Shown piece by piece: positions 1-64,000 of a stretch of DNA of 64,000 nucleotides (positions are counted from its first letter, which is position 1; every line of letters begins with the position of its first letter). Source of the stretch: Bacillota bacterium. GTDB lineage: Bacteria; Bacillota; Proteinivoracia; UBA4975; VEMY01. The DNA is taken from NCBI GenBank assembly GCA_009711825.1, contig VEMY01000026.1:1-64000 (forward strand), written 5' to 3'. The translations under genes were made by a program, and so were the position numbers. A model generated the notes under the pieces. The model searched no databases. It worked only from the letters and a program-made list of their open reading frames with translations, and was not told the DNA's origin.

Positions 1-21
1 ACCCCTTATGCACCGATTATG

Positions 22-43
22 TAGGAATAGCTCGATATTCCTA
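22..43. repeat. 8-bp inverted repeat upstream of the truncated sigma gene
   Basis: TAGGAATA and TATTCCTA form a perfect inverted repeat separated by GCTCGA. It lies where the missing N-terminal half of the ECF sigma factor should be encoded. It could be a remnant of a mobile-element end or rearrangement junction, but only 21 bases are visible to its left, so the identity cannot be settled here. Confidence 0.35.
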
Positions 44-83
44 GGTATTACTTCAATTTCCGGGGTGCAAAATCCTGCCGTTA

Positions 84-470
84 ATGGAAGAAATTATAAG
101 GGAAAAGGGACTTTCTGCAGTGGAATCATCCATAGGCAAGCTGAAAAATCCAGAGTATTTTAACACCTGGTTCACACGAATTGTCATTAACTGCTCTATA
201 AACCAATTAAACAAAATGAAAAAGGTCGTGCCCCTTGTGGATGATGACTTTGCTGTTGCCGCTAGTACCGGAATCAGCAAGGAGGAATCAGTGGACTTAT
301 ACTCCGCCATTGACAAACTGAAACCGGAAGAAAAGACCATCGTAATCTTGATGTATATAGAAGGGTTTACGCTTAAAGAAATTGCGTCGATGTTGAATAT
401 TCCTTTAGGGACAGTTAAGACACGGTTGAATCGGGCCTTGAAAACATTGCGTGTAAAATTGGAGGTGTAA
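84..470 (+). pseudogene. ECF-type RNA polymerase sigma factor, N-terminally truncated
   Basis: The 128-residue product keeps the end of sigma region 2 (LKNPEYFNTWFTRI, about residues 22-35) and a complete region 4 helix-turn-helix (about residues 73-122, with FTLKEIASMLNIPLGTVKTR), the part that binds the -35 element. Family members are usually about 160-190 residues; here the first 40-50 residues, which contact core RNA polymerase and the -10 element, are absent. An in-frame TAG at 42-44 closes the frame upstream and the preceding bases show no sigma homology. There is no convincing ribosome binding site before ATG 84. I infer a broken gene, although the intact C-terminal frame and the closely linked downstream partner leave open a recent event. 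It sits 3 bases before its probable anti-sigma gene. Confidence 0.7.
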
Positions 471-473
471 AAA

Positions 474-1364
474 ATGGATCCGAAAATTAATATACCCCAC
501 GAAGAGTTAGACCAGGTTATCCAAAAATCAATTACCAGGGGGAGACTGAAGATGAAGACCAAAAAGAAGAAGTTTACAGTGCTCAAGGCAGTTGCCTGTG
601 CCGGCCTCGTACTCGTCGGCTCATTGGTGGCCAGCGTCAATGCAGTGCCGGCCTTCGCCGACGCATTAAAGGAAATTCCGGGAATGTCGGGTATTGTAAG
701 GATTATTGAGTTTGACCGCGGTGTCGGGGTCGGCGGCAAGGTAACAGACGGGCAGGAGCTGGGCGATATTGTTTGGGCCAGAGAGGGCGACCGGGAATCA
801 GTGACCTTAAAATTATTTACCGAGGACGGTGTCGCTCCCGCGCCCGGGTACTTTGAAATTGTCGAGGAGCAGTATCCCAATCGTTTGGTAATTTCCATCA
901 ACGGAGTGCGCCGAGTCTCTGTGCCTGATTGGGCAGCGCCTGAAAACAGCTTGCTACTCACTGACATGTATCGCATGGTAACACTGGATGATTCAATGCA
1001 GCGGATAGTTTTGTCCTTCGCAACCCCGGTTGACTATACAGTCGCAGAGACAGAAAACGGTGGCATTTATATCGCTTTCGAGGAAAAACAAACTGATTCT
1101 TTGGCCCCGGTATATTCCGTACGAACCGCGTCCGAGGCCGCCTTGGAGCCAATCGCAGTCATAGAAGAAATTTTGCTGTGGGAACATGGTGTTGAGACAG
1201 CAAGATTGATTCATGATGCAAAAGGCGATGCTTTTGTTGAAGTAGGTTACTTTGAAACTGAGGCAGAAGCTCAGGCAATGAAAGTGGAATTTGAAGAGAA
1301 TTTAGGTAGGTCGCTGTTCATCGAGGAAAGAGGGGAATCGGATATTCCTGCCAACCTCAAATAA
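474..1364 (+). CDS. Membrane-anchored anti-sigma-like protein (DUF4179-type N-terminus)
   Basis: Predicted partner of the upstream ECF sigma factor. Residues 1-36 are a charged cytoplasmic segment ending in a Lys-rich stretch, followed by one membrane helix (about 37-62) and then a motif of the type FADALKEIPGMSGIVRI seen at the start of the extracytoplasmic part of DUF4179 anti-sigma proteins. Residues 100-210 look like a beta-rich AMIN-like domain, and the last 45 residues (VEVGYFETEAEAQAM...) resemble a SPOR-type fold, which would suggest cell-wall sensing. The domain assignments after the membrane helix are inference. The start ATG at 474 follows the sigma stop by 3 bases with GGAGG at 461-465, so the two are cotranscribed. 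With its sigma factor truncated, its present function is uncertain. Confidence 0.6.
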   Translation: MDPKINIPHEELDQVIQKSITRGRLKMKTKKKKFTVLKAVACAGLVLVGSLVASVNAVPAFADALKEIPGMSGIVRIIEFDRGVGVGGKVTDGQELGDIVWAREGDRESVTLKLFTEDGVAPAPGYFEIVEEQYPNRLVISINGVRRVSVPDWAAPENSLLLTDMYRMVTLDDSMQRIVLSFATPVDYTVAETENGGIYIAFEEKQTDSLAPVYSVRTASEAALEPIAVIEEILLWEHGVETARLIHDAKGDAFVEVGYFETEAEAQAMKVEFEENLGRSLFIEERGESDIPANLK

Positions 1365-1371
1365 ACAAACG

Positions 1372-1400
1372 CCGGACAAGGGACCTGTCCCCTTGTCCGG
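1372..1400. repeat. REP-like palindrome or terminator hairpin
   Basis: An 11-bp perfect stem (CCGGACAAGGG with CCCTTGTCCGG) closes a 7-base loop directly after the anti-sigma-like gene. There is no U-rich tract after it (AAAAGTTTAA follows), so it is a poor intrinsic terminator. GGGAC-rich palindromes of this style occur as dispersed repeats in many Firmicutes, but no second copy was noticed in this window. Confidence 0.5.
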
Positions 1401-1471
1401 AAAAGTTTAACAAGTTGGCAGGATTTTTTTCCCAGGTATAGAACTCCTTCTAATGATAGGAGGGTACACTT

Positions 1472-2569
1472 ATGTACAGATTTGTTTTTGTGTCTGTTTG
1501 CATATTAGTTTTGGCCAGTGGTTGCACGGTTACGGATCCCTTCGCCGATGTTGACCCACAGATTAAAATCGATTTAAGTGAATTCTTACATACAGTCGCT
1601 TTTGGCTGGGAGGGTAGTTTGTCTGTTGCTGACAGCCCTGGTTTACACTATGTTGGCGAGGTAACGGGCTCGGTTTCCGGTGCTTCGGAGGTGAGGGCAT
1701 ACAGCTATATTGACTCTGAACCGACTGAAATTGACAGTGTTGAACCGGGTCCCGGCGGCAACTGGGAGCTTACGGTTTTATACGGTCCGAAGATTGTCCT
1801 GGCCTGGCAGGATGAAGAAATGGTAGGGCAATGGCTGGAGCCACGGACTTTTGTGAATTATCCCTGGCTGGAAAGTGAACCCGGCGCCGATTATTATTTA
1901 GTTGATCCACTGGATACGGCCTTGGTTGCCCTGGCGCTGTATATGAATGACCAACTCCAGGACGCGGCTGATGTGCTTGCGCCATTGCAGGCGGTGCATC
2001 AGGAGTTTTCGGGTCTGCCGGAGAGTGTGGATGTGTTTGGCCGCGCGGACGCCGATGCGGCAATATCTATTGAGGCCACTGCCTGGGCGGGTTATGTAGC
2101 GGCGCTTTTGGCGAAGGCCAGTGATCAGGCAGTACTTTGGGCTGAGGCGGAAGCTTATGCTGGTTACCTGGAGCAGTTGCAGTATGTTCCCAACGATCCC
2201 CGGCAGCAGCTTCCCGGCATGCTGTTGTTTGAAATTTTGACAAGTCATAACAATGAATATCAGGCATTGGCCACGGCCTGGGAAGTACAGGCCGGAGATC
2301 AATATGACCCGTATGCTGGATTGGCAATGGCCTTGAGTGGCGAAAGGGTATCCCAATTTGTTGATACCGATTTTGCGCCCCAGACGGAAGCGGAAAAGTG
2401 GCTGCATTTTAATGTTTTGGCTGCAGCCGGCGAAACCCCGCCGGATTTAGAAGCCGAGCTGGATGCGCTTACAGGGCAGCCGGTTGGCAGCGCGCTTATG
2501 GCAGATAACGAGCCATGTATAGCTGCTTCGGCATGGATGTCGATTGCGCTTTCGGGAAATTTCCGCTGA
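1472..2569 (+). CDS. Lipoprotein of unknown function, helix-rich
   Basis: I do not recognise a family. The N-terminus is a clear lipoprotein signal: short basic start, hydrophobic core and lipobox LASGC at residues 14-18, so the mature protein would be anchored to the outer face of the membrane by Cys18. Residues 30-135 look beta-rich. From about 145 to the end the protein is Ala/Leu-rich with regularly spaced helices, reminiscent of an alpha/alpha toroid or TPR-like solenoid; no catalytic motif is evident. The start ATG has GATAGGAGGG 7-16 bases before it. It may belong with the sigma/anti-sigma pair upstream, but a 107-base gap with a hairpin separates them. The stop at 2567-2569 is 3 bases before the tRNA promoter. 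Confidence 0.7.
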   Translation: MYRFVFVSVCILVLASGCTVTDPFADVDPQIKIDLSEFLHTVAFGWEGSLSVADSPGLHYVGEVTGSVSGASEVRAYSYIDSEPTEIDSVEPGPGGNWELTVLYGPKIVLAWQDEEMVGQWLEPRTFVNYPWLESEPGADYYLVDPLDTALVALALYMNDQLQDAADVLAPLQAVHQEFSGLPESVDVFGRADADAAISIEATAWAGYVAALLAKASDQAVLWAEAEAYAGYLEQLQYVPNDPRQQLPGMLLFEILTSHNNEYQALATAWEVQAGDQYDPYAGLAMALSGERVSQFVDTDFAPQTEAEKWLHFNVLAAAGETPPDLEAELDALTGQPVGSALMADNEPCIAASAWMSIALSGNFR

Positions 2570-2572
2570 CGC

Positions 2573-2601
2573 TTGACAAGCGACTCTGAGTATTTTATAC
2601 T
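2573..2601 (+). promoter_or_regulatory. Sigma-A promoter of tRNA-Gly
   Basis: TTGACA at 2573-2578 and TATACT at 2596-2601 with a 17-base spacer form a near-consensus housekeeping promoter. Transcription should start near 2608, six bases before the mature tRNA 5' end. Confidence 0.85.
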
Positions 2602-2613
2602 ATCACTTGTGAT

Positions 2614-2688
2614 GCGGAAGTGGCTCAGTGGTAGAGCATCGCCTTGCCAAGGCGAGGGTCGCGGGTTCAAATCCCGTCTTCCGCTCCA
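2614..2688 (+). tRNA. tRNA-Gly(GCC)
   Basis: A 75-base cloverleaf: acceptor strands GCGGAAG and CTTCCGC, discriminator T, encoded CCA at 2686-2688. The D-arm is GCTCAGTGGTAGAGC. The anticodon stem is TCGCC/GGCGA with loop TTGCCAA, giving anticodon GCC. The T-arm is GCGGG TTCAAAT CCCGT. It reads GGC and GGU glycine codons. It has its own strong promoter and terminator, so it is a monocistronic unit. Confidence 0.97.
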
Positions 2689-2700
2689 TTCATATGTAAA

Positions 2701-2726
2701 AAACGCTCTTTTTAGGGCGTTTTTTT
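2701..2726 (+). terminator. Intrinsic terminator of tRNA-Gly
   Basis: ACGCTC pairs with GGGCGT (one G-U pair) around a TTTTTA loop and is followed by a run of T, 12 bases after the CCA end. Confidence 0.85.
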
Positions 2727-2737
2727 GGTATCCTTAC

Positions 2738-2765
2738 TTGTCCTACCTGAATCATATGATATAAT
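2738..2765 (+). promoter_or_regulatory. Probable promoter of tig-clpP-clpX
   Basis: TTGTCC at 2738-2743 and TATAAT at 2760-2765 are separated by 16 bases. A second TATAAT at 2765-2770 overlaps but would need a 21-base spacer. Confidence 0.6.
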
Positions 2766-2803
2766 ATAATGGTTATCTTTTTGGAGCATAAGGAGGTACT
2801 TCG

Positions 2804-4090
2804 TTGAAGACAGAAATAGTTAATAGGGAAGGCAATACCGTTACACTCAAGGTTGAACTCGGTCCTGATGTTGTGGCAAAAGCCATTGACAGGGCATATG
2901 TTATTATCCGTAAAGACATCTCCCTGCCGGGTTTCCGTAAGGGCAGAGTCCCCAGAAACATAATTGAGAAACGGTTTGGGGTGGAAGTGTTTTACGAAGA
3001 AGCAGCCAACATTCTATTACAAGAATCGTATCCGGGCGCAATTGATGAAGCGCAGCTGGATCCGGTAGACAAGCCGGAGATTGATGTCGAAGAACTTGGC
3101 ATTGATAAGCCGTTTGTTTATACAGCTAAAGTTACTGTGAAGCCGGAAGCAAAGCTGGGCGAATACAAAGGGCTTGGCATCGCCCGGGATGAAGTGTCCA
3201 TCAGCGACGAAGATGTCGCTGAGCAGCTTTCCGGGCTTCAAAAGCAAAAGGGGCAAATGGTTGCCTTGCCGGAAGGCGAAGCTGCACAGAAGGAAGACCA
3301 GGTAATTATTGATTTTGTTGGCCGTTTGGATGGTGAAGAATTTGAAGGCGGCTCCGCCACCAACCATCCCCTGGTTCTGGGCTCAAACCAATTTATTCCT
3401 GGCTTTGAAGATCAATTACTGGGCAAAAAAGCCGGTGAGCATGTAGTTGTCAAGGTGACAATGCCGGAAGAGTACCATGCCGAGCATTTGGCCGGCAAGG
3501 ATGTGGAGTTTGCTGTCGACATCAAAGAGATAAAGCGTCAGGAGCTGCCGGAACTTGATGACGAATTTGCCAAGGATGTCAGTGAGTTTGAAACTCTTGA
3601 GGCCTTTAAGGCAAATATGCGCGAAGAAATGGAAAAAAGAGCTTTGGATGAAGCCGAACAAAAACAGCGTCAGGAGATATTGACCGCCGTTGCTGATAAT
3701 TCTGAAGTTGACATTCCCGACGTAATGATTGAAAATGAATTAGAGGCATTAATCCGTCAGACTGAAACACGTTTCGCTCAACAGGGCTTTAAATTTGAAG
3801 ATTTTCTCCAGTATAGCGGAAAAGATTTGGAGCAATATAAACAGGAGTTGCGTCCAAATGCCGAGAAAAATGTGAAGACCGAGTTGGTTCTTGACGCGTT
3901 GGTGAAAGCGGAATCGCTTTCTGTCAGCGAAGAAGAACTGGATCAGGAATTGGAGAAAATGGCAGAGGCATACTCCCGGAACAAAGAAGAGCTTAAGACC
4001 ATTCTAGAATCCGGGGGGCAGATGGCAGGCATTGAGCAGGTGCTCCTGCATAAAAAAGCACTTGATTATTTAGTTGAGGTTAACAGTTAG
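2804..4090 (+). CDS. tig: Trigger factor, ribosome-associated chaperone and prolyl isomerase
   Basis: Binds the ribosome near the exit tunnel and shields nascent chains. The N-terminal domain carries the ribosome-docking signature GFRKGRVP (residues 44-51). The FKBP-type isomerase domain spans about residues 150-245 (EEFEGGSATNHPLVLGSN..., FIPGFEDQLLGK). The C-terminal helical chaperone arms fill about 250-428. The 428-residue length is normal. The start is TTG, fixed by AGGAGG at 2791-2796 seven bases upstream. It is followed 14 bases later by clpP, the usual Firmicutes order that links folding of new chains with their degradation. Confidence 0.97.
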   Translation: MKTEIVNREGNTVTLKVELGPDVVAKAIDRAYVIIRKDISLPGFRKGRVPRNIIEKRFGVEVFYEEAANILLQESYPGAIDEAQLDPVDKPEIDVEELGIDKPFVYTAKVTVKPEAKLGEYKGLGIARDEVSISDEDVAEQLSGLQKQKGQMVALPEGEAAQKEDQVIIDFVGRLDGEEFEGGSATNHPLVLGSNQFIPGFEDQLLGKKAGEHVVVKVTMPEEYHAEHLAGKDVEFAVDIKEIKRQELPELDDEFAKDVSEFETLEAFKANMREEMEKRALDEAEQKQRQEILTAVADNSEVDIPDVMIENELEALIRQTETRFAQQGFKFEDFLQYSGKDLEQYKQELRPNAEKNVKTELVLDALVKAESLSVSEEELDQELEKMAEAYSRNKEELKTILESGGQMAGIEQVLLHKKALDYLVEVNS

Positions 4091-4104
4091 GAGGGTGAAC
4101 GAAT

Positions 4105-4698
4105 ATGACCCTGATTCCCATTGTTGTTGAGCAGACCAACCGTGGAGAGCGTTCCTATGACATCTATTCACGGCTGCTCAAAGACCGTATTATCTTCCTT
4201 GGTACTGCAGTGGACGACAATGTCGCCAATGCGGTAATCGCCCAGATGCTGTTTTTGGAGGCGGATGACCCCGATAAAGACATCTTTCTCTATATTAACA
4301 GCCCCGGCGGCTCGATTACTGCCGGGATGGCCATCTATGATACCATGCAGTACATTCGCCCTGATGTCACTACGATATGTATGGGCATGGCCGCTAGCAT
4401 GGGTGCGTTCCTTTTGGCTGCCGGAGCCAAGGGCAAGCGTTTCTGTTTGCCCAACAGCGAGGTAATGATTCACCAGCCCTGGGGTGGCACCCAAGGCCAG
4501 GCTACTGACATTGAAATTCATGCTCAGCGCTTGCTGCGCATGAAGCGTCGGCTCAATGAAATCCTTAGTGAACGCACTGGCAAACCGCTGGAGGAAATTC
4601 AGCGGGATGTTGAGCGTGACAAGTTTATGACTGCTGTTGAAGCCAGGGAATATGGTATTGTCGACTCGATTATGGAACGCAACACAACAACTGGCTAA
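4105..4698 (+). CDS. clpP: ATP-dependent Clp protease proteolytic subunit
   Basis: Serine peptidase that forms the tetradecameric Clp chamber. The catalytic triad is visible: Ser98 in GMAASMG, His123 in MIHQP and Asp172 in ERDKF. The 197-residue length is standard, and the N-terminus begins with the [11 protein letters not shown] pattern in which the first residues are usually removed by self-cleavage. AGGAGGGTGA precedes ATG 4105. It lies between tig and clpX, and its ATPase partner begins 18 bases downstream, so the two are expected to be made together. Confidence 0.98.
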
Positions 4699-4716
4699 GA
4701 ATAGCGAGGTGAAACC

Positions 4717-5979
4717 ATGAAGTATGGTGAAGACAAAGGGCATTTGAAATGTTCCTTTTGCGGCAAGCCCCAGGAACAGGTTCGTAAGCTGGTGGCCGGT
4801 CCGGGAGTATACATCTGTGATGAATGCATTGAATTGTGCACAGAGATAATTGAAGAGGAGTTCAGTGAGTCCACGGAATTAAATCTCGAGGATATTCCCA
4901 AGCCCCAGGAGATCAAAGGTATTTTGGACCAATATGTTATTGGCCAGGAAGATGCCAAGCGAACCCTGTCAGTTGCCGTGTACAATCACTACAAACGGAT
5001 TCGCGCCGAGGTGGGCAGCGATGATGTTGAATTGCAAAAGAGCAATATCCTACTCTTAGGACCTACAGGGGTAGGTAAAACCCTGTTAGCCCAGACTTTG
5101 GCCAAGATACTCAATGTGCCCTTTGCAATTGCAGACGCCACTTCCTTGACCGAGGCCGGTTACGTTGGCGAAGATGTGGAAAACATCCTGTTGAAATTGA
5201 TTCAGGCTGCCGATTATGATGTGGAGAAGGCGGAAAAAGGGATAATCTATATCGATGAAATCGACAAGATTGCCCGAAAGTCTGAAAATCCTTCTATCAC
5301 CCGGGATGTATCGGGCGAAGGCGTTCAACAGGCGCTCTTGAAGATACTTGAAGGTACGGTTGCCAGCGTTCCACCCCAGGGTGGCCGCAAGCATCCTCAC
5401 CAGGAGTTTATTCAGATTGACACCACCAATGTGCTGTTTATTTGCGGCGGCGCCTTTGACGGCGTGGATAAGATTATCCAGAACCGGATTGGCAAGAAAA
5501 TTATTGGCTTTGGCGCCGAAGGCACAAAAAAACAGGATTCCAACATTGGCGAATTGTTGCGCCAGGTACAGCCCAGCGATTTGGTTAAGTTTGGGTTGAT
5601 TCCTGAGTTTGTTGGCCGGGTGCCGATTGTCGCTTCTTTGGATGCCTTGGATGAAGAGGCTTTGATTCAAATTCTTACCGAACCGCGCAATGCTCTGGTC
5701 AAACAGTATAAAAAGATGTTCAGTCTCGACAATGTGGTCCTGGAATTTAAACAAGATGCACTGGAGCTGGTCGCTCAAGAGGCAATTCAGCGGAACACCG
5801 GCGCCAGGGGTTTGCGCTCGATAATGGAGAAAGTTATGCTGGATATCATGTTTGAAATTCCGGCCCGCACCGATTTGGAGAAATGTATCATCACAAAAGA
5901 AGTGATTGCCAATAAGGAAGAGCCGCTGTATGTTTCCACCGAGAAACGCTCTTCAAAAAAAAGAAATGTCACAGCTTAA
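4717..5979 (+). CDS. clpX: ClpX, ATPase subunit of the Clp protease
   Basis: AAA+ unfoldase that recognises substrates and feeds them into ClpP. The N-terminal zinc-binding domain has Cys pairs CSFC (residues 10-13) and CDEC (about 35-38). Walker A is GPTGVGKT at 115-122 and Walker B is [21 protein letters not shown] segment and the [10 protein letters not shown] loop that contacts ClpP follow. The 420-residue length is normal. GCGAGGTGA precedes ATG 4717. An intrinsic terminator follows directly, closing the tig-clpP-clpX unit. Confidence 0.98.
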
Positions 5980-5984
5980 AAATG

Positions 5985-6011
5985 GCGGGAGCATGTTTTG
6001 CTCCCGCTTTT
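5985..6011 (+). terminator. Intrinsic terminator after clpX
   Basis: GCGGGAGCA and TGCTCCCGC form a 9-bp perfect stem with a short T-rich loop and a TTTT tail, 5 bases after the clpX stop codon. Confidence 0.85.
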
Positions 6012-6077
6012 GTATTGGATAGATTGGCAGTCCCTTGCTAATAATAAGTTCGACACATTAGTAAGGGGGAGATATCT

Positions 6078-7766
6078 ATGGGTGAGCTGGCCGGTCTATT
6101 TACAGTTGTCCAGCTTTTCTTTGCAGTGGTTATCGGTCTATATTTCTGGAACCTTTTGCGTAATCAGCAGTCAAATAAGGTTGCAGTTGACAGGGATTCA
6201 AAGAAGGAAATGGATAAACTCAATCAATTACGGAGCATACGCCTCACAGAACCGTTGTCGGAAAAAACCCGTCCCACCCGGTTTGATGAAATCATAGGGC
6301 AGGCAGACGGTTTAAAGGGATTGCGGGCGGCGTTATGTGGTTCTAATCCTCAACATATCATTGTTTATGGCCCGCCCGGTGTCGGCAAAACTGCCGCTGC
6401 CCGCTTAGTTTTGGAAGAGGCCAAGAACAATCCGCATTCACCGTTTAACACCAGTTCCAAATTTGTGGAACTTGACGCCACCACTGCCCGTTTTGATGAA
6501 CGGGGAATTGCTGATCCGCTGATTGGCTCGGTTCACGATCCGATTTATCAGGGGGCGGGCCCGATGGGGGTTGCGGGGATTCCCCAACCGAAACCGGGGG
6601 CGGTTACCAAAGCCCATGGCGGGGTGTTATTCATCGATGAGATTGGTGAGTTGCACCCCGTTCAAATGAATAAATTGTTGAAGGTTCTTGAGGACCGCAA
6701 AGTATTTCTGGAAAGTGCCTATTACAACAACGAAGACAGCAATATTCCCAAACACATACACGAAATCTTTACCAACGGGCTTCCCGCCGATTTCAGATTG
6801 ATTGGCGCCACAACCAGAATGCCGGACGAAATACCGCCGGCGATTCGCTCCCGCTGCGTAGAGATATATTTCCGTTCGTTATTGCCCAAGGAAATCGGTA
6901 TTATCGCCCGCAATGCGGCAAATAAAATTGAGATGCCTTTAAAAGAAGAGGCTTTGAAGGTAGTTTGCGAGTATGCTACCAATGGCCGGGAAGCAGTGAA
7001 TATTGTCCAGGTGGCCGCCGGTGTTGCTATAAACGAAGAACGGGAGCAGATTGAAGCCGCCGATATTGAATGGGTGGTCAACAGCAGCCAGATTCCTCCC
7101 CGGCCCAAATCGGTTGTGCCCCAGCGTTCCCGGGTTGGCACAGTTACCGGACTGGCAGTGTATGGTCCAAACATGGGTGCATTGTTGGAAATCGAGGCCA
7201 ATGCTTACCCAACCACTGCGGGGACGGGAAAACTCATCGTTACAGGCGCGGTTGATGAGGAAGAGTTGGGGCGACCCGGCAAAACTGTGCGGCGAAAGAG
7301 CATGGCTCGGGGTTCGGTGGAAAATGTTCTCACTGTGCTCCGGAGAATTATGAGTGAGGACCCCCGGGATTACGATATCCATGTTAATTTCCCGGGCGGG
7401 GTCCCGATTGACGGACCATCGGCAGGGGTGGCGATTGCGACAGCTGTTTACTCAGCGATTAAGGAACAAAAAGTGGATCATTATTGTGCTATGACTGGAG
7501 AGGTTTCGATTCATGGGACCGTCAAACCGGTGGGCGGGATAGTTCCCAAGATAGAAGCTGCACGCCTAGCCGGGGTCAAGCGGGTGTTTATTCCCCGGGA
7601 AAATTATTTGCATTTGTTCAATACCGGGCTTGAAATTGAAGTAGTTCCGGTGGATAATCTCCAGGAAATTCTCGCAGCAGCCTTTGAAACTGAAGGTTGT
7701 TACGAAGAAGGAAAAGTGGTGGCAAGCGCCCAAATGGTTCAAGGGTTGTCCCACTGCCAAAATTAG
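6078..7766 (+). CDS. lonB: LonB, membrane-anchored ATP-dependent protease
   Basis: Lon-family protease that in Bacillus acts in the forespore. Residues 8-28 form one membrane anchor. The AAA+ module follows with Walker A GPPGVGKT (about residues 94-101) and Walker B GVLFIDEIGE. The C-terminal Lon protease domain has the catalytic dyad Ser448 (DGPSAGV) and Lys491 (GGIVPKIEAA), 43 residues apart as expected. The long N-terminal substrate domain of classical Lon is absent, which defines LonB. AAGGGGGA lies about 8 bases before ATG 6078. It is followed by lon, matching the Bacillus order clpX-lonB-lonA-ysxC. Confidence 0.95.
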   Translation: MGELAGLFTVVQLFFAVVIGLYFWNLLRNQQSNKVAVDRDSKKEMDKLNQLRSIRLTEPLSEKTRPTRFDEIIGQADGLKGLRAALCGSNPQHIIVYGPPGVGKTAAARLVLEEAKNNPHSPFNTSSKFVELDATTARFDERGIADPLIGSVHDPIYQGAGPMGVAGIPQPKPGAVTKAHGGVLFIDEIGELHPVQMNKLLKVLEDRKVFLESAYYNNEDSNIPKHIHEIFTNGLPADFRLIGATTRMPDEIPPAIRSRCVEIYFRSLLPKEIGIIARNAANKIEMPLKEEALKVVCEYATNGREAVNIVQVAAGVAINEEREQIEAADIEWVVNSSQIPPRPKSVVPQRSRVGTVTGLAVYGPNMGALLEIEANAYPTTAGTGKLIVTGAVDEEELGRPGKTVRRKSMARGSVENVLTVLRRIMSEDPRDYDIHVNFPGGVPIDGPSAGVAIATAVYSAIKEQKVDHYCAMTGEVSIHGTVKPVGGIVPKIEAARLAGVKRVFIPRENYLHLFNTGLEIEVVPVDNLQEILAAAFETEGCYEEGKVVASAQMVQGLSHCQN

Positions 7767-7793
7767 GGTAATATTTTTGCAGGAGGTGTACGA

Positions 7794-10115
7794 ATGAGTG
7801 AGACAAAATCAACGCGGGTCTTGCCTTTAATGGCTTTGCGCGGAATACTAATTTTCCCCCATATGATTATGCATTTGGACGTTGGACGGGAAAAATCTGT
7901 GGCCGCATTGGAAAAAGCGATGGTTGAAGATAACGAAATACTTCTGGTCAGTCAACGGCAGTCCAATGTAGACGAGCCGGAAATTGACGACCTTTTTTCT
8001 GTGGGCACAATTGCGGCGATTAAGCAGGTCTTGAAGCTTCCCGGCGGCACTGTCCGGGTGTTGGTGGAGGGGTTGTCCCGGGCGCGCATTACCGATTATC
8101 TTGACACAGAGCCCTTTTATCTTGCCGAAGCAGAAGCAGTTGCAGAACCTGGTGGCGCAGACCGGGAGTTGGAGGCGTATATGCGCGCTTTGCTCCACCA
8201 ATTTGAACGTTATATTAAGATGAGTAAGAAAATCCCCGCCGATACGTTAATGTCAGTTTCAGAAATTGAAGACCCGGGACGGCTGGCGGATGTTATTACA
8301 TCGCATCTGACATTAAAAACAGACGCCAAACAAAGCATTCTCGAGGCGTTTGAACCCCGGCAGCGTATCGACCGGCTTACAGAAATCCTCGCCGGTGAAA
8401 ATGAAATGTTGGAGATTGAGCGCCGGGTAGGGAACCGGGTTCGCAAGCAGATGGAAAAAAACCAAAAGGAATATTATTTACGTGAACAAATTAAAGCAAT
8501 CCAAAAGGAACTTGGAGAACGGGACGCCAATGCCGAGGAAGCCGACAAGTTCCGTGAACTTCTAGCTGCGTTGAAAATGCCTGATGAAGTGCGTAATAAA
8601 ATGGAACAGGAGATTGACCGCCTGGAGCGGATGTCGCCGGCCAGCGCTGAAAGCTCGGTGCTGCGCACCTATTTGGATTGGGTGTTGGAATTGCCTTGGG
8701 GCAAGGAAAGCCGCGACCGCTTAGACTTAAAAAAGGCAGAAAATATACTGGAGGCAGACCACTACGGCCTGGAGAAAGTGAAGGAAAGGATTCTGGAATT
8801 TTTGGCGGTGCGCAAACTGGCCAAAAAACTCAAAAGCCCGATTGTGTGTTTAGTGGGACCACCGGGGGTGGGCAAGACTTCCCTGGCCCGTTCGGTTGCC
8901 CGTTCACTGCAACGGGAGTTTGTTCGCATCTCGCTCGGCGGTGTGCGGGATGAGGCAGAAATTCGCGGCCACCGACGCACTTATGTGGGGGCAATGCCCG
9001 GTAGGATTATTCAGGGAATCCGGACGGCCGGCACAGCCAACCCCGTGTTTCTATTGGACGAAATCGACAAGATGAGCACCGATTTCCGGGGCGATCCCTC
9101 AGCTGCCCTTTTGGAAGTGCTCGACCCGGAACAAAACAACACGTTTAGTGATCACTATATCGAAGCGCCTTTCGATCTCAGCAAGGTCCTGTTTATTACC
9201 ACTGCTAACACCTTGTACCAAATACCCCAGCCTCTTTTGGACCGCATGGAAACTATTCATATTTCCGGGTATACAGAGGAAGAAAAACTGGAGATCCTCA
9301 AGCGCCATCTGCTGCCAAAGCTATTTACCCAACATGGGCTGAACAAGGACTCTTTAAAGTTTACCAACCACGCCATGAGCAATGTCGTTCGTCTTTATAC
9401 CCGGGAAGCCGGGGTGAGGAATTTAGAGCGCCAATTTGCGGCAATATGCCGGAAGGTGGCGAAGCAGCTGGTCGCCGGCGAACAGAAACAGGTGAAGGTC
9501 ACTGTTCAGAACCTGCACAGTTATTTGGGACCGCCCCGCTTTCATGATACCGATCATGAATTGGAGCCGGCAACCGGCGTTGCCGTCGGCATGGCTTGGA
9601 CTCAAACCGGCGGCGAAACCCTGAGTGTGGAATCGACAATTATGCCGGGGACCGGGAAATTGATTCTCACTGGCAAACTGGGTGAAGTTATGCGCGAATC
9701 GGCCCAAGCTGCCCTCAGCTATGTGCGCTCGCGCCCAGAATTGGATTTTGCCGAAAATTACTACCAAAAACACGATATTCATGTCCATGTGCCTGAAGGG
9801 GCGATTCCTAAAGACGGACCATCGGCTGGGGTGACGATTGCCTGCGCGCTTTATTCGGCCATCGCCAATCGCCCGCTGCGACGGGATGTGGCGATGACTG
9901 GTGAGATTACCCTGCGGGGCCGGGTGTTGCCGGTCGGGGGAATCAAAGAAAAAGTGTTGGCTGCCCACCGGGCTGGAGTTACGACAGTACTTTTGCCCAA
10001 AAATAATCAGCGGGATGCCGAAGATATTCCCGCCAACGTGCGTCGAAAGTTAAAAGTTGTCTGGACAGAGCATATTGAAGAAATACTGCCGCGGGTACTG
10101 GCCGATGAAAGTTAA
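7794..10115 (+). CDS. lon: Lon, ATP-dependent serine protease
   Basis: Soluble hexameric protease that removes misfolded and regulatory proteins. The 773-residue chain has the LAN substrate domain (about 8-205), a helical linker, AAA+ domain with Walker A GPPGVGKT at 355-362 and Walker [10 protein letters not shown], and the protease domain with Ser677 (DGPSAGV) and Lys720 (GGIKEK), again 43 residues apart. GCAGGAGGTG precedes ATG 7794. The stop codon overlaps the start of ysxC by 11 bases, so the two are translationally coupled. Confidence 0.97.
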
Positions 10116-10698
10116 TAATGCAGAGTTTGCTCATTGTGTGGCAACGGTTCAACAAATGCCGGAGACCGGCCTGCCTGAGGTGGCCTTTGCCGGCCGGTCC
10201 AATGTGGGCAAATCCTCATTGATAAACAGCCTGTTAAACCGCAAGAGTCTGGCCCGAACCAGCGGTCAGCCGGGCAAGACCCAGACGCTTAATTTCTATC
10301 TGGTCAATGACAATTTCTACCTGGTGGATTTGCCGGGCTATGGTTACGCCAAGGTACCGCATTCTGTTCGTGACAAGTGGAAGCGGTTACTGGAGGGTTA
10401 TCTCAGCAAGCGCAACTTGTTGCGGGGCGTAGTGTTGTTGGTGGATAGTCGCCACGATCCCCTGGAGGCGGATTTGCAAATGTTTCAGTGGCTGCGCTAT
10501 TACAACAAGCCACTGATAGTTGTGGCCACCAAGGTGGACAAATTAAAGCAGAAAGATTATAAGGACAAGCTTAATAAATTGGAGCAGGCGTACTTTCAGA
10601 CACCAATTATTCCGTTTTCCAGTGTCAAAGGAATAGGTAAAAGCCAGCTGTGGTCGCTTATTGATGAACTTGTTGGCAAGCAGGGGGATGTTGAATGA
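10105..10698 (+). CDS. ysxC: YsxC/EngB ribosome-assembly GTPase
   Basis: Essential GTPase needed for large ribosomal subunit maturation. The G motifs are visible: G1 GRSNVGKSS, G3 DLPGYGYAKV, G4 TKVDK and G5 SSVKG. The length of 197 residues is normal. An upstream in-frame start at 10057 lies within lon and would add 16 residues unlike the family, so ATG 10105 (MKVNNAEF) is chosen. The downstream gene starts 4 bases before the stop codon. Confidence 0.95.
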   Translation: MKVNNAEFAHCVATVQQMPETGLPEVAFAGRSNVGKSSLINSLLNRKSLARTSGQPGKTQTLNFYLVNDNFYLVDLPGYGYAKVPHSVRDKWKRLLEGYLSKRNLLRGVVLLVDSRHDPLEADLQMFQWLRYYNKPLIVVATKVDKLKQKDYKDKLNKLEQAYFQTPIIPFSSVKGIGKSQLWSLIDELVGKQGDVE

Positions 10699-11627
10699 AA
10701 CCGACTGTGGCCGATTTAGTTAAGGAACTGAAGTTGAATGTTTATTGTGGTACGGATTTGGATTCCCGGGAGATTACTGTTAGCGACATCAATCGACCGG
10801 CGCTTGAAGTGGCAGGTTATTTCACCCATTATCCCAAATGGAGGGTGCAGGTAATCGGCCAGACCGAGCATGACTTCTTCAGTACTTTGTCAGAGTCGGT
10901 TAAGGAAGAACGGGCGCAAGAGTTAATGCAGCCGGAGACGCCGGCCTTTATTCTGGCCCGGGATATTCAGCCTTCCCAACCGGTGTTGGCCACTGCCCGG
11001 AGACGTAACGTTCCGCTATTGGGGACGAAAATTTCAACCACCCGTCTGATTAGTCGTCTTGGGCATTGGCTGGATAATCAACTTGCCCCCCGCAAAACTA
11101 TCCACGGAGTGTTTGTTGAGCTGTTTGGGGTCGGTGTGCTGATAACTGGTAAAAGCGGCATCGGCAAAAGCGAGACAGCAATGGAATTGATCAAGCGGGG
11201 ACACCGCCTTGTGGCTGACGATGCGGTGGAAATACGTCGCCCCTCGGAGGAAGTGCTGGTGGGAGCAAGTCCCGCTGTACTCAGTAATATGATGGAGCTT
11301 CGGGGTGTGGGAATCATCGATGTGTGTAGATTGTATGGTGCCGCCGCTGTCCGACCTGATAAACGGGTGGAATTAATCTTGCATTTTGAACACTGGGTGG
11401 AGGGCGCCGCCTATGACCGCCTGGGATTTGATGGGGAATGTCAGGATATCCTGGGGGTGAAGGTGCCATTTGTGCGTGTGCCTGTGGCGCCGGGACGGAA
11501 CCTGGCGATGATTGTAGAGACCGCAGCCATAAACTTTCGGGCAAAGGCCATGGGATTGGATGTGGCCGCGGAAATTAACCAGCGGATTACCGATGCAATG
11601 AATCAGTCGAAGGACCCGACAACATAA
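10695..11627 (+). CDS. hprK: HPr(Ser) kinase/phosphorylase
   Basis: Bifunctional enzyme that phosphorylates and dephosphorylates Ser46 of HPr or Crh, the central switch of carbon catabolite control in Firmicutes. The N-terminal regulatory domain covers about residues 1-130. The kinase domain has His137 (IHGV), P-loop GKSGIGKS at 152-159, GHRLVADDAVEI and the signature MELRGVGIIDV. The length of 310 residues is normal. It overlaps ysxC by 4 bases (ATGA), an unusual location because the gene is more often next to lgt. No PTS gene lies in this window. Confidence 0.93.
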   Translation: MKPTVADLVKELKLNVYCGTDLDSREITVSDINRPALEVAGYFTHYPKWRVQVIGQTEHDFFSTLSESVKEERAQELMQPETPAFILARDIQPSQPVLATARRRNVPLLGTKISTTRLISRLGHWLDNQLAPRKTIHGVFVELFGVGVLITGKSGIGKSETAMELIKRGHRLVADDAVEIRRPSEEVLVGASPAVLSNMMELRGVGIIDVCRLYGAAAVRPDKRVELILHFEHWVEGAAYDRLGFDGECQDILGVKVPFVRVPVAPGRNLAMIVETAAINFRAKAMGLDVAAEINQRITDAMNQSKDPTT

Positions 11628-11640
11628 GGGAGTGGAGAGC

Positions 11641-12626
11641 ATGCTAGGTAAAACCTTAGGCTGTCATTGCGTGAACAGGACATGCTTCAGAATCAATGGC
11701 GCCGTGAACGACTGGAAACAATATTACCCGAGCTAATGGCAAAGGAAGAGCTTGATATGTGGATTCTGGTAACCAGGGAAGACAATGAGGACCCGGTTGC
11801 ATCCTCACTTTTGCCGCCAGTCTTGTCGGGAGACCGGGGACTTGTGCATTCATCCCGGCTAAGCAGCGCCGAGGGATTGGCTGTGGCCTGGTTGGAGCAA
11901 CGGACCAGAGCTGAAATGCAAGTGTATCCGCCACTAATCGAACTTGGCCACAAAATTATCGAAGAAGCATTCTCATCCTCAGTAGTTAAACCAGGACAGA
12001 CCTTAATCGCAGATGTGGCCTGGTGGATGTGGCAAAAGCTCCGGGACTTGGGCTTGAAGGCTTGGTTCAGACCGATGGTGGCCCTAAATCGGCCCGGTGG
12101 TGCGGGAATGCAGTGGCAGGGTGTTATTGAGCGAGGGGATTTGCTCTTTTGCGATTTGGGGATCGGTACCTTGATCTAACAACCGATACCCAGCGCCAGG
12201 CATATGTCCTCAGGGCGGGCGAAACAGCGCCGCCGCGAGGATTGACTTCGGCTCTAGCCGCTTGCAATCGCGTCCAGGATATTGTATTAGCAGAGTGTAA
12301 GCCCGGGATTGAGCGGAAATGAAATCCTCAAACGTGTTCGCCGCCAGGCAGCGGAGGTACAAATTGAGGCCTATTTTAATCCGGTAGGCGCATATGGTCA
12401 CGGACCGGGGGCACCTGTCGGTATTTGGAATTGCCAACAAGGCGTTCCTGGCCGCGGTGAGTGCCCGATTGCAGATAATTGCTGCTACGCACTGGAGTTA
12501 TGTGTAGCGAAGCAGGTCTCAGAATGGTCTAAGACACTGACTCTGAACCTTGAGGAAACTGTGGCTATACTGGGCGGAAAAATGCAATTCCTCGCTGACA
12601 GACAGAGCGAGTTCTATCTTATATAA
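11641..12626 (+). pseudogene. M24-family metallopeptidase (Xaa-Pro peptidase type), decayed
   Basis: Fragments of one M24 peptidase are spread over three frames. Segment one (11667-12167) reads from LREQDMLQNQWRRERL through DMWILVTREDNEDPV to ERGDLLFCDLGIG. The frame shifts near 12167, where YLDLTTDTQRQAYVLRAGET continues in another frame. It shifts again near 12308, where SGNEILKRVRR, AYGHGPGAPVG and the C-terminal RQSEFYLI follow. In the first segment the bases coding about 140 residues between the NEDP motif and the WLEQRT motif are also missing. The likely original start is ATG 11641, preceded by GGGAGTGGAG, which needs a further frameshift before 11667. Three lesions and a deletion mean it is non-functional. 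An intrinsic terminator follows. Confidence 0.88.
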
Positions 12627-12630
12627 AAAA

Positions 12631-12659
12631 GGGCTACCCCGCTGGGGCGGCCCTTTTTT
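12631..12659. terminator. Bidirectional intrinsic terminator
   Basis: A GC-rich hairpin (GGGC...CCCC and GGGG...GCCC around GCT) is flanked by A6 on the left and T7 on the right. It can stop transcription from both the decayed peptidase (+) and the small convergent gene on the minus strand. Confidence 0.85.
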
Positions 12660-13140
12660 ATTGACGCTTCAGATATGCGTTGCCAAACACCAGGAGCTTG
12701 TCTTTGACATGGACGCTGATCACATTTAGCGCTGTGTCAACGTCTGGTAGATAGTAATGGAGCTCATTATGCCGCATTTCCTCTTTTTCCTGATCCTTGA
12801 AAACCTCTGTATAAGTTTCGACAATGAAAATGTGGTTTTGTGTAAAGTAGCCTTCAAACTGGTGGTTGCGGATTTGATTTTTGGTATTGGGGTCCACAGT
12901 TTGCTCATGAATATTGAGCAGGCGATTGCCTACGATTCGTGCCTCGAGGGCGCCTTCATAGTCGGTTTGGCTGCCATCGGGTCTGAAAAGACGGTTTTTT
13001 ATGGTGAGAATATCATTAATTATTTCAACCGCCACCTCAATTTCACCGGTCTGGGTTTTGCCACCGTCAATATTTACGTAGTTGGAAAGTGAGCCGCGCC
13101 AAGATGCGCTTTGATTTAAAAACGGGTTCCTTTCTGCCAT
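12658..13140 (-). CDS. Hypothetical protein, beta-rich, soluble
   Basis: No family recognised. The 160-residue product has no signal peptide or membrane segment and is rich in alternating hydrophobic beta strands (VAVEIINDILTIKNRLF, ARIVGNRLLNIHEQ, NHIFIVETYTEVF, LNVISVHVKDKLLVF), which suggests a small beta barrel, perhaps lipocalin-like; this is inference only. The start is supported by AAGGAGG 10 bases before ATG on the minus strand. The stop codon lies inside the A/T flank of the bidirectional terminator. It is one of only two minus-strand genes in the window and is divergent from the dehydrogenase operon that follows. Confidence 0.7.
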   Translation of the reverse strand: MAERNPFLNQSASWRGSLSNYVNIDGGKTQTGEIEVAVEIINDILTIKNRLFRPDGSQTDYEGALEARIVGNRLLNIHEQTVDPNTKNQIRNHQFEGYFTQNHIFIVETYTEVFKDQEKEEMRHNELHYYLPDVDTALNVISVHVKDKLLVFGNAYLKRQ

Positions 13141-13176
13141 AAGAATCCAACCTCCTTAATCCAAACTAAGTATATT

Positions 13177-13194
13177 GCATATGTCCGGATATGC
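13177..13194. promoter_or_regulatory. Palindrome in divergent intergenic region
   Basis: GCATAT and ATATGC flank GTCCGG in the 198-base region between the minus-strand gene and the dehydrogenase operon. It could be an operator for a local regulator; no regulator gene is adjacent. Apart from this and A/T-rich sequence, I see no clear promoter in the region. Confidence 0.3.
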
Positions 13195-13338
13195 CATGTC
13201 TATATTTTTACAAAACTATGTTACAGATTCTCGAAGTATTAGTGAAAATATTAACCCGCTTCAGGAAGGAAAACCATCTTTGTACATCGAAATATATGAA
13301 AGATATTTTTAATACTTTATGACAGGAGGTATGTGGGC

Positions 13339-13653
13339 TTGAGCAGAATTGTCGACCATCCGATTTTAAATTTTGGAGAAAAGCCTATGGTGCGCTTTAA
13401 ATTCGAAGGCCGGGAACTTGAAGGCCGCGAAGGAGACACAATCGCCGCGGCGCTCCATGCCAATGGAATCAAGGTGCTTAGTCACAGTCGTCGCCATCAT
13501 CGTCCCCGGGGCTTTTTTTGTGCAATCGGGCAGTGTTCGTCCTGTTTAATGGAAGTCAATGGTGAACCCAATGTTCGGGTGTGCATCGTGCCGTTGGAGG
13601 AAGGTATGGACGTTAAGTTGCAGCCCGCCACCGGAGGTGAGCTGAAATGGTAA
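13339..13653 (+). CDS. 2Fe-2S ferredoxin-like subunit of amine/imino-acid dehydrogenase (HcnA type)
   Basis: Small electron-transfer subunit related to HcnA and to the N-terminus of sarcosine oxidase alpha. It has the fold pattern VRFKFEGRELEGREGDTIAAALHANGI and the cluster ligands C-x4-C-x2-C in CAIGQCSSC, with a further Cys in VRVCIVP. TTG 13339 is preferred because AGGAGG at 13324-13329 is 9 bases upstream; an earlier GTG at 13333 would leave only 3 bases. It is the first gene of a five-gene overlapping operon and its stop overlaps the next start. It should pass electrons between flavin subunits. Confidence 0.85.
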   Translation: MSRIVDHPILNFGEKPMVRFKFEGRELEGREGDTIAAALHANGIKVLSHSRRHHRPRGFFCAIGQCSSCLMEVNGEPNVRVCIVPLEEGMDVKLQPATGGELKW

Positions 13654-14738
13654 ACACTGATCTGTTAGTTGTCGGTGGTGGCCCGGCCGGCTTGGCTGCA
13701 GCCGATACAGCTGCTTCACTGGGTATAGATGTGCTTTTGGTGGACGAGGGACGCGCGGTAGGCGGTCAGTTGGTGAAACAGACCCATAAATTTTTTGGCT
13801 CTGGAGAGCACTATGCCGGCGTGCGCGGCATTGATATCCCCAAGCTGCTTAATCGTGAAGAAAACAGTCAGCGTGTCCGGATCCTTACAGACACTACTGT
13901 TGTCGGCTGTTATGAAGATGGTGTGGTTAGCGCCCTGACCGGTGAAGATAATTACTTTAAAATCAAGGCCAAGCGCGCTATTTTTGCCACTGGCGCCACC
14001 GAAAAGTTTTTGTCATTCCCGGGTAATGATTTGCCAGGTGTATATGGCGCTGGCGCAGTTCAGACCTTGATGAATCAGTTTGGCGTTATCCCCGGCAAGC
14101 GGGTGCTGATGGTCGGCGCCGGCAATATCGGGATTATAGTCAGCTACCAATTGCTGCAGGCAGGGGTTCCTGTGGCTGCTGTTGTGGAAGCTGCCCCTAC
14201 AATTGGCGGTTATCTGGTCCACGCCTCAAAGCTAGCCCGGGCCGGAGTTCCAATTCTTACCCGTCACACTATTCTCGAAGCCCGGGGTAAGGATGCGGTT
14301 GAGTCGGCAGTTATTGCCCAGCTGGATGATAACTGGCAGGTTGTTCCCGGTACTGAGGAAGAGGTGGATGTGGATGTGGTCTGCCTGGCAGTCGGTCTTT
14401 CGCCGGTGGTAGATTTGCTGCGGCAGCTGGGCTGCGAAATGAAGTATGTGCCGGAGTTGGGCGGTCATGTGCCGATTCGGGACAAAAACCTGAAAACTGC
14501 CACTGGTTGGATTTATGTGGCTGGTGATGTGGCTGGTGTCGAGGAAGCTAGCGCTGCTATGGTAGAAGGTCGTCTTGCCGGTGCTGCTGCCGCTGCCGAG
14601 TTGGGCGCGGATAAGCAGGAGGCAGACACAGTTATTAGCCGTTGCCTGGCCAGCCTTGACGCTTTGCGAGGCGGTCCTGTGGGAGAAAAGATCCGTTCTG
14701 GAATTGCCAAACTGGAAGGGGGAGCTGTCAATGCTTAA
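13647..14738 (+). CDS. FAD/NAD(P)-binding oxidoreductase subunit (HcnB type)
   Basis: Pyridine-nucleotide-disulphide-type flavoprotein. The N-terminal FAD motif is VVGGGPAGLAAADTA (residues 7-21). A second dinucleotide fold begins around residue 151 with MVGAGNIGI. The C-terminal FAD motif IYVAGDVAGVEEASAAM is near residues 291-307. The length of 363 residues is slightly short for the HcnB/opine oxidase A class because the C-terminal BFD-like 2Fe-2S domain is absent; that function is supplied by a separate downstream gene. It overlaps both neighbours by 7-8 bases, so the operon is tightly coupled. Confidence 0.85.
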   Translation: MVNTDLLVVGGGPAGLAAADTAASLGIDVLLVDEGRAVGGQLVKQTHKFFGSGEHYAGVRGIDIPKLLNREENSQRVRILTDTTVVGCYEDGVVSALTGEDNYFKIKAKRAIFATGATEKFLSFPGNDLPGVYGAGAVQTLMNQFGVIPGKRVLMVGAGNIGIIVSYQLLQAGVPVAAVVEAAPTIGGYLVHASKLARAGVPILTRHTILEARGKDAVESAVIAQLDDNWQVVPGTEEEVDVDVVCLAVGLSPVVDLLRQLGCEMKYVPELGGHVPIRDKNLKTATGWIYVAGDVAGVEEASAAMVEGRLAGAAAAAELGADKQEADTVISRCLASLDALRGGPVGEKIRSGIAKLEGGAVNA

Positions 14739-15231
14739 GGCAACCGGTGTCGCCGGCCCCAAGGATTGGGAGGCAAAACTGCCTGACAGCCAGCGTCGTA
14801 AACAGGGACCGTATGTGGTCTTTGAATGTTTCCAGGAAATTCCCTGTAACCCATGTGAGCAGGCGTGTCCCCGGAACGCAGTGGCCATTGGCGAAGATAT
14901 CAATACAATACCCTGTATCGATTATGGCCTTTGCAATGGTTGCGCTATCTGTGTCGCCCGCTGTCCTGGGCTGGCAATATTTGTCGTTGATGAAACCTAT
15001 GCCGAAGGTTACGGAAAAGTTATGATTCCCTGGGAGTACAAGCCGTTGCCTGCCAAGGGTGATACGGTTACTGCCGTAGGCAGGGATGGTAAAGAAGTGT
15101 GTACCGCCGAGGTTGTTGAGGTACGCAATATAAAAAACCAGGACAGGACGGCTGTCATCGGTTTAAAGGTGCCGTTGGAGCATGTGAACGTTGTCCGGGG
15201 GATTAAGCTCGGGGGTGAAATTAATGGCTGA
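14731..15231 (+). CDS. 4Fe-4S dicluster electron-transfer subunit
   Basis: Ferredoxin-type subunit with two cluster motifs: CNPCEQACPRNAV (about residues 36-48) and CNGCAICVARCPG (about 70-82), plus an upstream Cys. A C-terminal beta-rich extension of about 70 residues follows (KGDTVTAVGRDGKEV...). ATG 14731 overlaps the previous stop by 8 bases; a longer reading of the same frame would begin within the flavoprotein gene. Four-subunit dehydrogenases with such a component are known for archaeal L-proline dehydrogenases and related Clostridia systems. I infer that it links the substrate-oxidising flavin to the second flavin. Confidence 0.82.
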   Translation: MLKATGVAGPKDWEAKLPDSQRRKQGPYVVFECFQEIPCNPCEQACPRNAVAIGEDINTIPCIDYGLCNGCAICVARCPGLAIFVVDETYAEGYGKVMIPWEYKPLPAKGDTVTAVGRDGKEVCTAEVVEVRNIKNQDRTAVIGLKVPLEHVNVVRGIKLGGEING

Positions 15232-15505
15232 TAAAGATGTAATCATTTGCCGTTGTGAAGATTTGACCCGGGAAGAAGTGCGCAAGCTGATTGAAGCCGG
15301 TTTTACCACCATTGAAGAAATCAAGCGTGTCAGTCGCTGCGGGATGGGTCCTTGCCAGGGGCGCACTTGTCACCAATTGCTGGTGCGGGAAATTGCCTCG
15401 ATTACCGGGCAGAGTGCAGAAGAAATTGCGCCTGCTGTTGCCCGGCCCCCAATCAAGGGTGTCAAACTGGGGACACTCCTGAAGGAGGCTGAGTCACATG
15501 AATAA
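15224..15505 (+). CDS. BFD-like [2Fe-2S]-binding subunit
   Basis: A 93-residue protein with the bacterioferritin-associated-ferredoxin-like pattern: IICRCEDLTREEV near the N-terminus (C-x-C) and CGMGPCQGRTC further on, giving four Cys ligands. In HcnB and opine oxidases this domain is fused to the C-terminus of the FAD/NAD subunit; here it is free-standing. ATG 15224 overlaps the upstream stop by 8 bases and its own stop overlaps the next start by 8 bases. Confidence 0.85.
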   Translation: MADKDVIICRCEDLTREEVRKLIEAGFTTIEEIKRVSRCGMGPCQGRTCHQLLVREIASITGQSAEEIAPAVARPPIKGVKLGTLLKEAESHE

Positions 15506-16649
15506 AAATACAGCTGAAGTCGTCATTATCGGCGGTGGGATAATCGGCTGCGCCACCGCATATTATCTGGCTAAGGCCGGGGTAACCGATGTCGTTGTGG
15601 TGGAGCGAAACTACCTGTCCAGCGGGTCCACCGGTCGCTGCGGCGCAGGTGTCCGTCAGCAGTGGGGCCTGAAGATGAATTGTCTTCTGGCCAAGGAAAG
15701 CATCCGCGCTTTTGAAACTCTGAATGAAGAATTAGATACAGGATTTGATATAGAGTTCAAGCAAAAGGGCTATTTGATGCTGGCCTATAACGAAAAGATG
15801 GTGGAGCAGTATAAGAAGAATGTCGCGCTGCAACAATCCTTGGACATTCCAGTTAAACTAATTACTCCGGATGAGGCCAAGGAGATCGTGCCGCATCTGA
15901 ACACCGATGGTTTGCTGGCAGCCACCTTCTGCCCCACCGATGGTCATATTAATCCATTTACGGCAACAATCTCGTACGCTGAGGCGGCCAAACGTCTGGG
16001 TGTGCGGGTAATGACCTATACCGAAGTTACCGGTATTGAGGTGGAAAATAACAAGGTGGTGGCAGTGAACACCAGCAATGGAAAAATTCACACCAACAAG
16101 GTGTTCAATGCGTCCGGCGGTTATTCCAGGGAAGTCGGGGCAATGGCGGGGGTTGAACTGCCAACCCATCCTGAGCGTCACCAAATTCTCGTTACCGAGC
16201 CGGTTGCACGCCTGCAGGACCCAATGGTTATCTCCCTGCAGCACGGGTTCTATTGTCAGCAAACACCCCACGGCAGCTTCGTGATGGGCTTTGGCGACCC
16301 CAACGAGCTCAAAGAGCATGTGGTCACATCTTCCTGGAATTTCATGGAGGAGATGGCCGAAAAGGTGTTACCGGTGCTGCCGCCTCTGGCTGAGCTCCGG
16401 GTTGTACGCCAGTGGGCGGGGCTCTATAATATGAGTCCCGACGCCCAACCGATTCTCGGTGAAATGCCGAATCTCCAAGGATTTTTCAATGCAGTTGGTT
16501 TCAGTGGCCACGGCTTTATGCTGGCTCCGGTTACTGGCATGTTGATGGCCGAGTTGATGAGCGGCCAAGAGCCACACTTGGACATCAAGCCACTGTCCAT
16601 CGAGCGCTTTGAAAAGGGAGAATTGCTTCGGGAACCTTCTGTTGTATAA
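15498..16649 (+). CDS. FAD-dependent amine/imino-acid dehydrogenase catalytic subunit (DAO family, HcnC/SoxB type)
   Basis: Catalytic flavoprotein of the D-amino-acid-oxidase superfamily. The N-terminal FAD motif is VVIIGGGIIGCATAYYLAKAG (residues 8-28, shortened view: GGGIIGCATAYYL). GSTGRCGAGVRQQWG follows at about 44-58. The C-terminal flavin contact GFSGHGFMLAPVTG is close to residue 335. The length of 383 residues fits sarcosine, glycine, proline or hydroxyproline dehydrogenase subunits. The substrate cannot be told from sequence alone. It ends the operon; an intrinsic terminator follows. The anaerobic setting and the Fe-S partners argue for a dehydrogenase rather than an oxygen-using oxidase. 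Confidence 0.85.
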   Translation: MNKNTAEVVIIGGGIIGCATAYYLAKAGVTDVVVVERNYLSSGSTGRCGAGVRQQWGLKMNCLLAKESIRAFETLNEELDTGFDIEFKQKGYLMLAYNEKMVEQYKKNVALQQSLDIPVKLITPDEAKEIVPHLNTDGLLAATFCPTDGHINPFTATISYAEAAKRLGVRVMTYTEVTGIEVENNKVVAVNTSNGKIHTNKVFNASGGYSREVGAMAGVELPTHPERHQILVTEPVARLQDPMVISLQHGFYCQQTPHGSFVMGFGDPNELKEHVVTSSWNFMEEMAEKVLPVLPPLAELRVVRQWAGLYNMSPDAQPILGEMPNLQGFFNAVGFSGHGFMLAPVTGMLMAELMSGQEPHLDIKPLSIERFEKGELLREPSVV

Positions 16650-16654
16650 AAAAC

Positions 16655-16681
16655 GGGTCTGCATTGGCAGGCCCTTTTTTT
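16655..16681 (+). terminator. Intrinsic terminator of the dehydrogenase operon
   Basis: GGGTCTGC and GCAGGCCC pair (one G-U) around ATTG and are followed by T7, 6 bases after the stop codon. Confidence 0.88.
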
Positions 16682-16736
16682 ATCGGTATCATAGCAATGA
16701 CCGTTGGCAATGCTATAGTTAAGGAGGTGCGGACAA

Positions 16737-16973
16737 TTGATTCATGCTGAAGTTTCACTATATCCACTGAAAACAAATCAGGCCAGTGATGTAATTAACA
16801 ATTCGATTGATGCCTTGGGATCTCAGGGTGTCCAATATTCGGTTGGGTCCATGAGCACCCATCTTCACGGCAATGAAGAGCAGGTTTGGCAAGGATTGCA
16901 GCAAATGTTCCAGAATGCCAAGAAATCTGGGGAAGTGAGCATGGTAATCACGATCACCAATGCTGCCGACTAA
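16737..16973 (+). CDS. MTH1187/YkoF-type thiamine-binding family protein
   Basis: A 78-residue protein of the MTH1187 (thiamine-binding, YqgV-like) family: the N-terminal strand IHAEVSLYPL, the central VQYSVGSMSTHLHGNEEQVW and a C-terminal VSMVITITNAAD match the small ferredoxin-like fold that forms tetramers. Related YkoF domains bind hydroxymethylpyrimidine or thiamine; a ligand here is inferred from family only. The TTG start follows AAGGAGG at 16721-16727. It is monocistronic, bounded by terminators on both sides. Confidence 0.8.
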   Translation: MIHAEVSLYPLKTNQASDVINNSIDALGSQGVQYSVGSMSTHLHGNEEQVWQGLQQMFQNAKKSGEVSMVITITNAAD

Positions 16974-16995
16974 AAACACCCTCAAAGGGTGTTTT
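16973..16995 (+). terminator. Intrinsic terminator
   Basis: AAAACACCCT and AGGGTGTTTT form a 10-bp stem with a CAA loop, overlapping the stop codon of the small upstream gene. Confidence 0.8.
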
Positions 16996-17077
16996 AAACT
17001 TTATCTGTTCTTAGTTGACAACCAAGGGGAAAAGGAGGATAGTATATTTTAGTTGAGTAACTGGGAGCGGTGGTATA

Positions 17078-18003
17078 GTGAAAAGGATTACCTTGGCAGA
17101 TTTATATTTGTTGATTGTAGCGATGATTTGGGGCGCAAACGTGGCTGTGGTTAAGTCCGCGCTGGAAGAGTTGGGCCCTCTGCCCTTTAATTCACTGCGT
17201 TTTTTGATTGCCACGGTGCTTAGCTGGCTGCTCCTGGCCGCCACCGGCAATCTGAGCCTGCCCCGGCGGCAAGATATTCCCCGTTTGCTTGTGCTTGGCC
17301 TCACGGGGCATATGCTATACCAGGTTCTGTTCATTTCCGGGATTAACCTCACCAGCGCCGGCAATACCGCATTGCTATTGGCGACAATTCCCATTTGGGT
17401 AACGGCGTTGGCTGCCTTACTGGCGCCGAGGTTTCCACCAAGCAGACCTGGTTGGGGATCGGCATCTCAATAGCAGGGATTGCCCTGGTGACAATTGGCG
17501 GTGGCCAAAAACTGGAGCTGGGCGCTTCCTGGCGGGGGGATTTAATGGTTGTTGCCGGAACTTTTTTTTATAGCTGGTATACTTTGAACAGCAAAGTATT
17601 GCTGAGCCGTTATTCACCGCTACAGTTTACCACCTGGACGATGACCTTCGGTTCTATTGCTTTGCTATTGTTTTCAACGTCGGCCCTTATACGTCAAGAC
17701 TGGGCCGCTGTTGGGATGATTGGTTGGGGAGGGCTTGCCTACTCGTCTGCGTTGGCGATTGTCCTGGGATACTACATTTGGATAAACGGGGTGAAAAAGC
17801 TGGGGGCTGGCAGGACTGCTATATATAATAACCTGACGCCGGTCTTTGCCATGATTACCGGCTGGCTTGCCTTGGGCGAAGGTGTGTCGTTATTGCAATT
17901 GGCGGGAGCGGCACTGATTGTTACCGGATTATATACCGCCCGCACCGCAAAGGCTAAACCGAGCGGGCAGCAGCTGATAATCCCGCAAAAATCTCTATCT
18001 TGA
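17078..18003 (+). pseudogene. EamA/DMT-family transporter with a single-base frameshift
   Basis: Ten-helix drug/metabolite transporter. The first half (17078 to about 17422) encodes EamA repeat one, from DLYLLIVAMIWGANVAVVKS to ATIPIWVTALAALL. The second half continues in the -1 frame from GAEVSTKQTWLGIGISIAGI to the end (LIVTGLYTARTAK). If one G is restored at the GG at 17422-17423, the frames join cleanly into a protein of about 308 residues, the normal length. The lesion is therefore a 1-base deletion, a base-calling error, or less likely a recoding site. There is no obvious slippery heptamer. The substrate is unknown. GTG 17078 is chosen as start. Confidence 0.8.
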
Positions 18004-18004
18004 C

Positions 18005-18034
18005 TTGACTTTTGCATAGCTGCTGCAGTATGAT
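18005..18034 (+). promoter_or_regulatory. Promoter of the valS T-box transcript
   Basis: TTGACT at 18005-18010 and TATGAT at 18029-18034 with an 18-base spacer. Transcription would start near 18041, giving a leader of about 250 bases. Confidence 0.7.
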
Positions 18035-18040
18035 TATATA

Positions 18041-18271
18041 TAACCCAATACAGTCATCGGCTGTGAAGGGGAGGAGTACGGTGGTTAGTCGCCGCTAAGA
18101 GAGGAGAATCATTGGCTGCAAGTTCTCCCGGCAGACCCATCGGAATGTCGCCCCGGAGCCAGCGCTTCTCTGCGCCGGGCCTTGTGCCCGTTATCAACGA
18201 GAGATTCCGCATTTTTTCGGAAAATAAGGTGGTACCGCGAGCCCTTCGCCCTTATGGCGATGGGCTTTTTT
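18041..18271 (+). promoter_or_regulatory. T-box riboswitch, valine-specific (specifier GUC)
   Basis: A tRNA-sensing leader. The T-box proper AAGGTGGTACCGCG is at 18226-18239. Stem I features are visible: GGAGTA, then AGAGAGGAG...TTGGCTGCAAG for the distal part, and GAAT-GTC-GCCCCGGAGC on the 3' side, which places the specifier codon GTC (valine) at 18147-18149. The terminator is GCCCTTCGCC/GGCGATGGGC plus T6 at 18241-18271. Uncharged tRNA-Val should pair with GTC and its NCCA end with the T-box bulge, favour the antiterminator and allow valS transcription. The specifier agrees with the downstream gene. Confidence 0.93.
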
Positions 18272-18294
18272 GATTTTAAAGGAGGTTGATTTGA

Positions 18295-20907
18295 ATGGAT
18301 AAAATGAGCACTGCATACAATCCGGCGGAAATTGAACCGCGTCTGCGGGAATACTGGCAGGACAAATTCAAGGCACCGGATAATCCTGAGGGAGAAACAT
18401 TTTCAATTGTGATGCCGCCGCCAAATGTCACAGGCGCATTGCACATGGGCCATGCCATGGATAATACACTGCAGGATGTCCTCACCCGGTGGAAGCGGAT
18501 GCAGGGCGTAGCCACGCTTTGGCTGCCGGGCACTGACCACGCGGGCATTGCCACCCAGATCAAGGTGGAAGAAAAATTGCGTGAAGAGGGCTTGAGTCGT
18601 CATGATCTCGGCCGCGAGGAGTTTATTGACCAGGTCTGGAAGTGGAAAGAAGAGTATCACGGACGGATTATTAGTCAGCTTGAACAGATAGGGATTTCCT
18701 GCGACTGGTCCCGGGAGCGGTTTACCCTGGATGAGGGATGTTCCCGGGCGGTCAGAGAAGTATTTGTCCGGCTCTATGAGAAGGGTCTGATTTATCAGGG
18801 TGAGTACATGGTCAACTGGTGTCCCCGCTGCCAGACTGCGATCTCCGATATCGAGGTTGAGCACCAGGATGCCGAAGGTAGTCTCTGGCATATCAAATAT
18901 CCGTTGGCAGACGGCTCCGGACAGCTTGTAGTGGCCACCACCCGGCCGGAGACGATGTTGGGGGACACTGCCGTGGCAGTGCATCCGGAAGATGAGCGGT
19001 ATCAGGATTTCGTCGGTAAAGAAATTTTGTTGCCGGTTATGGAACGCCGGATACCCGTGATTGCCGACGAACATGTGGACCCCGAGTTTGGCACCGGCGC
19101 AGTAAAGGTGACGCCGGCCCATGATCCCAATGATTTTGAAATCGGGCTCCGCCATCAGCTACCCCATGTGGTGGTTATTGATCCCACTGGAAAAATGACT
19201 GGGGCCACAGGTAAGTATGAAGGAATGGACCGCTATCAGTGCCGCAAGCAATTGCTGGCGGATCTCGAGGCGGCTGGCTGGCTGCTGGATACTGAGAGCC
19301 ACCAGCATGCCGCTGGGCATTGCCAGCGGTGTGAAACAATTGTTGAGCCTTTGGTTTCCAAGCAATGGTTTGTCAAGATGAAACCCCTGGCTGAGCCGGC
19401 AATCGAGGCGGTAAAAAGCGGTGACATCCGCTTTGTTCCCAGTCGATTCGAAAAGATTTATTTCAACTGGCTGGAAAATATCCGCGATTGGTGTATTTCC
19501 CGGCAAATCTGGTGGGGTCACCGTATCCCTGCCTGGTACTGCCAGTGCGGGGAAACTATCGTATCCACTGAAGAGCCGACTGCCTGCAGCAAATGCGGCA
19601 GCAATGACCTGTGTCAGGATGAGGATGTGCTGGACACCTGGTTCAGTTCTGCGCTCTGGCCCTTCTCAACCATGGGCTGGCCCAATGAGACGAGCGATTT
19701 GCAAAAGTATTTTCCCACCAATGTTTTGGTCACCGGTTATGACATCATCTTTTTCTGGGTCGCCAGAATGATTTTCACCGCCCTTGAGTTTACCGGTCAG
19801 GCCCCGTTTAAAGATGTATATATCCACGGATTAATTCGCGATGAACAGGGGCGCAAAATGAGCAAGTCCTTGGGCAATGGCATCGATCCCCTGGAAATGA
19901 TCAAGGAATATGGCGCCGATACCTTGCGGTTTACACTTCTGACCGGCGCTGCCCCTGGCAACGATATCCGCTTCCAGCAGGATAAAGTGGAGGCGAGCAG
20001 AAACTTCGCCAACAAAATCTGGAATGCCTCCCGGTTTGTGTTGATGAACCTGGAAGGGGAAGTTGAGCCAATCAACGATGCGGATTTGGATTTCGCCAGC
20101 CGCTGGATTCTGGAACGCTATAACAAAACGATTACTGCGGTAACAAATAACCTTGAGAAGTATGAACTGGGCGAGGCGGCCCGGGTAATCTACGAATTTT
20201 TATGGAACGAATACTGTGACTGGTATATCGAGGCGGCAAAGTTAGGCCTGGCAGGGGATGCCAAGGCCCGGAAACTGACCCAGGCAGTTTTGAAGAAAGT
20301 GCTGACCGGCGCTCTCCAGCTCCTGCATCCGATAATGCCATTCATCACCGAAGAAATATGGCAGCAATTGGAGCCCGGCTCCATTGCCCTGTCCCAATGG
20401 CCCCAAGCGGCCGGAAATTACGATGGCAGTGCGTTTCGGAAGGTTATGGAGCTGGTGCGGGCAGTTCGCAATATCCGCAGCGAGCTAAACATCAGTCCCG
20501 GCAAAAAAATTCCGGCCTGGCTCTATGTGGAATCAGATGCTGATTACTATGAGCTGGGGGAACTGGTTTGTCACCTGGGAAGGGTCTCTGAGTTTAAAGT
20601 AATCGCAGCCGGCGAGAAGCCCCGGGAAGCCGTGGGGCGGACTCTTGGTTTTGGCGAAGTGCTGGTACCTTTGGCAGGCGTTATCGACATCGATCAGGAA
20701 ATCGCCCGTCTGGAGAAGGAAACGGGAAGCTTGGACTTTGAGGTGGAGCGGCTTGAGAAGAAACTGGCTAATCCCGGCTTCACTGGCAAGGCGCCGGCGG
20801 CGGTTATCGCCAAAGAACAGGAGAAGCTTCGCGATTATCAGGCCAAGCGGCAGCTTGTAATCGAACGGCTTGCCCAGATGAAGGATGTCGGACCGAACAA
20901 TGGATAA
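18295..20907 (+). CDS. valS: Valyl-tRNA synthetase
   Basis: Class I synthetase that charges tRNA-Val and edits misacylated threonine. The HIGH motif is HMGH at residues 50-53 and the KMSKS motif is at 521-525. The CP1 editing domain (TTRPETMLGDTAVAVHP) is around residues 217-233. Zn-binding Cys clusters occur at about 177-180 (CPRC) and 340-430. A C-terminal coiled coil (IDQEIARLEKE...) binds tRNA. The length of 870 residues is standard. GGAGG at 18281-18285 sits 9 bases before ATG 18295. It is regulated by the T-box leader and overlaps the start of folC. Confidence 0.98.
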   Translation: MDKMSTAYNPAEIEPRLREYWQDKFKAPDNPEGETFSIVMPPPNVTGALHMGHAMDNTLQDVLTRWKRMQGVATLWLPGTDHAGIATQIKVEEKLREEGLSRHDLGREEFIDQVWKWKEEYHGRIISQLEQIGISCDWSRERFTLDEGCSRAVREVFVRLYEKGLIYQGEYMVNWCPRCQTAISDIEVEHQDAEGSLWHIKYPLADGSGQLVVATTRPETMLGDTAVAVHPEDERYQDFVGKEILLPVMERRIPVIADEHVDPEFGTGAVKVTPAHDPNDFEIGLRHQLPHVVVIDPTGKMTGATGKYEGMDRYQCRKQLLADLEAAGWLLDTESHQHAAGHCQRCETIVEPLVSKQWFVKMKPLAEPAIEAVKSGDIRFVPSRFEKIYFNWLENIRDWCISRQIWWGHRIPAWYCQCGETIVSTEEPTACSKCGSNDLCQDEDVLDTWFSSALWPFSTMGWPNETSDLQKYFPTNVLVTGYDIIFFWVARMIFTALEFTGQAPFKDVYIHGLIRDEQGRKMSKSLGNGIDPLEMIKEYGADTLRFTLLTGAAPGNDIRFQQDKVEASRNFANKIWNASRFVLMNLEGEVEPINDADLDFASRWILERYNKTITAVTNNLEKYELGEAARVIYEFLWNEYCDWYIEAAKLGLAGDAKARKLTQAVLKKVLTGALQLLHPIMPFITEEIWQQLEPGSIALSQWPQAAGNYDGSAFRKVMELVRAVRNIRSELNISPGKKIPAWLYVESDADYYELGELVCHLGRVSEFKVIAAGEKPREAVGRTLGFGEVLVPLAGVIDIDQEIARLEKETGSLDFEVERLEKKLANPGFTGKAPAAVIAKEQEKLRDYQAKRQLVIERLAQMKDVGPNNG

Positions 20908-22099
20908 CCCTCTGGGCTGGTTGGAAAGCCTGCCGCGCTACAGCCAGATCCGCTACAACTTGTTCCGGTTTAACCGTCTGCTGGTTCATTTTGAACTTGA
21001 CTATCGTCAGCTGCCTGTGTTTGTGCTCACCGGCAGTAATGGTAAAGGCACCGCGGCTGTGACTCTGGCGGGAATATTAAAAGAGGCCGGTTTCAACCCC
21101 GGCCTTTACACCTCTCCCCATTTATACCGGTTCAATGAGCGAATCAGTGTTGCCGGTCAAGAAATCGGCAGCGAGGAGCTAAATGCTCTGCTAAGTGATA
21201 TCCGAAATAATCTACCTGTGCTGCCGGTAATGTATGGAGGCTGGATTCATTCCGAGATTCTTACTTTGGCTGCACTGATGCACTTCCGCAACTCCCGGGC
21301 TGATGTCCTGGTTTTGGAAGCGGGACTGGGAGGACGCTTGGATCCTGTGAATTTATTTCCCCAACCCCTGGCAGTTGGCATCACCTCTATTTCTTTGGAA
21401 CATAAGGGCATCCTGGGCGAGACTGAGGCGGAGATTGCCGGAGAAAAGGCGGGGTGCATAAAGCGAGGACGGCCACTGGTGACCGCCGCTGACGGCGCTG
21501 CCCTGGCGGTGATTGCCCGCCGGGCCAGGTTGATGGGTGCCAAACTCATAACTTGGAACCAGGATTTCCGCTGGGATACGGAGCTGGTTTTACCCGACCG
21601 CACTATTGCTCCTTGTGATACTCCTCTGACCGTGGCCGCGCGGCAGAATCGGGCACTGGCTGCCTGTATGGCTGTACAGGCATTTCCAGAGCTGCCGACG
21701 GCCTGCCTCAGTAAGCTTAATGATTATTCATTGCCCGGCCGGTTCGAGATAGTTGATGGCAGCCCGCCGATTGTCCTGGATGTTGCCCATAATCCCGAAG
21801 CGATTACCAATTTGTTGCAGGGACTGAAGCGACGCTATGGCGCTGCCCGGATTGGGTTTGTGTTTGGAGCTTTGAGTGACAAACCTATAGAGCCAATGCT
21901 GAAGTTGCTGGCGGACACGGGACCGGTGTGGTTTGCGCCGGTTGCAGATGCCCGTGGCGCAAAGCCCCTGGCTTCTCCTGGCGTGGCGGCTGTAAATTCG
22001 GTGGCGCAGGGGCTTGAGGCCGCAGAACTGCACCGCCCCGACGTCATCTGTGTTACCGGTTCATTCAGTGTCGTTCGACAGGTGCGCCCGTTATTGTAA
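20885..22099 (+). CDS. folC: Bifunctional folylpolyglutamate synthase/dihydrofolate synthase
   Basis: Mur-ligase-type enzyme that adds glutamate to folates. The ATP-binding loop TGSNGKGT is at residues 49-56, followed by TSPHLYRFNERI (folate and Mg contacts), ADVLVLEAGLGGRLDPVN and the C-terminal DVAHNPEA motif. The 404-residue length is slightly short but the C-terminal domain is present. ATG 20885 lies within valS; ATG 20900 (MDNPLG) is an alternative start with no better ribosome binding site. The valS-folC pairing is conserved in Firmicutes. Confidence 0.95.
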   Translation: MSDRTMDNPLGWLESLPRYSQIRYNLFRFNRLLVHFELDYRQLPVFVLTGSNGKGTAAVTLAGILKEAGFNPGLYTSPHLYRFNERISVAGQEIGSEELNALLSDIRNNLPVLPVMYGGWIHSEILTLAALMHFRNSRADVLVLEAGLGGRLDPVNLFPQPLAVGITSISLEHKGILGETEAEIAGEKAGCIKRGRPLVTAADGAALAVIARRARLMGAKLITWNQDFRWDTELVLPDRTIAPCDTPLTVAARQNRALAACMAVQAFPELPTACLSKLNDYSLPGRFEIVDGSPPIVLDVAHNPEAITNLLQGLKRRYGAARIGFVFGALSDKPIEPMLKLLADTGPVWFAPVADARGAKPLASPGVAAVNSVAQGLEAAELHRPDVICVTGSFSVVRQVRPLL

Positions 22100-22150
22100 A
22101 CGGGATTTGATTTTGCTAGAATGAGTTAAGGTCTGGTGGAGGTGAGACGG

Positions 22151-23731
22151 TTGGACAAAGTAATTAGTTTCAGCACCGGTTCCAGGATTTACTATCGCCT
22201 GGGAACACATTTTTACTATAAGAACAATATGGATAAGGCCCTCAGCTACTACCAACGGGCGTTGGCTGTGGACCCGGAAAACCCGATTAACCATTTTAAT
22301 GTCGCTTGCTTGCTGAGCGAGTTGGGAAAATACCGGGAATCCAGCCGGATCTTCAAAAAAATTCTGGCTGATATGGACTCCGATTTTAATGAGTCGCTTT
22401 TTTGGTTGGCGATGAACCACGGCCAGATGCACCAATACCGGGAGGCCCATCGTTTCTTGAAAGAGTATCTTGATCGGGAGCCAGATGGCGAGTACAGTCA
22501 GCAAGCCGAGGAGATTATCGATTACCTTCGTTTAGAGACGCCCCAATTGACAGATGCCCAGAGGGATAAGATTGACCACTTATGCCATCAAGGCATTGAG
22601 TTGGTCAGTCAAGGCGACATCTCCGGCGCGGTTGATTGTTTTTTTAAGGCTAGCAAGATAGAGCCGGAGTTGGCGGTGCCAAGGAACAACCTTGCCCTGG
22701 CCTGGTTTTACCTCGGCGACTTACAGAAGGCAATCTCCGAGACAATTGCAGCATTGGCGATAGAGCCGGATAATATTTATGCCAACTGCAACCTGGCAAT
22801 CTTCTGCCACGCCGCCAACGACGAATTGGCTGTCCGGCGTCAACTACGGGTTTTGAATAATCTGTACAGTGATGACCCTGATGACCTGCTGAAACTGGGC
22901 ACTACTTACGGTCTGTTGGGGAAAGACCAGCGGGCATACAATATTTTTTCCGCGATGATCGACCAGGGGGTAAAGAGCTTTGAATTGTCTTTGCTTCTGG
23001 CTGTTTCGGCTCATAATTCCGGGCGGAGCAAGCTGGCTGTGGAGCTGTTGGATCAGCTTCAATCACAGTTTCCGGACAATCCTTATGCCCGGGCATACCG
23101 AAACCGAGTGCTGCGGGGGCGGAAGCCGCTTCCATATCATTTACGGATTCCCAATCGCCTGTTGTCCAAGGCGTTGGAAGCCGAAGAGCTGACGCCAGCC
23201 GTGGTGGCAGCACTCAAACGCAATCGCAGTTTATGGCCACATTTGCTCTGGATTGCCAAGAGCGGCAACCTCAGCACCCAGGCCAGGATTACTGAGGTGT
23301 TCCTGAAGCTCAATGAACCCCCTTTATTGACTAAATTGGCGGCGTTTATTTATCAGCCGGATGTTCAGTTTCTTTGTCGGAAGGGAATTTTCTGCGCTCT
23401 TGCTGAACAGGAAATTCCGCTATGGCGCAAAGAACTGCGTCCCGATAAGCTGGACGGCAGCCGGAATCGGGTTCTGGAACTGGCCCTGGAAGCTGCAGTG
23501 GCGGAAAATTACAGTTTCAACCATTGGTATCAAATCTACCTTGTATGGCAGCGGTTTTGCAGATTGCATCAGCCGGTTATTCGCAATCCGGAGCTGTGGA
23601 AAGTCGCCTTGCTTAACTTTGTGCGGGGGGAACACACCGATGTTGCCGGTCTTGCCCGTAAGCACGAGCTGAACTCAACATCATTGCGTCACGTGCTGAA
23701 ACGGCTTGCCGAGTGCATGGCGGATATATAA
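22151..23731 (+). CDS. TPR-repeat protein of unknown function
   Basis: Soluble protein of 526 residues. The first 300 residues contain TPR-like helical pairs, for example residues 14-47 (YYRLGTHFYYKNNMDKALSY) and around 180-240 (PRNNLALAWFYLGDLQKAIS, NIYANCNLAIFC). The last 150 residues show no known motif but end in a possible helix-turn-helix-like segment (VAGLARKHELNSTSLRHVL). TTG 22151 is preferred because GGAGG at 22137-22141 is 9 bases upstream. It stands alone and ends at a strong bidirectional terminator. The role, presumably protein interaction, is inferred only. Confidence 0.75.
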   Translation: MDKVISFSTGSRIYYRLGTHFYYKNNMDKALSYYQRALAVDPENPINHFNVACLLSELGKYRESSRIFKKILADMDSDFNESLFWLAMNHGQMHQYREAHRFLKEYLDREPDGEYSQQAEEIIDYLRLETPQLTDAQRDKIDHLCHQGIELVSQGDISGAVDCFFKASKIEPELAVPRNNLALAWFYLGDLQKAISETIAALAIEPDNIYANCNLAIFCHAANDELAVRRQLRVLNNLYSDDPDDLLKLGTTYGLLGKDQRAYNIFSAMIDQGVKSFELSLLLAVSAHNSGRSKLAVELLDQLQSQFPDNPYARAYRNRVLRGRKPLPYHLRIPNRLLSKALEAEELTPAVVAALKRNRSLWPHLLWIAKSGNLSTQARITEVFLKLNEPPLLTKLAAFIYQPDVQFLCRKGIFCALAEQEIPLWRKELRPDKLDGSRNRVLELALEAAVAENYSFNHWYQIYLVWQRFCRLHQPVIRNPELWKVALLNFVRGEHTDVAGLARKHELNSTSLRHVLKRLAECMADI

Positions 23732-23734
23732 AGA

Positions 23735-23761
23735 CTAACCCGCGAGAGGCTCGCGGGTTAG
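23735..23761. terminator. Bidirectional terminator between convergent genes
   Basis: A 12-bp perfect stem (CTAACCCGCGAG and CTCGCGGGTTAG) with an AGG loop starts 4 bases after the TPR gene stop. The stop codon of the minus-strand glycosylase gene (complement of TTA at 23758-23760) lies within the stem. No T-run follows on the + strand. Confidence 0.7.
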
Positions 23762-24960
23762 CTTATGGCCTGCCCAACCCAATTGAGGGGGGTGACGCTC
23801 TGGTTTTCCAGGTGCGGGGCAGCGAGGAACCGAATAAAATTGTCAAAGCAGTCGACGAGGGCAGATTCAATTTCAGGGTTCGGTGTTATTCCGTCCTCCC
23901 ACCACCAGTTTTTGATAATCAACGCGCCGGTTTTTTTGTCGCGGGTCGGCTCAAAGCGGGCGATAAACCGGTCACCATAAAGCACTGGCAGCACGTAATA
24001 ACCGTATTCGCGTTGGGCGGCAGGTTTATAAACTTCCCAGCGATAACTAAACCCGAAGAGCGCTTTAACAAGATTGCGGTCCCAAAGTAAATTGTCTAGG
24101 GGTGCAATAATAGCCGCCTGGGGGGTGGTGTCGCAACGGTAGTCCAGAAGCTCTAAAGCTTCTTTTTTTGTGTACAGTTCGTGTTTGATACCGGGAACAG
24201 AAACGGGCAGAATCTCCTTTTTGGAACGCAGCCGGGCGAAGGCGGCGTTTCGTTCCTGGGCTGTTATCCGCATGCCCAGCCAGGCGTCGCTGCCCCGGTT
24301 CCACAGCAATCCGACGCTGCCGATGCGCCGGAGAACATACCAGTCGTGATAGTCTGCGTCGTCGGGATGGGGGTCTGGGGCTGTTACGATGTCCGCAGGC
24401 AGGTGTTTATGGGCGAAATCATAATATTTGCGGGTATGGCTTTTATGGTGGACAAGCAGCTCGCCCTGGAAGTAGGCACTCTCCAAGGCTGCTCTGGCCA
24501 AACGGGCGGGTGCCCAGTACCAGTCCACCGTAGCACCGAAGTCCAGATCCCGGGAAGAAAGGGGGCCCCGGCTGGACAGCTCTTGGCGAATTTTCGGTAA
24601 CACCGCTTGGATTTGTGAATGTGAGCGAATTTGTGTGCCCAGGCGCGCTCGCTGCCGGGCAAAATATGGCCAGTCTGCAGCAGGATAAATGGACATGTTT
24701 TTGTCCCAGTGATCCACTAATTTTCGGTCTTTGTACAATAATTGGCGGAGCAACGGGGGCTGATAATCCTTGATTCTTGCCTGTAAGACCAAGTTATGAT
24801 TAAAGCCGGCAACATTGATTGGGTCGTATTGAATGCATCCGACCCGGGTCAGATAGTCTAAGATTGCTTGCTTCCCTTTGTATGAACGGGGGGGCAGTAA
24901 TTGCTGCCAGGCCAACATAAGTCGTTTTGCCTGGCTGGTGCTGATACTGTAAGCTTTCAT
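23758..24960 (-). CDS. YcaQ/AlkX-type DNA glycosylase, winged-helix (HTH_42) family
   Basis: Member of the family that removes bulky or cross-linked alkylated bases. It shows the N-terminal winged-helix pattern (STSQAKRLMLAWQQLLP, residues 8-24), the active-site element IQYDPIN at about 43-49 in which Q-x-D fits the AlkX subtype rather than the QxQ of AlkZ, and HWDKNMSIYP and PLDNLLWDRN in the conserved core. The length of 400 residues is normal. AAGGAG lies 9 bases before its ATG on the minus strand. No toxin or antibiotic biosynthesis genes are nearby, so general interstrand crosslink repair is the likeliest job. Confidence 0.82.
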   Translation of the reverse strand: MKAYSISTSQAKRLMLAWQQLLPPRSYKGKQAILDYLTRVGCIQYDPINVAGFNHNLVLQARIKDYQPPLLRQLLYKDRKLVDHWDKNMSIYPAADWPYFARQRARLGTQIRSHSQIQAVLPKIRQELSSRGPLSSRDLDFGATVDWYWAPARLARAALESAYFQGELLVHHKSHTRKYYDFAHKHLPADIVTAPDPHPDDADYHDWYVLRRIGSVGLLWNRGSDAWLGMRITAQERNAAFARLRSKKEILPVSVPGIKHELYTKKEALELLDYRCDTTPQAAIIAPLDNLLWDRNLVKALFGFSYRWEVYKPAAQREYGYYVLPVLYGDRFIARFEPTRDKKTGALIIKNWWWEDGITPNPEIESALVDCFDNFIRFLAAPHLENQSVTPLNWVGQAIS

Positions 24961-25062
24961 CTCCCGACTCCTTTGCTGCTGATATCGCCATCATACCCGA
25001 ACAGATGTTCATGGTCAACGGTTCATTTTTTTTAGTTTCCGGGAATATGGTTAAAAGGGGGT

Positions 25063-25809
25063 GTGCTGGTTATGTTCAAAGGCGAATGCAGCTTTCGGGG
25101 CGGGGTAATGAAAGTGAGTTATACGCCACGGAAATTCAACGGCTTTAGACCTGCTTTGCTGGGCAATCGCTACCGTGGGCTGATGATCATAACGGCTGCA
25201 GGACTCTGGGTATGGGACTACATTCTATTCGCGGGACTTGTGCTGGCCCTGACGCTTGCCTGGAGTCTGTTTGCCTCGGCCCGGGGGCAGTGGCGGCGAC
25301 AATTATCCAAACAGCGATTGCTGCAGATGGCGGCCCGGGGAGCTGCTCCAGAGGAAGGCACCGATGACCCGATAATTATTTGGCAGTATGTAGGGGCCGC
25401 ACTGTCTGGCGAATATTGGTTATCGGCCATCTCCTGGCTGGAGCGGCTGCCGGACAGCGAGGAGCGTGATTATTGGCTGGCGGTGGCTTGGATGGGGAAG
25501 GGCGATTATCAAGCTGTTTTGCAGATGTGCCCGGCGCGCCCAGACATTCGCTGGCTGGCTCTAAAAGTGCAGGCTTTATACCGCCTGGAAGCAGGGAAAA
25601 AACTGCTTTTGGCATTGCGCTCAGCACGGCAATTGCGGGTCGATAAACGAACGTCCGACGAATGGATATATTTACGGGGGGCGGGATATTATTTTATGAA
25701 AGATTTCAAGCCCGCCCGCAATTTACTGGCTGGAATAGTAAAGAAACACGGGGCAGATTACGGCCGTGCCACCGAAATGCTCGCTGAAATAGAGGGGTGG
25801 GTAAAATGA
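25063..25809 (+). CDS. Membrane-anchored TPR-like protein, unknown function
   Basis: The 248-residue product has two hydrophobic segments near residues 38-66 (GLMIITAAGLWVW and ILFAGLVLALTLAWSLF), probably a hairpin that leaves the rest in the cytoplasm. Residues 95-248 are Trp- and Leu-rich helical repeats resembling degenerate TPRs (YWLAVAWMGKGDYQAVLQM, WIYLRGAGYYFMKDFKPARN). The start is uncertain: GTG 25063, ATG 25072 or ATG 25108 (MKVSYTP, after GGGGCGGGG) are all possible. It overlaps the next gene by ATGA and is therefore translationally coupled to the deacetylase. Confidence 0.6.
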   Translation: MLVMFKGECSFRGGVMKVSYTPRKFNGFRPALLGNRYRGLMIITAAGLWVWDYILFAGLVLALTLAWSLFASARGQWRRQLSKQRLLQMAARGAAPEEGTDDPIIIWQYVGAALSGEYWLSAISWLERLPDSEERDYWLAVAWMGKGDYQAVLQMCPARPDIRWLALKVQALYRLEAGKKLLLALRSARQLRVDKRTSDEWIYLRGAGYYFMKDFKPARNLLAGIVKKHGADYGRATEMLAEIEGWVK

Positions 25810-26522
25810 GAAAGTTACTTATTGTTCTGTTGATAATTCTCCTTGCAGGTTGCCGGCCTGGGACTGAGCCGGTAACTACCGACAAGAAACTGCCAATCTA
25901 TTCAGTTGCCCGTGAAGATAACAAGTTGGCAATCTCCTTTGATGCTGCCTGGGGAATCGAGTATACAGAGCAGATTCTGGACACTCTCGATGAGTACGGG
26001 ATAAAGACTACTTTTTTCGTTGTTCAGTTCTGGGTGGAAGATTACCCGGAGATGGCACAAATGATTGTAAACCGTGGTCACGAGATCGGTAATCATTCGG
26101 CCACCCATCCCGAGATGGGTAATTTGAGTCCAACTCAGATTAAGGAAGAAATAATGTCCACCCACAAGACAATTTATGAAACAACAGGCTTTGAACCATG
26201 TTTGTTTCGACCGCCCTTTGGCCACTACAGTGATCAACTGCTTGAGACAATGGAGGACTTGGGTTATTACACCATTCAATGGGACGTTGATTCGCTGGAT
26301 TGGAAGGAAAGGGGAGTGGAAGATATTGTCCAGCGGGTGCAAGCCCAGGCCGGTCCCGGCTCAATTATCTTATTCCACAATAATGCCAAATACATTGCCC
26401 AGGCGTTGCCACTATTGTTGGACTACTTCTCTGAGAGAGACTATCATGTTGTCCCTATTTCAGAGTTAATATACAAAAATAACTATTACATCGATCATGA
26501 AGGGCGGCAACATAAAAAATAA
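25806..26522 (+). CDS. Polysaccharide deacetylase (NodB domain) lipoprotein
   Basis: Predicted carbohydrate esterase family 4 enzyme at the outer membrane face, likely acting on peptidoglycan. The lipobox LLAGC is at residues 12-16. The NodB domain starts near residue 38: ISFDAAWG (motif 1, with Ala where the canonical second Asp usually stands), zinc ligands in NHSATHP (motif 2, H-x3-H), RPPFGHYS (motif 3), WDVDSLDW (motif 4) and ILFHNN (motif 5). The 238-residue length fits PdaA/PdaB-like enzymes. ATG 25806 overlaps the preceding stop. No terminator is evident after it. The motif 1 change does not remove the catalytic-base Asp. Confidence 0.85.
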   Translation: MRKLLIVLLIILLAGCRPGTEPVTTDKKLPIYSVAREDNKLAISFDAAWGIEYTEQILDTLDEYGIKTTFFVVQFWVEDYPEMAQMIVNRGHEIGNHSATHPEMGNLSPTQIKEEIMSTHKTIYETTGFEPCLFRPPFGHYSDQLLETMEDLGYYTIQWDVDSLDWKERGVEDIVQRVQAQAGPGSIILFHNNAKYIAQALPLLLDYFSERDYHVVPISELIYKNNYYIDHEGRQHKK

Positions 26523-26532
26523 CCAAAATAGG

Positions 26533-26561
26533 TTGTCAATTGGCTAAACGGGTTGTATAAT
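26533..26561 (+). promoter_or_regulatory. Promoter of the formate dehydrogenase operon
   Basis: TTGTCA at 26533-26538 and TATAAT at 26556-26561 are separated by 17 bases. Transcription should start near 26568, leaving an untranslated leader of about 190 bases. Confidence 0.8.
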
Positions 26562-26573
26562 GGAGTGGAGTTA

Positions 26574-26589
26574 AGTGAAATAATTCACT
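26574..26589. promoter_or_regulatory. Candidate Rex operator
   Basis: AGTGAA-ATAA-TTCACT is a perfect 6-4-6 palindrome. Its core GTGAA-N4-TTCAC is the central part of the Rex consensus TTGTGAA-N4-TTCACAA; the flanking A/T bases differ symmetrically. It starts about 6 bases after the predicted transcription start, where a bound repressor would block the polymerase. The rex gene lies at the far end of this same operon region. Sequence pattern is seen; regulation is inferred. Confidence 0.6.
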
Positions 26590-26755
26590 AAGTGCCCGGG
26601 TAAGGCGCCGTATCTGGGTTATTCAAGTTGCGCAGGAAGGGTTTTAGACAGCTGGTGACGAAATTAAGAGGGTCATGTTATTTTTAATTGTTGTTCTGTT
26701 TCCAACCAATTTTTGCGTCAAAAAGACGTAGTTTGCACAGGGAGGGCCAGAAAAA
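26590..26755 (+). promoter_or_regulatory. Structured 5' leader of the formate dehydrogenase operon, unassigned
   Basis: The leader begins with a hairpin: CCCGGGTA at 26595-26602 pairs with TATCTGGG at 26611-26618 (8 bp, two G-U) around AGGCGCCG. A second hairpin TGCGTC-AAAAA-GACGTA lies at about 26714-26730, just before the ribosome binding site GGGAGGG. No known riboswitch hallmark was recognised and there is no open reading frame of note. Confidence 0.4.
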
Positions 26756-27220
26756 ATGGGAACTTGCAAATGTGAACATCAGCTAGAGCAGATTATTTCC
26801 GACTATGCAGGCAGGAAGGGAGCATTGATTCCTGTCTTGCAGAAAGCACAAGAACTTTATGGTTACTTACCTAAAGACGCCATGCGCCGTGTTGCAGATG
26901 GGTTAAAGCTTCCCCTCAGTCAGGTATACGGTGTCGCCACCTTTTATGCTCAGTTTCATCTTAATCCCCGGGGGCGGAATATTATTCGTGTTTGTCTGGG
27001 GACCGCATGTCATGTGCGTGGCGCCGCCAAAATCCTGGATAAAATTCAAACTGAACTGGGTGTTGGTGCCGGCGAGACTACAGAGGATTTACGTTATACC
27101 ATAGAACCAGTGGCATGCATTGGCGCTTGTGGTCTTGCACCGGTGCTGATGGTCAATGATGACACCCACGGTCGTCTGACCACAGACAAAATTCCTGAAC
27201 TGCTCAAACAGTATGAGTAG
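26756..27220 (+). CDS. NAD-dependent formate dehydrogenase, NuoE-like 2Fe-2S subunit
   Basis: Thioredoxin-like [2Fe-2S] subunit of the NuoE/HoxE/HydC family that joins the diaphorase module. The cluster ligands are Cys80, Cys85, Cys121 and Cys125 (CLGTAC and CIGAC). The N-terminal helical bundle (LIPVLQKAQELYGYLP, then VYGVATFYAQF) is typical. The length of 154 residues is normal. ATG 26756 follows GGGAGGG. It is the first gene of the operon that ends with the selenocysteine-containing catalytic subunit. Confidence 0.93.
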   Translation: MGTCKCEHQLEQIISDYAGRKGALIPVLQKAQELYGYLPKDAMRRVADGLKLPLSQVYGVATFYAQFHLNPRGRNIIRVCLGTACHVRGAAKILDKIQTELGVGAGETTEDLRYTIEPVACIGACGLAPVLMVNDDTHGRLTTDKIPELLKQYE

Positions 27221-27266
27221 CACAAAGTGATAAAGTCAACAAGATTTAGGCTGGGAGGGAAAAATT

Positions 27267-27644
27267 TTGGAACGGATAAAATCGCTGGCTGATTTGAAGA
27301 AAATCCGTGAACAACAGCAAAAGATTCATGAGCCTGAGAAACTTGAGCAGGTAAATGTTATTATCGGAATGGGAACCTGCGGGATTGCGGCCGGGGCCAG
27401 GAATGTGCTTGCAGCCGTTAAAGACGCCGTTGCAGAGCATGGCCTCCAGGTCAATATTATTGAGACAGGCTGTATTGGCATGTGCGAATATGAACCCCTG
27501 CTGGATATCCAGCTTGTCCCTGAAGAACGTATTACCTACGGCCAGGTTACGCCGGATTTGGCACGCAAGATTATTGCCGACCACATTGCCAACGGGCAGA
27601 TAGTTTATGACGCAGCAATTGCCCGCCTGACCAGGGAGGATTGA
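27267..27644 (+). CDS. 2Fe-2S thioredoxin-like ferredoxin subunit
   Basis: A 125-residue protein matching the N-terminal domain that is fused to NuoF in HydB-type bifurcating enzymes; here it is separate. It has GMGTCGIAAGA (Cys38) and ETGCIGMCEYEP (Cys69, Cys73). Only three cluster-position Cys are visible, so one of the usual four is replaced, which leaves cluster binding uncertain. TTG 27267 follows GGGAGG at 27254-27259. Its stop overlaps the region before the NuoF start. I infer that it docks onto the next subunit. Confidence 0.85.
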   Translation: MERIKSLADLKKIREQQQKIHEPEKLEQVNVIIGMGTCGIAAGARNVLAAVKDAVAEHGLQVNIIETGCIGMCEYEPLLDIQLVPEERITYGQVTPDLARKIIADHIANGQIVYDAAIARLTRED

Positions 27645-27646
27645 GA

Positions 27647-29149
27647 ATGGTGGAAAAACAGTTTGTTCCCAAGTATAAAGAGCTGGATTTTTACAGCAAG
27701 CAAAAGCGGATAGCCCTGCGTAATTGTGGACGTATTAATCCAGAGCGGATAGAAGAGTATATCTGGCGTCAGGGCTATGAGGCCCTGGGCAAAGTCCTGA
27801 CTTCCATGGACCCTGATGCAGTTATCGAGGAAGTTGTCACTTCCGGCTTACGGGGCAGGGGTGGCGGTGGATTCCCTACCGGGCTAAAATGGAAGTTTGC
27901 CAAACAAAGCCCGGGAGCAAAGAAATTTGTTATCTGCAACGCCGATGAAGGCGACCCCGGCGCGTTTATGGATCGTAGCATCCTAGAAGGAGATCCCCAT
28001 GCTTTGATAGAGGGGATGATCATTGCCGGTTATGCAATGGGCGCCGACGAAGGCTATATTTACGTGCGGGCTGAATACCCGTTGGCCATCAAGCGTTTGC
28101 GGATTGCTATCGAACAAGCGGAAGCTTTGGGTTTGCTGGGCGAAGATATTTTTAGTAGTGGCTTCGATTTCAAGTTGCAAATTAAGGAAGGGGCAGGGGC
28201 GTTTGTCTGCGGAGAGGAGACCGCGTTGATGGCCTCAATTGAAGGGCACCGTGGCATGCCCCGACCCCGGCCGCCGTTTCCAGCCCAGCGCGGCCTGTGG
28301 GACAAGCCTTCCAATATCAACAATGTCGAGACTTTCGCCAATGTGCCTCAGATTTTGCTGCAGGGCGGTGAATGGTTTGCCAGCATCGGTACTGAGAAAA
28401 GCAAGGGGACCAAGGTCTTTGCGCTAACCGGAAAAATCAAAAATACAGGCCTTGTAGAAGTCCCCATGGGCATAAAGCTGCAGGAAATAATTTTCGAGAT
28501 TGGCGGCGGTATTTCTTCCGGGAAAGAGTTTAAGGCTGTCCAAATCGGCGGACCATCAGGGGGCTGTATTCCCAGCGAACTCCTGGACTTGCCTGTAGAT
28601 TATGATTCGCTGCTGGAGGCGGGGGCGATGATGGGGTCAGGCGGTTTGGTGGTCATGGACAGCGAGACCTGCATGGTGGATTTGGCCCGTTTTTTCCTTA
28701 ATTTCACCCAGAGTGAGTCCTGCGGTAAGTGCACACCCTGTCGTGAAGGCACTAAACGTATGCTGGAAATCCTTACCCGGATTACCGAAGGTGAAGGACA
28801 GCCTGAGGATATCGATGTCCTGGAATCCTTAGGCAATACGATTAAACAGACATCACTATGCGGATTGGGCCAGACTGCGCCTAACCCGGTGCTCAGCACC
28901 CTGCGTTATTTCCGTCATGAATATGACGCTCATATTAAAGATAGAAAATGTCCAGCCGGTGCGTGTACGAACCTTTTGAGTTATTATATCGAAGATAACT
29001 GTAAAGGATGTACGCTGTGTAAAAAGGTGTGTCCAGTTGACGCAATTTCCGGCAATGTGAAGGAAGTGCACCTCATCGATCAAGAAATTTGTATCCAGTG
29101 CGGCGCATGTTTTGAGGCTTGTAAGTTTAGCGCCATCAGCAAAGGTTAG
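27647..29149 (+). CDS. NuoF-like NADH-binding subunit with extra ferredoxin domain
   Basis: Diaphorase subunit with FMN and NAD(H) sites. GRGGGGFPTGLKW and FVICNADEGDPGAFMDR form the flavin/NADH site; an SLBB domain follows (about 260-340); the NuoF cluster motif ESCGKCTPCREGT and SLCGLGQTAPNP bind a [4Fe-4S] cluster; the C-terminus adds a two-cluster ferredoxin domain (CKGCTLCKKVCPVDAI and CIQCGACFEACKF), as in HydB and NADP-linked relatives. ATG 27647 fits AGGGAGG at 27633-27639; a TTG at 27641 is too close. This architecture is shared with electron-bifurcating enzymes, so a ferredoxin partner is possible. Confidence 0.95.
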   Translation: MVEKQFVPKYKELDFYSKQKRIALRNCGRINPERIEEYIWRQGYEALGKVLTSMDPDAVIEEVVTSGLRGRGGGGFPTGLKWKFAKQSPGAKKFVICNADEGDPGAFMDRSILEGDPHALIEGMIIAGYAMGADEGYIYVRAEYPLAIKRLRIAIEQAEALGLLGEDIFSSGFDFKLQIKEGAGAFVCGEETALMASIEGHRGMPRPRPPFPAQRGLWDKPSNINNVETFANVPQILLQGGEWFASIGTEKSKGTKVFALTGKIKNTGLVEVPMGIKLQEIIFEIGGGISSGKEFKAVQIGGPSGGCIPSELLDLPVDYDSLLEAGAMMGSGGLVVMDSETCMVDLARFFLNFTQSESCGKCTPCREGTKRMLEILTRITEGEGQPEDIDVLESLGNTIKQTSLCGLGQTAPNPVLSTLRYFRHEYDAHIKDRKCPAGACTNLLSYYIEDNCKGCTLCKKVCPVDAISGNVKEVHLIDQEICIQCGACFEACKFSAISKG

Positions 29150-29160
29150 GGGTGAATAAC

Positions 29161-31794
29161 TTGAGCGAAATCAAACTTCAGATTAACGATACTGTCGTGA
29201 AAGTGGCCCCGGGGACCACTGTGCTGGAGGCGGCTCGCCAGGCAGGTGTAGATGTGCCAACCCTCTGTCATCATGCAAACCTCACCGGGGCCGGGGCCTG
29301 CCGAATGTGCGTGGTGGAGATAGAAGGGATGCGGAATCTACCTGCATCTTGTGTGCAGCCTGTTGCCGACGGCATGAAAGTAAATACCGAATCGGAATCG
29401 GTTGTGCGGGCAAGGCGGGATATTCTCGACTTGATGCTGGCCAACCATCCTTTAGATTGTTTGACTTGCGAGTCTGCCGGCGCCTGCAAGCTTCAGGATT
29501 ATTGTTATCGCTACAATGTCACTGAGTCCAGTTTAACTGGTGAAACCAGCGACAGGGATGTTCATGCTTGTAATCCCTTTCTGGAGCGGGACTACCGAAA
29601 GTGTATCCTCTGTGGTCTTTGTGTTCGGGCCTGTGCCGAAGTTCAGGGAAATAACGCCATTGACTTTGCCCGTCGCGGATTTTCGTCTACGATAGCTGCG
29701 CCATTTAATGAAGAGCTGGAGGGTGGCGGCTGTACCTTCTGTGGTCACTGCGTGGATCTGTGTCCCACAGGCGCCCTCAGTCCAAGGGTCGGCAAGGGTC
29801 TGGGGCGGGCCTGGGAAAAGCAGCGTGTGCTGACAACCTGTTCGTACTGTGGCGTGGGCTGCGGGCTGTATCTGGAAGTTAAGGATGACAAAGTTGTGGG
29901 TGTGGCGCCTGCCTTTGACGCTCCTGTGAACAAAGGACATCTTTGTGTCAAAGGTCGGTTTGGCTGGGATTTCATTCACAGCAATAAACGCTTGCAAACT
30001 CCGCTGGTTAAGAAGAATGGGCGCTTGGAACCTGCTTCCTGGGATGAGGCCCTGGATTTGGTTGCGGCGAAGCTTGGTGACACCGTCAGTGACCATGGAG
30101 CTGATGCAGTTGCTGTGCTCAGTTCCGCCCGGTGCACCAATGAAGAAAATTACCTTATGCAAAAGTTTACCCGGGAGGTGTTGGGCACAAACAATATTGA
30201 CCATTGTGCCCGGCTCTGACACGCTCCCACCGTGGCCGGTCTGGCCACAGTGCTGGGCAGCGGGGCGATGACCAATAGTATCAAAGATGCTGTTGGGGCA
30301 GATACGATTATGATTTTAGGGTCAAATACCACTGAAGCCCATCCGGTTATCGGCGCCAAGATTAAACGTAATCTTCGTGAGGGTGGCAAACTGGTTGTGG
30401 TTGATCCCAGGCGCACCGAAATTGCAGAACTTGCAGATGTGCATTTGCAAATTAAGCCGGGTACTGATGTGGCTGTGTTGAACGCGCTTCTCCACGTAAT
30501 TGTCGAAGAAGATTTGCTGGACAAAGAATATATCGACCAGCATACCGAGAGCTTTGTGGCTGTTAAGGAAAATGTCCAGGCCTATACACCAGAATATGTG
30601 GCAGAAATTGCAGGGGTAAACGCTGACGACATTCGGGCCGCTGCAAGATTGTATGGCGCTGCCGAAACCGCAGCAATTTTCTACACCATGGGGATCACTC
30701 AGCATACCAATGGTACCGATAATGTCCGGGCAATAGCCAACCTGGCCATGGCCACTGGTAATCTTGGAAAACCCGGAACAGGTATCAATCCCTTGCGAGG
30801 ACAGAATAACGTACAGGGTGCTTGCGACATGGGCGCTTTACCCAATGTGCTTCCTGGCTATAAGCCGGTTCAGGGGAATCCCGGCAAGACGGTAGGTGAG
30901 ATGTTTACTGCTGCGAATGCAGGCAGCATCAAAGCTATGTACATTGTGGGGGAAAACCCAGCCCTCAGTGACCCTGATGCCAATCATGTAAAAGAAAGTT
31001 TGCAAAACCTGGATTTCCTGGTGGTTCAAGATATTTTCCTCACCGAGACTGCCGAACTGGCTGATGTTGTACTGCCTGCTGTAAGTTTTGCGGAAAAAAA
31101 CGGCACCTTTACCAATACCGAACGCCGGGTGCAATTGGTGAGAAAAGCGATATCACCGGTTGGCGGAAGTCGTCCCGACTGGCAGATTGTTACTGAGATA
31201 GCGCGTCGGCTGGGGGCCGATTGGCAGTACCAAACCGCTGAACAAGTGTTTGCGGAAATCGGCGCGGTTAATTCGGCATATGCCGGTCTCAATTATGAAC
31301 GTTTGTCTGCAGGCGGAATTTCCTGGCCATGCCTGGATTCTGACCATTCCGGGACACCAATTCTACACGCCAACGGACCAGCCCGGGGCAAAGGACAATT
31401 TTCGGTCGTTGCCCACGTTGGTTCAAAGGAACAGCCAGATGCTGAATATCCCTTTATTCTCACCACTGGCCGGATTCTCTACCATTACCATACCGGAACA
31501 ATGACAAGAAACACTAGTGCCTTGAGCGAGCACCGTCCCATGGAGCTTGTGGAGATTCACCCCCAGACTGCGGCAAAACTGAACGTAGAAGATGGAGAAT
31601 TGGTAAAAATCAGTTCCCGCCGAGGCTCAGTAGAGGCAGCTGTGAAAGTGTCTCAGCGGGTAAGCGAAAACTTAGTGTTTATGACCTTCCATTTCCGTGA
31701 GTCTGCAGCAAATGTGCTAACCAATCCTGCTGTGGATAAAACTGCCAAAACACCCGAACTAAAAGTCGCAGCTGTTCGAATTGAAAAATTGTAA
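29161..31794 (+). CDS. fdhA: Formate dehydrogenase catalytic subunit, selenocysteine-containing
   Basis: Molybdopterin (W or Mo) enzyme that oxidises formate or reduces CO2. It is one gene of about 877 residues read through an in-frame TGA at 30217-30219 (Sec353). The context C-A-R-L-Sec-H-A-P-T-V-A-G-L is the canonical FdhA active site, with the catalytic His next to Sec. Domains: 2Fe-2S (about 1-80), NuoG-like His/Cys cluster (CLTCESAGACKLQDYC), two ferredoxin clusters (CILCGLCVRAC and CTFCGHCVDLCP), Fe4S4 (CSYCGVGCGL), then the molybdopterin domains to the C-terminus. TTG 29161 follows AGGGGTGA. A naive reading would split this gene into two open frames at the TGA. Confidence 0.96.
30220..30260 (+). 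promoter_or_regulatory. Bacterial SECIS element of fdhA
   Basis: Immediately after the TGA, GTGGCC (30232-30237) and GGCCAC (30243-30248) form a perfect 6-bp stem with apical loop GGTCT. The loop begins 18 bases after the TGA, as in E. coli fdhF, whose SelB-binding hairpin has the same GGUCU loop. It would recruit SelB with tRNA-Sec. Confidence 0.9.
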
Positions 31795-31807
31795 AATTTT
31801 TAATTTC

Positions 31808-31838
31808 AGGCGGTTACAATAACCGCCTGTTTCTTTTG
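31808..31838 (+). terminator. Intrinsic terminator after fdhA
   Basis: AGGCGGTTA and TAACCGCCT form a 9-bp perfect stem with loop CAA, followed by a T-rich tail, 14 bases after the fdhA stop. Confidence 0.85.
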
Positions 31839-31903
31839 TTGCTATGGTCGATGCATCATGTTAAAATTGTTACAGATTGCACTTTTCACAAGGAGGGAAA
31901 TGT

Positions 31904-32527
31904 ATGACAGGTAAACTGCAGCGGATACCTGATGTGGTAATTCGCCGCCTACCCGTCTATCTGCGTTATCTGCAGCAATTGCACAGCTATGATGTTGATA
32001 CTGTATCCTCACAGCAGATGGGCCATGATTTGAACCTGAATCCCGCGCAGATTCGTAAAGACCTTTCAATATTCGGTGATTTTGGTGTCAAGGGAATGGG
32101 ATACCGGGTCAATGAGTTGGCGGAAAAGCTCGCTGGCATCCTGGGCTTGGACAAGGAGATACCCATCGTTCTGGTTGGTGTTGGTAATCTAGGTGCGGCC
32201 CTTTGTCGCTATAACCGCTATCAGCAAACCACCACCAAAATTATTGGTTTGTTTGATGGCCATCCGTCAAAGGTTGGCCAGGTTCACGGCTCGTTGGAAG
32301 TGCGCCCGATGGAAGAGTTGTCTGGGTTTATTCAGGATAACGATGTCCGTCTGGCAATTATTGCAGTTCCTGGCACTGCTGCCCAATCAGTGTGCGACGT
32401 ATTAGTGGCCTCCGGAATCAAAGCAATTCTAAACTTCGCACCGGTATTACTGCAGGCTCCAGAAAGCGTTCGGATTCAAAATTCTGACGTAACCACCGAG
32501 CTGCAGGCGCTAGCCTATTATTTGTAG
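31904..32527 (+). CDS. rex: Redox-sensing transcriptional repressor Rex
   Basis: Dimeric repressor that leaves DNA when the NADH/NAD ratio rises. The N-terminal winged helix (RLPVYLRYLQQL; SSQQMGHDLNLNPAQIRKDLS) spans residues 10-60, with FGDFGVKGMGY next. The Rossmann NAD(H) fold carries VGVGNLGAAL near residue 90. The length of 207 residues is normal. ATG 31904 follows AAGGAGGG; an earlier in-frame start at 31877 would overlap the ribosome binding site. It lies directly after the formate dehydrogenase operon and before aspartase and rnf, genes typical of its regulon in Clostridia. Confidence 0.95.
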   Translation: MTGKLQRIPDVVIRRLPVYLRYLQQLHSYDVDTVSSQQMGHDLNLNPAQIRKDLSIFGDFGVKGMGYRVNELAEKLAGILGLDKEIPIVLVGVGNLGAALCRYNRYQQTTTKIIGLFDGHPSKVGQVHGSLEVRPMEELSGFIQDNDVRLAIIAVPGTAAQSVCDVLVASGIKAILNFAPVLLQAPESVRIQNSDVTTELQALAYYL

Positions 32528-32601
32528 TTTGGCAGGAGTTTGTTTGCCAGCCGACGAAATTATAGTTATGGTTTGAGCATGCACTATGAGGAGGAACCGC
32601 A

Positions 32602-34014
32602 GTGACACCGTACAGGCGTGAGCGGGACTTGCTGGGAGACAGGGATGTACCTCAGGATGTGTATTATGGTATCCAAACAGCAAGGGCCGCTGATAATTTC
32701 CCGATTACCGGATATAAACCACATCGACAAATGATCTTTGCGTTAGCGCATGTTAAGATGGCTGCAGCCGCCGCCAATGTTCACGTAAACCGACTTTCAC
32801 CTAAATTGGGTGACGCAATCATTAAAGCTTGTACTGAAATTCTCGACGGTCAATTTCATGACCACTTTGTTGTTGACGTGATTCAGGGTGGCGCGGGAAC
32901 ATCATATAACATGAACGCAAATGAGGTAATCGCTAACCGGGCCATCGAGTTGTTGGGGGGCAAGCGGGGAGATTATCTTTTGGTATCGCCCAACACCCAT
33001 GTCAATATGGCCCAATCTACAAACGATGTCTTCCCCACAGCTATTAAAATCGCCTCGCTGGTTCTTGCTGGAAACCTGATTGATGCGTTACACAAGCTGC
33101 GTCAGGCGCTCCTGGAAAAAGAGCAGGAATTTGACGGAATTATCAAGATGGGCCGGACTCATCTCCAGGATGCGGTGCCGATTCGCTTAGGACAAGAGTT
33201 TGGCGCCTATGCCACCGCCCTGAACCGGGATATTATTCGGATCAGTCAGGTTATCAAAGGCCTGGAGCAGATTAATATGGGCGCAACAGCTATTGGGACA
33301 GGCCTTAATGCAGACGTGGAGTACATCGACAAAGTTATTGAGCTTTTGGCCTTCAATACGGGTTTACCGTTGGCCAAAGCCAAAAACATGGTCGACGCGA
33401 CCCAAAATTGTGATGTCTATGCTGCCGTGTCCGGCGCCCTGAAAGTCTGTGCCGTTAACCTTTCCAAGATGGCCAATGACTTGCGTCTGCTGGCATCGGG
33501 ACCACGGTGCGGTTTAAATGAAATCAACCTGCCTGCCATGCAGCCGGGGTCGTCAATTATGCCAGGAAAAGTCAATCCAGTCATGGCCGAGGTTGTGAAC
33601 CAGGTTGCCTTCCAGGTTATGGGCAATGACATGACGGTTACGATGGCTGCTGAAGCAGGACAACTGGAATTGAATGTTATGGAGCCGGTGCTGACCTTTA
33701 ATCTCTTGCAGTCTTTGGATATCCTATGCAATGTTGTCAATGTTTTTTCTGACCGCTGTGTCCGGGGGATTACCGCCAATGTCCAGCGTTGTCGAAAGAT
33801 GGTTGAAAACAGTGTCGGCATTATTACCGCCATTAACCCCCACGTCGGATACGAGACGGCATCTGCCGTTGCCAAAGAAGCGATTACAACTGGCAGACCG
33901 GTGCGCGAAATAGTCTTGGAGCGGGGTATTTTGACTGAAGACGAACTCGATATCATTCTCAACCCGCAAGAGATGACTAAACCTGGTATCGCCGGAGCAA
34001 ATCTGCTCAAGTAA
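32602..34014 (+). CDS. aspA: Aspartate ammonia-lyase
   Basis: Fumarase/aspartase superfamily enzyme that converts aspartate to fumarate and ammonia. The family signature GSSIMPGKVNP is at about residues 316-326 and the active-site flap lies there. NTHVNMAQSTNDVFP and GRTHLQDAVP are the other conserved blocks. The N-terminal GDRDVPQDVYYGIQT favours aspartase over class II fumarase. The length of 470 residues is normal. GTG 32602 follows GAGGAGG. In this setting it could supply fumarate or deaminate aspartate. A promoter is not evident in the 74-base gap after rex. Confidence 0.9.
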   Translation: MTPYRRERDLLGDRDVPQDVYYGIQTARAADNFPITGYKPHRQMIFALAHVKMAAAAANVHVNRLSPKLGDAIIKACTEILDGQFHDHFVVDVIQGGAGTSYNMNANEVIANRAIELLGGKRGDYLLVSPNTHVNMAQSTNDVFPTAIKIASLVLAGNLIDALHKLRQALLEKEQEFDGIIKMGRTHLQDAVPIRLGQEFGAYATALNRDIIRISQVIKGLEQINMGATAIGTGLNADVEYIDKVIELLAFNTGLPLAKAKNMVDATQNCDVYAAVSGALKVCAVNLSKMANDLRLLASGPRCGLNEINLPAMQPGSSIMPGKVNPVMAEVVNQVAFQVMGNDMTVTMAAEAGQLELNVMEPVLTFNLLQSLDILCNVVNVFSDRCVRGITANVQRCRKMVENSVGIITAINPHVGYETASAVAKEAITTGRPVREIVLERGILTEDELDIILNPQEMTKPGIAGANLLK

Positions 34015-34092
34015 TAAAATGACTCCGGCTTTTTTACGCTCTAATGTGGTGGTTTTCACATATACAATACTATTTTAAGGGGTGATTTAGAT

Positions 34093-35370
34093 TTGAAGAA
34101 GGCATTTCCAGGCGGCATTCATCCAAATTACAATAAAGAGTTGACTGCCGGTAAACCCATCGCAACCTTGCCCCTGCCCAAAAAGGTGCGGCTGTTGTTG
34201 CAACAGCATTTGGGCGCTCCTTGCGAGCCGAAGGTTCAAAAGGGCGATGAGGTAACGGTAGGGCAGCTAATAGCCGATTCGGATAAGTTTGTTTCGGCTC
34301 CCGTGCACGCCAGTGTTGCCGGCAAGGTAGTCAGTGTAGATAGTGAAGCAATTGAAATCGAAACTGATGCGACTAACTCTGAGTTTCAGGGTTCCCCTGC
34401 AAGTTACCAAGGCCCTGAAGAATTGCGTCAGCTTATTCGGGAAGCAGGCATTGTCGGTTTGGGAGGTGCAACCTTCCCAACTCATGTCAAGCTTTCGCCT
34501 CCTAAAGACAAGGAAGTTCACACATTGGTTCTAAACGGGGCTGAATGTGAACCATTTCTTACCACCGACCATCGAGTTATGGTGGAACAGGGACAAGCTG
34601 TCATTGATGGCCTGAAGTTATTAATGGAGGCCTGTGGTGCGTCTAAAACGCTAATAGGAATTGAAGAAAACAAACCCGACGCAATCGAAACCCTCAAGGA
34701 ACTCTCGGCAAATGACGATAATATCCAGGTTTTCGGAGTTGAGGTTGTTTACCCCCAGGGCGGTGAAAGACAGCTTATCAAGACTCTAACTGGTCAGGAA
34801 GTGCCGGTAGGCGGTTTGCCGCTGGATTTGGGGATTGTTGTCAGCAACATTGCCACCGCGGTAGCGGTCCACCAGGCAGTGCGTCAAGGAAAGCCATTGA
34901 TTGACCGGGTTGTTACAGTGTCCGGTGCCGGTGTGGCCGAACCGCAAAATGTCTTGGTCCGCTTAGGAACCCCCGTCCAGGATTTACTGGATTTCTGTGG
35001 CGGATTATCGGAAGAAGCAGCTAAAGTTGTAAATGGCGGGCCAATGATGGGCAAGGCTTTATCGGATCTCAATGCCCCTGTAACCAAGGGAACCTCCGGG
35101 ATTCTCGCGTTTACTGAAGATGAGGTGCGAATCTATGAAGAACGCACCTGTATCCGTTGCGCTTCCTGTGTCGATGCCTGTCCAATGAAACTTTTGCCCA
35201 ACTATCTTGCTTTATACAGCAAGCGCAAGCGTTATGAAACTGCAGAAGATATTAACCTGTTTAATTGTATCGAGTGCGGGTGCTGCAGCTACGTATGTCC
35301 GTCCCGGATTCCGATTGTGCAGTACATTCAGAATGCTAAGCATGAAATAAACATCAAGCGTCGCAAGTAA
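34093..35370 (+). CDS. rnfC: Rnf complex subunit C
   Basis: Peripheral subunit that exchanges electrons with NAD(H) in the ferredoxin:NAD oxidoreductase. The N-terminal region has a barrel-sandwich domain and the NuoF-like flavin fold (LNGAECEPFLTTDH). SLBB domain at about 240-300. Two [4Fe-4S] motifs close the chain: CIRCASCVDACPM and CIECGCCSYVCPS. The 425 residues match clostridial RnfC, shorter than proteobacterial forms. TTG 34093 follows AAGGGGTGAT. It is the first gene of the classical clostridial order rnfCDGEAB. Confidence 0.97.
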   Translation: MKKAFPGGIHPNYNKELTAGKPIATLPLPKKVRLLLQQHLGAPCEPKVQKGDEVTVGQLIADSDKFVSAPVHASVAGKVVSVDSEAIEIETDATNSEFQGSPASYQGPEELRQLIREAGIVGLGGATFPTHVKLSPPKDKEVHTLVLNGAECEPFLTTDHRVMVEQGQAVIDGLKLLMEACGASKTLIGIEENKPDAIETLKELSANDDNIQVFGVEVVYPQGGERQLIKTLTGQEVPVGGLPLDLGIVVSNIATAVAVHQAVRQGKPLIDRVVTVSGAGVAEPQNVLVRLGTPVQDLLDFCGGLSEEAAKVVNGGPMMGKALSDLNAPVTKGTSGILAFTEDEVRIYEERTCIRCASCVDACPMKLLPNYLALYSKRKRYETAEDINLFNCIECGCCSYVCPSRIPIVQYIQNAKHEINIKRRK

Positions 35371-35398
35371 ATCCGTAGAGGAGAACGGAGGGAAGGTT

Positions 35399-36337
35399 AT
35401 GACAAAGTTTAAAGTAGGACCGTCGCCGCACATTCTCGGCCCCAAGTCAATCAACAGTGTAATGTGGGATGTGGTGATTGCACTTATTCCCGTGACTGTA
35501 GCTGCTGTACTATATTTTGGCATTGCTGCTGTGTGGGTGTTGTTGGCGTCTACCCTGTCCGCAATGATCGTTGAAGCTCTGATTATTTATCGTAATCTGC
35601 GTCCTGCCAGTATTATCGGCGATGGCAGTGCCGCTGTCACCGGCTTGCTGGTTGGCTTGATAGTGCCGCCTGCCGCACCATTGTGGCTGGCGATTATCGC
35701 CAGCACTGTAGCAATAGTCCTCGGCAAGCATGTGTTTGGCGGCTTAGGTAAAAATATCTTTAACCCTGCTTTGGTAGGACGGGCATTTGTCTTTATGTCT
35801 TGGGCTGGTTTGATGACTATGTGGCATTCGCCGCTGCCATTCAGTAACTGGTTTACGCGGATTAATGCCGATATGGTTACCGCTGCTACTCCCTTGGGCG
35901 GAGCTCCGGACAGCCTAACCGATTTAGTTACTGGGAACATTGCCGGCAGTCTCGGAGAGACCTCAGTGCTGGCGATACTTCTTGGTGGTGTCTACCTATT
36001 CGTCAAGGGCCATATCGACTGGCGGATTCCCGGCTTTTACCTGGGCACTGTGGCCGTGTTTTCCCTGGCAGCAGGACAGGATCCTCTGTTTCATATAACT
36101 GCCGGTGGAGTCATGTTTGCAGCAATGTTTATGGCCACAGATATGGTGACGACACCAGTGACCAAGACCGGAAGGATTGTCTTTGGTTTGGGTTGTGGAC
36201 TTATTACTATGTTTGTGCGTCTTTTCGCATCCGCGCCAGAGGGTGTTACCTACGCCATCTTGTTCATGAACGCGCTGGTGCCTCTGATTGATCGCTACTC
36301 TGTACCCAAGACCTTCGGGGAGGTGAGGGGCAAGTGA
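35399..36337 (+). CDS. rnfD: Rnf complex subunit D
   Basis: Integral membrane subunit (about 10 helices) of the NqrB/RnfD family, part of the ion-translocating core. The covalent FMN site is the Thr in VTAATPLGG at about residue 162-170. GKHVFGGLGKNIFNPALVGRAF is the conserved loop. The 312-residue length is normal. GGAGGG precedes ATG 35399. The stop overlaps rnfG by 4 bases. Flavinylation would require the ApbE encoded downstream at 47827. Confidence 0.95.
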   Translation: MTKFKVGPSPHILGPKSINSVMWDVVIALIPVTVAAVLYFGIAAVWVLLASTLSAMIVEALIIYRNLRPASIIGDGSAAVTGLLVGLIVPPAAPLWLAIIASTVAIVLGKHVFGGLGKNIFNPALVGRAFVFMSWAGLMTMWHSPLPFSNWFTRINADMVTAATPLGGAPDSLTDLVTGNIAGSLGETSVLAILLGGVYLFVKGHIDWRIPGFYLGTVAVFSLAAGQDPLFHITAGGVMFAAMFMATDMVTTPVTKTGRIVFGLGCGLITMFVRLFASAPEGVTYAILFMNALVPLIDRYSVPKTFGEVRGK

Positions 36338-37998
36338 ATGCAAGTATCCGAATGATTCTGGTTCTGACTTTGATTGCGGCGGTGGCCGCAGGCTTACTGG
36401 CCGGCATCAATGCCTGGACTGAGCCAATTATTGAAGAGAACACAGCAATCCGTTTGCAGGAAACCTTGGCCAAAGTAATTGACGCAGATGAATTTGTTGA
36501 AGAAGAAATCGAAGACAGACTGACCATGTGGCTTGCCAACAAAGGTGGCGACCATGTGGGATACGTCGTTCAGTATCTCGGAGGAGGCTACAGCAGCGCT
36601 GGCATCAATGTCCTGGTGGGGATTGATACAGCAGGCGCTGTCACCGGCGTAGAGATCTTCGCCCATAGTGAAACACCGGGGCTTGGCGACAAGATTGAAA
36701 ATCCTTCCTGGCTGCAACGGTTTGAAGGACAGGATTTTGAGACCGGTATCGATGTGGACAATATTTCCGGGGCGACAGCCTCTGCCCAGGGTGTAATTGG
36801 CAGTGTTCGCAACGCGCTGGAATATGTTGCTCTGTATGCTGGACTTTTAGAGCCGCCTGTCGAAATTGATTTCGGTGAGATTCCCGATGGCACTTACACA
36901 GGTACCGGTCGCGGCTTTGGCGGCGACATAACTGTTGAAGTGACAATTGCCGACGGCAGACTGGCTGAAGTAGTGGTGCTCAGTCACAGCGACACACCTG
37001 GTTATGTTGAACCTGCTCTTGATGCTATCCCCGACCGCATGGTGGATGAGCAGCAGCTGGATGTTGATATCGTTTCTGGCTCCACTGCAAGTTCTAACGG
37101 AATCATTAACGCTGTTCGCGACGCTCTTAGTGAGTTTGTCGGCGAGGAGCTTGAGGACGTAGACATTGAAGCACTTGCTTCCGGCCGTTATATTGGCACA
37201 GCGTCATCATTCGGCGGCGACCTGACTGTAGAAGTTGCAGTGGCCGGCGGCAAGATTACCGACATTACCGTTCTCAGCCATACTGACACTGAAGATATCG
37301 CTGAGCCCGCTTTTGAGGAAGTGATTGAGCGGATGCTCAACGAACAGTCCCTGGAAGTAGACCTGGTCAGCGGCGCCACCATTTCAGCAGAAGCGTTGCT
37401 GCTGGCTGTTGAAAACGCCCTCCGCGGAACAGTAATAATTCATGTTCCCGACCTTAGCGATGGCGTTTATGTTGGCGAGGCAGAAGGCTTCAGTGGTCAG
37501 ATTCGGGTTGCCGTGACAGTGGAAGCTGGTGAAATCACCGGTATAGAAATTGTCGATCATTCCGATACACCAGAAATCGCCAATCCCGCTTTTGACGAAA
37601 TGATTGATGCGGTCCTGGAGTCACAAGCTCTGGATGTGGATTTTGTCAGCGGAGCGACAATTAGCTGTGAAGGCTTTATTGAGGCAATTCGCGAAGCATT
37701 CCTGAGCGGTCCACAGCTTGAGATTAGTGCCGTTCCCGACGGCGAATATACCGGCAGGGCCGATGGGTTTTACGATGAAATTGAAGTTCGGGTGGTGGTT
37801 GCCGGTGGCGAGATTAGCGAGATCGAGGTAACCGAAGAACAGGATACTCCGGAAATCGCTCGCCCCGCTTTTGAACAAACCATCGAACGCATCATAAATG
37901 CTCAAAGTCTGGATGTTGACAACGTTAGCGGTGCAACTATATCTGTAAACGGTTTGCTTGATGCTGTCGAAACAGCGTTGCGCAGTGCCGGTGAATAG
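36334..37998 (+). CDS. rnfG: RnfG with five tandem FMN-binding domains
   Basis: Membrane-anchored flavin subunit. Residues 7-28 form the anchor and the rest is extracytoplasmic. Ordinary RnfG proteins are about 180-220 residues with one FMN_bind domain; this one is 554 residues with five. The flavinylation motifs S-G-[AS]-T place covalent FMN at Thr148, Thr251, Thr349, Thr442 and Thr535, about 93-103 residues apart. Domains 2-5 share the plan D-G-x-Y-x-G, a beta meander, S-[DH]-T-[DP]-x(4)-P-A, then the SGAT loop. Such a chain would act as a flavin wire extending electron flow outside the membrane. The ATG overlaps rnfD and the gene is followed by rnfE. The C-terminal four domains are more similar to each other than to the first, suggesting later duplications. 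Confidence 0.93.
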   Translation: MNASIRMILVLTLIAAVAAGLLAGINAWTEPIIEENTAIRLQETLAKVIDADEFVEEEIEDRLTMWLANKGGDHVGYVVQYLGGGYSSAGINVLVGIDTAGAVTGVEIFAHSETPGLGDKIENPSWLQRFEGQDFETGIDVDNISGATASAQGVIGSVRNALEYVALYAGLLEPPVEIDFGEIPDGTYTGTGRGFGGDITVEVTIADGRLAEVVVLSHSDTPGYVEPALDAIPDRMVDEQQLDVDIVSGSTASSNGIINAVRDALSEFVGEELEDVDIEALASGRYIGTASSFGGDLTVEVAVAGGKITDITVLSHTDTEDIAEPAFEEVIERMLNEQSLEVDLVSGATISAEALLLAVENALRGTVIIHVPDLSDGVYVGEAEGFSGQIRVAVTVEAGEITGIEIVDHSDTPEIANPAFDEMIDAVLESQALDVDFVSGATISCEGFIEAIREAFLSGPQLEISAVPDGEYTGRADGFYDEIEVRVVVAGGEISEIEVTEEQDTPEIARPAFEQTIERIINAQSLDVDNVSGATISVNGLLDAVETALRSAGE

Positions 37999-38010
37999 GA
38001 GGTGGACGGC

Positions 38011-38667
38011 GTGAAATTAGCTCAAGAATTTAAGCGCGGTATTATTCTTGAAAACCCTGTGTTCCGGCTCTTGTTAGGTCTTTGCCCGGTGCTGGCGGTA
38101 ACAACATCTGCAGTCAACGGTTTTGGCATGGGCCTGGCCACCCTTAGTGTTTTGCTGGGGGCAAACATTGTCGTTTCCTCGTTGAAAAACATCATTCCCA
38201 AACAAGTGCGGATACCATGTTTTATTGTGATCATAGCCACCTTTGTGACTATAGTCGGCATGGTTATGGAAGCATTTTTCTATCCACTCTTTGAGGCCTT
38301 GGGGCTCTTCATCCCCCTGATTGTAGTTAACTGTTTGATTCTCGGGCGTGCTGAGGCCTTTGCCTCACAGAAGAGTATCGGCGCCTCTGTAGTCGACGCA
38401 GTGGTTATGGGGACCGGCTTCACCCTCAGTCTTGGAGTGTTGGGAATCGTGCGTGAATTCTTTGGTACCGGCGCCATTTTTGGCGTTGACATTGTTCTGC
38501 CGATTCGCAACTTTGTCGCCGGGTTGTTCAACGCTCCGGCAGTTGAAAGCGTTGATATGGCCGCAGTGTTCAGTCTTGCTCCCGGCGCCTTTATCTCGCT
38601 GGGTCTGTTGTTGGCGATAATAAACTACTTTAGCGCCAAAGGCGCCACCGAAAGGAGGGGCAACTAA
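38011..38667 (+). CDS. rnfE: Rnf complex subunit E
   Basis: Six-helix membrane subunit of the RnfE/NqrD family, one half of the RnfA-RnfE pair that holds an iron-sulfur centre in the membrane. The motif GLCPVLAVTTSAVNG (residues 24-38) includes the conserved Cys and NCLILGRAEAFA contains the second Cys. GTG 38011 is chosen because TAGGAGG at 37996-38002 is 8 bases upstream; a GTG at 38002 overlaps that site. The length of 218 residues is normal. The stop TAA overlaps ATG of rnfA. Confidence 0.95.
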   Translation: MKLAQEFKRGIILENPVFRLLLGLCPVLAVTTSAVNGFGMGLATLSVLLGANIVVSSLKNIIPKQVRIPCFIVIIATFVTIVGMVMEAFFYPLFEALGLFIPLIVVNCLILGRAEAFASQKSIGASVVDAVVMGTGFTLSLGVLGIVREFFGTGAIFGVDIVLPIRNFVAGLFNAPAVESVDMAAVFSLAPGAFISLGLLLAIINYFSAKGATERRGN

Positions 38668-39260
38668 TGGCTGAATTATTTGCGCTCTTCTTTGCAGCCA
38701 TATTTGTAAACAACTTTGTGCTCTCCCGTTTTTTAGGAATTTGTCCGTTCTTTGGTGTTTCCAAACGGGTAGAAACTTCAGTCGGCATGGGTATGGCAGT
38801 CATCTTTGTTATGACTTTGGCTTCGGTGATAACCTGGCTGCTGCAGGCATTCTTTTTGGATCTACTTGGGCTCGGATACCTGCAGACAATCACCTTCATC
38901 CTGGTTATTGCATCCTTGGTGCAGCTGGTTGAGCTGGCAGTACAAAAGATCAGTCCCACCCTCTATAAGGCGCTGGGTATTTTCCTGCCTCTGATAACCA
39001 CAAACTGTGCAATTCTCGGTTTGGCGCTCCTGAACATCAGTCCTGACATCTTTGTGCCGGCAAGCGGATCGTACAATTTGCTGCAATCCATCGTCCATGC
39101 TCTGGGCGCCGGCGTCGGCTTTACACTGGCTTTGGTAATGCTTGCGGGAATCCGGGAGCACCTGGATAACCTGGAGCTGCCAAAACCATTGGCCGGTGTT
39201 CCCATTGCTCTGATTTCTGCAGGTATTCTCGCTCTGGCATTTTCCGGGTTTGTACTCTAG
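38667..39260 (+). CDS. rnfA: Rnf complex subunit A
   Basis: Six-helix membrane subunit homologous to RnfE, with inverted topology. NNFVLSRFLGICPFFGVS (residues 12-29) holds the first conserved Cys and LITTNCAILGLAL the second; the pair in RnfA and RnfE ligates a [2Fe-2S] centre in the membrane. The length of 197 residues is normal. Its start overlaps the rnfE stop by one base and AAAGGAGGGG precedes it. Confidence 0.96.
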   Translation: MAELFALFFAAIFVNNFVLSRFLGICPFFGVSKRVETSVGMGMAVIFVMTLASVITWLLQAFFLDLLGLGYLQTITFILVIASLVQLVELAVQKISPTLYKALGIFLPLITTNCAILGLALLNISPDIFVPASGSYNLLQSIVHALGAGVGFTLALVMLAGIREHLDNLELPKPLAGVPIALISAGILALAFSGFVL

Positions 39261-39280
39261 GTAGCAGGGGAGTGAATTAA

Positions 39281-40081
39281 ATGAGCTTTTTAGATCTTTT
39301 GGCTCCCATCCTGGGATTGGGAGGATTGGGGCTGTTTTTCGGGATTGTCTTGGTTGTTGCCAATATCGTTTTTAGTGTGGAACAGGATTCCCGGGTTGAG
39401 GACATTCTCGAGGTACTGCCAGGCGTCAATTGCGGTGCCTGCGGATATCCGGGATGCAGCGCCTTTGCTGAGGCTGTCGCATCAGGAGAAGCGCCCGTCA
39501 ATGGCTGCCCTGTTGGCCGCCAGAAAGTTGCTGATGAAATCAGCAGGATTATGAATGTTTCCGTGGGCCATGAGGACGAGCGATATGTGGCCAAGCTGGC
39601 TTGTCGTGGAACTGATGAAGTGGCGAAGACGAAAATGGTCTATTACGGCATCCAGGATTGTCGCGCTGCTGCTCGGATCGATGGTGGCGACAAGGCTTGC
39701 CCTTATGGGTGTTTAGGATTGGGCAGTTGTATTGAGGTTTGTCCGTTTGACGCAATTTCCACGGGGCAAGATGGCCTGCCTGTCTTTGATGAACTTAAAT
39801 GCACTGGCTGTAATCGTTGTAAAAGTATTTGTCCCAAGGATGTTATTCGCATGGAGCCCTCAGGCGCCTATGTTGATATCGCCTGCAACTCCCGGGACAA
39901 AGGCAAAGCAGTGCTGCAGGTCTGCAAAGTGGGCTGTATTGCATGTTCCAAATGTGTCAAGACTTGTCCTGTGGACGCAATTTCGATGCGTGATAATCTG
40001 GCAGTTATTGACCATCATGAATGCACCAATTGCGAAGCATGCATTGATGCCTGCCCGACCAATTCCATAGTTCGTGTGTGA
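39281..40081 (+). CDS. rnfB: Rnf complex subunit B
   Basis: Ferredoxin-accepting subunit. A single N-terminal membrane helix (about residues 7-29) is followed by the Fe-S domain VNCGACGYPGCSAFAEAV with a [4Fe-4S] cluster. Then come ferredoxin-type motifs: CSIEVCPF-like (CIEVCPFDAI), CTGCNRCKSICPKDVI, CIACSKCVKTCPVDAI and CTNCEACIDACPTNSI, so at least three more clusters. The length of 266 residues is normal for Clostridia. It takes electrons from reduced ferredoxin. The stop is followed by a hairpin and then the antiporter genes. Confidence 0.96.
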   Translation: MSFLDLLAPILGLGGLGLFFGIVLVVANIVFSVEQDSRVEDILEVLPGVNCGACGYPGCSAFAEAVASGEAPVNGCPVGRQKVADEISRIMNVSVGHEDERYVAKLACRGTDEVAKTKMVYYGIQDCRAAARIDGGDKACPYGCLGLGSCIEVCPFDAISTGQDGLPVFDELKCTGCNRCKSICPKDVIRMEPSGAYVDIACNSRDKGKAVLQVCKVGCIACSKCVKTCPVDAISMRDNLAVIDHHECTNCEACIDACPTNSIVRV

Positions 40082-40090
40082 TTATGGCAT

Positions 40091-40116
40091 GGCGCCTGTC
40101 TTCGCAGGCAGGCGCC
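40091..40116 (+). repeat. Hairpin between rnfB and the antiporter genes
   Basis: GGCGCCTG and CAGGCGCC form a perfect 8-bp stem around a 10-base loop, 10 bases after the rnfB stop. No T-run follows (GTCGCC), so it may pause transcription or protect the mRNA rather than terminate it. Confidence 0.5.
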
Positions 40117-40146
40117 GTCGCCTTTATCCGGGAGGGGCGGTTTATA

Positions 40147-40632
40147 TTGTTTGGCCATAAATTTATCTTCTTTTTAGTCTTGATGCTGTTTTGGCTTGTT
40201 ATAACTAATTTCAGTTTGTTGGGTGCAGTGCTTGGGGTGCTGACAGCTTTCGCGGTTGTGTTGATTAACCGCGACCTGCTGGATTCTTTGTTTTCACGGG
40301 AGAGGAAAATTAAACCGGCCAAGGTAGGAATGCTGGCAATTTATAGTTTCAGTCTTCTATGGCAGATTGTATTGGCTAATCTCCAACTGGCGCGGATTGT
40401 TCTTGACCCGAAGCTGCCTGTGCAGCCGGGGTTGGTGACATTTAATCCGGGGCTGAAAACCGATTTGGCAAAGACATTGCTCGCCAATTCCATCACCCTG
40501 ACCCCCGGCACTCTGACAATCGCCGTAGAGGGAGATACATTTGTTGTGCATGCTCTGACATTAGCTGCGGCCCGGGACGTTGTTGAATGGCGATTAATTC
40601 ATTTGCTGCGGCGGATTGAGGAGGGGTTATAA
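40147..40632 (+). CDS. mnhE: Mrp antiporter subunit E-like
   Basis: Small membrane subunit of Na+/H+ antiporters, homologous to MrpE/MbhA. Two helices near the N-terminus (FIFFLVLMLFWLVI and LLGAVLGVLTAFAVVLI) are followed by the family block LLANSITLTPGTLTI. The longest reading starts at 40078 in the end of rnfB, but the hairpin lies there and GGGAGGGG at 40130-40136 points to TTG 40147. The length is then 161 residues, normal. It opens a ten-gene cluster in which most genes overlap. Confidence 0.88.
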   Translation: MFGHKFIFFLVLMLFWLVITNFSLLGAVLGVLTAFAVVLINRDLLDSLFSRERKIKPAKVGMLAIYSFSLLWQIVLANLQLARIVLDPKLPVQPGLVTFNPGLKTDLAKTLLANSITLTPGTLTIAVEGDTFVVHALTLAAARDVVEWRLIHLLRRIEEGL

Positions 40633-40896
40633 ATGACTCAGTTTATGATCGGCATTTGCGTTTTCTTAATGCTCTTAATCTTTGTCGCTCTTGCTAGGGC
40701 TGTGGTTGGACCGACCGCTATAGACAGGATTCTGGCAATTAACATCATTGGCACTAAAACGGTAGCGATTATCGCAGTTATCTCCTATGTGTTTGGCGAG
40801 GTATTTTTCCTCGATGTGGCAATTGTTTACGCATTAATCAGTTTCCTGATGACCGTCAGTGTGGCCAAGTATCTGGAAATGGGTAATATATCATGA
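40633..40896 (+). CDS. mnhF: Mrp antiporter subunit F-like
   Basis: An 87-residue membrane protein with three helices, homologous to MrpF/MbhB. The family pattern RAVVGPTAIDRILAINIIGTK starts near residue 23 (core: GPTAIDRILAIN) and the second helix VAIVYALISFLMT follows. ATG follows the mnhE stop directly. Its stop overlaps mnhG by 4 bases. Confidence 0.9.
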   Translation: MTQFMIGICVFLMLLIFVALARAVVGPTAIDRILAINIIGTKTVAIIAVISYVFGEVFFLDVAIVYALISFLMTVSVAKYLEMGNIS

Positions 40897-41222
40897 TTGA
40901 TATCTTGGTTGTAATATTGATGGTAATCGGCGCTTTCTTCTTTTTCGTCGGAGCACTTGGTTTGTGGCGGTTCCCAGATGTCTATTCCCGCGCACATGCA
41001 ACAACAAAATGCGATACTCTCGGCGGTGGCCTGATAATATTGGCTTTGGCGCTGCGCCTGGGTTCTGTTACCGACGCTTTGAAGTTAATTGCAATCATTA
41101 TCCTTATCTGGATAACCAACGCAACTGCGGCCCATGTTATTGGCCGGGCTGCATACAACAACCGGTATCCTCATGTGGAGGGGACTTACAAGTGGAATTA
41201 CCACGGCGAGGAGGATCGGTAA
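40893..41222 (+). CDS. mnhG: Mrp antiporter subunit G-like
   Basis: A 109-residue membrane protein with three helices, homologous to MrpG/MbhC. The signature LGLWRFPDVYSRAHATTKCDTLG (core FPDVYSRAHATTK) is at about residues 23-45. The length is normal. It overlaps mnhF by ATGA and its stop abuts the next start. Confidence 0.92.
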   Translation: MIDILVVILMVIGAFFFFVGALGLWRFPDVYSRAHATTKCDTLGGGLIILALALRLGSVTDALKLIAIIILIWITNATAAHVIGRAAYNNRYPHVEGTYKWNYHGEEDR

Positions 41223-41462
41223 ATGCTGGAGATTCTTAATGCTTTGATGCTGATTTTCCTTGTAGTTTGCGCCGTGGTTGTTGCTAGAACCCGAGATTTA
41301 CTTAGCGCAGTGATTATGTTTGCCGCCTATTCTCTGGTAATGGCGATTATTTGGCAACAGCTGGAAGCGCCGGACTTGGCCCTGACCGAAGCTGCAATGG
41401 GGGCAGGAGTCACAACGATTTTGCTTTTGGTCGTAATTAGCAAGACCAGGAGGAATGAATAA
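41223..41462 (+). CDS. Antiporter subunit with DUF4040 (MbhD-like)
   Basis: A 79-residue, three-helix protein that corresponds to the DUF4040 segment found near the C-terminus of large MrpA proteins and to free-standing MbhD of archaeal membrane-bound hydrogenases. The pattern RDLLSAVIMFAAYSLVMA and LEAPDLALTEAAMGAGVTT (core APDLALTEAAMG) is diagnostic. Presence as a separate gene shows that the MrpA-type subunit is split here. Confidence 0.85.
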   Translation: MLEILNALMLIFLVVCAVVVARTRDLLSAVIMFAAYSLVMAIIWQQLEAPDLALTEAAMGAGVTTILLLVVISKTRRNE

Positions 41463-41779
41463 TGCGTCTACTAGTGAAAAGCGTTCGCTCAGTTCTTGCC
41501 ACTGCAATCCTGGTCTGTATCGCTGTGCTGATGTTCAGCATGGTAGCTGAAATGCCGACATTCGGTGAGCCGGGGCCGGCTTATAACGAACTAACCCAAT
41601 ATCTGTTGGAGAATACAGTTACCGATACCGGCGCTCAAAATGTTATCTCGGCAATTATTCTCGATTACCGGGCTTACGACACGCTTGGTGAGGCTTCGGT
41701 TTTGTTTGCGGGCATCGCCGCAGTTTTAACTGTTCTGCTTGCCCACAGAAGTGCCGGAAGGGGGCAGAAAAATGGGTGA
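41462..41779 (+). CDS. Antiporter subunit, MbhE-like
   Basis: A 105-residue protein with an N-terminal helix (VLATAILVCIAVLMFSMVA) and a C-terminal helix (ASVLFAGIAAVLTVLLA), with the loop NVISAIILDYRAYDTLGEA between. This loop is the hallmark of the segment that links DUF4040 with MnhB in Mrp and Mbh complexes. It starts at the stop codon of the preceding gene and overlaps mnhB by 8 bases. Confidence 0.82.
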   Translation: MRLLVKSVRSVLATAILVCIAVLMFSMVAEMPTFGEPGPAYNELTQYLLENTVTDTGAQNVISAIILDYRAYDTLGEASVLFAGIAAVLTVLLAHRSAGRGQKNG

Positions 41780-42194
41780 TCTTGTCCTGCAGACTGTTGC
41801 TAAACTGATTGTGCCGTTTATTCAGCTGTACGGCATGTATATTGTTTTCTATGGACACATTTCTCCGGGTGGCGGTTTTGCAGGCGGCGCAATAATTGCC
41901 TCGAGCTTTATCCTATATGCTCTGGCTTATGATGTGGATGCGGGCTTTAAACGTTTGCCGCGTTTGGTTGCCAAGTGGCTTGAGTCCTTGGGCGGTCTGA
42001 TTTTCATCATTGTCGGTGTTTTGGGGCTAGCGGCCGGAGTCAATTTTCTCACTAATTTTCTCGACAAGGGAACTGCCGGCAGCCTCGTCAGTGGTGGAAT
42101 TATACCCTTATTGACGATTGCCATTGGCCTCAAGGTCTGCAGCACAATTGTCACTTTGTTTTATCACCTCCTGGAGGAGGGGAAACATGATTAG
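41772..42194 (+). CDS. mnhB: Mrp antiporter subunit B-like
   Basis: A 140-residue four-helix subunit. The family block YGMYIVFYGHISPGGGFAGG (core HISPGGGFAGG) is at about residues 17-36. ATG 41772 is preferred over an in-frame ATG at 41739, which lies inside the previous gene, because GGAAGGGGG precedes it. It overlaps both neighbours. Confidence 0.92.
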   Translation: MGDLVLQTVAKLIVPFIQLYGMYIVFYGHISPGGGFAGGAIIASSFILYALAYDVDAGFKRLPRLVAKWLESLGGLIFIIVGVLGLAAGVNFLTNFLDKGTAGSLVSGGIIPLLTIAIGLKVCSTIVTLFYHLLEEGKHD

Positions 42195-42549
42195 CACTAT
42201 TTTTGCTAATTTACATTATTTTGTCGCTATATTACTATTTTTGATTGGTTTCCATACGATGTTGACCCACTCCAACCTGATAAAGAAAATTATCGGCATG
42301 AATATCATGGAAACATCGGTATTTTTGCTGTTTATCTCGGTGGGTTATGTCAGGGGCGGCAATGCACCGATTATAGATGATCAAATTTCCGCCTATATAA
42401 ATCCGTTGCCATCGGCTTTGATTCTAACCGGCATTGTTGTTGGCGTCAGTCTGACGGCTTTTGCCCTGGCAATGGTTATCAAGATTTACGAATACTATGG
42501 CACCGTTAATACTGATGAAATTATGCGGTTGAGGGACGGGGAAGAATGA
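42187..42549 (+). CDS. mnhC: Mrp antiporter subunit C-like (NuoK homologue)
   Basis: A 120-residue three-helix protein of the NuoK/MrpC family: FHTMLTHSNLIKKIIGMNIM, then VFLLFISVGYVRGG and ALILTGIVVGVSLTAFALAMVIK (core LTGIVVGVSLTAFALA). ATG 42187 follows GGAGGAGGGG. Its stop overlaps mnhD by 4 bases. Confidence 0.92.
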   Translation: MISTIFANLHYFVAILLFLIGFHTMLTHSNLIKKIIGMNIMETSVFLLFISVGYVRGGNAPIIDDQISAYINPLPSALILTGIVVGVSLTAFALAMVIKIYEYYGTVNTDEIMRLRDGEE

Positions 42550-44018
42550 TACACTTACCTTTGATGCTGGTTGTGTTCTATCTGGCGATGGCATTCATCA
42601 CGCCTCTATTGGGCCGGTTAAAAAAGTTTTCCAGTCGTTATTTCGGGGTGGCCGTCAGTGCTGCAGGCTTGCTGATAGTAGGGGCCACCGCGTTTCATGT
42701 ATTTGATGCCGGTCCGTTTCGGTATTTTCCCGGCAATTGGGCGAGCCCGGTGGGCATTGAGATTGTTGTCGATGAAATCACGGTTTTATTGCAGTTGACG
42801 ATTGCTGTCATCGGATTTTTGGTTTCGGTCTATAGTGTCGATGATTTAGACCGGGAAATCGATGAACGGATGCATAATTGGTTCTATGTTATCTATTTTT
42901 TAATGATGGCTGCCCTCAACGGGTTAGTTATGTCATTTGACCTTTTCAATATCTTTGTGTTTACAGAAATCGGTACCCTAACTGCCTGCGCAATGGTGGC
43001 TATCAAGTCGAAAAGAGTGTGTCTTCGGGCTGCAATAAATTACTTGATTCTCAGCACTTTGGGCTCGGGGATGATTTTGATGGGGATTGCCCTGATTTAT
43101 ATGGTGACAGGGCACTTGAACATCGGCGCCGTTGCCCAGGTGCTGCCGGAAGCCACGGAAGCGTTTACCTGGAATGTAAGGATTGCGCTTTCGCTCTTCG
43201 TAGTTGGCTTTGGAATTAAGTCAGCGCTGTTCCCGCTGCATCTCTGGCTGCCTGATGCGCATTCATCAGCACCGACGCCATCCAGTGCCTTATTGTCAGG
43301 TGTCGTCCTCAAAGTCTTTATTGTCGTTATTGGCAGGATTGTGTTCCAGATGTTCGGCGTCGAGCTCTTCGTTCAAATTCCAATACCGTTGGTAATCCTG
43401 ACATTGGCAACCATGGGGATTTTCCTCGGTTCGCTGTTTGCGATAACTCAGACGGACATCAAGCGTATGTTGGCGTACTCCAGTGTGGCACAGGTTGGTT
43501 ACATTTTTATGGGCATAGCCCTGGTTAGTGCACGGGGCGCCACAGGCGGGCTGCTTCACATTTTCAATCATGCTGTGATGAAGAGCCTGTTATTTACCGC
43601 TGCCGGAGCAATTATATACAAAACCGGAATCCGGAAAATCGATGATTTGAACGGAATCGGTTATAAGATGCCACTAACGATGGCTGCCTTCGGTGTGGGT
43701 GCGCTGTCAATGGTCGGCATTCCAGGCACCAGCGGCTTTTTTAGCAAACTTTGGCTTGCATTAGGTGCTTTGGATGCGGGACAACCGTTTTTTGTGCTGG
43801 TAATTATTATCAGCAGTTTGCTAAACTCCGTTTATTATCTACCGATTATCGTGCGAGCGTTTTTTGGCGGGGGATCTGGAAAGTTCACCATGGATCAGCT
43901 CCCCTGGAAGATGCTTCTGCCGTTGGTTATTTTAGCAGCGATAAATTTATATTTTGGCATCCTGCCCGGCTCACTGGTGCGTCTGGCAGAACAAGCAGCA
44001 GCTATCTGGCTGCACTGA
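42546..44018 (+). CDS. mnhD: Mrp antiporter subunit D-like 1 (NuoM/NuoN homologue)
   Basis: A 490-residue proton/sodium-transporting subunit with about 14 helices. The helix 5 Glu is in NIFVFTEIGTLTA; the helix 7 Lys is in FGIKSALFPLHLWLPDAHSSAPTP; a second Lys is in LLSGVVLKV. These charged residues form the transport channel. ATG overlaps mnhC. It is the first of three MnhD paralogues in a row. Confidence 0.93.
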   Translation: MIHLPLMLVVFYLAMAFITPLLGRLKKFSSRYFGVAVSAAGLLIVGATAFHVFDAGPFRYFPGNWASPVGIEIVVDEITVLLQLTIAVIGFLVSVYSVDDLDREIDERMHNWFYVIYFLMMAALNGLVMSFDLFNIFVFTEIGTLTACAMVAIKSKRVCLRAAINYLILSTLGSGMILMGIALIYMVTGHLNIGAVAQVLPEATEAFTWNVRIALSLFVVGFGIKSALFPLHLWLPDAHSSAPTPSSALLSGVVLKVFIVVIGRIVFQMFGVELFVQIPIPLVILTLATMGIFLGSLFAITQTDIKRMLAYSSVAQVGYIFMGIALVSARGATGGLLHIFNHAVMKSLLFTAAGAIIYKTGIRKIDDLNGIGYKMPLTMAAFGVGALSMVGIPGTSGFFSKLWLALGALDAGQPFFVLVIIISSLLNSVYYLPIIVRAFFGGGSGKFTMDQLPWKMLLPLVILAAINLYFGILPGSLVRLAEQAAAIWLH

Positions 44019-44033
44019 GTGGAGGCGGTAATT

Positions 44034-45515
44034 ATGGCTGATTTTATTAACTATCTGCCGGTCTGGGCAACAATTTTGCCTATCGTGGCGACCATTCCCC
44101 TTTATATAATTGAACGACGGTCTGCCCGGTTGCGCGATTTCTTTGCCCAATTGATAACCGGAACTACTTTGGTCTTGGTCATAGCAATGTACCCGCAAAT
44201 CAGGGATGTCGGCGAGGTGGCAATTGCGTTTCCGCGGATATTCCCGCCCTTTGGCATTTCTTTCCGTGTTGATATGCTGGGCTTTATCTTGGCAGCGATT
44301 GCTTCGACAGTTTGGTTTTTATCCACGGTCTATTCAACTGTTTACATGGACCATGAGGGCGGTCAAAACCGTTTTTATCCCTTTTTGCTGCTCAGTCTCG
44401 GCGGCTGCATGGGTGTGTTTTTGACCGGTGATTTCTTCAGCCTGTTTGTGTTCTTTGAACTGATGTCCCTTTCTTCATATGTGTTGGTTGTCCACGAGGA
44501 GTCTGCTGCGGCCATGGCAGCCGGGTATAAGTATTTGATTCTGACTTTGATTGGCGGTCTGGCCCTGTTTTTTGGAATCGTCATTGCCTACGAAATCGCC
44601 GGCAATGTCAATATTCTACCCGACAACTTTCTGTTCAGCGAACCGAATCAGCTTGCGCTCTCTGCTTTTCTCGCATTCATAGTCGGCTTTGGCATGAAGA
44701 TGGGTGTGTTCCCGCTGCATGTATGGCTGCCCGACGCCCATCCTGTGGCGCCGTCACCGGCCAGTGCGCTCTTGTCAGGGATAATGCTTAAAACCGGCGC
44801 CTACGGTATGATGCGGGTTATCTATAATGTTTACGGCGTTGATTTTATCCAGGAAGCAGGTTGGCACAACATTCTTTTGGTAATGGCCGCAATTACAATC
44901 TTCTTGGGTTCGGCGGTGGCGATTGCCCAAACCGATATCAAGCGTCGACTTGCATATTCTAGCATTGGTCAAATGGGCTATGTTTTGCTAGGCATGGCGT
45001 TCATGAATCTTAATGGTCTGACTGGGAGTATTTTTCACATTTTTTCCCATGCACTGATGAAGTCTACCTTGTTCTTATGTGCCGGGGCAATCATTTATAA
45101 AACCGGCAAACGAAAGATTAATGAGCTTTCGGGTATTGGCTTGCAGATGCCAATTACCATGGCTGCTTTTTCCATCGCTGCTTTTGCAATGATTGGGATT
45201 CCGCCGCTCAACGGGTTTATCTCTAAACTTGTGCTTGCCATGGGAGCGCTGGACGCAGGAAAGTGGTATTTTGTGGTATTGTTAATTCTCAGTAGTTTGA
45301 TGAACGGTATTTATTATCTACCGATTATTATTTCTGCTTTCTTCGGTGTCAGCCCCGAAAAGAAAGTGTGGGCAAAACCGTTTTCCGAGTTGAAGCTGTC
45401 AATGCTTTGGCCAGTATGTGTGCTGGCAATTGCTTGCATCTTGTTTGGCTTGTTCCCTCTGAATTTTCCTTTGACATGGGCCGAAATCGCTGCCAAAATG
45501 TTATTGGGGGGATAA
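44034..45515 (+). CDS. Mrp antiporter subunit D-like 2 (NuoM/NuoN homologue)
   Basis: A 493-residue paralogue of the preceding subunit. The helix 5 Glu is in FSLFVFFELMSLSSYV, the helix 7 Lys in FGMKMGVFPLHVWLPDAHPVAPSP, and a further Lys in ALLSGIMLKTGAYG. All key charged residues are kept, so it should be transport-competent. ATG 44034 fits GGAGG at 44021-44025; a GTG at 44019 overlaps this site. It probably replaces the MrpA/NuoL-type subunit. Confidence 0.9.
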   Translation: MADFINYLPVWATILPIVATIPLYIIERRSARLRDFFAQLITGTTLVLVIAMYPQIRDVGEVAIAFPRIFPPFGISFRVDMLGFILAAIASTVWFLSTVYSTVYMDHEGGQNRFYPFLLLSLGGCMGVFLTGDFFSLFVFFELMSLSSYVLVVHEESAAAMAAGYKYLILTLIGGLALFFGIVIAYEIAGNVNILPDNFLFSEPNQLALSAFLAFIVGFGMKMGVFPLHVWLPDAHPVAPSPASALLSGIMLKTGAYGMMRVIYNVYGVDFIQEAGWHNILLVMAAITIFLGSAVAIAQTDIKRRLAYSSIGQMGYVLLGMAFMNLNGLTGSIFHIFSHALMKSTLFLCAGAIIYKTGKRKINELSGIGLQMPITMAAFSIAAFAMIGIPPLNGFISKLVLAMGALDAGKWYFVVLLILSSLMNGIYYLPIIISAFFGVSPEKKVWAKPFSELKLSMLWPVCVLAIACILFGLFPLNFPLTWAEIAAKMLLGG

Positions 45516-45519
45516 ATCC

Positions 45520-47790
45520 ATGTCCATGGAATTTCTAATTTTCGGTGCCCTGGCAGTTCCGCTTATGGGTAGTGTTATTTTTCTCACTGCCCGCAAGCGC
45601 CTGAATAACCCTGGGATTATCAATTTGATTCTTACCTTGCTCACAGCCGCGTTACTATTCGGTGCCGGCATTAAGGCCGGTGGAGAAACAGCCCGAGTAT
45701 CCTTGTCCAATGTATTGTTGCTGGGCTTGAATTTGCGAATGGATACCCTCGCTTTTTTCTTCACAACATTGTTTACGGCTGCTGCCTCAGTCGTGTCAAT
45801 TTTCTCCGTTCAGTTTTTGAAAAATATAAATTCCCCGGGGCGTTTCTTTATGTTCATGCAGTTGACACTGCTGGGTTGTCTGGGGGTTGTGCTGGCGGCT
45901 GATCTTGTAACATTGTTTCTATTTTTTGAGTTAATGACTTTTGCTTCGTACGTGCTAGTTATTCACCGGGAAAACGAGCAAGCGCTGAATGCAGGTTATT
46001 TATATTTACTACTTGGTGTTGTCGGTGGTCTTGCCTTGCTTACCGGGATTATCCTGGTCTATTATGTGGCTGGCAATACTGATTTCCTGCCTCTCCAGGC
46101 CGAATCAAATATTATTATCGCCGCAGCTGTTTGCTTTCTTTTCGGTTTTGGCATTAAAACCGGTGTTGTGCCGCTGCATATTTGGATGCCAAAGGCATAC
46201 AGCGTGTCCCCGGTGCCTGTGAATATTATCTCTTCAGCTTTGATGATAAAGACCGGCGCTTATGGCCTGCTGCGGGTATATTCGGAAGTATTGTTCCCCT
46301 TTGGCGGCACAGCCAATAGCAGTTTTATGGGCTGGCTTCTGGTGGGACTGGGGCTGGGCAGCATGTTTGTCGGCGCCTTTCTGGCTCTGCGCCAGACCAA
46401 CATGTTAAAGACGCTGGCGTACAGCAGCATCAGTCAAATAGGCTATGTGATACTGGGACTGGGAGTTGCCTTATTTGTTCGGGGAAATGTAGGCCTAGGC
46501 GTATCCGGAATGCTGTTTCACATTCTTAACCACTCTGTTTTTAAAGGCACTTTGTTCCTGGTGGCGGGTGTCATCCTGGCTTATGCCGGCACTCTGGATT
46601 ACAAGCGTCTAGGTGGATTGGCAAGACAAAGTCCGTTGCTAACGGCTACATTTGCCTTTGGCGCCCTGGGTATAGCCGGTCTGCCTGGACTTAATGGCTA
46701 TGCCAGTAAAACATTTTTGCATCATGGTATTGAAGCTTTGGAACACTATAACCCCGGTTGGGTTTTATGGTTTGGTGAAAAAGTCTTTGTTGTCGCAAGC
46801 GCGATAACGATTTGCTATTTTCTAAAAATGTTTTTGAATGTGTTTATGGGGCCTGTCCGCGGGGATGCAGTTATTCCCCGTCGTCTACCTCGCTGGTACC
46901 AGGTGCCGCTATTAATCGGCTCAGCAGCAATCGCTTTTGTCGGTCTGTTTCCCCATTTCACGACCCGGCAATTGATTGTTCCTGCTATGGACACTGTTGG
47001 CGTTGGGGAATCGGCGTTAGATTACGCTCTTTCCGTCAATGTGTGGAGCGGTCCTGATTTGCTAGGCATGCTTAAGACAATCGCCGTTGCGGCGGTGATT
47101 TGGTTGTTGGTGGTCAAAGTAAGACTTGACCGCTTGCGTTTTCCGGATTGGTTCAGTATTGAGAAATTATTTTACCGCCCAATTGCGCAGGGGTTTATGA
47201 TGCTCTGTTTAGGCCCCGGTGTGTTTATTGACCGAAAGGTCAACCAAGTCTATCATGGTACTGGCGATGCCTCCATGGGAATTTGCCGCTATGTGGGCAA
47301 AGTTGATCATTCTATCAACAAAATTTACGCCAGTACTGGCGATATGTCTTTGGAGCTATGCCGGTATCTGGGTCATGTCGATGGTTCTATAAACCGCCTT
47401 TATTACCGTGTGGGCAATATTTCGGTTGATGTATGCAATGCAATCGATGCCTGGGATCAAGCCTTGGACAGTCTTTATATGTCCATGGGCCGCCGCTCCG
47501 AACAGTTTTGTGTCAATCTTGATCGACTGGACCAGGATTTGGATAAACTGTATTCAGACCTGGGTCTTGTTTCGACCCGGGCGATTCACCGGCTTAATTC
47601 GATGGAGCAGGGGTTGTTTGATGTCTCTGAATACAAAAAACCACCTGTCAAACGGCAGTGGTGGCATTCCCTGCAGGACCAATTGGCTAATCCCCAATGG
47701 GAACTGAGCAATCTTAATGTTGAATCAATTTTTGTTGCAATTGCTTTTGTCGTCGTTGTGGTAATATTGTTGGTGTACGGCACACGTTAA
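45520..47790 (+). CDS. Mrp antiporter subunit D-like 3 with C-terminal 25-residue repeats
   Basis: A 756-residue protein. Residues 1-480 are a NuoM/MnhD-like membrane domain with the helix 5 Glu (LFLFFELMTFASYV) and helix 7 Lys (FGFGIKTGVVPLHIW). The otherwise conserved LPDAH after it is MPKAY, so Asp and His are lost. A further helix (about 513-531) leads to five tandem 25-residue repeats at 572-696, then a soluble linker and a last membrane helix (about 733-753). The repeat region is hydrophilic. ATG 45520 is used; ATG 45526 is also possible. It ends the antiporter cluster. The loss of polar residues suggests a modified or structural role. Confidence 0.88.
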   Translation: MSMEFLIFGALAVPLMGSVIFLTARKRLNNPGIINLILTLLTAALLFGAGIKAGGETARVSLSNVLLLGLNLRMDTLAFFFTTLFTAAASVVSIFSVQFLKNINSPGRFFMFMQLTLLGCLGVVLAADLVTLFLFFELMTFASYVLVIHRENEQALNAGYLYLLLGVVGGLALLTGIILVYYVAGNTDFLPLQAESNIIIAAAVCFLFGFGIKTGVVPLHIWMPKAYSVSPVPVNIISSALMIKTGAYGLLRVYSEVLFPFGGTANSSFMGWLLVGLGLGSMFVGAFLALRQTNMLKTLAYSSISQIGYVILGLGVALFVRGNVGLGVSGMLFHILNHSVFKGTLFLVAGVILAYAGTLDYKRLGGLARQSPLLTATFAFGALGIAGLPGLNGYASKTFLHHGIEALEHYNPGWVLWFGEKVFVVASAITICYFLKMFLNVFMGPVRGDAVIPRRLPRWYQVPLLIGSAAIAFVGLFPHFTTRQLIVPAMDTVGVGESALDYALSVNVWSGPDLLGMLKTIAVAAVIWLLVVKVRLDRLRFPDWFSIEKLFYRPIAQGFMMLCLGPGVFIDRKVNQVYHGTGDASMGICRYVGKVDHSINKIYASTGDMSLELCRYLGHVDGSINRLYYRVGNISVDVCNAIDAWDQALDSLYMSMGRRSEQFCVNLDRLDQDLDKLYSDLGLVSTRAIHRLNSMEQGLFDVSEYKKPPVKRQWWHSLQDQLANPQWELSNLNVESIFVAIAFVVVVVILLVYGTR
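47233..47607 (+). repeat. Five tandem 75-base (25-residue) coding repeats
   Basis: Units begin at residues 572, 597, 622, 647 and 672 of the third MnhD-like protein. The consensus is x-[VIL]-[ND]-x-[IVL]-Y-x(3)-G-x(2)-S-x(2)-[IVLF]-C-x(2)-[IVL]-x(3)-D, with Cys conserved in the first four units. There are no gaps between units. They diverge at DNA level, so they are old rather than recent duplications. Confidence 0.9.
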
Positions 47791-47826
47791 GCAATATCTA
47801 ATTTTCCCAGCAGGGAGGCGTTAACG

Positions 47827-48840
47827 GTGAGATATCTACGCGTTGGGTTGTTGTTGGTAGCCATATTCTTTCTGGTAGCCTGCTCAAATGGCCAGTCGCC
47901 GACAAATAACCCAGACCTAAAAGAGTATACCGAAACTTATATCGATATTATGGATACATTGGTGGATGTCCGGATTGTTACGACAATGGAAAGCGCAGAG
48001 GCCGAAAGCGTTTTGACAGCGGTGAAAGCGGAAATGCAGCGTCTGGAAGCAATTCTCAGCGCTCATCTGCCGGACAGTGATGTGGCAAAGATCAGCGCCA
48101 GTTCTGAACCAGTGTCTGTAAGTCCCCATACCTTGAATGTAGTCAACACGGCGCTTCAATATGCCGACTTGACCAATGGCACTTTTGATATAACGCTGGC
48201 GCCTGTTTTGGACCTATACGACTTTGGCGAAAAACGTTTTCCGGATGAAGCGCAATTGGCCGATAATCTGCCGCTTGTCGACTATACACGGGTTGAAGTG
48301 GACACGGACAGACAAACTATAGCGCTGCCGAAGAGTATGCGTCTTGACCTGGGTGGGATTGCCAAGGGTTATATTGTCGATCGTGCTGTTGATTTTCTAC
48401 TTGCCAACGGTGTTGAATATGCCACTGTCAATGCCGGTGGCGATATTCGGGTATCAGGCTCCAAGCCCGACGGAACGCCCTGGCGGATTGGCATTAAGAA
48501 TCCAAATGAAATACAGCATCTGTTTGCTGTGATTGAAGTGTCCGACAGCGCGATTGTTACTTCGGGCGATTATGAGCGGTATTTTGAACAAGACGGCATA
48601 CGTTTTCATCATATTATTGATCCGGCCACAGGTCTGCCAGGTAATCTTTGCAAAAGTGTAACTGTTGTCGCGCCGACTGCAGAACTGGCCGATTTGCTTT
48701 CTACGGCAATTTTTGTGATGGGACCGGAGGAAGGGCTCGCCCTTGCTGAATCCCTTGACTCCGTGGAAGCTTTGATTTGGGACGCTGATGATGAGATTCA
48801 TTGGACCAGCGGTCTTGAAGACCGGTTAGAGTTGAGGTAA
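47827..48840 (+). CDS. apbE: FAD:protein FMN transferase (ApbE), lipoprotein
   Basis: Attaches FMN covalently to Thr in S-G-A-T motifs of RnfG, RnfD and related proteins on the outer membrane face. The lipobox LVAC ends at Cys19. The ApbE core includes MDTLVDVRI, FDITLAPVLDLYDFG, LDLGGIAKGYIVDRAVD and VNAGGDIRVSG, the Mg/FAD-binding blocks, and HHIIDPATGLP near the C-terminus. The length of 337 residues is normal. GTG 47827 follows GGGAGG. Its place after rnf fits its substrate, the five-domain RnfG. Confidence 0.95.
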   Translation: MRYLRVGLLLVAIFFLVACSNGQSPTNNPDLKEYTETYIDIMDTLVDVRIVTTMESAEAESVLTAVKAEMQRLEAILSAHLPDSDVAKISASSEPVSVSPHTLNVVNTALQYADLTNGTFDITLAPVLDLYDFGEKRFPDEAQLADNLPLVDYTRVEVDTDRQTIALPKSMRLDLGGIAKGYIVDRAVDFLLANGVEYATVNAGGDIRVSGSKPDGTPWRIGIKNPNEIQHLFAVIEVSDSAIVTSGDYERYFEQDGIRFHHIIDPATGLPGNLCKSVTVVAPTAELADLLSTAIFVMGPEEGLALAESLDSVEALIWDADDEIHWTSGLEDRLELR

Positions 48841-48845
48841 GGCTT

Positions 48846-49220
48846 ATGAGACGTGGAGACTGGCTGATTTTGGGACTGATATTGTTTGTCGCTATTGGTG
48901 GCCTTGCCTATTGGCAGTTTCGCCCCTGGCAGGCAGATACCGGTGAGATAGTGATCGAAGTCGATGGCGATGAGCGATTCAGCTATCCCCTGAGCCAACA
49001 GGGCCGTCATGATATTATCGATGTGAATGGGATAATTGGTATTACAACCGTTGAACTGGGTGAAAACCGGGTCCGTGTCAGTCATTCCGATTGCCCGGAT
49101 AAAGTTTGTGTGAATATGGGATGGGTAGACCGTCCCGGCAGGCCGATAGCATGTCTGCCCAACCGGGTTATTGTTCATGTGCGCGGTCAGCAAGATGATT
49201 TTGATTTTATTACGAACTAA
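48846..49220 (+). CDS. NusG domain II-containing protein
   Basis: A 124-residue membrane-anchored protein with one N-terminal helix (ILGLILFVAIGGLAYW, about 8-23) and an extracytoplasmic NusG_II (DUF) domain with the conserved CPDKVCVNMGW and IACLPNR Cys-containing blocks. This family commonly follows apbE in Rnf-bearing Clostridia; its function is not known. It starts 5 bases after apbE. Confidence 0.85.
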   Translation: MRRGDWLILGLILFVAIGGLAYWQFRPWQADTGEIVIEVDGDERFSYPLSQQGRHDIIDVNGIIGITTVELGENRVRVSHSDCPDKVCVNMGWVDRPGRPIACLPNRVIVHVRGQQDDFDFITN

Positions 49221-49234
49221 CGAGGGTGATATTG

Positions 49235-49780
49235 ATGCAAAGACCCGGAACCAGTAATCGGATTTATATTTACAGTTTGGTCCTGGCGGCGATGCTGACA
49301 ACTTTGGCTACGGTCCTCCATGTTCTTGAGGGAATGCTGCCGCCGTTACCGGTTCCCGGGGCAAAACTGGGACTGGCAAATATAATTACAGTCGCTACAA
49401 TTGCGCTTCTCGGCGCCCGGTTTGGTCTTGCTGTCGCTGTGAGCCGAGTTATCCTCGGCTCTCTGCTAATTGGCTTTAGCGTGGTTGGCTTTGCCATGAG
49501 TATGTCTGGGGCGCTTTTGAGCTGGTTGGTGATGGTGCTACTCTATGGACGCTTCCGGGAGCGCCTTAGTCTGGTGGGCATCAGCCTTGCCGGAGCGGTG
49601 GCCCATAACGTGGCGCAATTGACCGTAGCTAGTTGGGTTTTGGAGCAAGTGGCCACGTTTACGCTTTTGCCATATTTGCTATTCTTTGCTGTGCCTACGG
49701 GCATTATGGTTGGGCTTACGGCCGGCTTGTTGATTAAGGCGATGGCTAAGGCAAAAATTCAGGGAGGTTTGCAGCGATGA
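49235..49780 (+). CDS. Gx transporter family protein (heptaprenyl diphosphate synthase component I-like)
   Basis: An integral membrane protein of about 181 residues with five to six helices. The block PVPGAKLGLANIITVATI with the early GLANI and RVILGSLLIG motifs is typical of the Gx/HepS component I family (S-component-like fold). Members follow the NusG_II gene in Rnf-containing Firmicutes. A transport role is suggested by the fold only; the name heptaprenyl diphosphate synthase is historical. ATG 49235 follows GAGGGTGAT. The stop overlaps maf by 4 bases. Confidence 0.82.
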   Translation: MQRPGTSNRIYIYSLVLAAMLTTLATVLHVLEGMLPPLPVPGAKLGLANIITVATIALLGARFGLAVAVSRVILGSLLIGFSVVGFAMSMSGALLSWLVMVLLYGRFRERLSLVGISLAGAVAHNVAQLTVASWVLEQVATFTLLPYLLFFAVPTGIMVGLTAGLLIKAMAKAKIQGGLQR

Positions 49781-50334
49781 ACCTAATCCTTGCTTCCGCT
49801 TCGCCACGTCGCCGGGAATTGCTTCAGCAGATTACCCCAAATTTTGATGTGTTTCCAGCAGCAGTGGACGAAAGTCCCGGCCCATTACAGGTGCCGGGAC
49901 TATATGCTTTAGATACGGCGAGCGCAAAGGCAAAATTTATATCAGATCAAAACCCGGAAGCGCTTGTTTTCGGGGCAGATACAATCGTCTGTCTTGGGAC
50001 GAAAATTTTTGGCAAGCCTCGGGACAGCATAGAAAATTATAATATGCTTATGCAGTTCTCAAATCGACAACATGTTGTGGGCACAGCGGTAGTTATTGCC
50101 CGTGCTGGTGAAATCCTTAATAGGGAATTTGTGGTTACAAAGGTCTTGTTTCGTAAGCTTTCTGCTAAAGAAGTCAATGAATACAGCGCTTCCGGGAATG
50201 GACTGGACAAAGCTGGCGGTTACGGAATTCAAGATAAGGCCGGTAAATTTGTTGAAGCAATTGACGGTTGCTATTATAATGTAGTTGGGTTGCCGTTGGC
50301 GACGACAGCCCGCTTGCTGGAGGGTTATATTTAG
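49777..50334 (+). CDS. maf: Maf family nucleoside triphosphate pyrophosphatase
   Basis: Hydrolyses non-canonical or modified nucleoside triphosphates (dTTP/UTP-type pyrophosphatase) and is linked to division control. The N-terminal LILASASPRRRELL loop (residues 3-16), the catalytic FGADTIV with the base Asp, and GYGIQDKAG are all present. The length of 185 residues is normal. It overlaps the preceding gene by ATGA and precedes radC, the standard Firmicutes order. Confidence 0.95.
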   Translation: MNLILASASPRRRELLQQITPNFDVFPAAVDESPGPLQVPGLYALDTASAKAKFISDQNPEALVFGADTIVCLGTKIFGKPRDSIENYNMLMQFSNRQHVVGTAVVIARAGEILNREFVVTKVLFRKLSAKEVNEYSASGNGLDKAGGYGIQDKAGKFVEAIDGCYYNVVGLPLATTARLLEGYI

Positions 50335-50350
50335 ACAGGGGGAGGATGCT

Positions 50351-51031
50351 GTGAGGTATACCATTAAGGACATACCTCCTGATATGCGTCCCCGGGAAAA
50401 GTTGCTCCGCTATGGACCGAACACCTTGACTGACCAGGAGCTGTTGGCGATAATTTTACGGACAGGTTCCAGGGATCAGAACGCTATTCAGGTGGCTGAA
50501 TCGGTGCTCTATCAATTCAGAGACTTACGGGGAGTGAATCATGCCGGCGTTGAGGAGATTTGCGCCGCAACTTCCGGTATTGGCCATGCTAAAGCAGCGC
50601 AAATTAAGGCCGCTTTAGAACTTGGCCGCCGGCTCAATCAACAAGAAGCTGAAGTTGTGCGGGTCAAGTCACCCAATGATGTTGCAGCGTGGGTAATGGA
50701 AGATATGCGTTTTTTGCAGCACGAACAATTCCGTCTTCTATTGTTGAACACGAAAAATATAATCATTGGTTGTGAAGAGGTTTCCCGGGGCAGCCTCAAT
50801 GCGTCAATTGTCCATCCCCGGGAGGTTTTTGCCCGCGCTATTAAGCGGAGCGCCGCCGCCGTTATTCTGATTCACAACCACCCCAGCGGCGATCCGACAC
50901 CGAGTCAGGAGGATATCAATGTAACCCGGCGTTTGGTCGAGGTTGGCAAACTGGTGGGGATAGATGTTCTCGATCATCTGGTTATTGGCGATGGTGTATT
51001 TTGTAGTCTGAAAGAACGGGGCTATGTTTGA
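50351..51031 (+). CDS. radC: RadC-family JAB1/MPN domain protein
   Basis: A 226-residue protein with an N-terminal helix-hairpin-helix region (about 1-95) and a C-terminal JAMM metalloprotease-like domain (ILIHNHPSGDPTPSQED at about 170-186). The metal ligands His-x-His and Asp are intact. The cellular role remains unclear despite its old DNA-repair name. GTG 50351 fits GGGGAGG 5 bases earlier; a longer frame from 50285 would overlap maf. It is followed by mreB. Confidence 0.93.
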   Translation: MRYTIKDIPPDMRPREKLLRYGPNTLTDQELLAIILRTGSRDQNAIQVAESVLYQFRDLRGVNHAGVEEICAATSGIGHAKAAQIKAALELGRRLNQQEAEVVRVKSPNDVAAWVMEDMRFLQHEQFRLLLLNTKNIIIGCEEVSRGSLNASIVHPREVFARAIKRSAAAVILIHNHPSGDPTPSQEDINVTRRLVEVGKLVGIDVLDHLVIGDGVFCSLKERGYV

Positions 51032-51098
51032 TTATTCCGGGTAAACTAATTCAAAACAAACTATTCAATGCACTTGAAATTTGAAAGGAGACCGCTTA

Positions 51099-52133
51099 GT
51101 GAGCTTGATGGGTTTTTTGTCACAGGATATTGGAATTGATCTCGGAACTGCAAACACGTTTGTATTCGTAAAAGGAAAAGGAATCGTTCTTCGGGAACCA
51201 TCAGTAGTGGCGATTCAGAAGCACCGGGACAGGGACCAGGTTTTGGCGGTCGGTGAGAGCGCCAAACGTATGATTGGCCGCACCCCCGGTCACATTGTTG
51301 CCATCAGACCGATGAAAGACGGTGTTATCGCCGATTTTGATATTACTCAGGAAATGCTTCGTTATTTCATTGGCAGGGCATATCGGCGAAATTGGTTTCG
51401 GCGTAAACCCCGGGTTGTTGTATGTGTGCCTTCGGGAGTCACTGCTGTTGAAGAGCGTGCAGTTAAAGAAGCTACTCACCAGGCGGGAGCTCGGGAAGTC
51501 CATTTGATCGAAGAACCGATGGCTGCAGCAATTGGCGCCGGATTGCCGGTGGAAGAACCCAACGGCAGCATGATTGTTGATGTCGGGGGTGGGACCACCG
51601 ACGTGGCGATCATCGCTCTTGGCGGTATTGTCACCCATCGTTCCATACGGATTGGCGGCGATGAAATGGATGAAAGTATAATTCATTATATTAAGAGAAA
51701 ATATAATATGATGGTCGGCGAAAGAACTGCTGAAGACATAAAAATTACCATTGGTTCGGCAGCTCCTGAATCCGAAGATAAAACCATGGAAATTAGAGGG
51801 CGGGATATGGTTTCCGGCCTACCCAAGACCTTGAGCGTAACTGCTGGTGAAATTAATCAGTCAATGAAAGATCCAATCAACAGCATTTTGGAAGCGATTA
51901 AGGTCACGTTAGAAAAAACGCCACCAGAGTTGGCTGCGGATATTATGGACCGTGGCATTGTCATGACCGGAGGCGGCGCGTTGCTTGACGGCTTTGACCG
52001 CTTGGTGAGTAAGGAAACCGGCATGCCGGTTGTAATTGCCGATAATCCCCTGGACTGTGTTGTCTTGGGCGCAGGCAAAGTATTACGGGAAATTGAGCTA
52101 TTACGTCGCGTTGCGTTGGCTGCTAAGCGCTAA
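51099..52133 (+). CDS. mreB: Rod-shape-determining actin homologue MreB
   Basis: Bacterial actin that guides lateral cell wall synthesis. The nucleotide-binding blocks are [19 protein letters not shown] (near the start), [15 protein letters not shown] (about 155-169) and [12 protein letters not shown] (about 289-300). The amphipathic N-terminus is short. The length of 344 residues is normal. GTG 51099 fits AAGGAG at 51084-51089; TTG 51081 lies before that site. It begins the mre-PBP2-RodA cluster. Confidence 0.96.
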
Positions 52134-52156
52134 TATTACCTGAGGGGAGGGATAAC

Positions 52157-52981
52157 ATGCTGCCGGCAATCAGGCGAAGACAAAAAATTATTAACGGGGT
52201 TCTAATTATCCTGGTGCTCAGTCTGACAATGAGTTGGAGCTCTAGTAATCCGGAGCGCATTGAGTTCATCGAAGACCTGTTTGCCCAGGCTTTACATCCT
52301 CTCCAGGTGGGAGTTAACGCGGTGGCTGATTTTTTTGTCAGCTCCCATGGGTTTATGGTAGATGTTCGTAATGTTTTCATCGAGAACAGGGAGCTAAAGG
52401 AACAACTCTCCCAATATGCCGGGATTGAATATGAATTGTTGGAAGTTCGGCATGCCAACCGCCGGTTGCGGGAACTGCTGGACTTCGCTGAAGACGCACC
52501 TTTTGAAACAACACCGGCACAGGTTATCGGCCGGAATCCGTCCACATGGTTCTCAACAGTTACAATTGACAAAGGTTCTAATGACGGAATCGAATTGGAC
52601 ATGCCTGTGGTGACCCACAGAGGTTTGGTAGGCAAGGTTATCTCTGTTTCGCCTACATTTTCCAAGGTCCAATTGATTATCAGTCCGGACAGTGGTATCA
52701 GTGCCATTGTTCAGCGTACCCGTGATAATGGCGTATTGCTTGGACTGACCAGTCCCGCCGGCTACACCCAGTTGACGCGGCTGCCGGCGGATTCCAATAT
52801 TTCCGAAGGCGATGTGATTATTTCTTCGCCACTGACGGGAATCTATCCCAAAGGCTTGGTAATTGGCCGTGTGGTGGAGGTTTATGATGATCTGGTAACC
52901 CTAGAGCGCAGCGCCCTGATTCGCCCGGAAGTGGATTTTGAGCGTCTGGAAGAAGTCCTGATTATCGTCAATTATGATTAG
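52157..52981 (+). CDS. mreC: Rod-shape-determining protein MreC
   Basis: Bitopic protein linking MreB with PBP2. One N-terminal helix (about residues 12-29, GVLIILVLSLTMSW) is followed by a coiled coil (about 70-105, NRELKEQLSQYAGIEYELLE) and two beta-barrel domains with TVDKGSNDGIELDMPVVT. The length of 274 residues is normal. GAGGGGAGGG precedes ATG 52157. Confidence 0.94.
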   Translation: MLPAIRRRQKIINGVLIILVLSLTMSWSSSNPERIEFIEDLFAQALHPLQVGVNAVADFFVSSHGFMVDVRNVFIENRELKEQLSQYAGIEYELLEVRHANRRLRELLDFAEDAPFETTPAQVIGRNPSTWFSTVTIDKGSNDGIELDMPVVTHRGLVGKVISVSPTFSKVQLIISPDSGISAIVQRTRDNGVLLGLTSPAGYTQLTRLPADSNISEGDVIISSPLTGIYPKGLVIGRVVEVYDDLVTLERSALIRPEVDFERLEEVLIIVNYD

Positions 52982-52998
52982 GAAAGGCAGGTGAGCCC

Positions 52999-53505
52999 AT
53001 GAAATCTGTTTATCAGGCCGGTGCAACTATTTTGCTGGTATTGTTACAAGGTAGTTTTCTGCCTGTGTTTCTGCCCCGGTTGCCGGTGAATGCAGCCCTA
53101 GTGTTTCTGGTGCTCATCTCCTTTACTGCCGGCAGGAACAAACTCTTAGGTTTTGCTTTGCTGGCAGGATTGGTCCAGGATGTGCTGTATGGCGAAATCA
53201 CCGGCATGTTTATGCTGATGTACTTTGTGTCTGCGGTAGCGCTTTGGGAATTGAAGACCAATCTTCTGGTGGAGCGGGTATACATGTGCGGCTTGCGTTT
53301 GGCGGTGGCAACCTTGGTTCAAGATTTGACAGCCACCTTTATATTTTATATGAACGGCATGGACTCCGGTCAGTTGCTGGCAACACTGCAGTTTAATGCC
53401 GGCATAAATCTCTTGGCCAACCTTGGCTTGTTGCTTATTGTCCTTGCCTTGTTCCGGGTCCGGGGCAAGGCTTCGATGGCGGCTGTATTGGGGGAAAATG
53501 TATGA
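52999..53505 (+). CDS. mreD: Rod-shape-determining protein MreD
   Basis: A 168-residue integral membrane protein with about five helices, in the usual third place of the operon. Patterns such as LLQGSFLPVFLPRLPVNAALVFLVL and GFALLAGLVQDVLYGEITG (core GLVQDVLYG) identify the family. Its stop overlaps the PBP2 start by 4 bases. Confidence 0.9.
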   Translation: MKSVYQAGATILLVLLQGSFLPVFLPRLPVNAALVFLVLISFTAGRNKLLGFALLAGLVQDVLYGEITGMFMLMYFVSAVALWELKTNLLVERVYMCGLRLAVATLVQDLTATFIFYMNGMDSGQLLATLQFNAGINLLANLGLLLIVLALFRVRGKASMAAVLGENV

Positions 53506-55229
53506 AACAGACGATTTTCCGTATGCATTTACTCCGTATTTTGTCCGCCCTTATTGTGCTGGTGCTTGTGTACAACCTCTTTGAAATTCAAGTTGTCGAA
53601 GGTGAGCATTGGCGCAATGTTTCCGAAAACAACCGCTTCCGCCACTTGGTACAGACAGCTCCCCGGGGTAAAATCATTACTGCCGACGGCGTTGAGTTGG
53701 CGGACAACATTCCTGCGTACAATGTCGCCCTGGCCCATGAACCGGATAGCGATCGACGCAATGAAACTATCGAGGTGCTGTCATCAATCATAGACATGCC
53801 CGTCGAAGACATTGTTGAGCGGGTGGCCGGTCATTCCCGGCGGTTTGAGCCGGTTGTGGTTGCCAGGGATATAGATTTTGAGACGGTGCTTCTATTGGAA
53901 GAAAACCGGCATCGGATGCCGGCCCTGGTTATTCAAGTGACTCCCAAGCGAGTTTATCCCCAGGAGATGCTTTTGGCCCATGCTTTGGGAAGGACAAATA
54001 TTGATTATACGGGCACAGAAGGACTGGAATTACAATGGGATGAATATCTAACGGGACAGGACGGCCTCAGCGTCGTTCAGGTCAACGCCACCGCACGGCC
54101 GGTGGGCGCCCCGGTATACAGTCAACCGGCAGTGCCGGGCCATAATTTGCATTTGACCATTGATGCCGGCCTGCAGCAGGCAGCCCAGGATTCCTTGCAG
54201 CGGGTGATTGAGTTTAACCGGGAGGAACGGGGCGCTCACCAGGCCTATTCCGGCTCGGTTGTGGTTATGGATGTCAATACCGGGCAGATTCTGGCTATGG
54301 TCAGTGAGCCGACTTTTGACGCCAACAAAAAACATGAAACTTCGCTCTGGGACTCGGAAAACAGATATTTGATTAATCGGGCAGTTGGTTATCGGCGCCC
54401 GATTGGTTCAACATTTAAAATGATTACTGGCCTTGCCGCGTTGGAAGAAAATAAGGCGACAGCGACAGAAACGATTCGCTGTACTGGTCGCACCAGCATC
54501 CTCAGTTTTCCAACTGTATGTTATAACTCTGTTGCCCATGGCCACCTGAGTATGCGCGGCGCGCTGGACCGCTCCTGCAATATTTACTTTGGCACCATGG
54601 GCGTCCGCCTCGGGTATGAAATGATTTATGAGTATGCAGAAATGTTCGGCCTTACCCGGGAAGTGAGGAATGCCGGCTTTACAGACTTGCCTCAAGGTGA
54701 GCAGCAAACTTCCCTGGACTTTCGACGCGCTCAGGATTCCTGGTGGGGTGGTGACACCGTCCAGATTTCCTATGGGCAGCTGAATGAATTTACACCGCTC
54801 CAGGTTGCCAATTATGTGACGATGCTGGCCAACGGCGGCATTCATTACAAGCCCTATATGGTTGAGCAGATTGTTGATGCCAACGGGGAAACTGTTGAGG
54901 AATTTGCGCCGGAAGTGCTGGCGGAATACGCTTTCGCTCCTGAGAACATGCTCGTCATTCACGAGGGCATGCGGGCTGCTGCCCGCAGCACAGCCTCGCT
55001 CCGGGGCCTGCCCTTCGATGTGGCTGGCAAGACCGGTACAGCCCAGGATGGCAGGAAGGGCTATGACTCCCACTCCTGGTGGGTCGGCTTCGCCCCTTAT
55101 GACGAGCCGGAGATTGCGATTGTCGCCTTCATGGAGCATGGTGTTCTTGGTTCCCGCTCCGCCGAAATTGGCCGGGATATTATTGATTACTATTTTGGCC
55201 TGATTGAGGAGGAGAACGAGGATGAATAA
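53502..55229 (+). CDS. mrdA: Penicillin-binding protein 2, transpeptidase of the elongasome
   Basis: Class B PBP that cross-links lateral wall. One N-terminal helix (about 12-27), the pedestal domain with NRFRHLVQTAPRGKI, then the transpeptidase with Ser303 in GSTFK (302-306), the SxN-type DRSCN and KTGTAQDG (K-T-G). The 575-residue length is a little shorter than Gram-negative PBP2. It takes the place where minC and minD follow mreD in Bacillus. rodA overlaps the 3' end. Confidence 0.94.
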   Translation: MKQTIFRMHLLRILSALIVLVLVYNLFEIQVVEGEHWRNVSENNRFRHLVQTAPRGKIITADGVELADNIPAYNVALAHEPDSDRRNETIEVLSSIIDMPVEDIVERVAGHSRRFEPVVVARDIDFETVLLLEENRHRMPALVIQVTPKRVYPQEMLLAHALGRTNIDYTGTEGLELQWDEYLTGQDGLSVVQVNATARPVGAPVYSQPAVPGHNLHLTIDAGLQQAAQDSLQRVIEFNREERGAHQAYSGSVVVMDVNTGQILAMVSEPTFDANKKHETSLWDSENRYLINRAVGYRRPIGSTFKMITGLAALEENKATATETIRCTGRTSILSFPTVCYNSVAHGHLSMRGALDRSCNIYFGTMGVRLGYEMIYEYAEMFGLTREVRNAGFTDLPQGEQQTSLDFRRAQDSWWGGDTVQISYGQLNEFTPLQVANYVTMLANGGIHYKPYMVEQIVDANGETVEEFAPEVLAEYAFAPENMLVIHEGMRAAARSTASLRGLPFDVAGKTGTAQDGRKGYDSHSWWVGFAPYDEPEIAIVAFMEHGVLGSRSAEIGRDIIDYYFGLIEEENEDE

Positions 55230-56337
55230 AAAAATTCTCAAGAATTATGACTTCACCCTTCTGTCATTAATTCTCGGCCTCTCTTTCTTTGGCGTGCTGA
55301 TGGTCACGGCCTCATATGTGACAACAGACCGCTCCCTGACTGATGTGCTTAACGCCAATTACTTTCTTAATCAAGGGATGCGGCTGGGAATGGGTCTTGT
55401 CGCCTTGCTTGTGCTCTCCTTGATTGATTATAACGAGCTGCGCCGGTTGGCGATTCCAATCTATTTGTTCAACCTTGCGCTCCTGGTGCTGGTTATCTTC
55501 CGGGGGTACGAGATTTATGAGTCCCAGCGCTGGATTCGAATTGGTTTTTTCAACTTGCAGCCCTCGGAGATTGCAAAGGTTTGTATAATAATCACCCTGG
55601 CCATACTGCTCTCCAAAGAAGGGCGGACGGTGGAGGGCTGGTTTGATTTGGTACTGCCCTTTGCCCATACGGCCTTGCCGATGCTCCTGATTTTCCAACA
55701 GCCGGATTTGGGGACATCTCTGGTGCTGATTGCGATTCTGTTTGGAATGTTGTTTGTCGCCGGCTTGCGTTGGCTGCATTTGGCCGTGCTCTCGGTGGCA
55801 GGGGTAATCGCCGGTGTCCTAGCATTTCTCTTTGTGTTGAAAGATTATCAGATTGCCCGGCTCACGATCTTTCTTGATCCCTGGCAGGATGTCCAGGGCA
55901 GCGGTTGGCAAATCATCCAGTCCAAGGTGGCAATTGGCGCCGGCCAGTTTAAAGGCCGCGGGCTGTTCCAGGGCATCCACAACCAGCTCCGTTTTTTGCC
56001 GGAAAACCATACCGACTTTATTTTCGCGGTTATTGGGGAAGAGCTGGGGTTTGTTGGCTCTGTGGCGTTTTTGATTGTCTATATGCTCTTAATCTGGCGG
56101 GTTTTCAAGGTCGCCATGGAGGCCAAGGACAGTTTGGGACGTTACCTTTGTATTGGCGTTGCCAGCATGCTGATGTTCCAGCTCTTGGTCAATGTGGGTA
56201 TGACCATCAGCATCATGCCAGTCACCGGCTTGCCCCTGCCTTTAATTAGTCACGGTGGCAGTTCGTTTTTGGCCACCTGCATGGCTCTAGGCCTGGTGCT
56301 TAGTGTCAGCGCCCACAAAGATTCTTCGCTATTTTAA
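55222..56337 (+). CDS. rodA: RodA, peptidoglycan glycosyltransferase (SEDS family)
   Basis: Polytopic enzyme (about 10 helices) that polymerises lipid II with PBP2. The SEDS signature NFIFAVIGEELGF-type is present as HTDFIFAVIGEELGFVG, with QPDLGTSLVLI and GLPLPLISHGGSS near the C-terminus. The conserved Asp of the fourth extracellular loop region is in PENHTDFIF. The length is 371 residues. ATG 55222 is set by GAGGAGGAG; the frame extends 6 codons upstream into PBP2. The gene ends at an intrinsic terminator. Confidence 0.95.
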   Translation: MNKKILKNYDFTLLSLILGLSFFGVLMVTASYVTTDRSLTDVLNANYFLNQGMRLGMGLVALLVLSLIDYNELRRLAIPIYLFNLALLVLVIFRGYEIYESQRWIRIGFFNLQPSEIAKVCIIITLAILLSKEGRTVEGWFDLVLPFAHTALPMLLIFQQPDLGTSLVLIAILFGMLFVAGLRWLHLAVLSVAGVIAGVLAFLFVLKDYQIARLTIFLDPWQDVQGSGWQIIQSKVAIGAGQFKGRGLFQGIHNQLRFLPENHTDFIFAVIGEELGFVGSVAFLIVYMLLIWRVFKVAMEAKDSLGRYLCIGVASMLMFQLLVNVGMTISIMPVTGLPLPLISHGGSSFLATCMALGLVLSVSAHKDSSLF

Positions 56338-56359
56338 AGCCCGGCTTTTGCCGGGCTTT
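56336..56359 (+). terminator. Intrinsic terminator after rodA
   Basis: AAAGCCCGGC and GCCGGGCTTT form a 10-bp perfect stem around TTTT, overlapping the end of rodA. Confidence 0.85.
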
Positions 56360-56415
56360 GGCATATCTGACTGCTCCCAAATAATATCTATTAGCATCAG
56401 ATAATTTGGGGGCTG

Positions 56416-57276
56416 GTGCAGGACATGATTAAGGTGTCGCATTTTTTTTTGCTCCTATTTGCGTTATTCATTTTTCTTGGGCATTTCCGGGAAGCGACAG
56501 CGTTGCTTTTGGCGCTCGGTATTCATGAAGCGGGGCATGCGCTGGTCGCCCGGGCTTTGGGGTATCGGATAGAAAAAATTACCCTCTATCCGATCGGCAG
56601 TTATTTGCAGTTGGATGATTTGGTGGAGCTAAATCCTTTCTCAGAAGTTCGAATTGCTTTGGCCGGCCCGGTGGCCAGTCTATTTACCGCGCTATTGACA
56701 ATGACTATAAGTTCGCAAGGCTCCGGCTTTGGCGCATATTTTGTTAGCGCCAATCTGATGCTTATGGCCTTTAATCTGCTTCCGGCTTTGCCTCTTGATG
56801 GGGGACGTATTCTCCGGGCTTCTCTGATTGGCTGGACTTCATTTTACCGGGCAACTGAAATCACAGTTTTCAGTGGTCATGTTTGTGGTATAGGTCTTCT
56901 GGCCTTGGGCGGATTGTATTTATGGCAAGGGGTACCCAATCCGACAATATTTGCAGCCGGTGTGTTTTTGCTGTACAATGCATACAGCGAAAAGAAGAAT
57001 CTGATGGTACCGCTGATGCGATATGCGGTTGGCCGTCTCCGTCAGCTTCGGGGGCAGCCGTTACTGAACGCCGATAATTTTGTCGCCAGCAAAGATGCTA
57101 AAATTAAAGATGTCTTTAAATTCATGCGTCCCCAGCGCTATTATTTGATTTCGGTTTTGAAAGCCGACTGGACGGTTTGTGGTCAGGTTTCCGAACACAA
57201 ATTGCTGTCCAAATTTATGGAAGGCGCAGGCGAAAGAAAATTAGCTGATTTAATTGACAGTGGACGAGAGGATTGA
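56416..57276 (+). CDS. M50 family intramembrane metalloprotease (SpoIVFB-like)
   Basis: Site-2-type protease of the group that processes pro-sigma-K in sporulating Firmicutes. Zinc ligands are HEAGH at residues 37-41 and Asp128 in LPLDGGR. There are about five membrane helices up to residue 200, then a cytoplasmic part (about 215-286) that resembles a degenerate CBS domain. The length of 286 residues fits SpoIVFB. The partner gene spoIVFA is absent upstream. The start may be GTG 56416 or ATG 56425. It overlaps the next gene's possible first codon. Confidence 0.85.
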   Translation: MQDMIKVSHFFLLLFALFIFLGHFREATALLLALGIHEAGHALVARALGYRIEKITLYPIGSYLQLDDLVELNPFSEVRIALAGPVASLFTALLTMTISSQGSGFGAYFVSANLMLMAFNLLPALPLDGGRILRASLIGWTSFYRATEITVFSGHVCGIGLLALGGLYLWQGVPNPTIFAAGVFLLYNAYSEKKNLMVPLMRYAVGRLRQLRGQPLLNADNFVASKDAKIKDVFKFMRPQRYYLISVLKADWTVCGQVSEHKLLSKFMEGAGERKLADLIDSGRED

Positions 57277-57281
57277 TGTGC

Positions 57282-59126
57282 ATGCTTTGGGAACAGTTGG
57301 AGGCAATTCTCCCTGAGGTGGAAAAGCCGGCCCGGTATACAGGCAACGAAATTAATGCCGTTCGCAAAAACCTGGATTCGGTAGACGTTTCCGTGGTTTT
57401 GGCGTTCCCTGATGTGTATGAGATAGGTACAAGCTATCTGGGCTTTCAGATACTCTATGATATTATTAATCGACTGCCGGGAGCGCAGGCAGAACGGGTC
57501 TTTGCACCCTGGCCGGACATGGAATCGAAAATGCGGGATAATAATATTCCTCTTTTTGGCCTGGAGACCAAACGTCCGCTGGCGGCCTTTGATATAGTCG
57601 GGTTTACGCTTCAATATGAGTTGGGTTATACAAACATCCTCAACATGCTAAACCTTGCCGACATTCCCATTTGGACCCGGGAGCGGACTGGTTTGCCGTT
57701 TATCATTGCTGGCGGGCCTGGCGCTTATAATCCCGAGCCGCTTTCCGGTTTTGTCGATGCGTTTGTACTCGGCGAAGGTGAAGAGCTGATTGCCGAAGTT
57801 ATTGAACTTGTACGCCAGGCAAAATCCTCGGACTGGAGCCGGGAACAGACGCTTGTGCGACTGGCTGCAATCGGAGGAATTTATGTGCCGGAATTTTATC
57901 ATCCCCAGTTCGATCAAGCGGGAGCGTATATCGGAACCATACCAATCAACGACTTGGTTCCATCTCGACCCCGCAAGCGGATAGTCAATGATTTCGCCGA
58001 ATTTCCTTTGCCGGAAAACGTAATTGTACCGCTTGTGCAACCGGTGCATGATCGCACAAGTATCGAAATTTGCCGGGGCTGCGCCCGGGGCTGCCGATTC
58101 TGTCAGGCCGGGATGATTTATCGGCCGGTGCGGGAACGCAATTCCAATCTGCTTGCACGCCAGGGCCAACAGCTGTTGGCGAAAACTGGATCCGGGGAGC
58201 TTAGTCTCAGCTCGCTTAGCAGCGCTGATTATACCGAAATTGAGGAGTTAATTAGTCGGTTTATGAAGCCCGGTATCAGCGTGGCATTGCCGTCCCTGCG
58301 GGTCGACTCATATTCCGTTAACCTTGCCAAGCTCACCGGCGCCCAGCGCAAGAGCGGACTGACGCTGGCGCCAGAAGCTGGCACCCAGCGGCTTCGGAAC
58401 GTGATAAACAAAAATGTCACTGAAGACGATATCCTGACTGCGGTGAAATCTGCGTTCAGCAATGGCTGGACCACGGTAAAATTATATTTCATGATTGGTT
58501 TGCCTACTGAAACCCGCGATGATGTGTTGGGTATTGCCGCTCTGGTCGCTAAAATCCAAACTCTCTACCGGGAAGCAGGAGGCGCCAAAGGCCGGCTGCG
58601 GATAAATCTTGGCGTTTCTACATTTGTTCCCAAACCCCACACCCCATTTCAATGGGAGCCGCTTTTAGAGAAAGAAGAAGTGGAGTATAGACAAGATTTG
58701 CTGCGAAAACAGCTGCCGGCAAAAAATATCAAGATTCAGACCACCGGCTGGGAAGAGAGTTTTTTGGAGGCGACCTTGGCCCGAGGCGACCGGCGGTTGG
58801 CTAACGCGATTTTTACTGCCTGGCAGCTGGGGTGTCGGTTTGATGCCTGGCGGGAGCATTTCCGCCCCGATTTATGGGAACAGGCCTTTATGAGCAATGG
58901 GCTCAATCCCCGAAAACTGGTATGTAATCGGATGCCCCTTGCGCAAAAGCTGCCTTGGGACCACATCGATAGCGGCATTCGCAAACAGTTCTTGGCAAGA
59001 GAGGCGGAGCGGGCGGAAGCAGCCGAGCAGACCGCTGACTGCACATTCTTCGATTGCCATGGTTGTGGAATTTGCACTGCCTATTCGCTAAAACCCTGGA
59101 GTCGGGGGGAACGCACGTGCGATTGA
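57282..59126 (+). CDS. Radical SAM protein, TIGR03960 family
   Basis: A B12-binding-like N-terminal domain (about 1-200, with VVLAFPDVYEIGTSYLGFQIL and FIIAGGPGAYNPEPLSGF) precedes the radical SAM core. The cluster motif is C267-x3-C271-x2-C274 within CRGCARGCRFC. The C-terminus has another Cys group (CTFFDCHGCGIC). The function is not established; the family occurs next to rplU with the DUF2344 protein in many Clostridia. ATG 57282 fits AGAGGA 9 bases before it. The length of 614 residues is normal. Confidence 0.88.
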   Translation: MLWEQLEAILPEVEKPARYTGNEINAVRKNLDSVDVSVVLAFPDVYEIGTSYLGFQILYDIINRLPGAQAERVFAPWPDMESKMRDNNIPLFGLETKRPLAAFDIVGFTLQYELGYTNILNMLNLADIPIWTRERTGLPFIIAGGPGAYNPEPLSGFVDAFVLGEGEELIAEVIELVRQAKSSDWSREQTLVRLAAIGGIYVPEFYHPQFDQAGAYIGTIPINDLVPSRPRKRIVNDFAEFPLPENVIVPLVQPVHDRTSIEICRGCARGCRFCQAGMIYRPVRERNSNLLARQGQQLLAKTGSGELSLSSLSSADYTEIEELISRFMKPGISVALPSLRVDSYSVNLAKLTGAQRKSGLTLAPEAGTQRLRNVINKNVTEDDILTAVKSAFSNGWTTVKLYFMIGLPTETRDDVLGIAALVAKIQTLYREAGGAKGRLRINLGVSTFVPKPHTPFQWEPLLEKEEVEYRQDLLRKQLPAKNIKIQTTGWEESFLEATLARGDRRLANAIFTAWQLGCRFDAWREHFRPDLWEQAFMSNGLNPRKLVCNRMPLAQKLPWDHIDSGIRKQFLAREAERAEAAEQTADCTFFDCHGCGICTAYSLKPWSRGERTCD

Positions 59127-59755
59127 TAGTTTCTTTTTCTAAAACTGGTCCGGCGCGGTTTATTTCCCACTTGGATTTGCAACGCTTGTGGCAGCGGGTG
59201 TTGAAGATTGCCGGGGTGCAAATGCAAATGAGCAAAGGGTTTAATCCCCATCCTAAGATGCGCTTTGCCCTGCCTCTGGCCACCGGTTATGAATCCCGGG
59301 GAGAGCTCTTGGAAATTAGCGTTTTGACCCCAGTAACGCCAGGAGATTTGCAGGTTAGACTGAACGCGATTCTGCCCGAGGGACTATTGGTCGTTGCATG
59401 TCAGGAGGCCCCTGAAAACATGCCAAAATTGACTGCTATGGTGGCTGGGCTTGGCTATGAGCTTTACTTTGCCAAAGAGCCCGACATGGAAAAGGCAGAA
59501 AGAATACTGGCAGGCAATTCTATTGTTGAACAAAAGGACAAAAAATTTAATATCAAAGATTTTTTGATCTATTGGCATCAGGACAAGAAGATACTGCAAT
59601 TGCGCCTGCATGTTCAAAACCAGGTGACTGTGCGGCCGGAGTTGGCAGCCGCCCATCTTTTCCCAGAATCTCCGTTGTTGCGGGTGATCAGGACGGAATT
59701 TTTCACTTGCTTTGACGGAGACTTGCCTGTTGGTTTAAAATCCCTTGATTGTTGA
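59117..59755 (+). CDS. DUF2344 (TIGR03936) family protein
   Basis: A 212-residue soluble protein. The conserved N-terminal stretch GPARFISHLDLQRLWQRVLK (20 residues, about 10-29) and MSKGFNPHPKMRFALPLATG define the family, which is found as a separate gene or fused to the radical SAM partner. Overlap with that gene (10 bases) supports a joint function, probably in RNA or ribosome modification; this is inferred. GTG 59117 is preceded by GGGGGG. Confidence 0.88.
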   Translation: MRLIVSFSKTGPARFISHLDLQRLWQRVLKIAGVQMQMSKGFNPHPKMRFALPLATGYESRGELLEISVLTPVTPGDLQVRLNAILPEGLLVVACQEAPENMPKLTAMVAGLGYELYFAKEPDMEKAERILAGNSIVEQKDKKFNIKDFLIYWHQDKKILQLRLHVQNQVTVRPELAAAHLFPESPLLRVIRTEFFTCFDGDLPVGLKSLDC

Positions 59756-59780
59756 CGGGAATAGGCGGATGTGCTAATAT
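59752..59780 (+). promoter_or_regulatory. Promoter of rplU-prp-rpmA
   Basis: TTGACG at 59752-59757 and TAATAT at 59775-59780 with a 17-base spacer. The -35 box overlaps the stop codon of the DUF2344 gene. Confidence 0.7.
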
Positions 59781-59786
59781 TAAAGG

Positions 59787-59850
59787 CGTGGTTTTAACCG
59801 CTCGGACCGGGTTTAAATGCCTATGGCTGCCTAGGTTCGGCGAGTACGCT
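59787..59850 (+). promoter_or_regulatory. Ribosomal protein L21 leader
   Basis: The leader has a hairpin GCGTGGTTTTAACCGC (59797-59812 region) and CGGACC pairing with GGTTCG further down, then the Shine-Dalgarno site TTGGAGGTG. Its place before rplU and the overall pattern fit the Firmicutes L21 leader, thought to bind L21 for feedback control. The assignment is by pattern, not by alignment. Confidence 0.6.
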
Positions 59851-59867
59851 GTATTGGAGGTGTAGAA

Positions 59868-60182
59868 ATGTACGCAATCGTTCAAAGTGGCGGCAAACAG
59901 TATCGGGTCAGCGAAGGTGATGTCATTTCCCTGGAAAAGCTCAATGCTGAGCCGGGTGAAACTGTGACTCTCAACGAAGTTTTGGCTGTGAGCACTGATG
60001 AGCAACTGCAAGTCGGCAATCCCCTAGTTGCCAATGCCAGTGTGGAAGCAAAGGTTTTGGAACAGGGCAAAGGCAAAAAAGTTATTGTCTTTAAATACAA
60101 AGCCAAAAAGAATTACCGTCGTAAGCAGGGCCACCGTCAGCCCTTCACCAAAGTAAGCATCGAAAAAATCACGCTTGGTTAA
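59868..60182 (+). CDS. rplU: 50S ribosomal protein L21
   Basis: A 104-residue protein that begins with [18 protein letters not shown] and ends with [17 protein letters not shown] (both family blocks), and binds 23S rRNA. GGAGGTG precedes ATG 59868. It is followed without a gap by prp and then rpmA, the universal Firmicutes order. Confidence 0.98.
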
Positions 60183-60512
60183 ATGATTAAGATAACTATC
60201 CAGAACCACCATCAGCTGATAGTTGGATTTTCGGTGTCCGGGCATTCTCTATATGCCGTCCACGGCGCCGACATAATCTGCGCGGCCGTTTCTGCCTTGA
60301 GTCAGACAGCAATCCCCGCGCTCACGCAGGTGTTGGGTGTTGCGCCGGAATGGGCCCGGGATGAAGGCTTTTTAAACTGTCGCATACCTGATGGCCTGGA
60401 TGAGCGACAAACTGAGCGCGCACAGATTGTTTTACAAACTTTGATTGTCGGTCTGGAAAATATCGCCCGACAATATCCTACCTATATCCAGTTAATGAAC
60501 GAGGAGGTGTAA
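60183..60512 (+). CDS. prp: Ribosomal-processing cysteine protease Prp
   Basis: Removes the N-terminal extension of L27. The catalytic pair His21 (VSGHSLY) and Cys33 ([10 protein letters not shown]) is intact. The length of 109 residues is normal. It lies between rplU and rpmA, its substrate gene, with ATG directly after the rplU stop. Confidence 0.93.
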
Positions 60513-60516
60513 GCCG

Positions 60517-60798
60517 ATGTTCAGGATTGATTTGCAATTATTTGCCCAAAAAAAAGGGGTTGGCAGTTCTAAAAACGGCCGCGATTCTATTTCTAAGCGA
60601 CTGGGCGTTAAGCGGCAGGATGGCCAGTTTGTGTCCGCAGGTTCAATTCTTGTTCGCCAGCGGGGCACTAAAATCCACCCGGGTAATAATGTCGGTATCG
60701 GCGGTGACGATACTTTATTCGCCAAAATTGACGGCGTAGTTGCCTATGAAGGCAATGGCAAGGGTGGCCGTAAAAAGGTCAGTGTTTATGCGCAATAA
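60517..60798 (+). CDS. rpmA: 50S ribosomal protein L27 with cleavable N-terminal extension
   Basis: The 93-residue precursor starts [19 protein letters not shown]. The LQLFA motif (residues 6-10) is the Prp cleavage site; removal exposes the tail that reaches the peptidyl transferase centre. The core pattern [17 protein letters not shown] is conserved. GGAGGTG precedes ATG 60517 by 5 bases within the end of prp. A terminator follows. Confidence 0.98.
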
Positions 60799-60804
60799 TT
60801 AAAG

Positions 60805-60828
60805 ACTCCGGGTGACCGGAGTTTTTTT
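60805..60828 (+). terminator. Intrinsic terminator after rpmA
   Basis: ACTCCGG and CCGGAGT pair around GTGA and are followed by T7, 6 bases after the stop codon. Confidence 0.9.
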
Positions 60829-60887
60829 GTATCCTCTATTAATGGTATCATATAACAATAGCAATAGATTAGACGGCAGGTGAAAAT

Positions 60888-62141
60888 ATGTTTGTGGATC
60901 TTGTGAAAATCATAGTCAGCGCTGGCGCCGGCGGTAACGGGGCAGTCAGTTTCCGGCGGGAAAAATACGTACCCCGCGGCGGGCCTGATGGCGGCGACGG
61001 AGGCAATGGCGGCAATGTAGTTTTGAAAGCCGTGTCGGAGAAGAATACTTTACTCAGTTTTCGTTATAAACGCAAGTTTAAAGCTGAAGATGGCGTTGCT
61101 GGCCGAAAGGGAAACCGCCATGGAAAAAACGGCGATGATTTGGTCATCGAGGTCCCTGTGGGAACCATTGTCTACGCTGCCGAATCAAATAAACTGCTGG
61201 CCGATTTAGATCAGGATGAGCAGACATTTGTTGTCGCCAAGGGTGGAAAAGGTGGTCGTGGTAATGCTCGCTTCGCCAACTCTGTCAATCGTGCACCTAA
61301 ATCAGCTGAATTGGGGCTGCCAGGCGAAGAAATTGAGCTGCGTCTGGAACTGAAATTGATGGCCGATGTGGGGTTGATTGGTTTTCCCAATGTTGGCAAA
61401 TCAACTTTGCTGGCTAATGTCTCAGCGGCACGGCCGAAAATTGCCGACTTTCCTTTTACGACAATTACACCCAATCTGGGGGTAGTGGCAGCCGGCGATG
61501 ACTCTTTTGTTTTGGCGGATATTCCCGGTTTAATTGAGGGCGCTGCCCAGGGTAAGGGGTTAGGGCATCAGTTTCTGCGTCATGTTGAGCGCACCCGCCT
61601 GTTAATTCACGTGCTGGATGTTTCGGGCCTCAGCGGGCGTGATCCTCTTGCCGACTGGAAGGCTGTAAATGCTGAACTAGGAGAATTTAATGATCGCCTG
61701 GCAAGCTTGCCTCAGATAATCGTCCTCAATAAGAGTGATATTGCAGAGGCAGCTTACGTGGAGCAAGTGCGTAGCAAATTGCCGGGCGAGGTGTTTGTGG
61801 TTTCCGGTGTAACCGGTTCTGGATTGAAAGAGCTGATGCATCATGTTGCGGGCAAGCTTCAGGACTTGCCTCGACAAGCATTGGTGGCCCCTGAACAGTC
61901 ACCGGTTATTGATCTCACCCCGGAGGAAGGGATTATTGTAGATAAGGTGGAAGATTATTTTGTAGTCCGGGGCAGGCGGGTGGAAATCCTGGCTGCAAAG
62001 ACAGACTTCGAGAACGATGATGCCGTTCGCAACTTCTTTCGAATGCTAAAACGTATCGGGGTTTACGACCGCTTGCGGGCTTGCGGTATCAAAGAGGGAG
62101 ATACTGTGGTCATAGCCGACCAGGAGTTTACATATGAGTAA
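60888..62141 (+). CDS. obgE: Obg GTPase
   Basis: Essential GTPase in ribosome maturation and stress response. The glycine-rich Obg fold occupies residues 1-157 (SAGAGGNGAVSFRREKYVPRGGP part). The G domain has GFPNVGKSTLLA (about 165-176), DIPGLIEGAAQGKGLG and NKSD. The C-terminal OCT domain lies at about 345-417 (DYFVVRGRRVEILAAKTDF). The length of 417 residues is normal. The Bacillus gene spo0B between rpmA and obg is absent. It overlaps nadD by 8 bases. Confidence 0.97.
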   Translation: MFVDLVKIIVSAGAGGNGAVSFRREKYVPRGGPDGGDGGNGGNVVLKAVSEKNTLLSFRYKRKFKAEDGVAGRKGNRHGKNGDDLVIEVPVGTIVYAAESNKLLADLDQDEQTFVVAKGGKGGRGNARFANSVNRAPKSAELGLPGEEIELRLELKLMADVGLIGFPNVGKSTLLANVSAARPKIADFPFTTITPNLGVVAAGDDSFVLADIPGLIEGAAQGKGLGHQFLRHVERTRLLIHVLDVSGLSGRDPLADWKAVNAELGEFNDRLASLPQIIVLNKSDIAEAAYVEQVRSKLPGEVFVVSGVTGSGLKELMHHVAGKLQDLPRQALVAPEQSPVIDLTPEEGIIVDKVEDYFVVRGRRVEILAAKTDFENDDAVRNFFRMLKRIGVYDRLRACGIKEGDTVVIADQEFTYE

Positions 62142-62739
62142 AATTAAAATATTTTTTGGCGGTTCTTTTGATCCCCCTCATTTAGGCCATTTGCTGATGG
62201 CGCAGCTGGCTTCGGAGAAGCTGGGGGCGCCGGTGACTTTTTTGCCTGCAGGCATCCCTCCCCACAAACAGGTGCGCTGCACAGCGGCCCAGCGCCTGGA
62301 GATGGTTCGACTTGCAATTGCCGGAAACACTCTGTTTTCGGTTGATGATACGGAAATCAAGCGACGAGAACCGGCGTATACATATGAGACCCTGGAACAA
62401 TTGCAAGCACGTTACCAGCTACAGGCGGACAGCTTGTACTTCTTGTTGGGTAGCGACTCAGTGACAGAATTGGAAACATGGCGCAACCCGGAAAGGATTG
62501 CCGCTTTATGTACTTTATTGGTTTATCCCCGACAAGCTTGGTCTGAGCTTGATCTCACAGGTGTACGCCGGAGTTTGAACCTGCGGTTAGAAATTTGTGA
62601 TGCGCCAATCGTCCAGATTTCTTCTACTTTTATTCGCCAGCGAATACAACAATATAAGAGTGTCAGGTACATGCTTCCTGAGGCAGTGGCTGATTTTATT
62701 GCGGAAAGGGGTTTGTATCTGAAGGAAAAACGCGTCTAG
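62134..62739 (+). CDS. nadD: Nicotinate-mononucleotide adenylyltransferase
   Basis: Transfers AMP to nicotinate mononucleotide in NAD synthesis. The nucleotidyltransferase motif GGSFDPPHLGHLLMAQ (residues 9-24) and the C-terminal ISSTFIRQRI are present. The length of 201 residues is normal. ATG 62134 overlaps the end of obgE. The frequent next gene yqeK is absent; a LytR_C protein follows instead. Confidence 0.95.
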   Translation: MSKIKIFFGGSFDPPHLGHLLMAQLASEKLGAPVTFLPAGIPPHKQVRCTAAQRLEMVRLAIAGNTLFSVDDTEIKRREPAYTYETLEQLQARYQLQADSLYFLLGSDSVTELETWRNPERIAALCTLLVYPRQAWSELDLTGVRRSLNLRLEICDAPIVQISSTFIRQRIQQYKSVRYMLPEAVADFIAERGLYLKEKRV

Positions 62740-62774
62740 CGTTGAAAGAATAAATATGGGGAGGTGTAAGCACA

Positions 62775-63974
62775 GTGCGTAGATATTCACGTTCCGGGTA
62801 TTATCGGCGCCGGCGCAGGGGCTTCAACTACCGGCGTATGGGCACGATTCTGACGGTTGTTGTGTTTCTTATATTGATTGCGGCGAGTGTCAATTTCTTT
62901 ACGCTCTATAATGCGCTCAGAGTGTCTGATAGTCCGACAATCTGGTATCCTCAGGATCAGGAGCGCACCCAGTTTTTGGTGCTCGGTAGTTATCAAGACT
63001 CCGTCACTACCGCATCGATATTGAGTGTACCCGCCGACAGTTCGCGTCCTGTATATCTGCTAAACATTCCACCGGAAACGTTGGTGGACGATGCGGACGG
63101 TGTCAGGGAATCGTTATCCAAAATGTTTGCCCATAAGGGTATCGAACCTGTTATCAGTTCGCTGGACAACCTGCTGGGCTCCCTTTCTGTGGATTATTGG
63201 TTAACCTATGAATTTGATGAGTTACCGGCCCTGTTGGAGTCAGTGCAGCCGTTACAAATAACACTGGAGCAAGGACATTCGGTAACCATCGATGATACCG
63301 ATTATGTTTTTGCTGCCGGTGCAAACTCAATTTCTGACACCAACGTTCAGGCTTTTGCCGCCTTGGCCGACGACTCCTTGTCTCCGGAAGCAATTTATGC
63401 CCATAACAAATTGATAGTCGCGGTTTTTAATGAAGTTTTTGCGCTAAATAATCTAGTTAATATGGTCGATAATCTGAGATTGGTAAACACTATGCATGAC
63501 ACAAATTTATCCGCCCGGGAGCTTGCCCGTTTCCGGGACACTTTAGCGGCAGTCAATCAACATAATTCGGATGTTTTATTGCTGCCGGGCCGGTGGTTGA
63601 GCGCAGATAACGACAGATTCTGGTCAGCGGAACCACGGCTAGTCAATTTGGTGGTCAGGCAGTTTCTGGAGGATATTCCCGCGTACAACCGGGATACTCT
63701 GGTTGTAGATGTTTATAATGGTAACGGGGTTGATGGGTTCGCCGGCAGTTCGGCTGAAAACCTGCGAGCTTTGGAATACCAGATTGGCCGAGTGGACAAT
63801 GCCGACGTTACTCAACAAACCCAGATTTATTATTTGCCTGAGTACCAATTGGCTGCGCTGGAACTGGCGCTGATTCTGGACTGTGAGCCGGCGTTAATTG
63901 AGGGTGAATATAATGATTCCGAAAACCCGGTTTCAATTATCTTAGGTAAAGATCTGATTGGAGGTAGTGAATGA
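62775..63974 (+). CDS. LCP/LytR_C-type membrane-anchored protein
   Basis: A 399-residue protein with a very basic N-terminus (RRYSRSGYYRRRRRGF) and one helix (about 25-44). Residues 70-290 look like a degenerate LCP (LytR-CpsA-Psr) domain: FLVLGSYQDSVTTASILSV and VYLLNIPPETLV correspond to early LCP blocks, but the Arg residues that bind the polyprenyl phosphate are not evident. The last 90 residues form a LytR_C domain (VDVYNGNGVDGFAGSSAENL). A wall-polymer ligase role is doubtful; a partner role is likelier. GTG 62775 follows GGGGAGGTG. The stop overlaps rsfS by ATGA. Confidence 0.75.
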   Translation: MRRYSRSGYYRRRRRGFNYRRMGTILTVVVFLILIAASVNFFTLYNALRVSDSPTIWYPQDQERTQFLVLGSYQDSVTTASILSVPADSSRPVYLLNIPPETLVDDADGVRESLSKMFAHKGIEPVISSLDNLLGSLSVDYWLTYEFDELPALLESVQPLQITLEQGHSVTIDDTDYVFAAGANSISDTNVQAFAALADDSLSPEAIYAHNKLIVAVFNEVFALNNLVNMVDNLRLVNTMHDTNLSARELARFRDTLAAVNQHNSDVLLLPGRWLSADNDRFWSAEPRLVNLVVRQFLEDIPAYNRDTLVVDVYNGNGVDGFAGSSAENLRALEYQIGRVDNADVTQQTQIYYLPEYQLAALELALILDCEPALIEGEYNDSENPVSIILGKDLIGGSE

Positions 63975-64000
63975 CTGGCACCGAACTCTTAGACATTGCT
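63971..64000 (+). CDS. rsfS: Ribosomal silencing factor RsfS, 5' end only
   Basis: Ten codons (MTGTELLDIA) begin at an ATGA overlap with the preceding gene and run off the window. In Firmicutes rsfS follows nadD and its neighbours, and the residues fit the start of RsfS; the assignment rests mainly on context. Confidence 0.5.
   Translation, partial: MTGTELLDIA

Follow-up and report, generated by a model that had tools for sequence, protein, structure and literature searches.

A 25-residue repeat array in the lateral-helix region of an antiporter-like subunit encoded beside Rnf in Bacillota

Rnf and the complex I-type antiporter modules are customarily viewed as separate routes from redox reactions to ion gradients, and we know of no canonical Rnf with antiporter-like subunits. 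In the antiporter-like proteins MrpA, MbsH' and NuoL, a lateral helix joins TM15 to TM16 (PMC9568556, PMC7684303, PMC3274701). This helix lies on the cytoplasmic surface in MrpA (PMC9568556), and helix HL of MbsH' bridges two pumps and makes the dimer interface (PMC7684303). For the transverse helix of complex I, a mutagenesis study concluded that its role is purely structural (PMC9802314), and pumping is impaired by some insertions of six to seven residues (PMC3274701). Belevich et al. found no clear conserved sequence pattern in the NuoL helix (PMC3274701).

The window analyzed here is a stretch of 64,000 nucleotides from a Bacillota bacterium (GenBank assembly GCA_009711825.1, contig VEMY01000026.1, forward strand). 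It encodes Rnf, an Mrp module and three antiporter-like proteins, the last of which, D3, carries a tandem repeat array. In our proposal, Rnf is tied to an ion-pumping arm whose terminal antiporter-like subunit, D3, bears a strap; it is the most likely reading, to which we give roughly even weight for and against. No description of a joint Rnf-Mrp cluster with a D3-type protein was found in the literature searched. The cluster consists of the following genes:

34093..40081, + strand: Rnf operon, in the order C-D-G-E-A-B
40078..42549, + strand: MBH-type Mrp module, MnhE, MnhF, MnhG, MbhD, MbhE, MnhB and MnhC
42546..44018, + strand: D1, antiporter-like subunit (490 aa)
44019..45515, + strand: D2, antiporter-like subunit (498 aa), kept alongside Rnf and D3 where the locus is minimal
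45520..47790, + strand: D3, antiporter-like subunit (756 aa) of predicted MrpA/NuoL-type layout
47827..48840, + strand: ApbE, FMN transferase (Pfam ApbE, E 1e-89)

RnfC was identified by TIGR01945 and RnfB and RnfG by their Pfam domains, and relatives have the same gene order; the remaining Rnf genes are presumably those indicated by order and family knowledge. In the Mrp module, MnhE, MbhE and MbhD were identified by Pfam and MnhB by PF04039, and we take the others to be what their position and family knowledge suggest. ApbE is expected to flavinylate RnfD and RnfG. The window RnfG (36334-37998) is a 554 aa protein with five FMN_bind domains; RnfG is about 270-285 aa in many relatives, and in genome G001 it is 467 aa long, with four such domains. 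The window RnfB (266 aa) has ferredoxin domains that are missing from the RnfB of genus g4, where the protein is 97-101 aa (L021, L022, L023, L098) and consists of the membrane anchor and first Fe-S motif only. Elsewhere in the window, an in-frame TGA at 30217-30219 splits a formate dehydrogenase alpha subunit (29152-31794, ...DHCARL*HAPTVAGLA...) and looks like a selenocysteine codon.

D3 and the placement of its extension

The D3 core is a conventional 14-helix antiporter-like unit in which the channel residues are kept. It matches Proton_antipo_M (PF00361) with an E-value of 5e-54 and 183.9 bits against a Pfam cut-off of 21.5. Its scores fall below the cut-offs of both the MrpA subfamily model TIGR00940 (210.3 bits; NCBIfam cut-off 920.45) and the NuoL model TIGR01974 (153.6 bits; curated cut-off 407.5). 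Residues E137, K213, H220, K244, H334, H338 and K397 are invariant in all 21 repeat-bearing D3 orthologues, and we take all of them but H220 to be the residues of antiporter-like subunits known as Glu of TM5, Lys of TM7, TM8 and TM12, and His of TM11. In a maximum-likelihood tree of core sequences, all D3 proteins group in a single clade, separate from D1/D2 and from NuoL (SH-aLRT 97). Two changes are needed on this tree to account for repeat-bearing D3, of which the starred branches force only one.

Along D3, the following features were located:

46186..46200, + strand: MPKAY, residues 223-227 (LP.AH in most relatives)
47059..47115, + strand: TM15, residues about 514-532 (hydropathy)
47137..47235, + strand: conserved start of the extension, FP.W.S.E..Y.P.A.GF, residues about 540-572 (alignment)
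47236..47310, + strand: repeat 1, residues 573-597
47311..47385, + strand: repeat 2, residues 598-622
47386..47460, + strand: repeat 3, residues 623-647
47461..47535, + strand: repeat 4, residues 648-672
47536..47610, + strand: repeat 5, residues 673-697
47719..47775, + strand: TM16, residues about 734-752 (hydropathy 3.14)

The first-pass annotation reported MPKAY in place of LPDAH in the channel of D3, and residues 223-227 do read so. Residue 227 is Tyr instead of His in 6 of the 21 repeat-bearing orthologues: the window D3, three proteins of family f70 and two of f21. A dead channel or pump was considered and rejected, since Tyr-227 is recurrent and the charged channel residues checked are retained. 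The window D3 has changed five residues that the other 20 proteins hold invariant (at most four in any other protein), and its terminal branch is long (0.94 in the maximum-likelihood tree); it therefore seems to have evolved somewhat faster.

The C-terminal extension is confined to D3, D1 and D2 being without it, and its five gapless 25-residue units are real, both as first reported. The register moves by one residue: the units span 573-697 in the family register, not 572-696, or 574-698 when anchored on VNQVY/INKIY. Lag 25 is the top ungapped self-match of the extension, with a score of 201 compared to at most 47 in 2,000 composition shuffles. TRF detected no recent DNA tandem duplication in the window repeats, the units of which have diverged. 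The window extension has no Pfam or NCBIfam match, the arrays of relatives match these databases below cut-offs only, and the matches of the extension to PDB sequences have E-values of 0.1 or worse, all to unrelated coils.

The repeat array sits between TM15 and TM16, the final helix of D3. In a Foldseek search of the PDB, the top three matches of D3 are MrpA chains (6z16_A, 7qru_A, 7d3u_A). The NuoL profile spans the full D3 and leaves the repeats as inserted sequence within the lateral-helix region, before TM16, in an alignment that was forced end to end and is weak evidence at its far end. D3 is thus predicted to have the MrpA/NuoL-type layout of TM15, amphipathic lateral segment and TM16. 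The first-pass annotation knew of no family with such an architecture; that holds for the repeat array, but the surrounding layout is already known from MrpA, NuoL and MbsH'. The novelty is a linker built as an exact, expandable 25-residue array.

Gene neighborhood and the tie to Rnf

Genome searches covered the phylum of the window, Bacillota, and the sample was gathered by similarity to an Rnf-linked query, its loci being related by descent. Extension-bearing orthologues are found in 10 of 13 genomes of the window's class. Of 399 genomes sampled from the phylum, 40 gave a match in a profile search, not all of them with repeats. Scanning genome contigs with a single protein gave no match; an alignment-based scan gave two loci, in UBA5496 and UBA5286. 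The D3 of the UBA5496 genome G011 (L024:8253-10687) falls into two ORFs of 389 and 420 aa that lie in different frames, through either a frameshift or an error of assembly.

The order Rnf CDGEAB, Mnh E-F-G, MbhD-E, MnhB-C, D1-D2-D3, ApbE recurs in several families, and most loci have the full Mrp small-subunit set. Whether homologues always sit beside Rnf-Mrp clusters had been raised at first pass, and they frequently but not always do. At least four Rnf genes accompany D3 in 19 of 23 repeat-bearing loci (the window and 18 fetched loci, the 23 including the window and the fragmented L019), as opposed to 0 of 9 loci with repeat-free D3 only, though these counts are not phylogenetically independent. 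Three repeat-bearing loci of family f21 have an RnfG-like gene as the sole Rnf gene beside D3, and in L057 the contig ends at the repeat-bearing copy and shows no Rnf. Among the nine repeat-free loci, counted by labelled Rnf genes, L073 carries RnfG together with two proteins without a label, which we read as RnfE/RnfA-like. The window genome contains a second Mnh-D1-D2-D3 operon (L096), which is Rnf-free and whose 622 aa D3 has no repeats. It also contains a third MnhE/MnhB/antiporter-like locus (G000:C56:3459-6381), with a TGA within one frame. Three other Rnf-free clusters (L058, L061, L072) each combine several D2-like genes with two or three that are D3-like, and some of these clusters have most Mnh small subunits.

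In four genomes from two distant families (G010, G012, G286, G105), Rnf is followed directly by D2-D3. These genomes are 96-98% complete, and genome-wide profile searches found neither MnhE nor MnhB in them; a search with D2 returned D2 and D3 with no other MrpD-like gene. MnhE, MnhB and MrpD-like genes were the only Mrp genes covered by these searches. Because MnhE, MnhB and further MrpD-like genes are missing, D2-D3 in these genomes is predicted not to be an Mrp antiporter. Relatives with the full set occur in the same genus (G009) and in the same family (G216) as minimal-locus genomes, so the simple reading would be that Mrp subunits were lost at least twice. In G008, an 86% complete genome from the genus of G009, G010 and G012, Rnf and ApbE are contiguous, without D2 and D3. 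One genus presents a deletion series: Rnf with full Mrp and D1-D2-D3 (L021/L019), Rnf with D2-D3 (L022/L023) and Rnf alone (L098).

Since D2-D3 in some bacteria stays with Rnf after the other tested antiporter parts are lost, Rnf may have acquired a complex I-type pump arm of its own. A link to Rnf had been suggested at first pass, and the gene context in 19 of 23 loci and the four genomes that retain D2-D3 with Rnf after Mrp loss support it at the level of the genes; a D3 helix touching Rnf would go beyond that. The adjacency of D3 and Rnf may also reflect co-regulation. In an unlikely but serious alternative, Mnh-D1-D2-D3 is an ordinary Mrp antiporter, co-transcribed with Rnf as both handle Na+/H+, and the repeats are a neutral elongation of the lateral helix. 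The small-subunit set of most loci, the intact channel residues of D3 and a copy number that varies without obvious correlate would all fit an independent antiporter. Such an antiporter is difficult to reconcile with four genomes that have D2-D3 and Rnf but no MnhE, MnhB or other MrpD-like gene, with the lack of repeats in Rnf-free D3 copies, even within the window genome, or with the strong conservation of Tyr-6, Gly-10, Asp-24 and the 25-residue phase.

The repeat array across Bacillota

With a position matrix, 117 repeat units were collected from about 28 Bacillota genomes. The unit spacing is exactly 25 in 86 of 86 cases, with no indel. Tyr-6 (96%), Asp/Glu-24 (92%), Gly-10 (83%) and Asn/Asp-3 (77%) are conserved. 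The Tyr, Gly, Ser, Cys and Asp first noticed in each window unit agree with Tyr-6, Gly-10, small-13, Ala/Cys-17 and Asp/Glu-24 of the family. Repeat number does vary among homologues, a point left for checking at first pass, with 2-7 units per array. Three relatives have 75-bp tandem DNA repeats with an 86-93% match, and at the protein level a pair of units in L066 shares 96% identity. Copy number turns over in whole units. A role as a length ruler is not supported, the Spearman correlation between repeat number and antiporter-like gene count being 0.0. By eye, two Bacillota NuoL sequences (L087, L092) show the motif FD..VVDG.VN twice, which is a lead only.

The period 25/7 = 3.57 residues, or seven helical turns per unit, holds 67% of the hydrophobicity power. 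The apolar face points to 193, 217 and 197 degrees before, across and after the conserved Gly, and Pro makes up 6 of 2,925 residues. Because the period is 3.57, the apolar face stays in phase across Gly and Pro is nearly absent, a single continuous amphipathic helix is favored. The rod or clamp envisaged at first pass fits insofar as an amphipathic, near-Pro-free array is inserted at the lateral-helix site of relatives. The structure prediction suggested as a check at first pass gave AlphaFold2 models with pLDDT <50 over the extension, and the helical shape is accordingly a tentative one.

The residues of the apolar stripe are spaced 4-3-4-3-4-3-4, those at positions 9, 13 and 17 are small, and the period of 3.57 is near that of a coiled coil. 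The array could accordingly pair with its counterpart in another complex, or with a different coil, and so join complexes into dimers or arrays; MbsH' HL, located at the MBS dimer interface (PMC7684303), is a precedent. A self-pairing array could tolerate variable length, but both of its ends are tethered to the membrane and the pairing is predicted only, and we consider oligomerization through the array improbable. More improbable still is a compact cytoplasmic domain docking a soluble partner, in the form of a solenoid whose short helical hairpins have a break at every conserved Gly: AlphaFold2 models of the full length and of the extension both interrupt the helix near every Gly, but with pLDDT <50 over the extension and only the window, L024 and L025 as alignment rows, and 86 spacings without indel, an apolar face in phase across Gly and scarce Pro argue against it.

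Proposed assembly and comparison with known systems

In the proposed arm tied to Rnf, the C-terminus of D3 would be a strap along the side of the arm, with TM15 and TM16 as its anchors; MrpA, NuoL and MbsH' have the same arrangement. The strap would have been lengthened in the D3 lineage through tandem duplication of a 75-bp/25-residue unit with one apolar face. The array would then be one long amphipathic helix, almost straight, lying against the membrane on its cytoplasmic side. This helix would fasten D3 to D2 (and D1) and would either extend to Rnf subunits or connect adjacent complexes. Ion pumping by Rnf ferredoxin:NAD+ oxidoreduction and H+/Na+ exchange would operate as one assembly. 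We put forward tentatively, and with more doubt than belief, the broader reading of a previously undescribed hybrid respiratory enzyme, in which Rnf is joined to a complex I-type arm, Rnf-D2-D3, with none of the other Mrp subunits searched for, is the minimal form, and the modular D3 helix strap evolves in length by whole 25-residue units. The conserved cluster in several Bacillota families, together with the genomes that have Rnf and two subunits, makes it directly testable whether Rnf drives a complex I-type arm. The mechanical role of the lateral helix in complex I is a matter of long debate, and the array offers naturally occurring variants of this helix that differ in length.

Like D3, MrpA (the three chains above) has an antiporter-like core followed by TM15, a cytoplasmic lateral helix and TM16. 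Unlike D3, it runs on into MbhD/MbhE-like domains, which are separate genes in the window, and the excerpts available on MrpA report no 25-residue repeat array. NuoL/ND5 of complex I, also a distal antiporter-like subunit, shares TM15, a long amphipathic lateral helix and TM16 with D3 but belongs to a separate clade. We take MBS to resemble the window in its MBH-type Mrp gene set, with MbhD and MbhE as separate subunits. MbsH' of archaeal MBS (6u8y_X) has the layout of D3, with the long helix HL across two pumps in the excerpts available (PMC7684303), which describe no repeats; in place of Rnf, it is partnered by a sulfane sulfur reductase. The Rnf complex itself is common to the window, with full RnfCDGEAB upstream of D3 and ApbE downstream.
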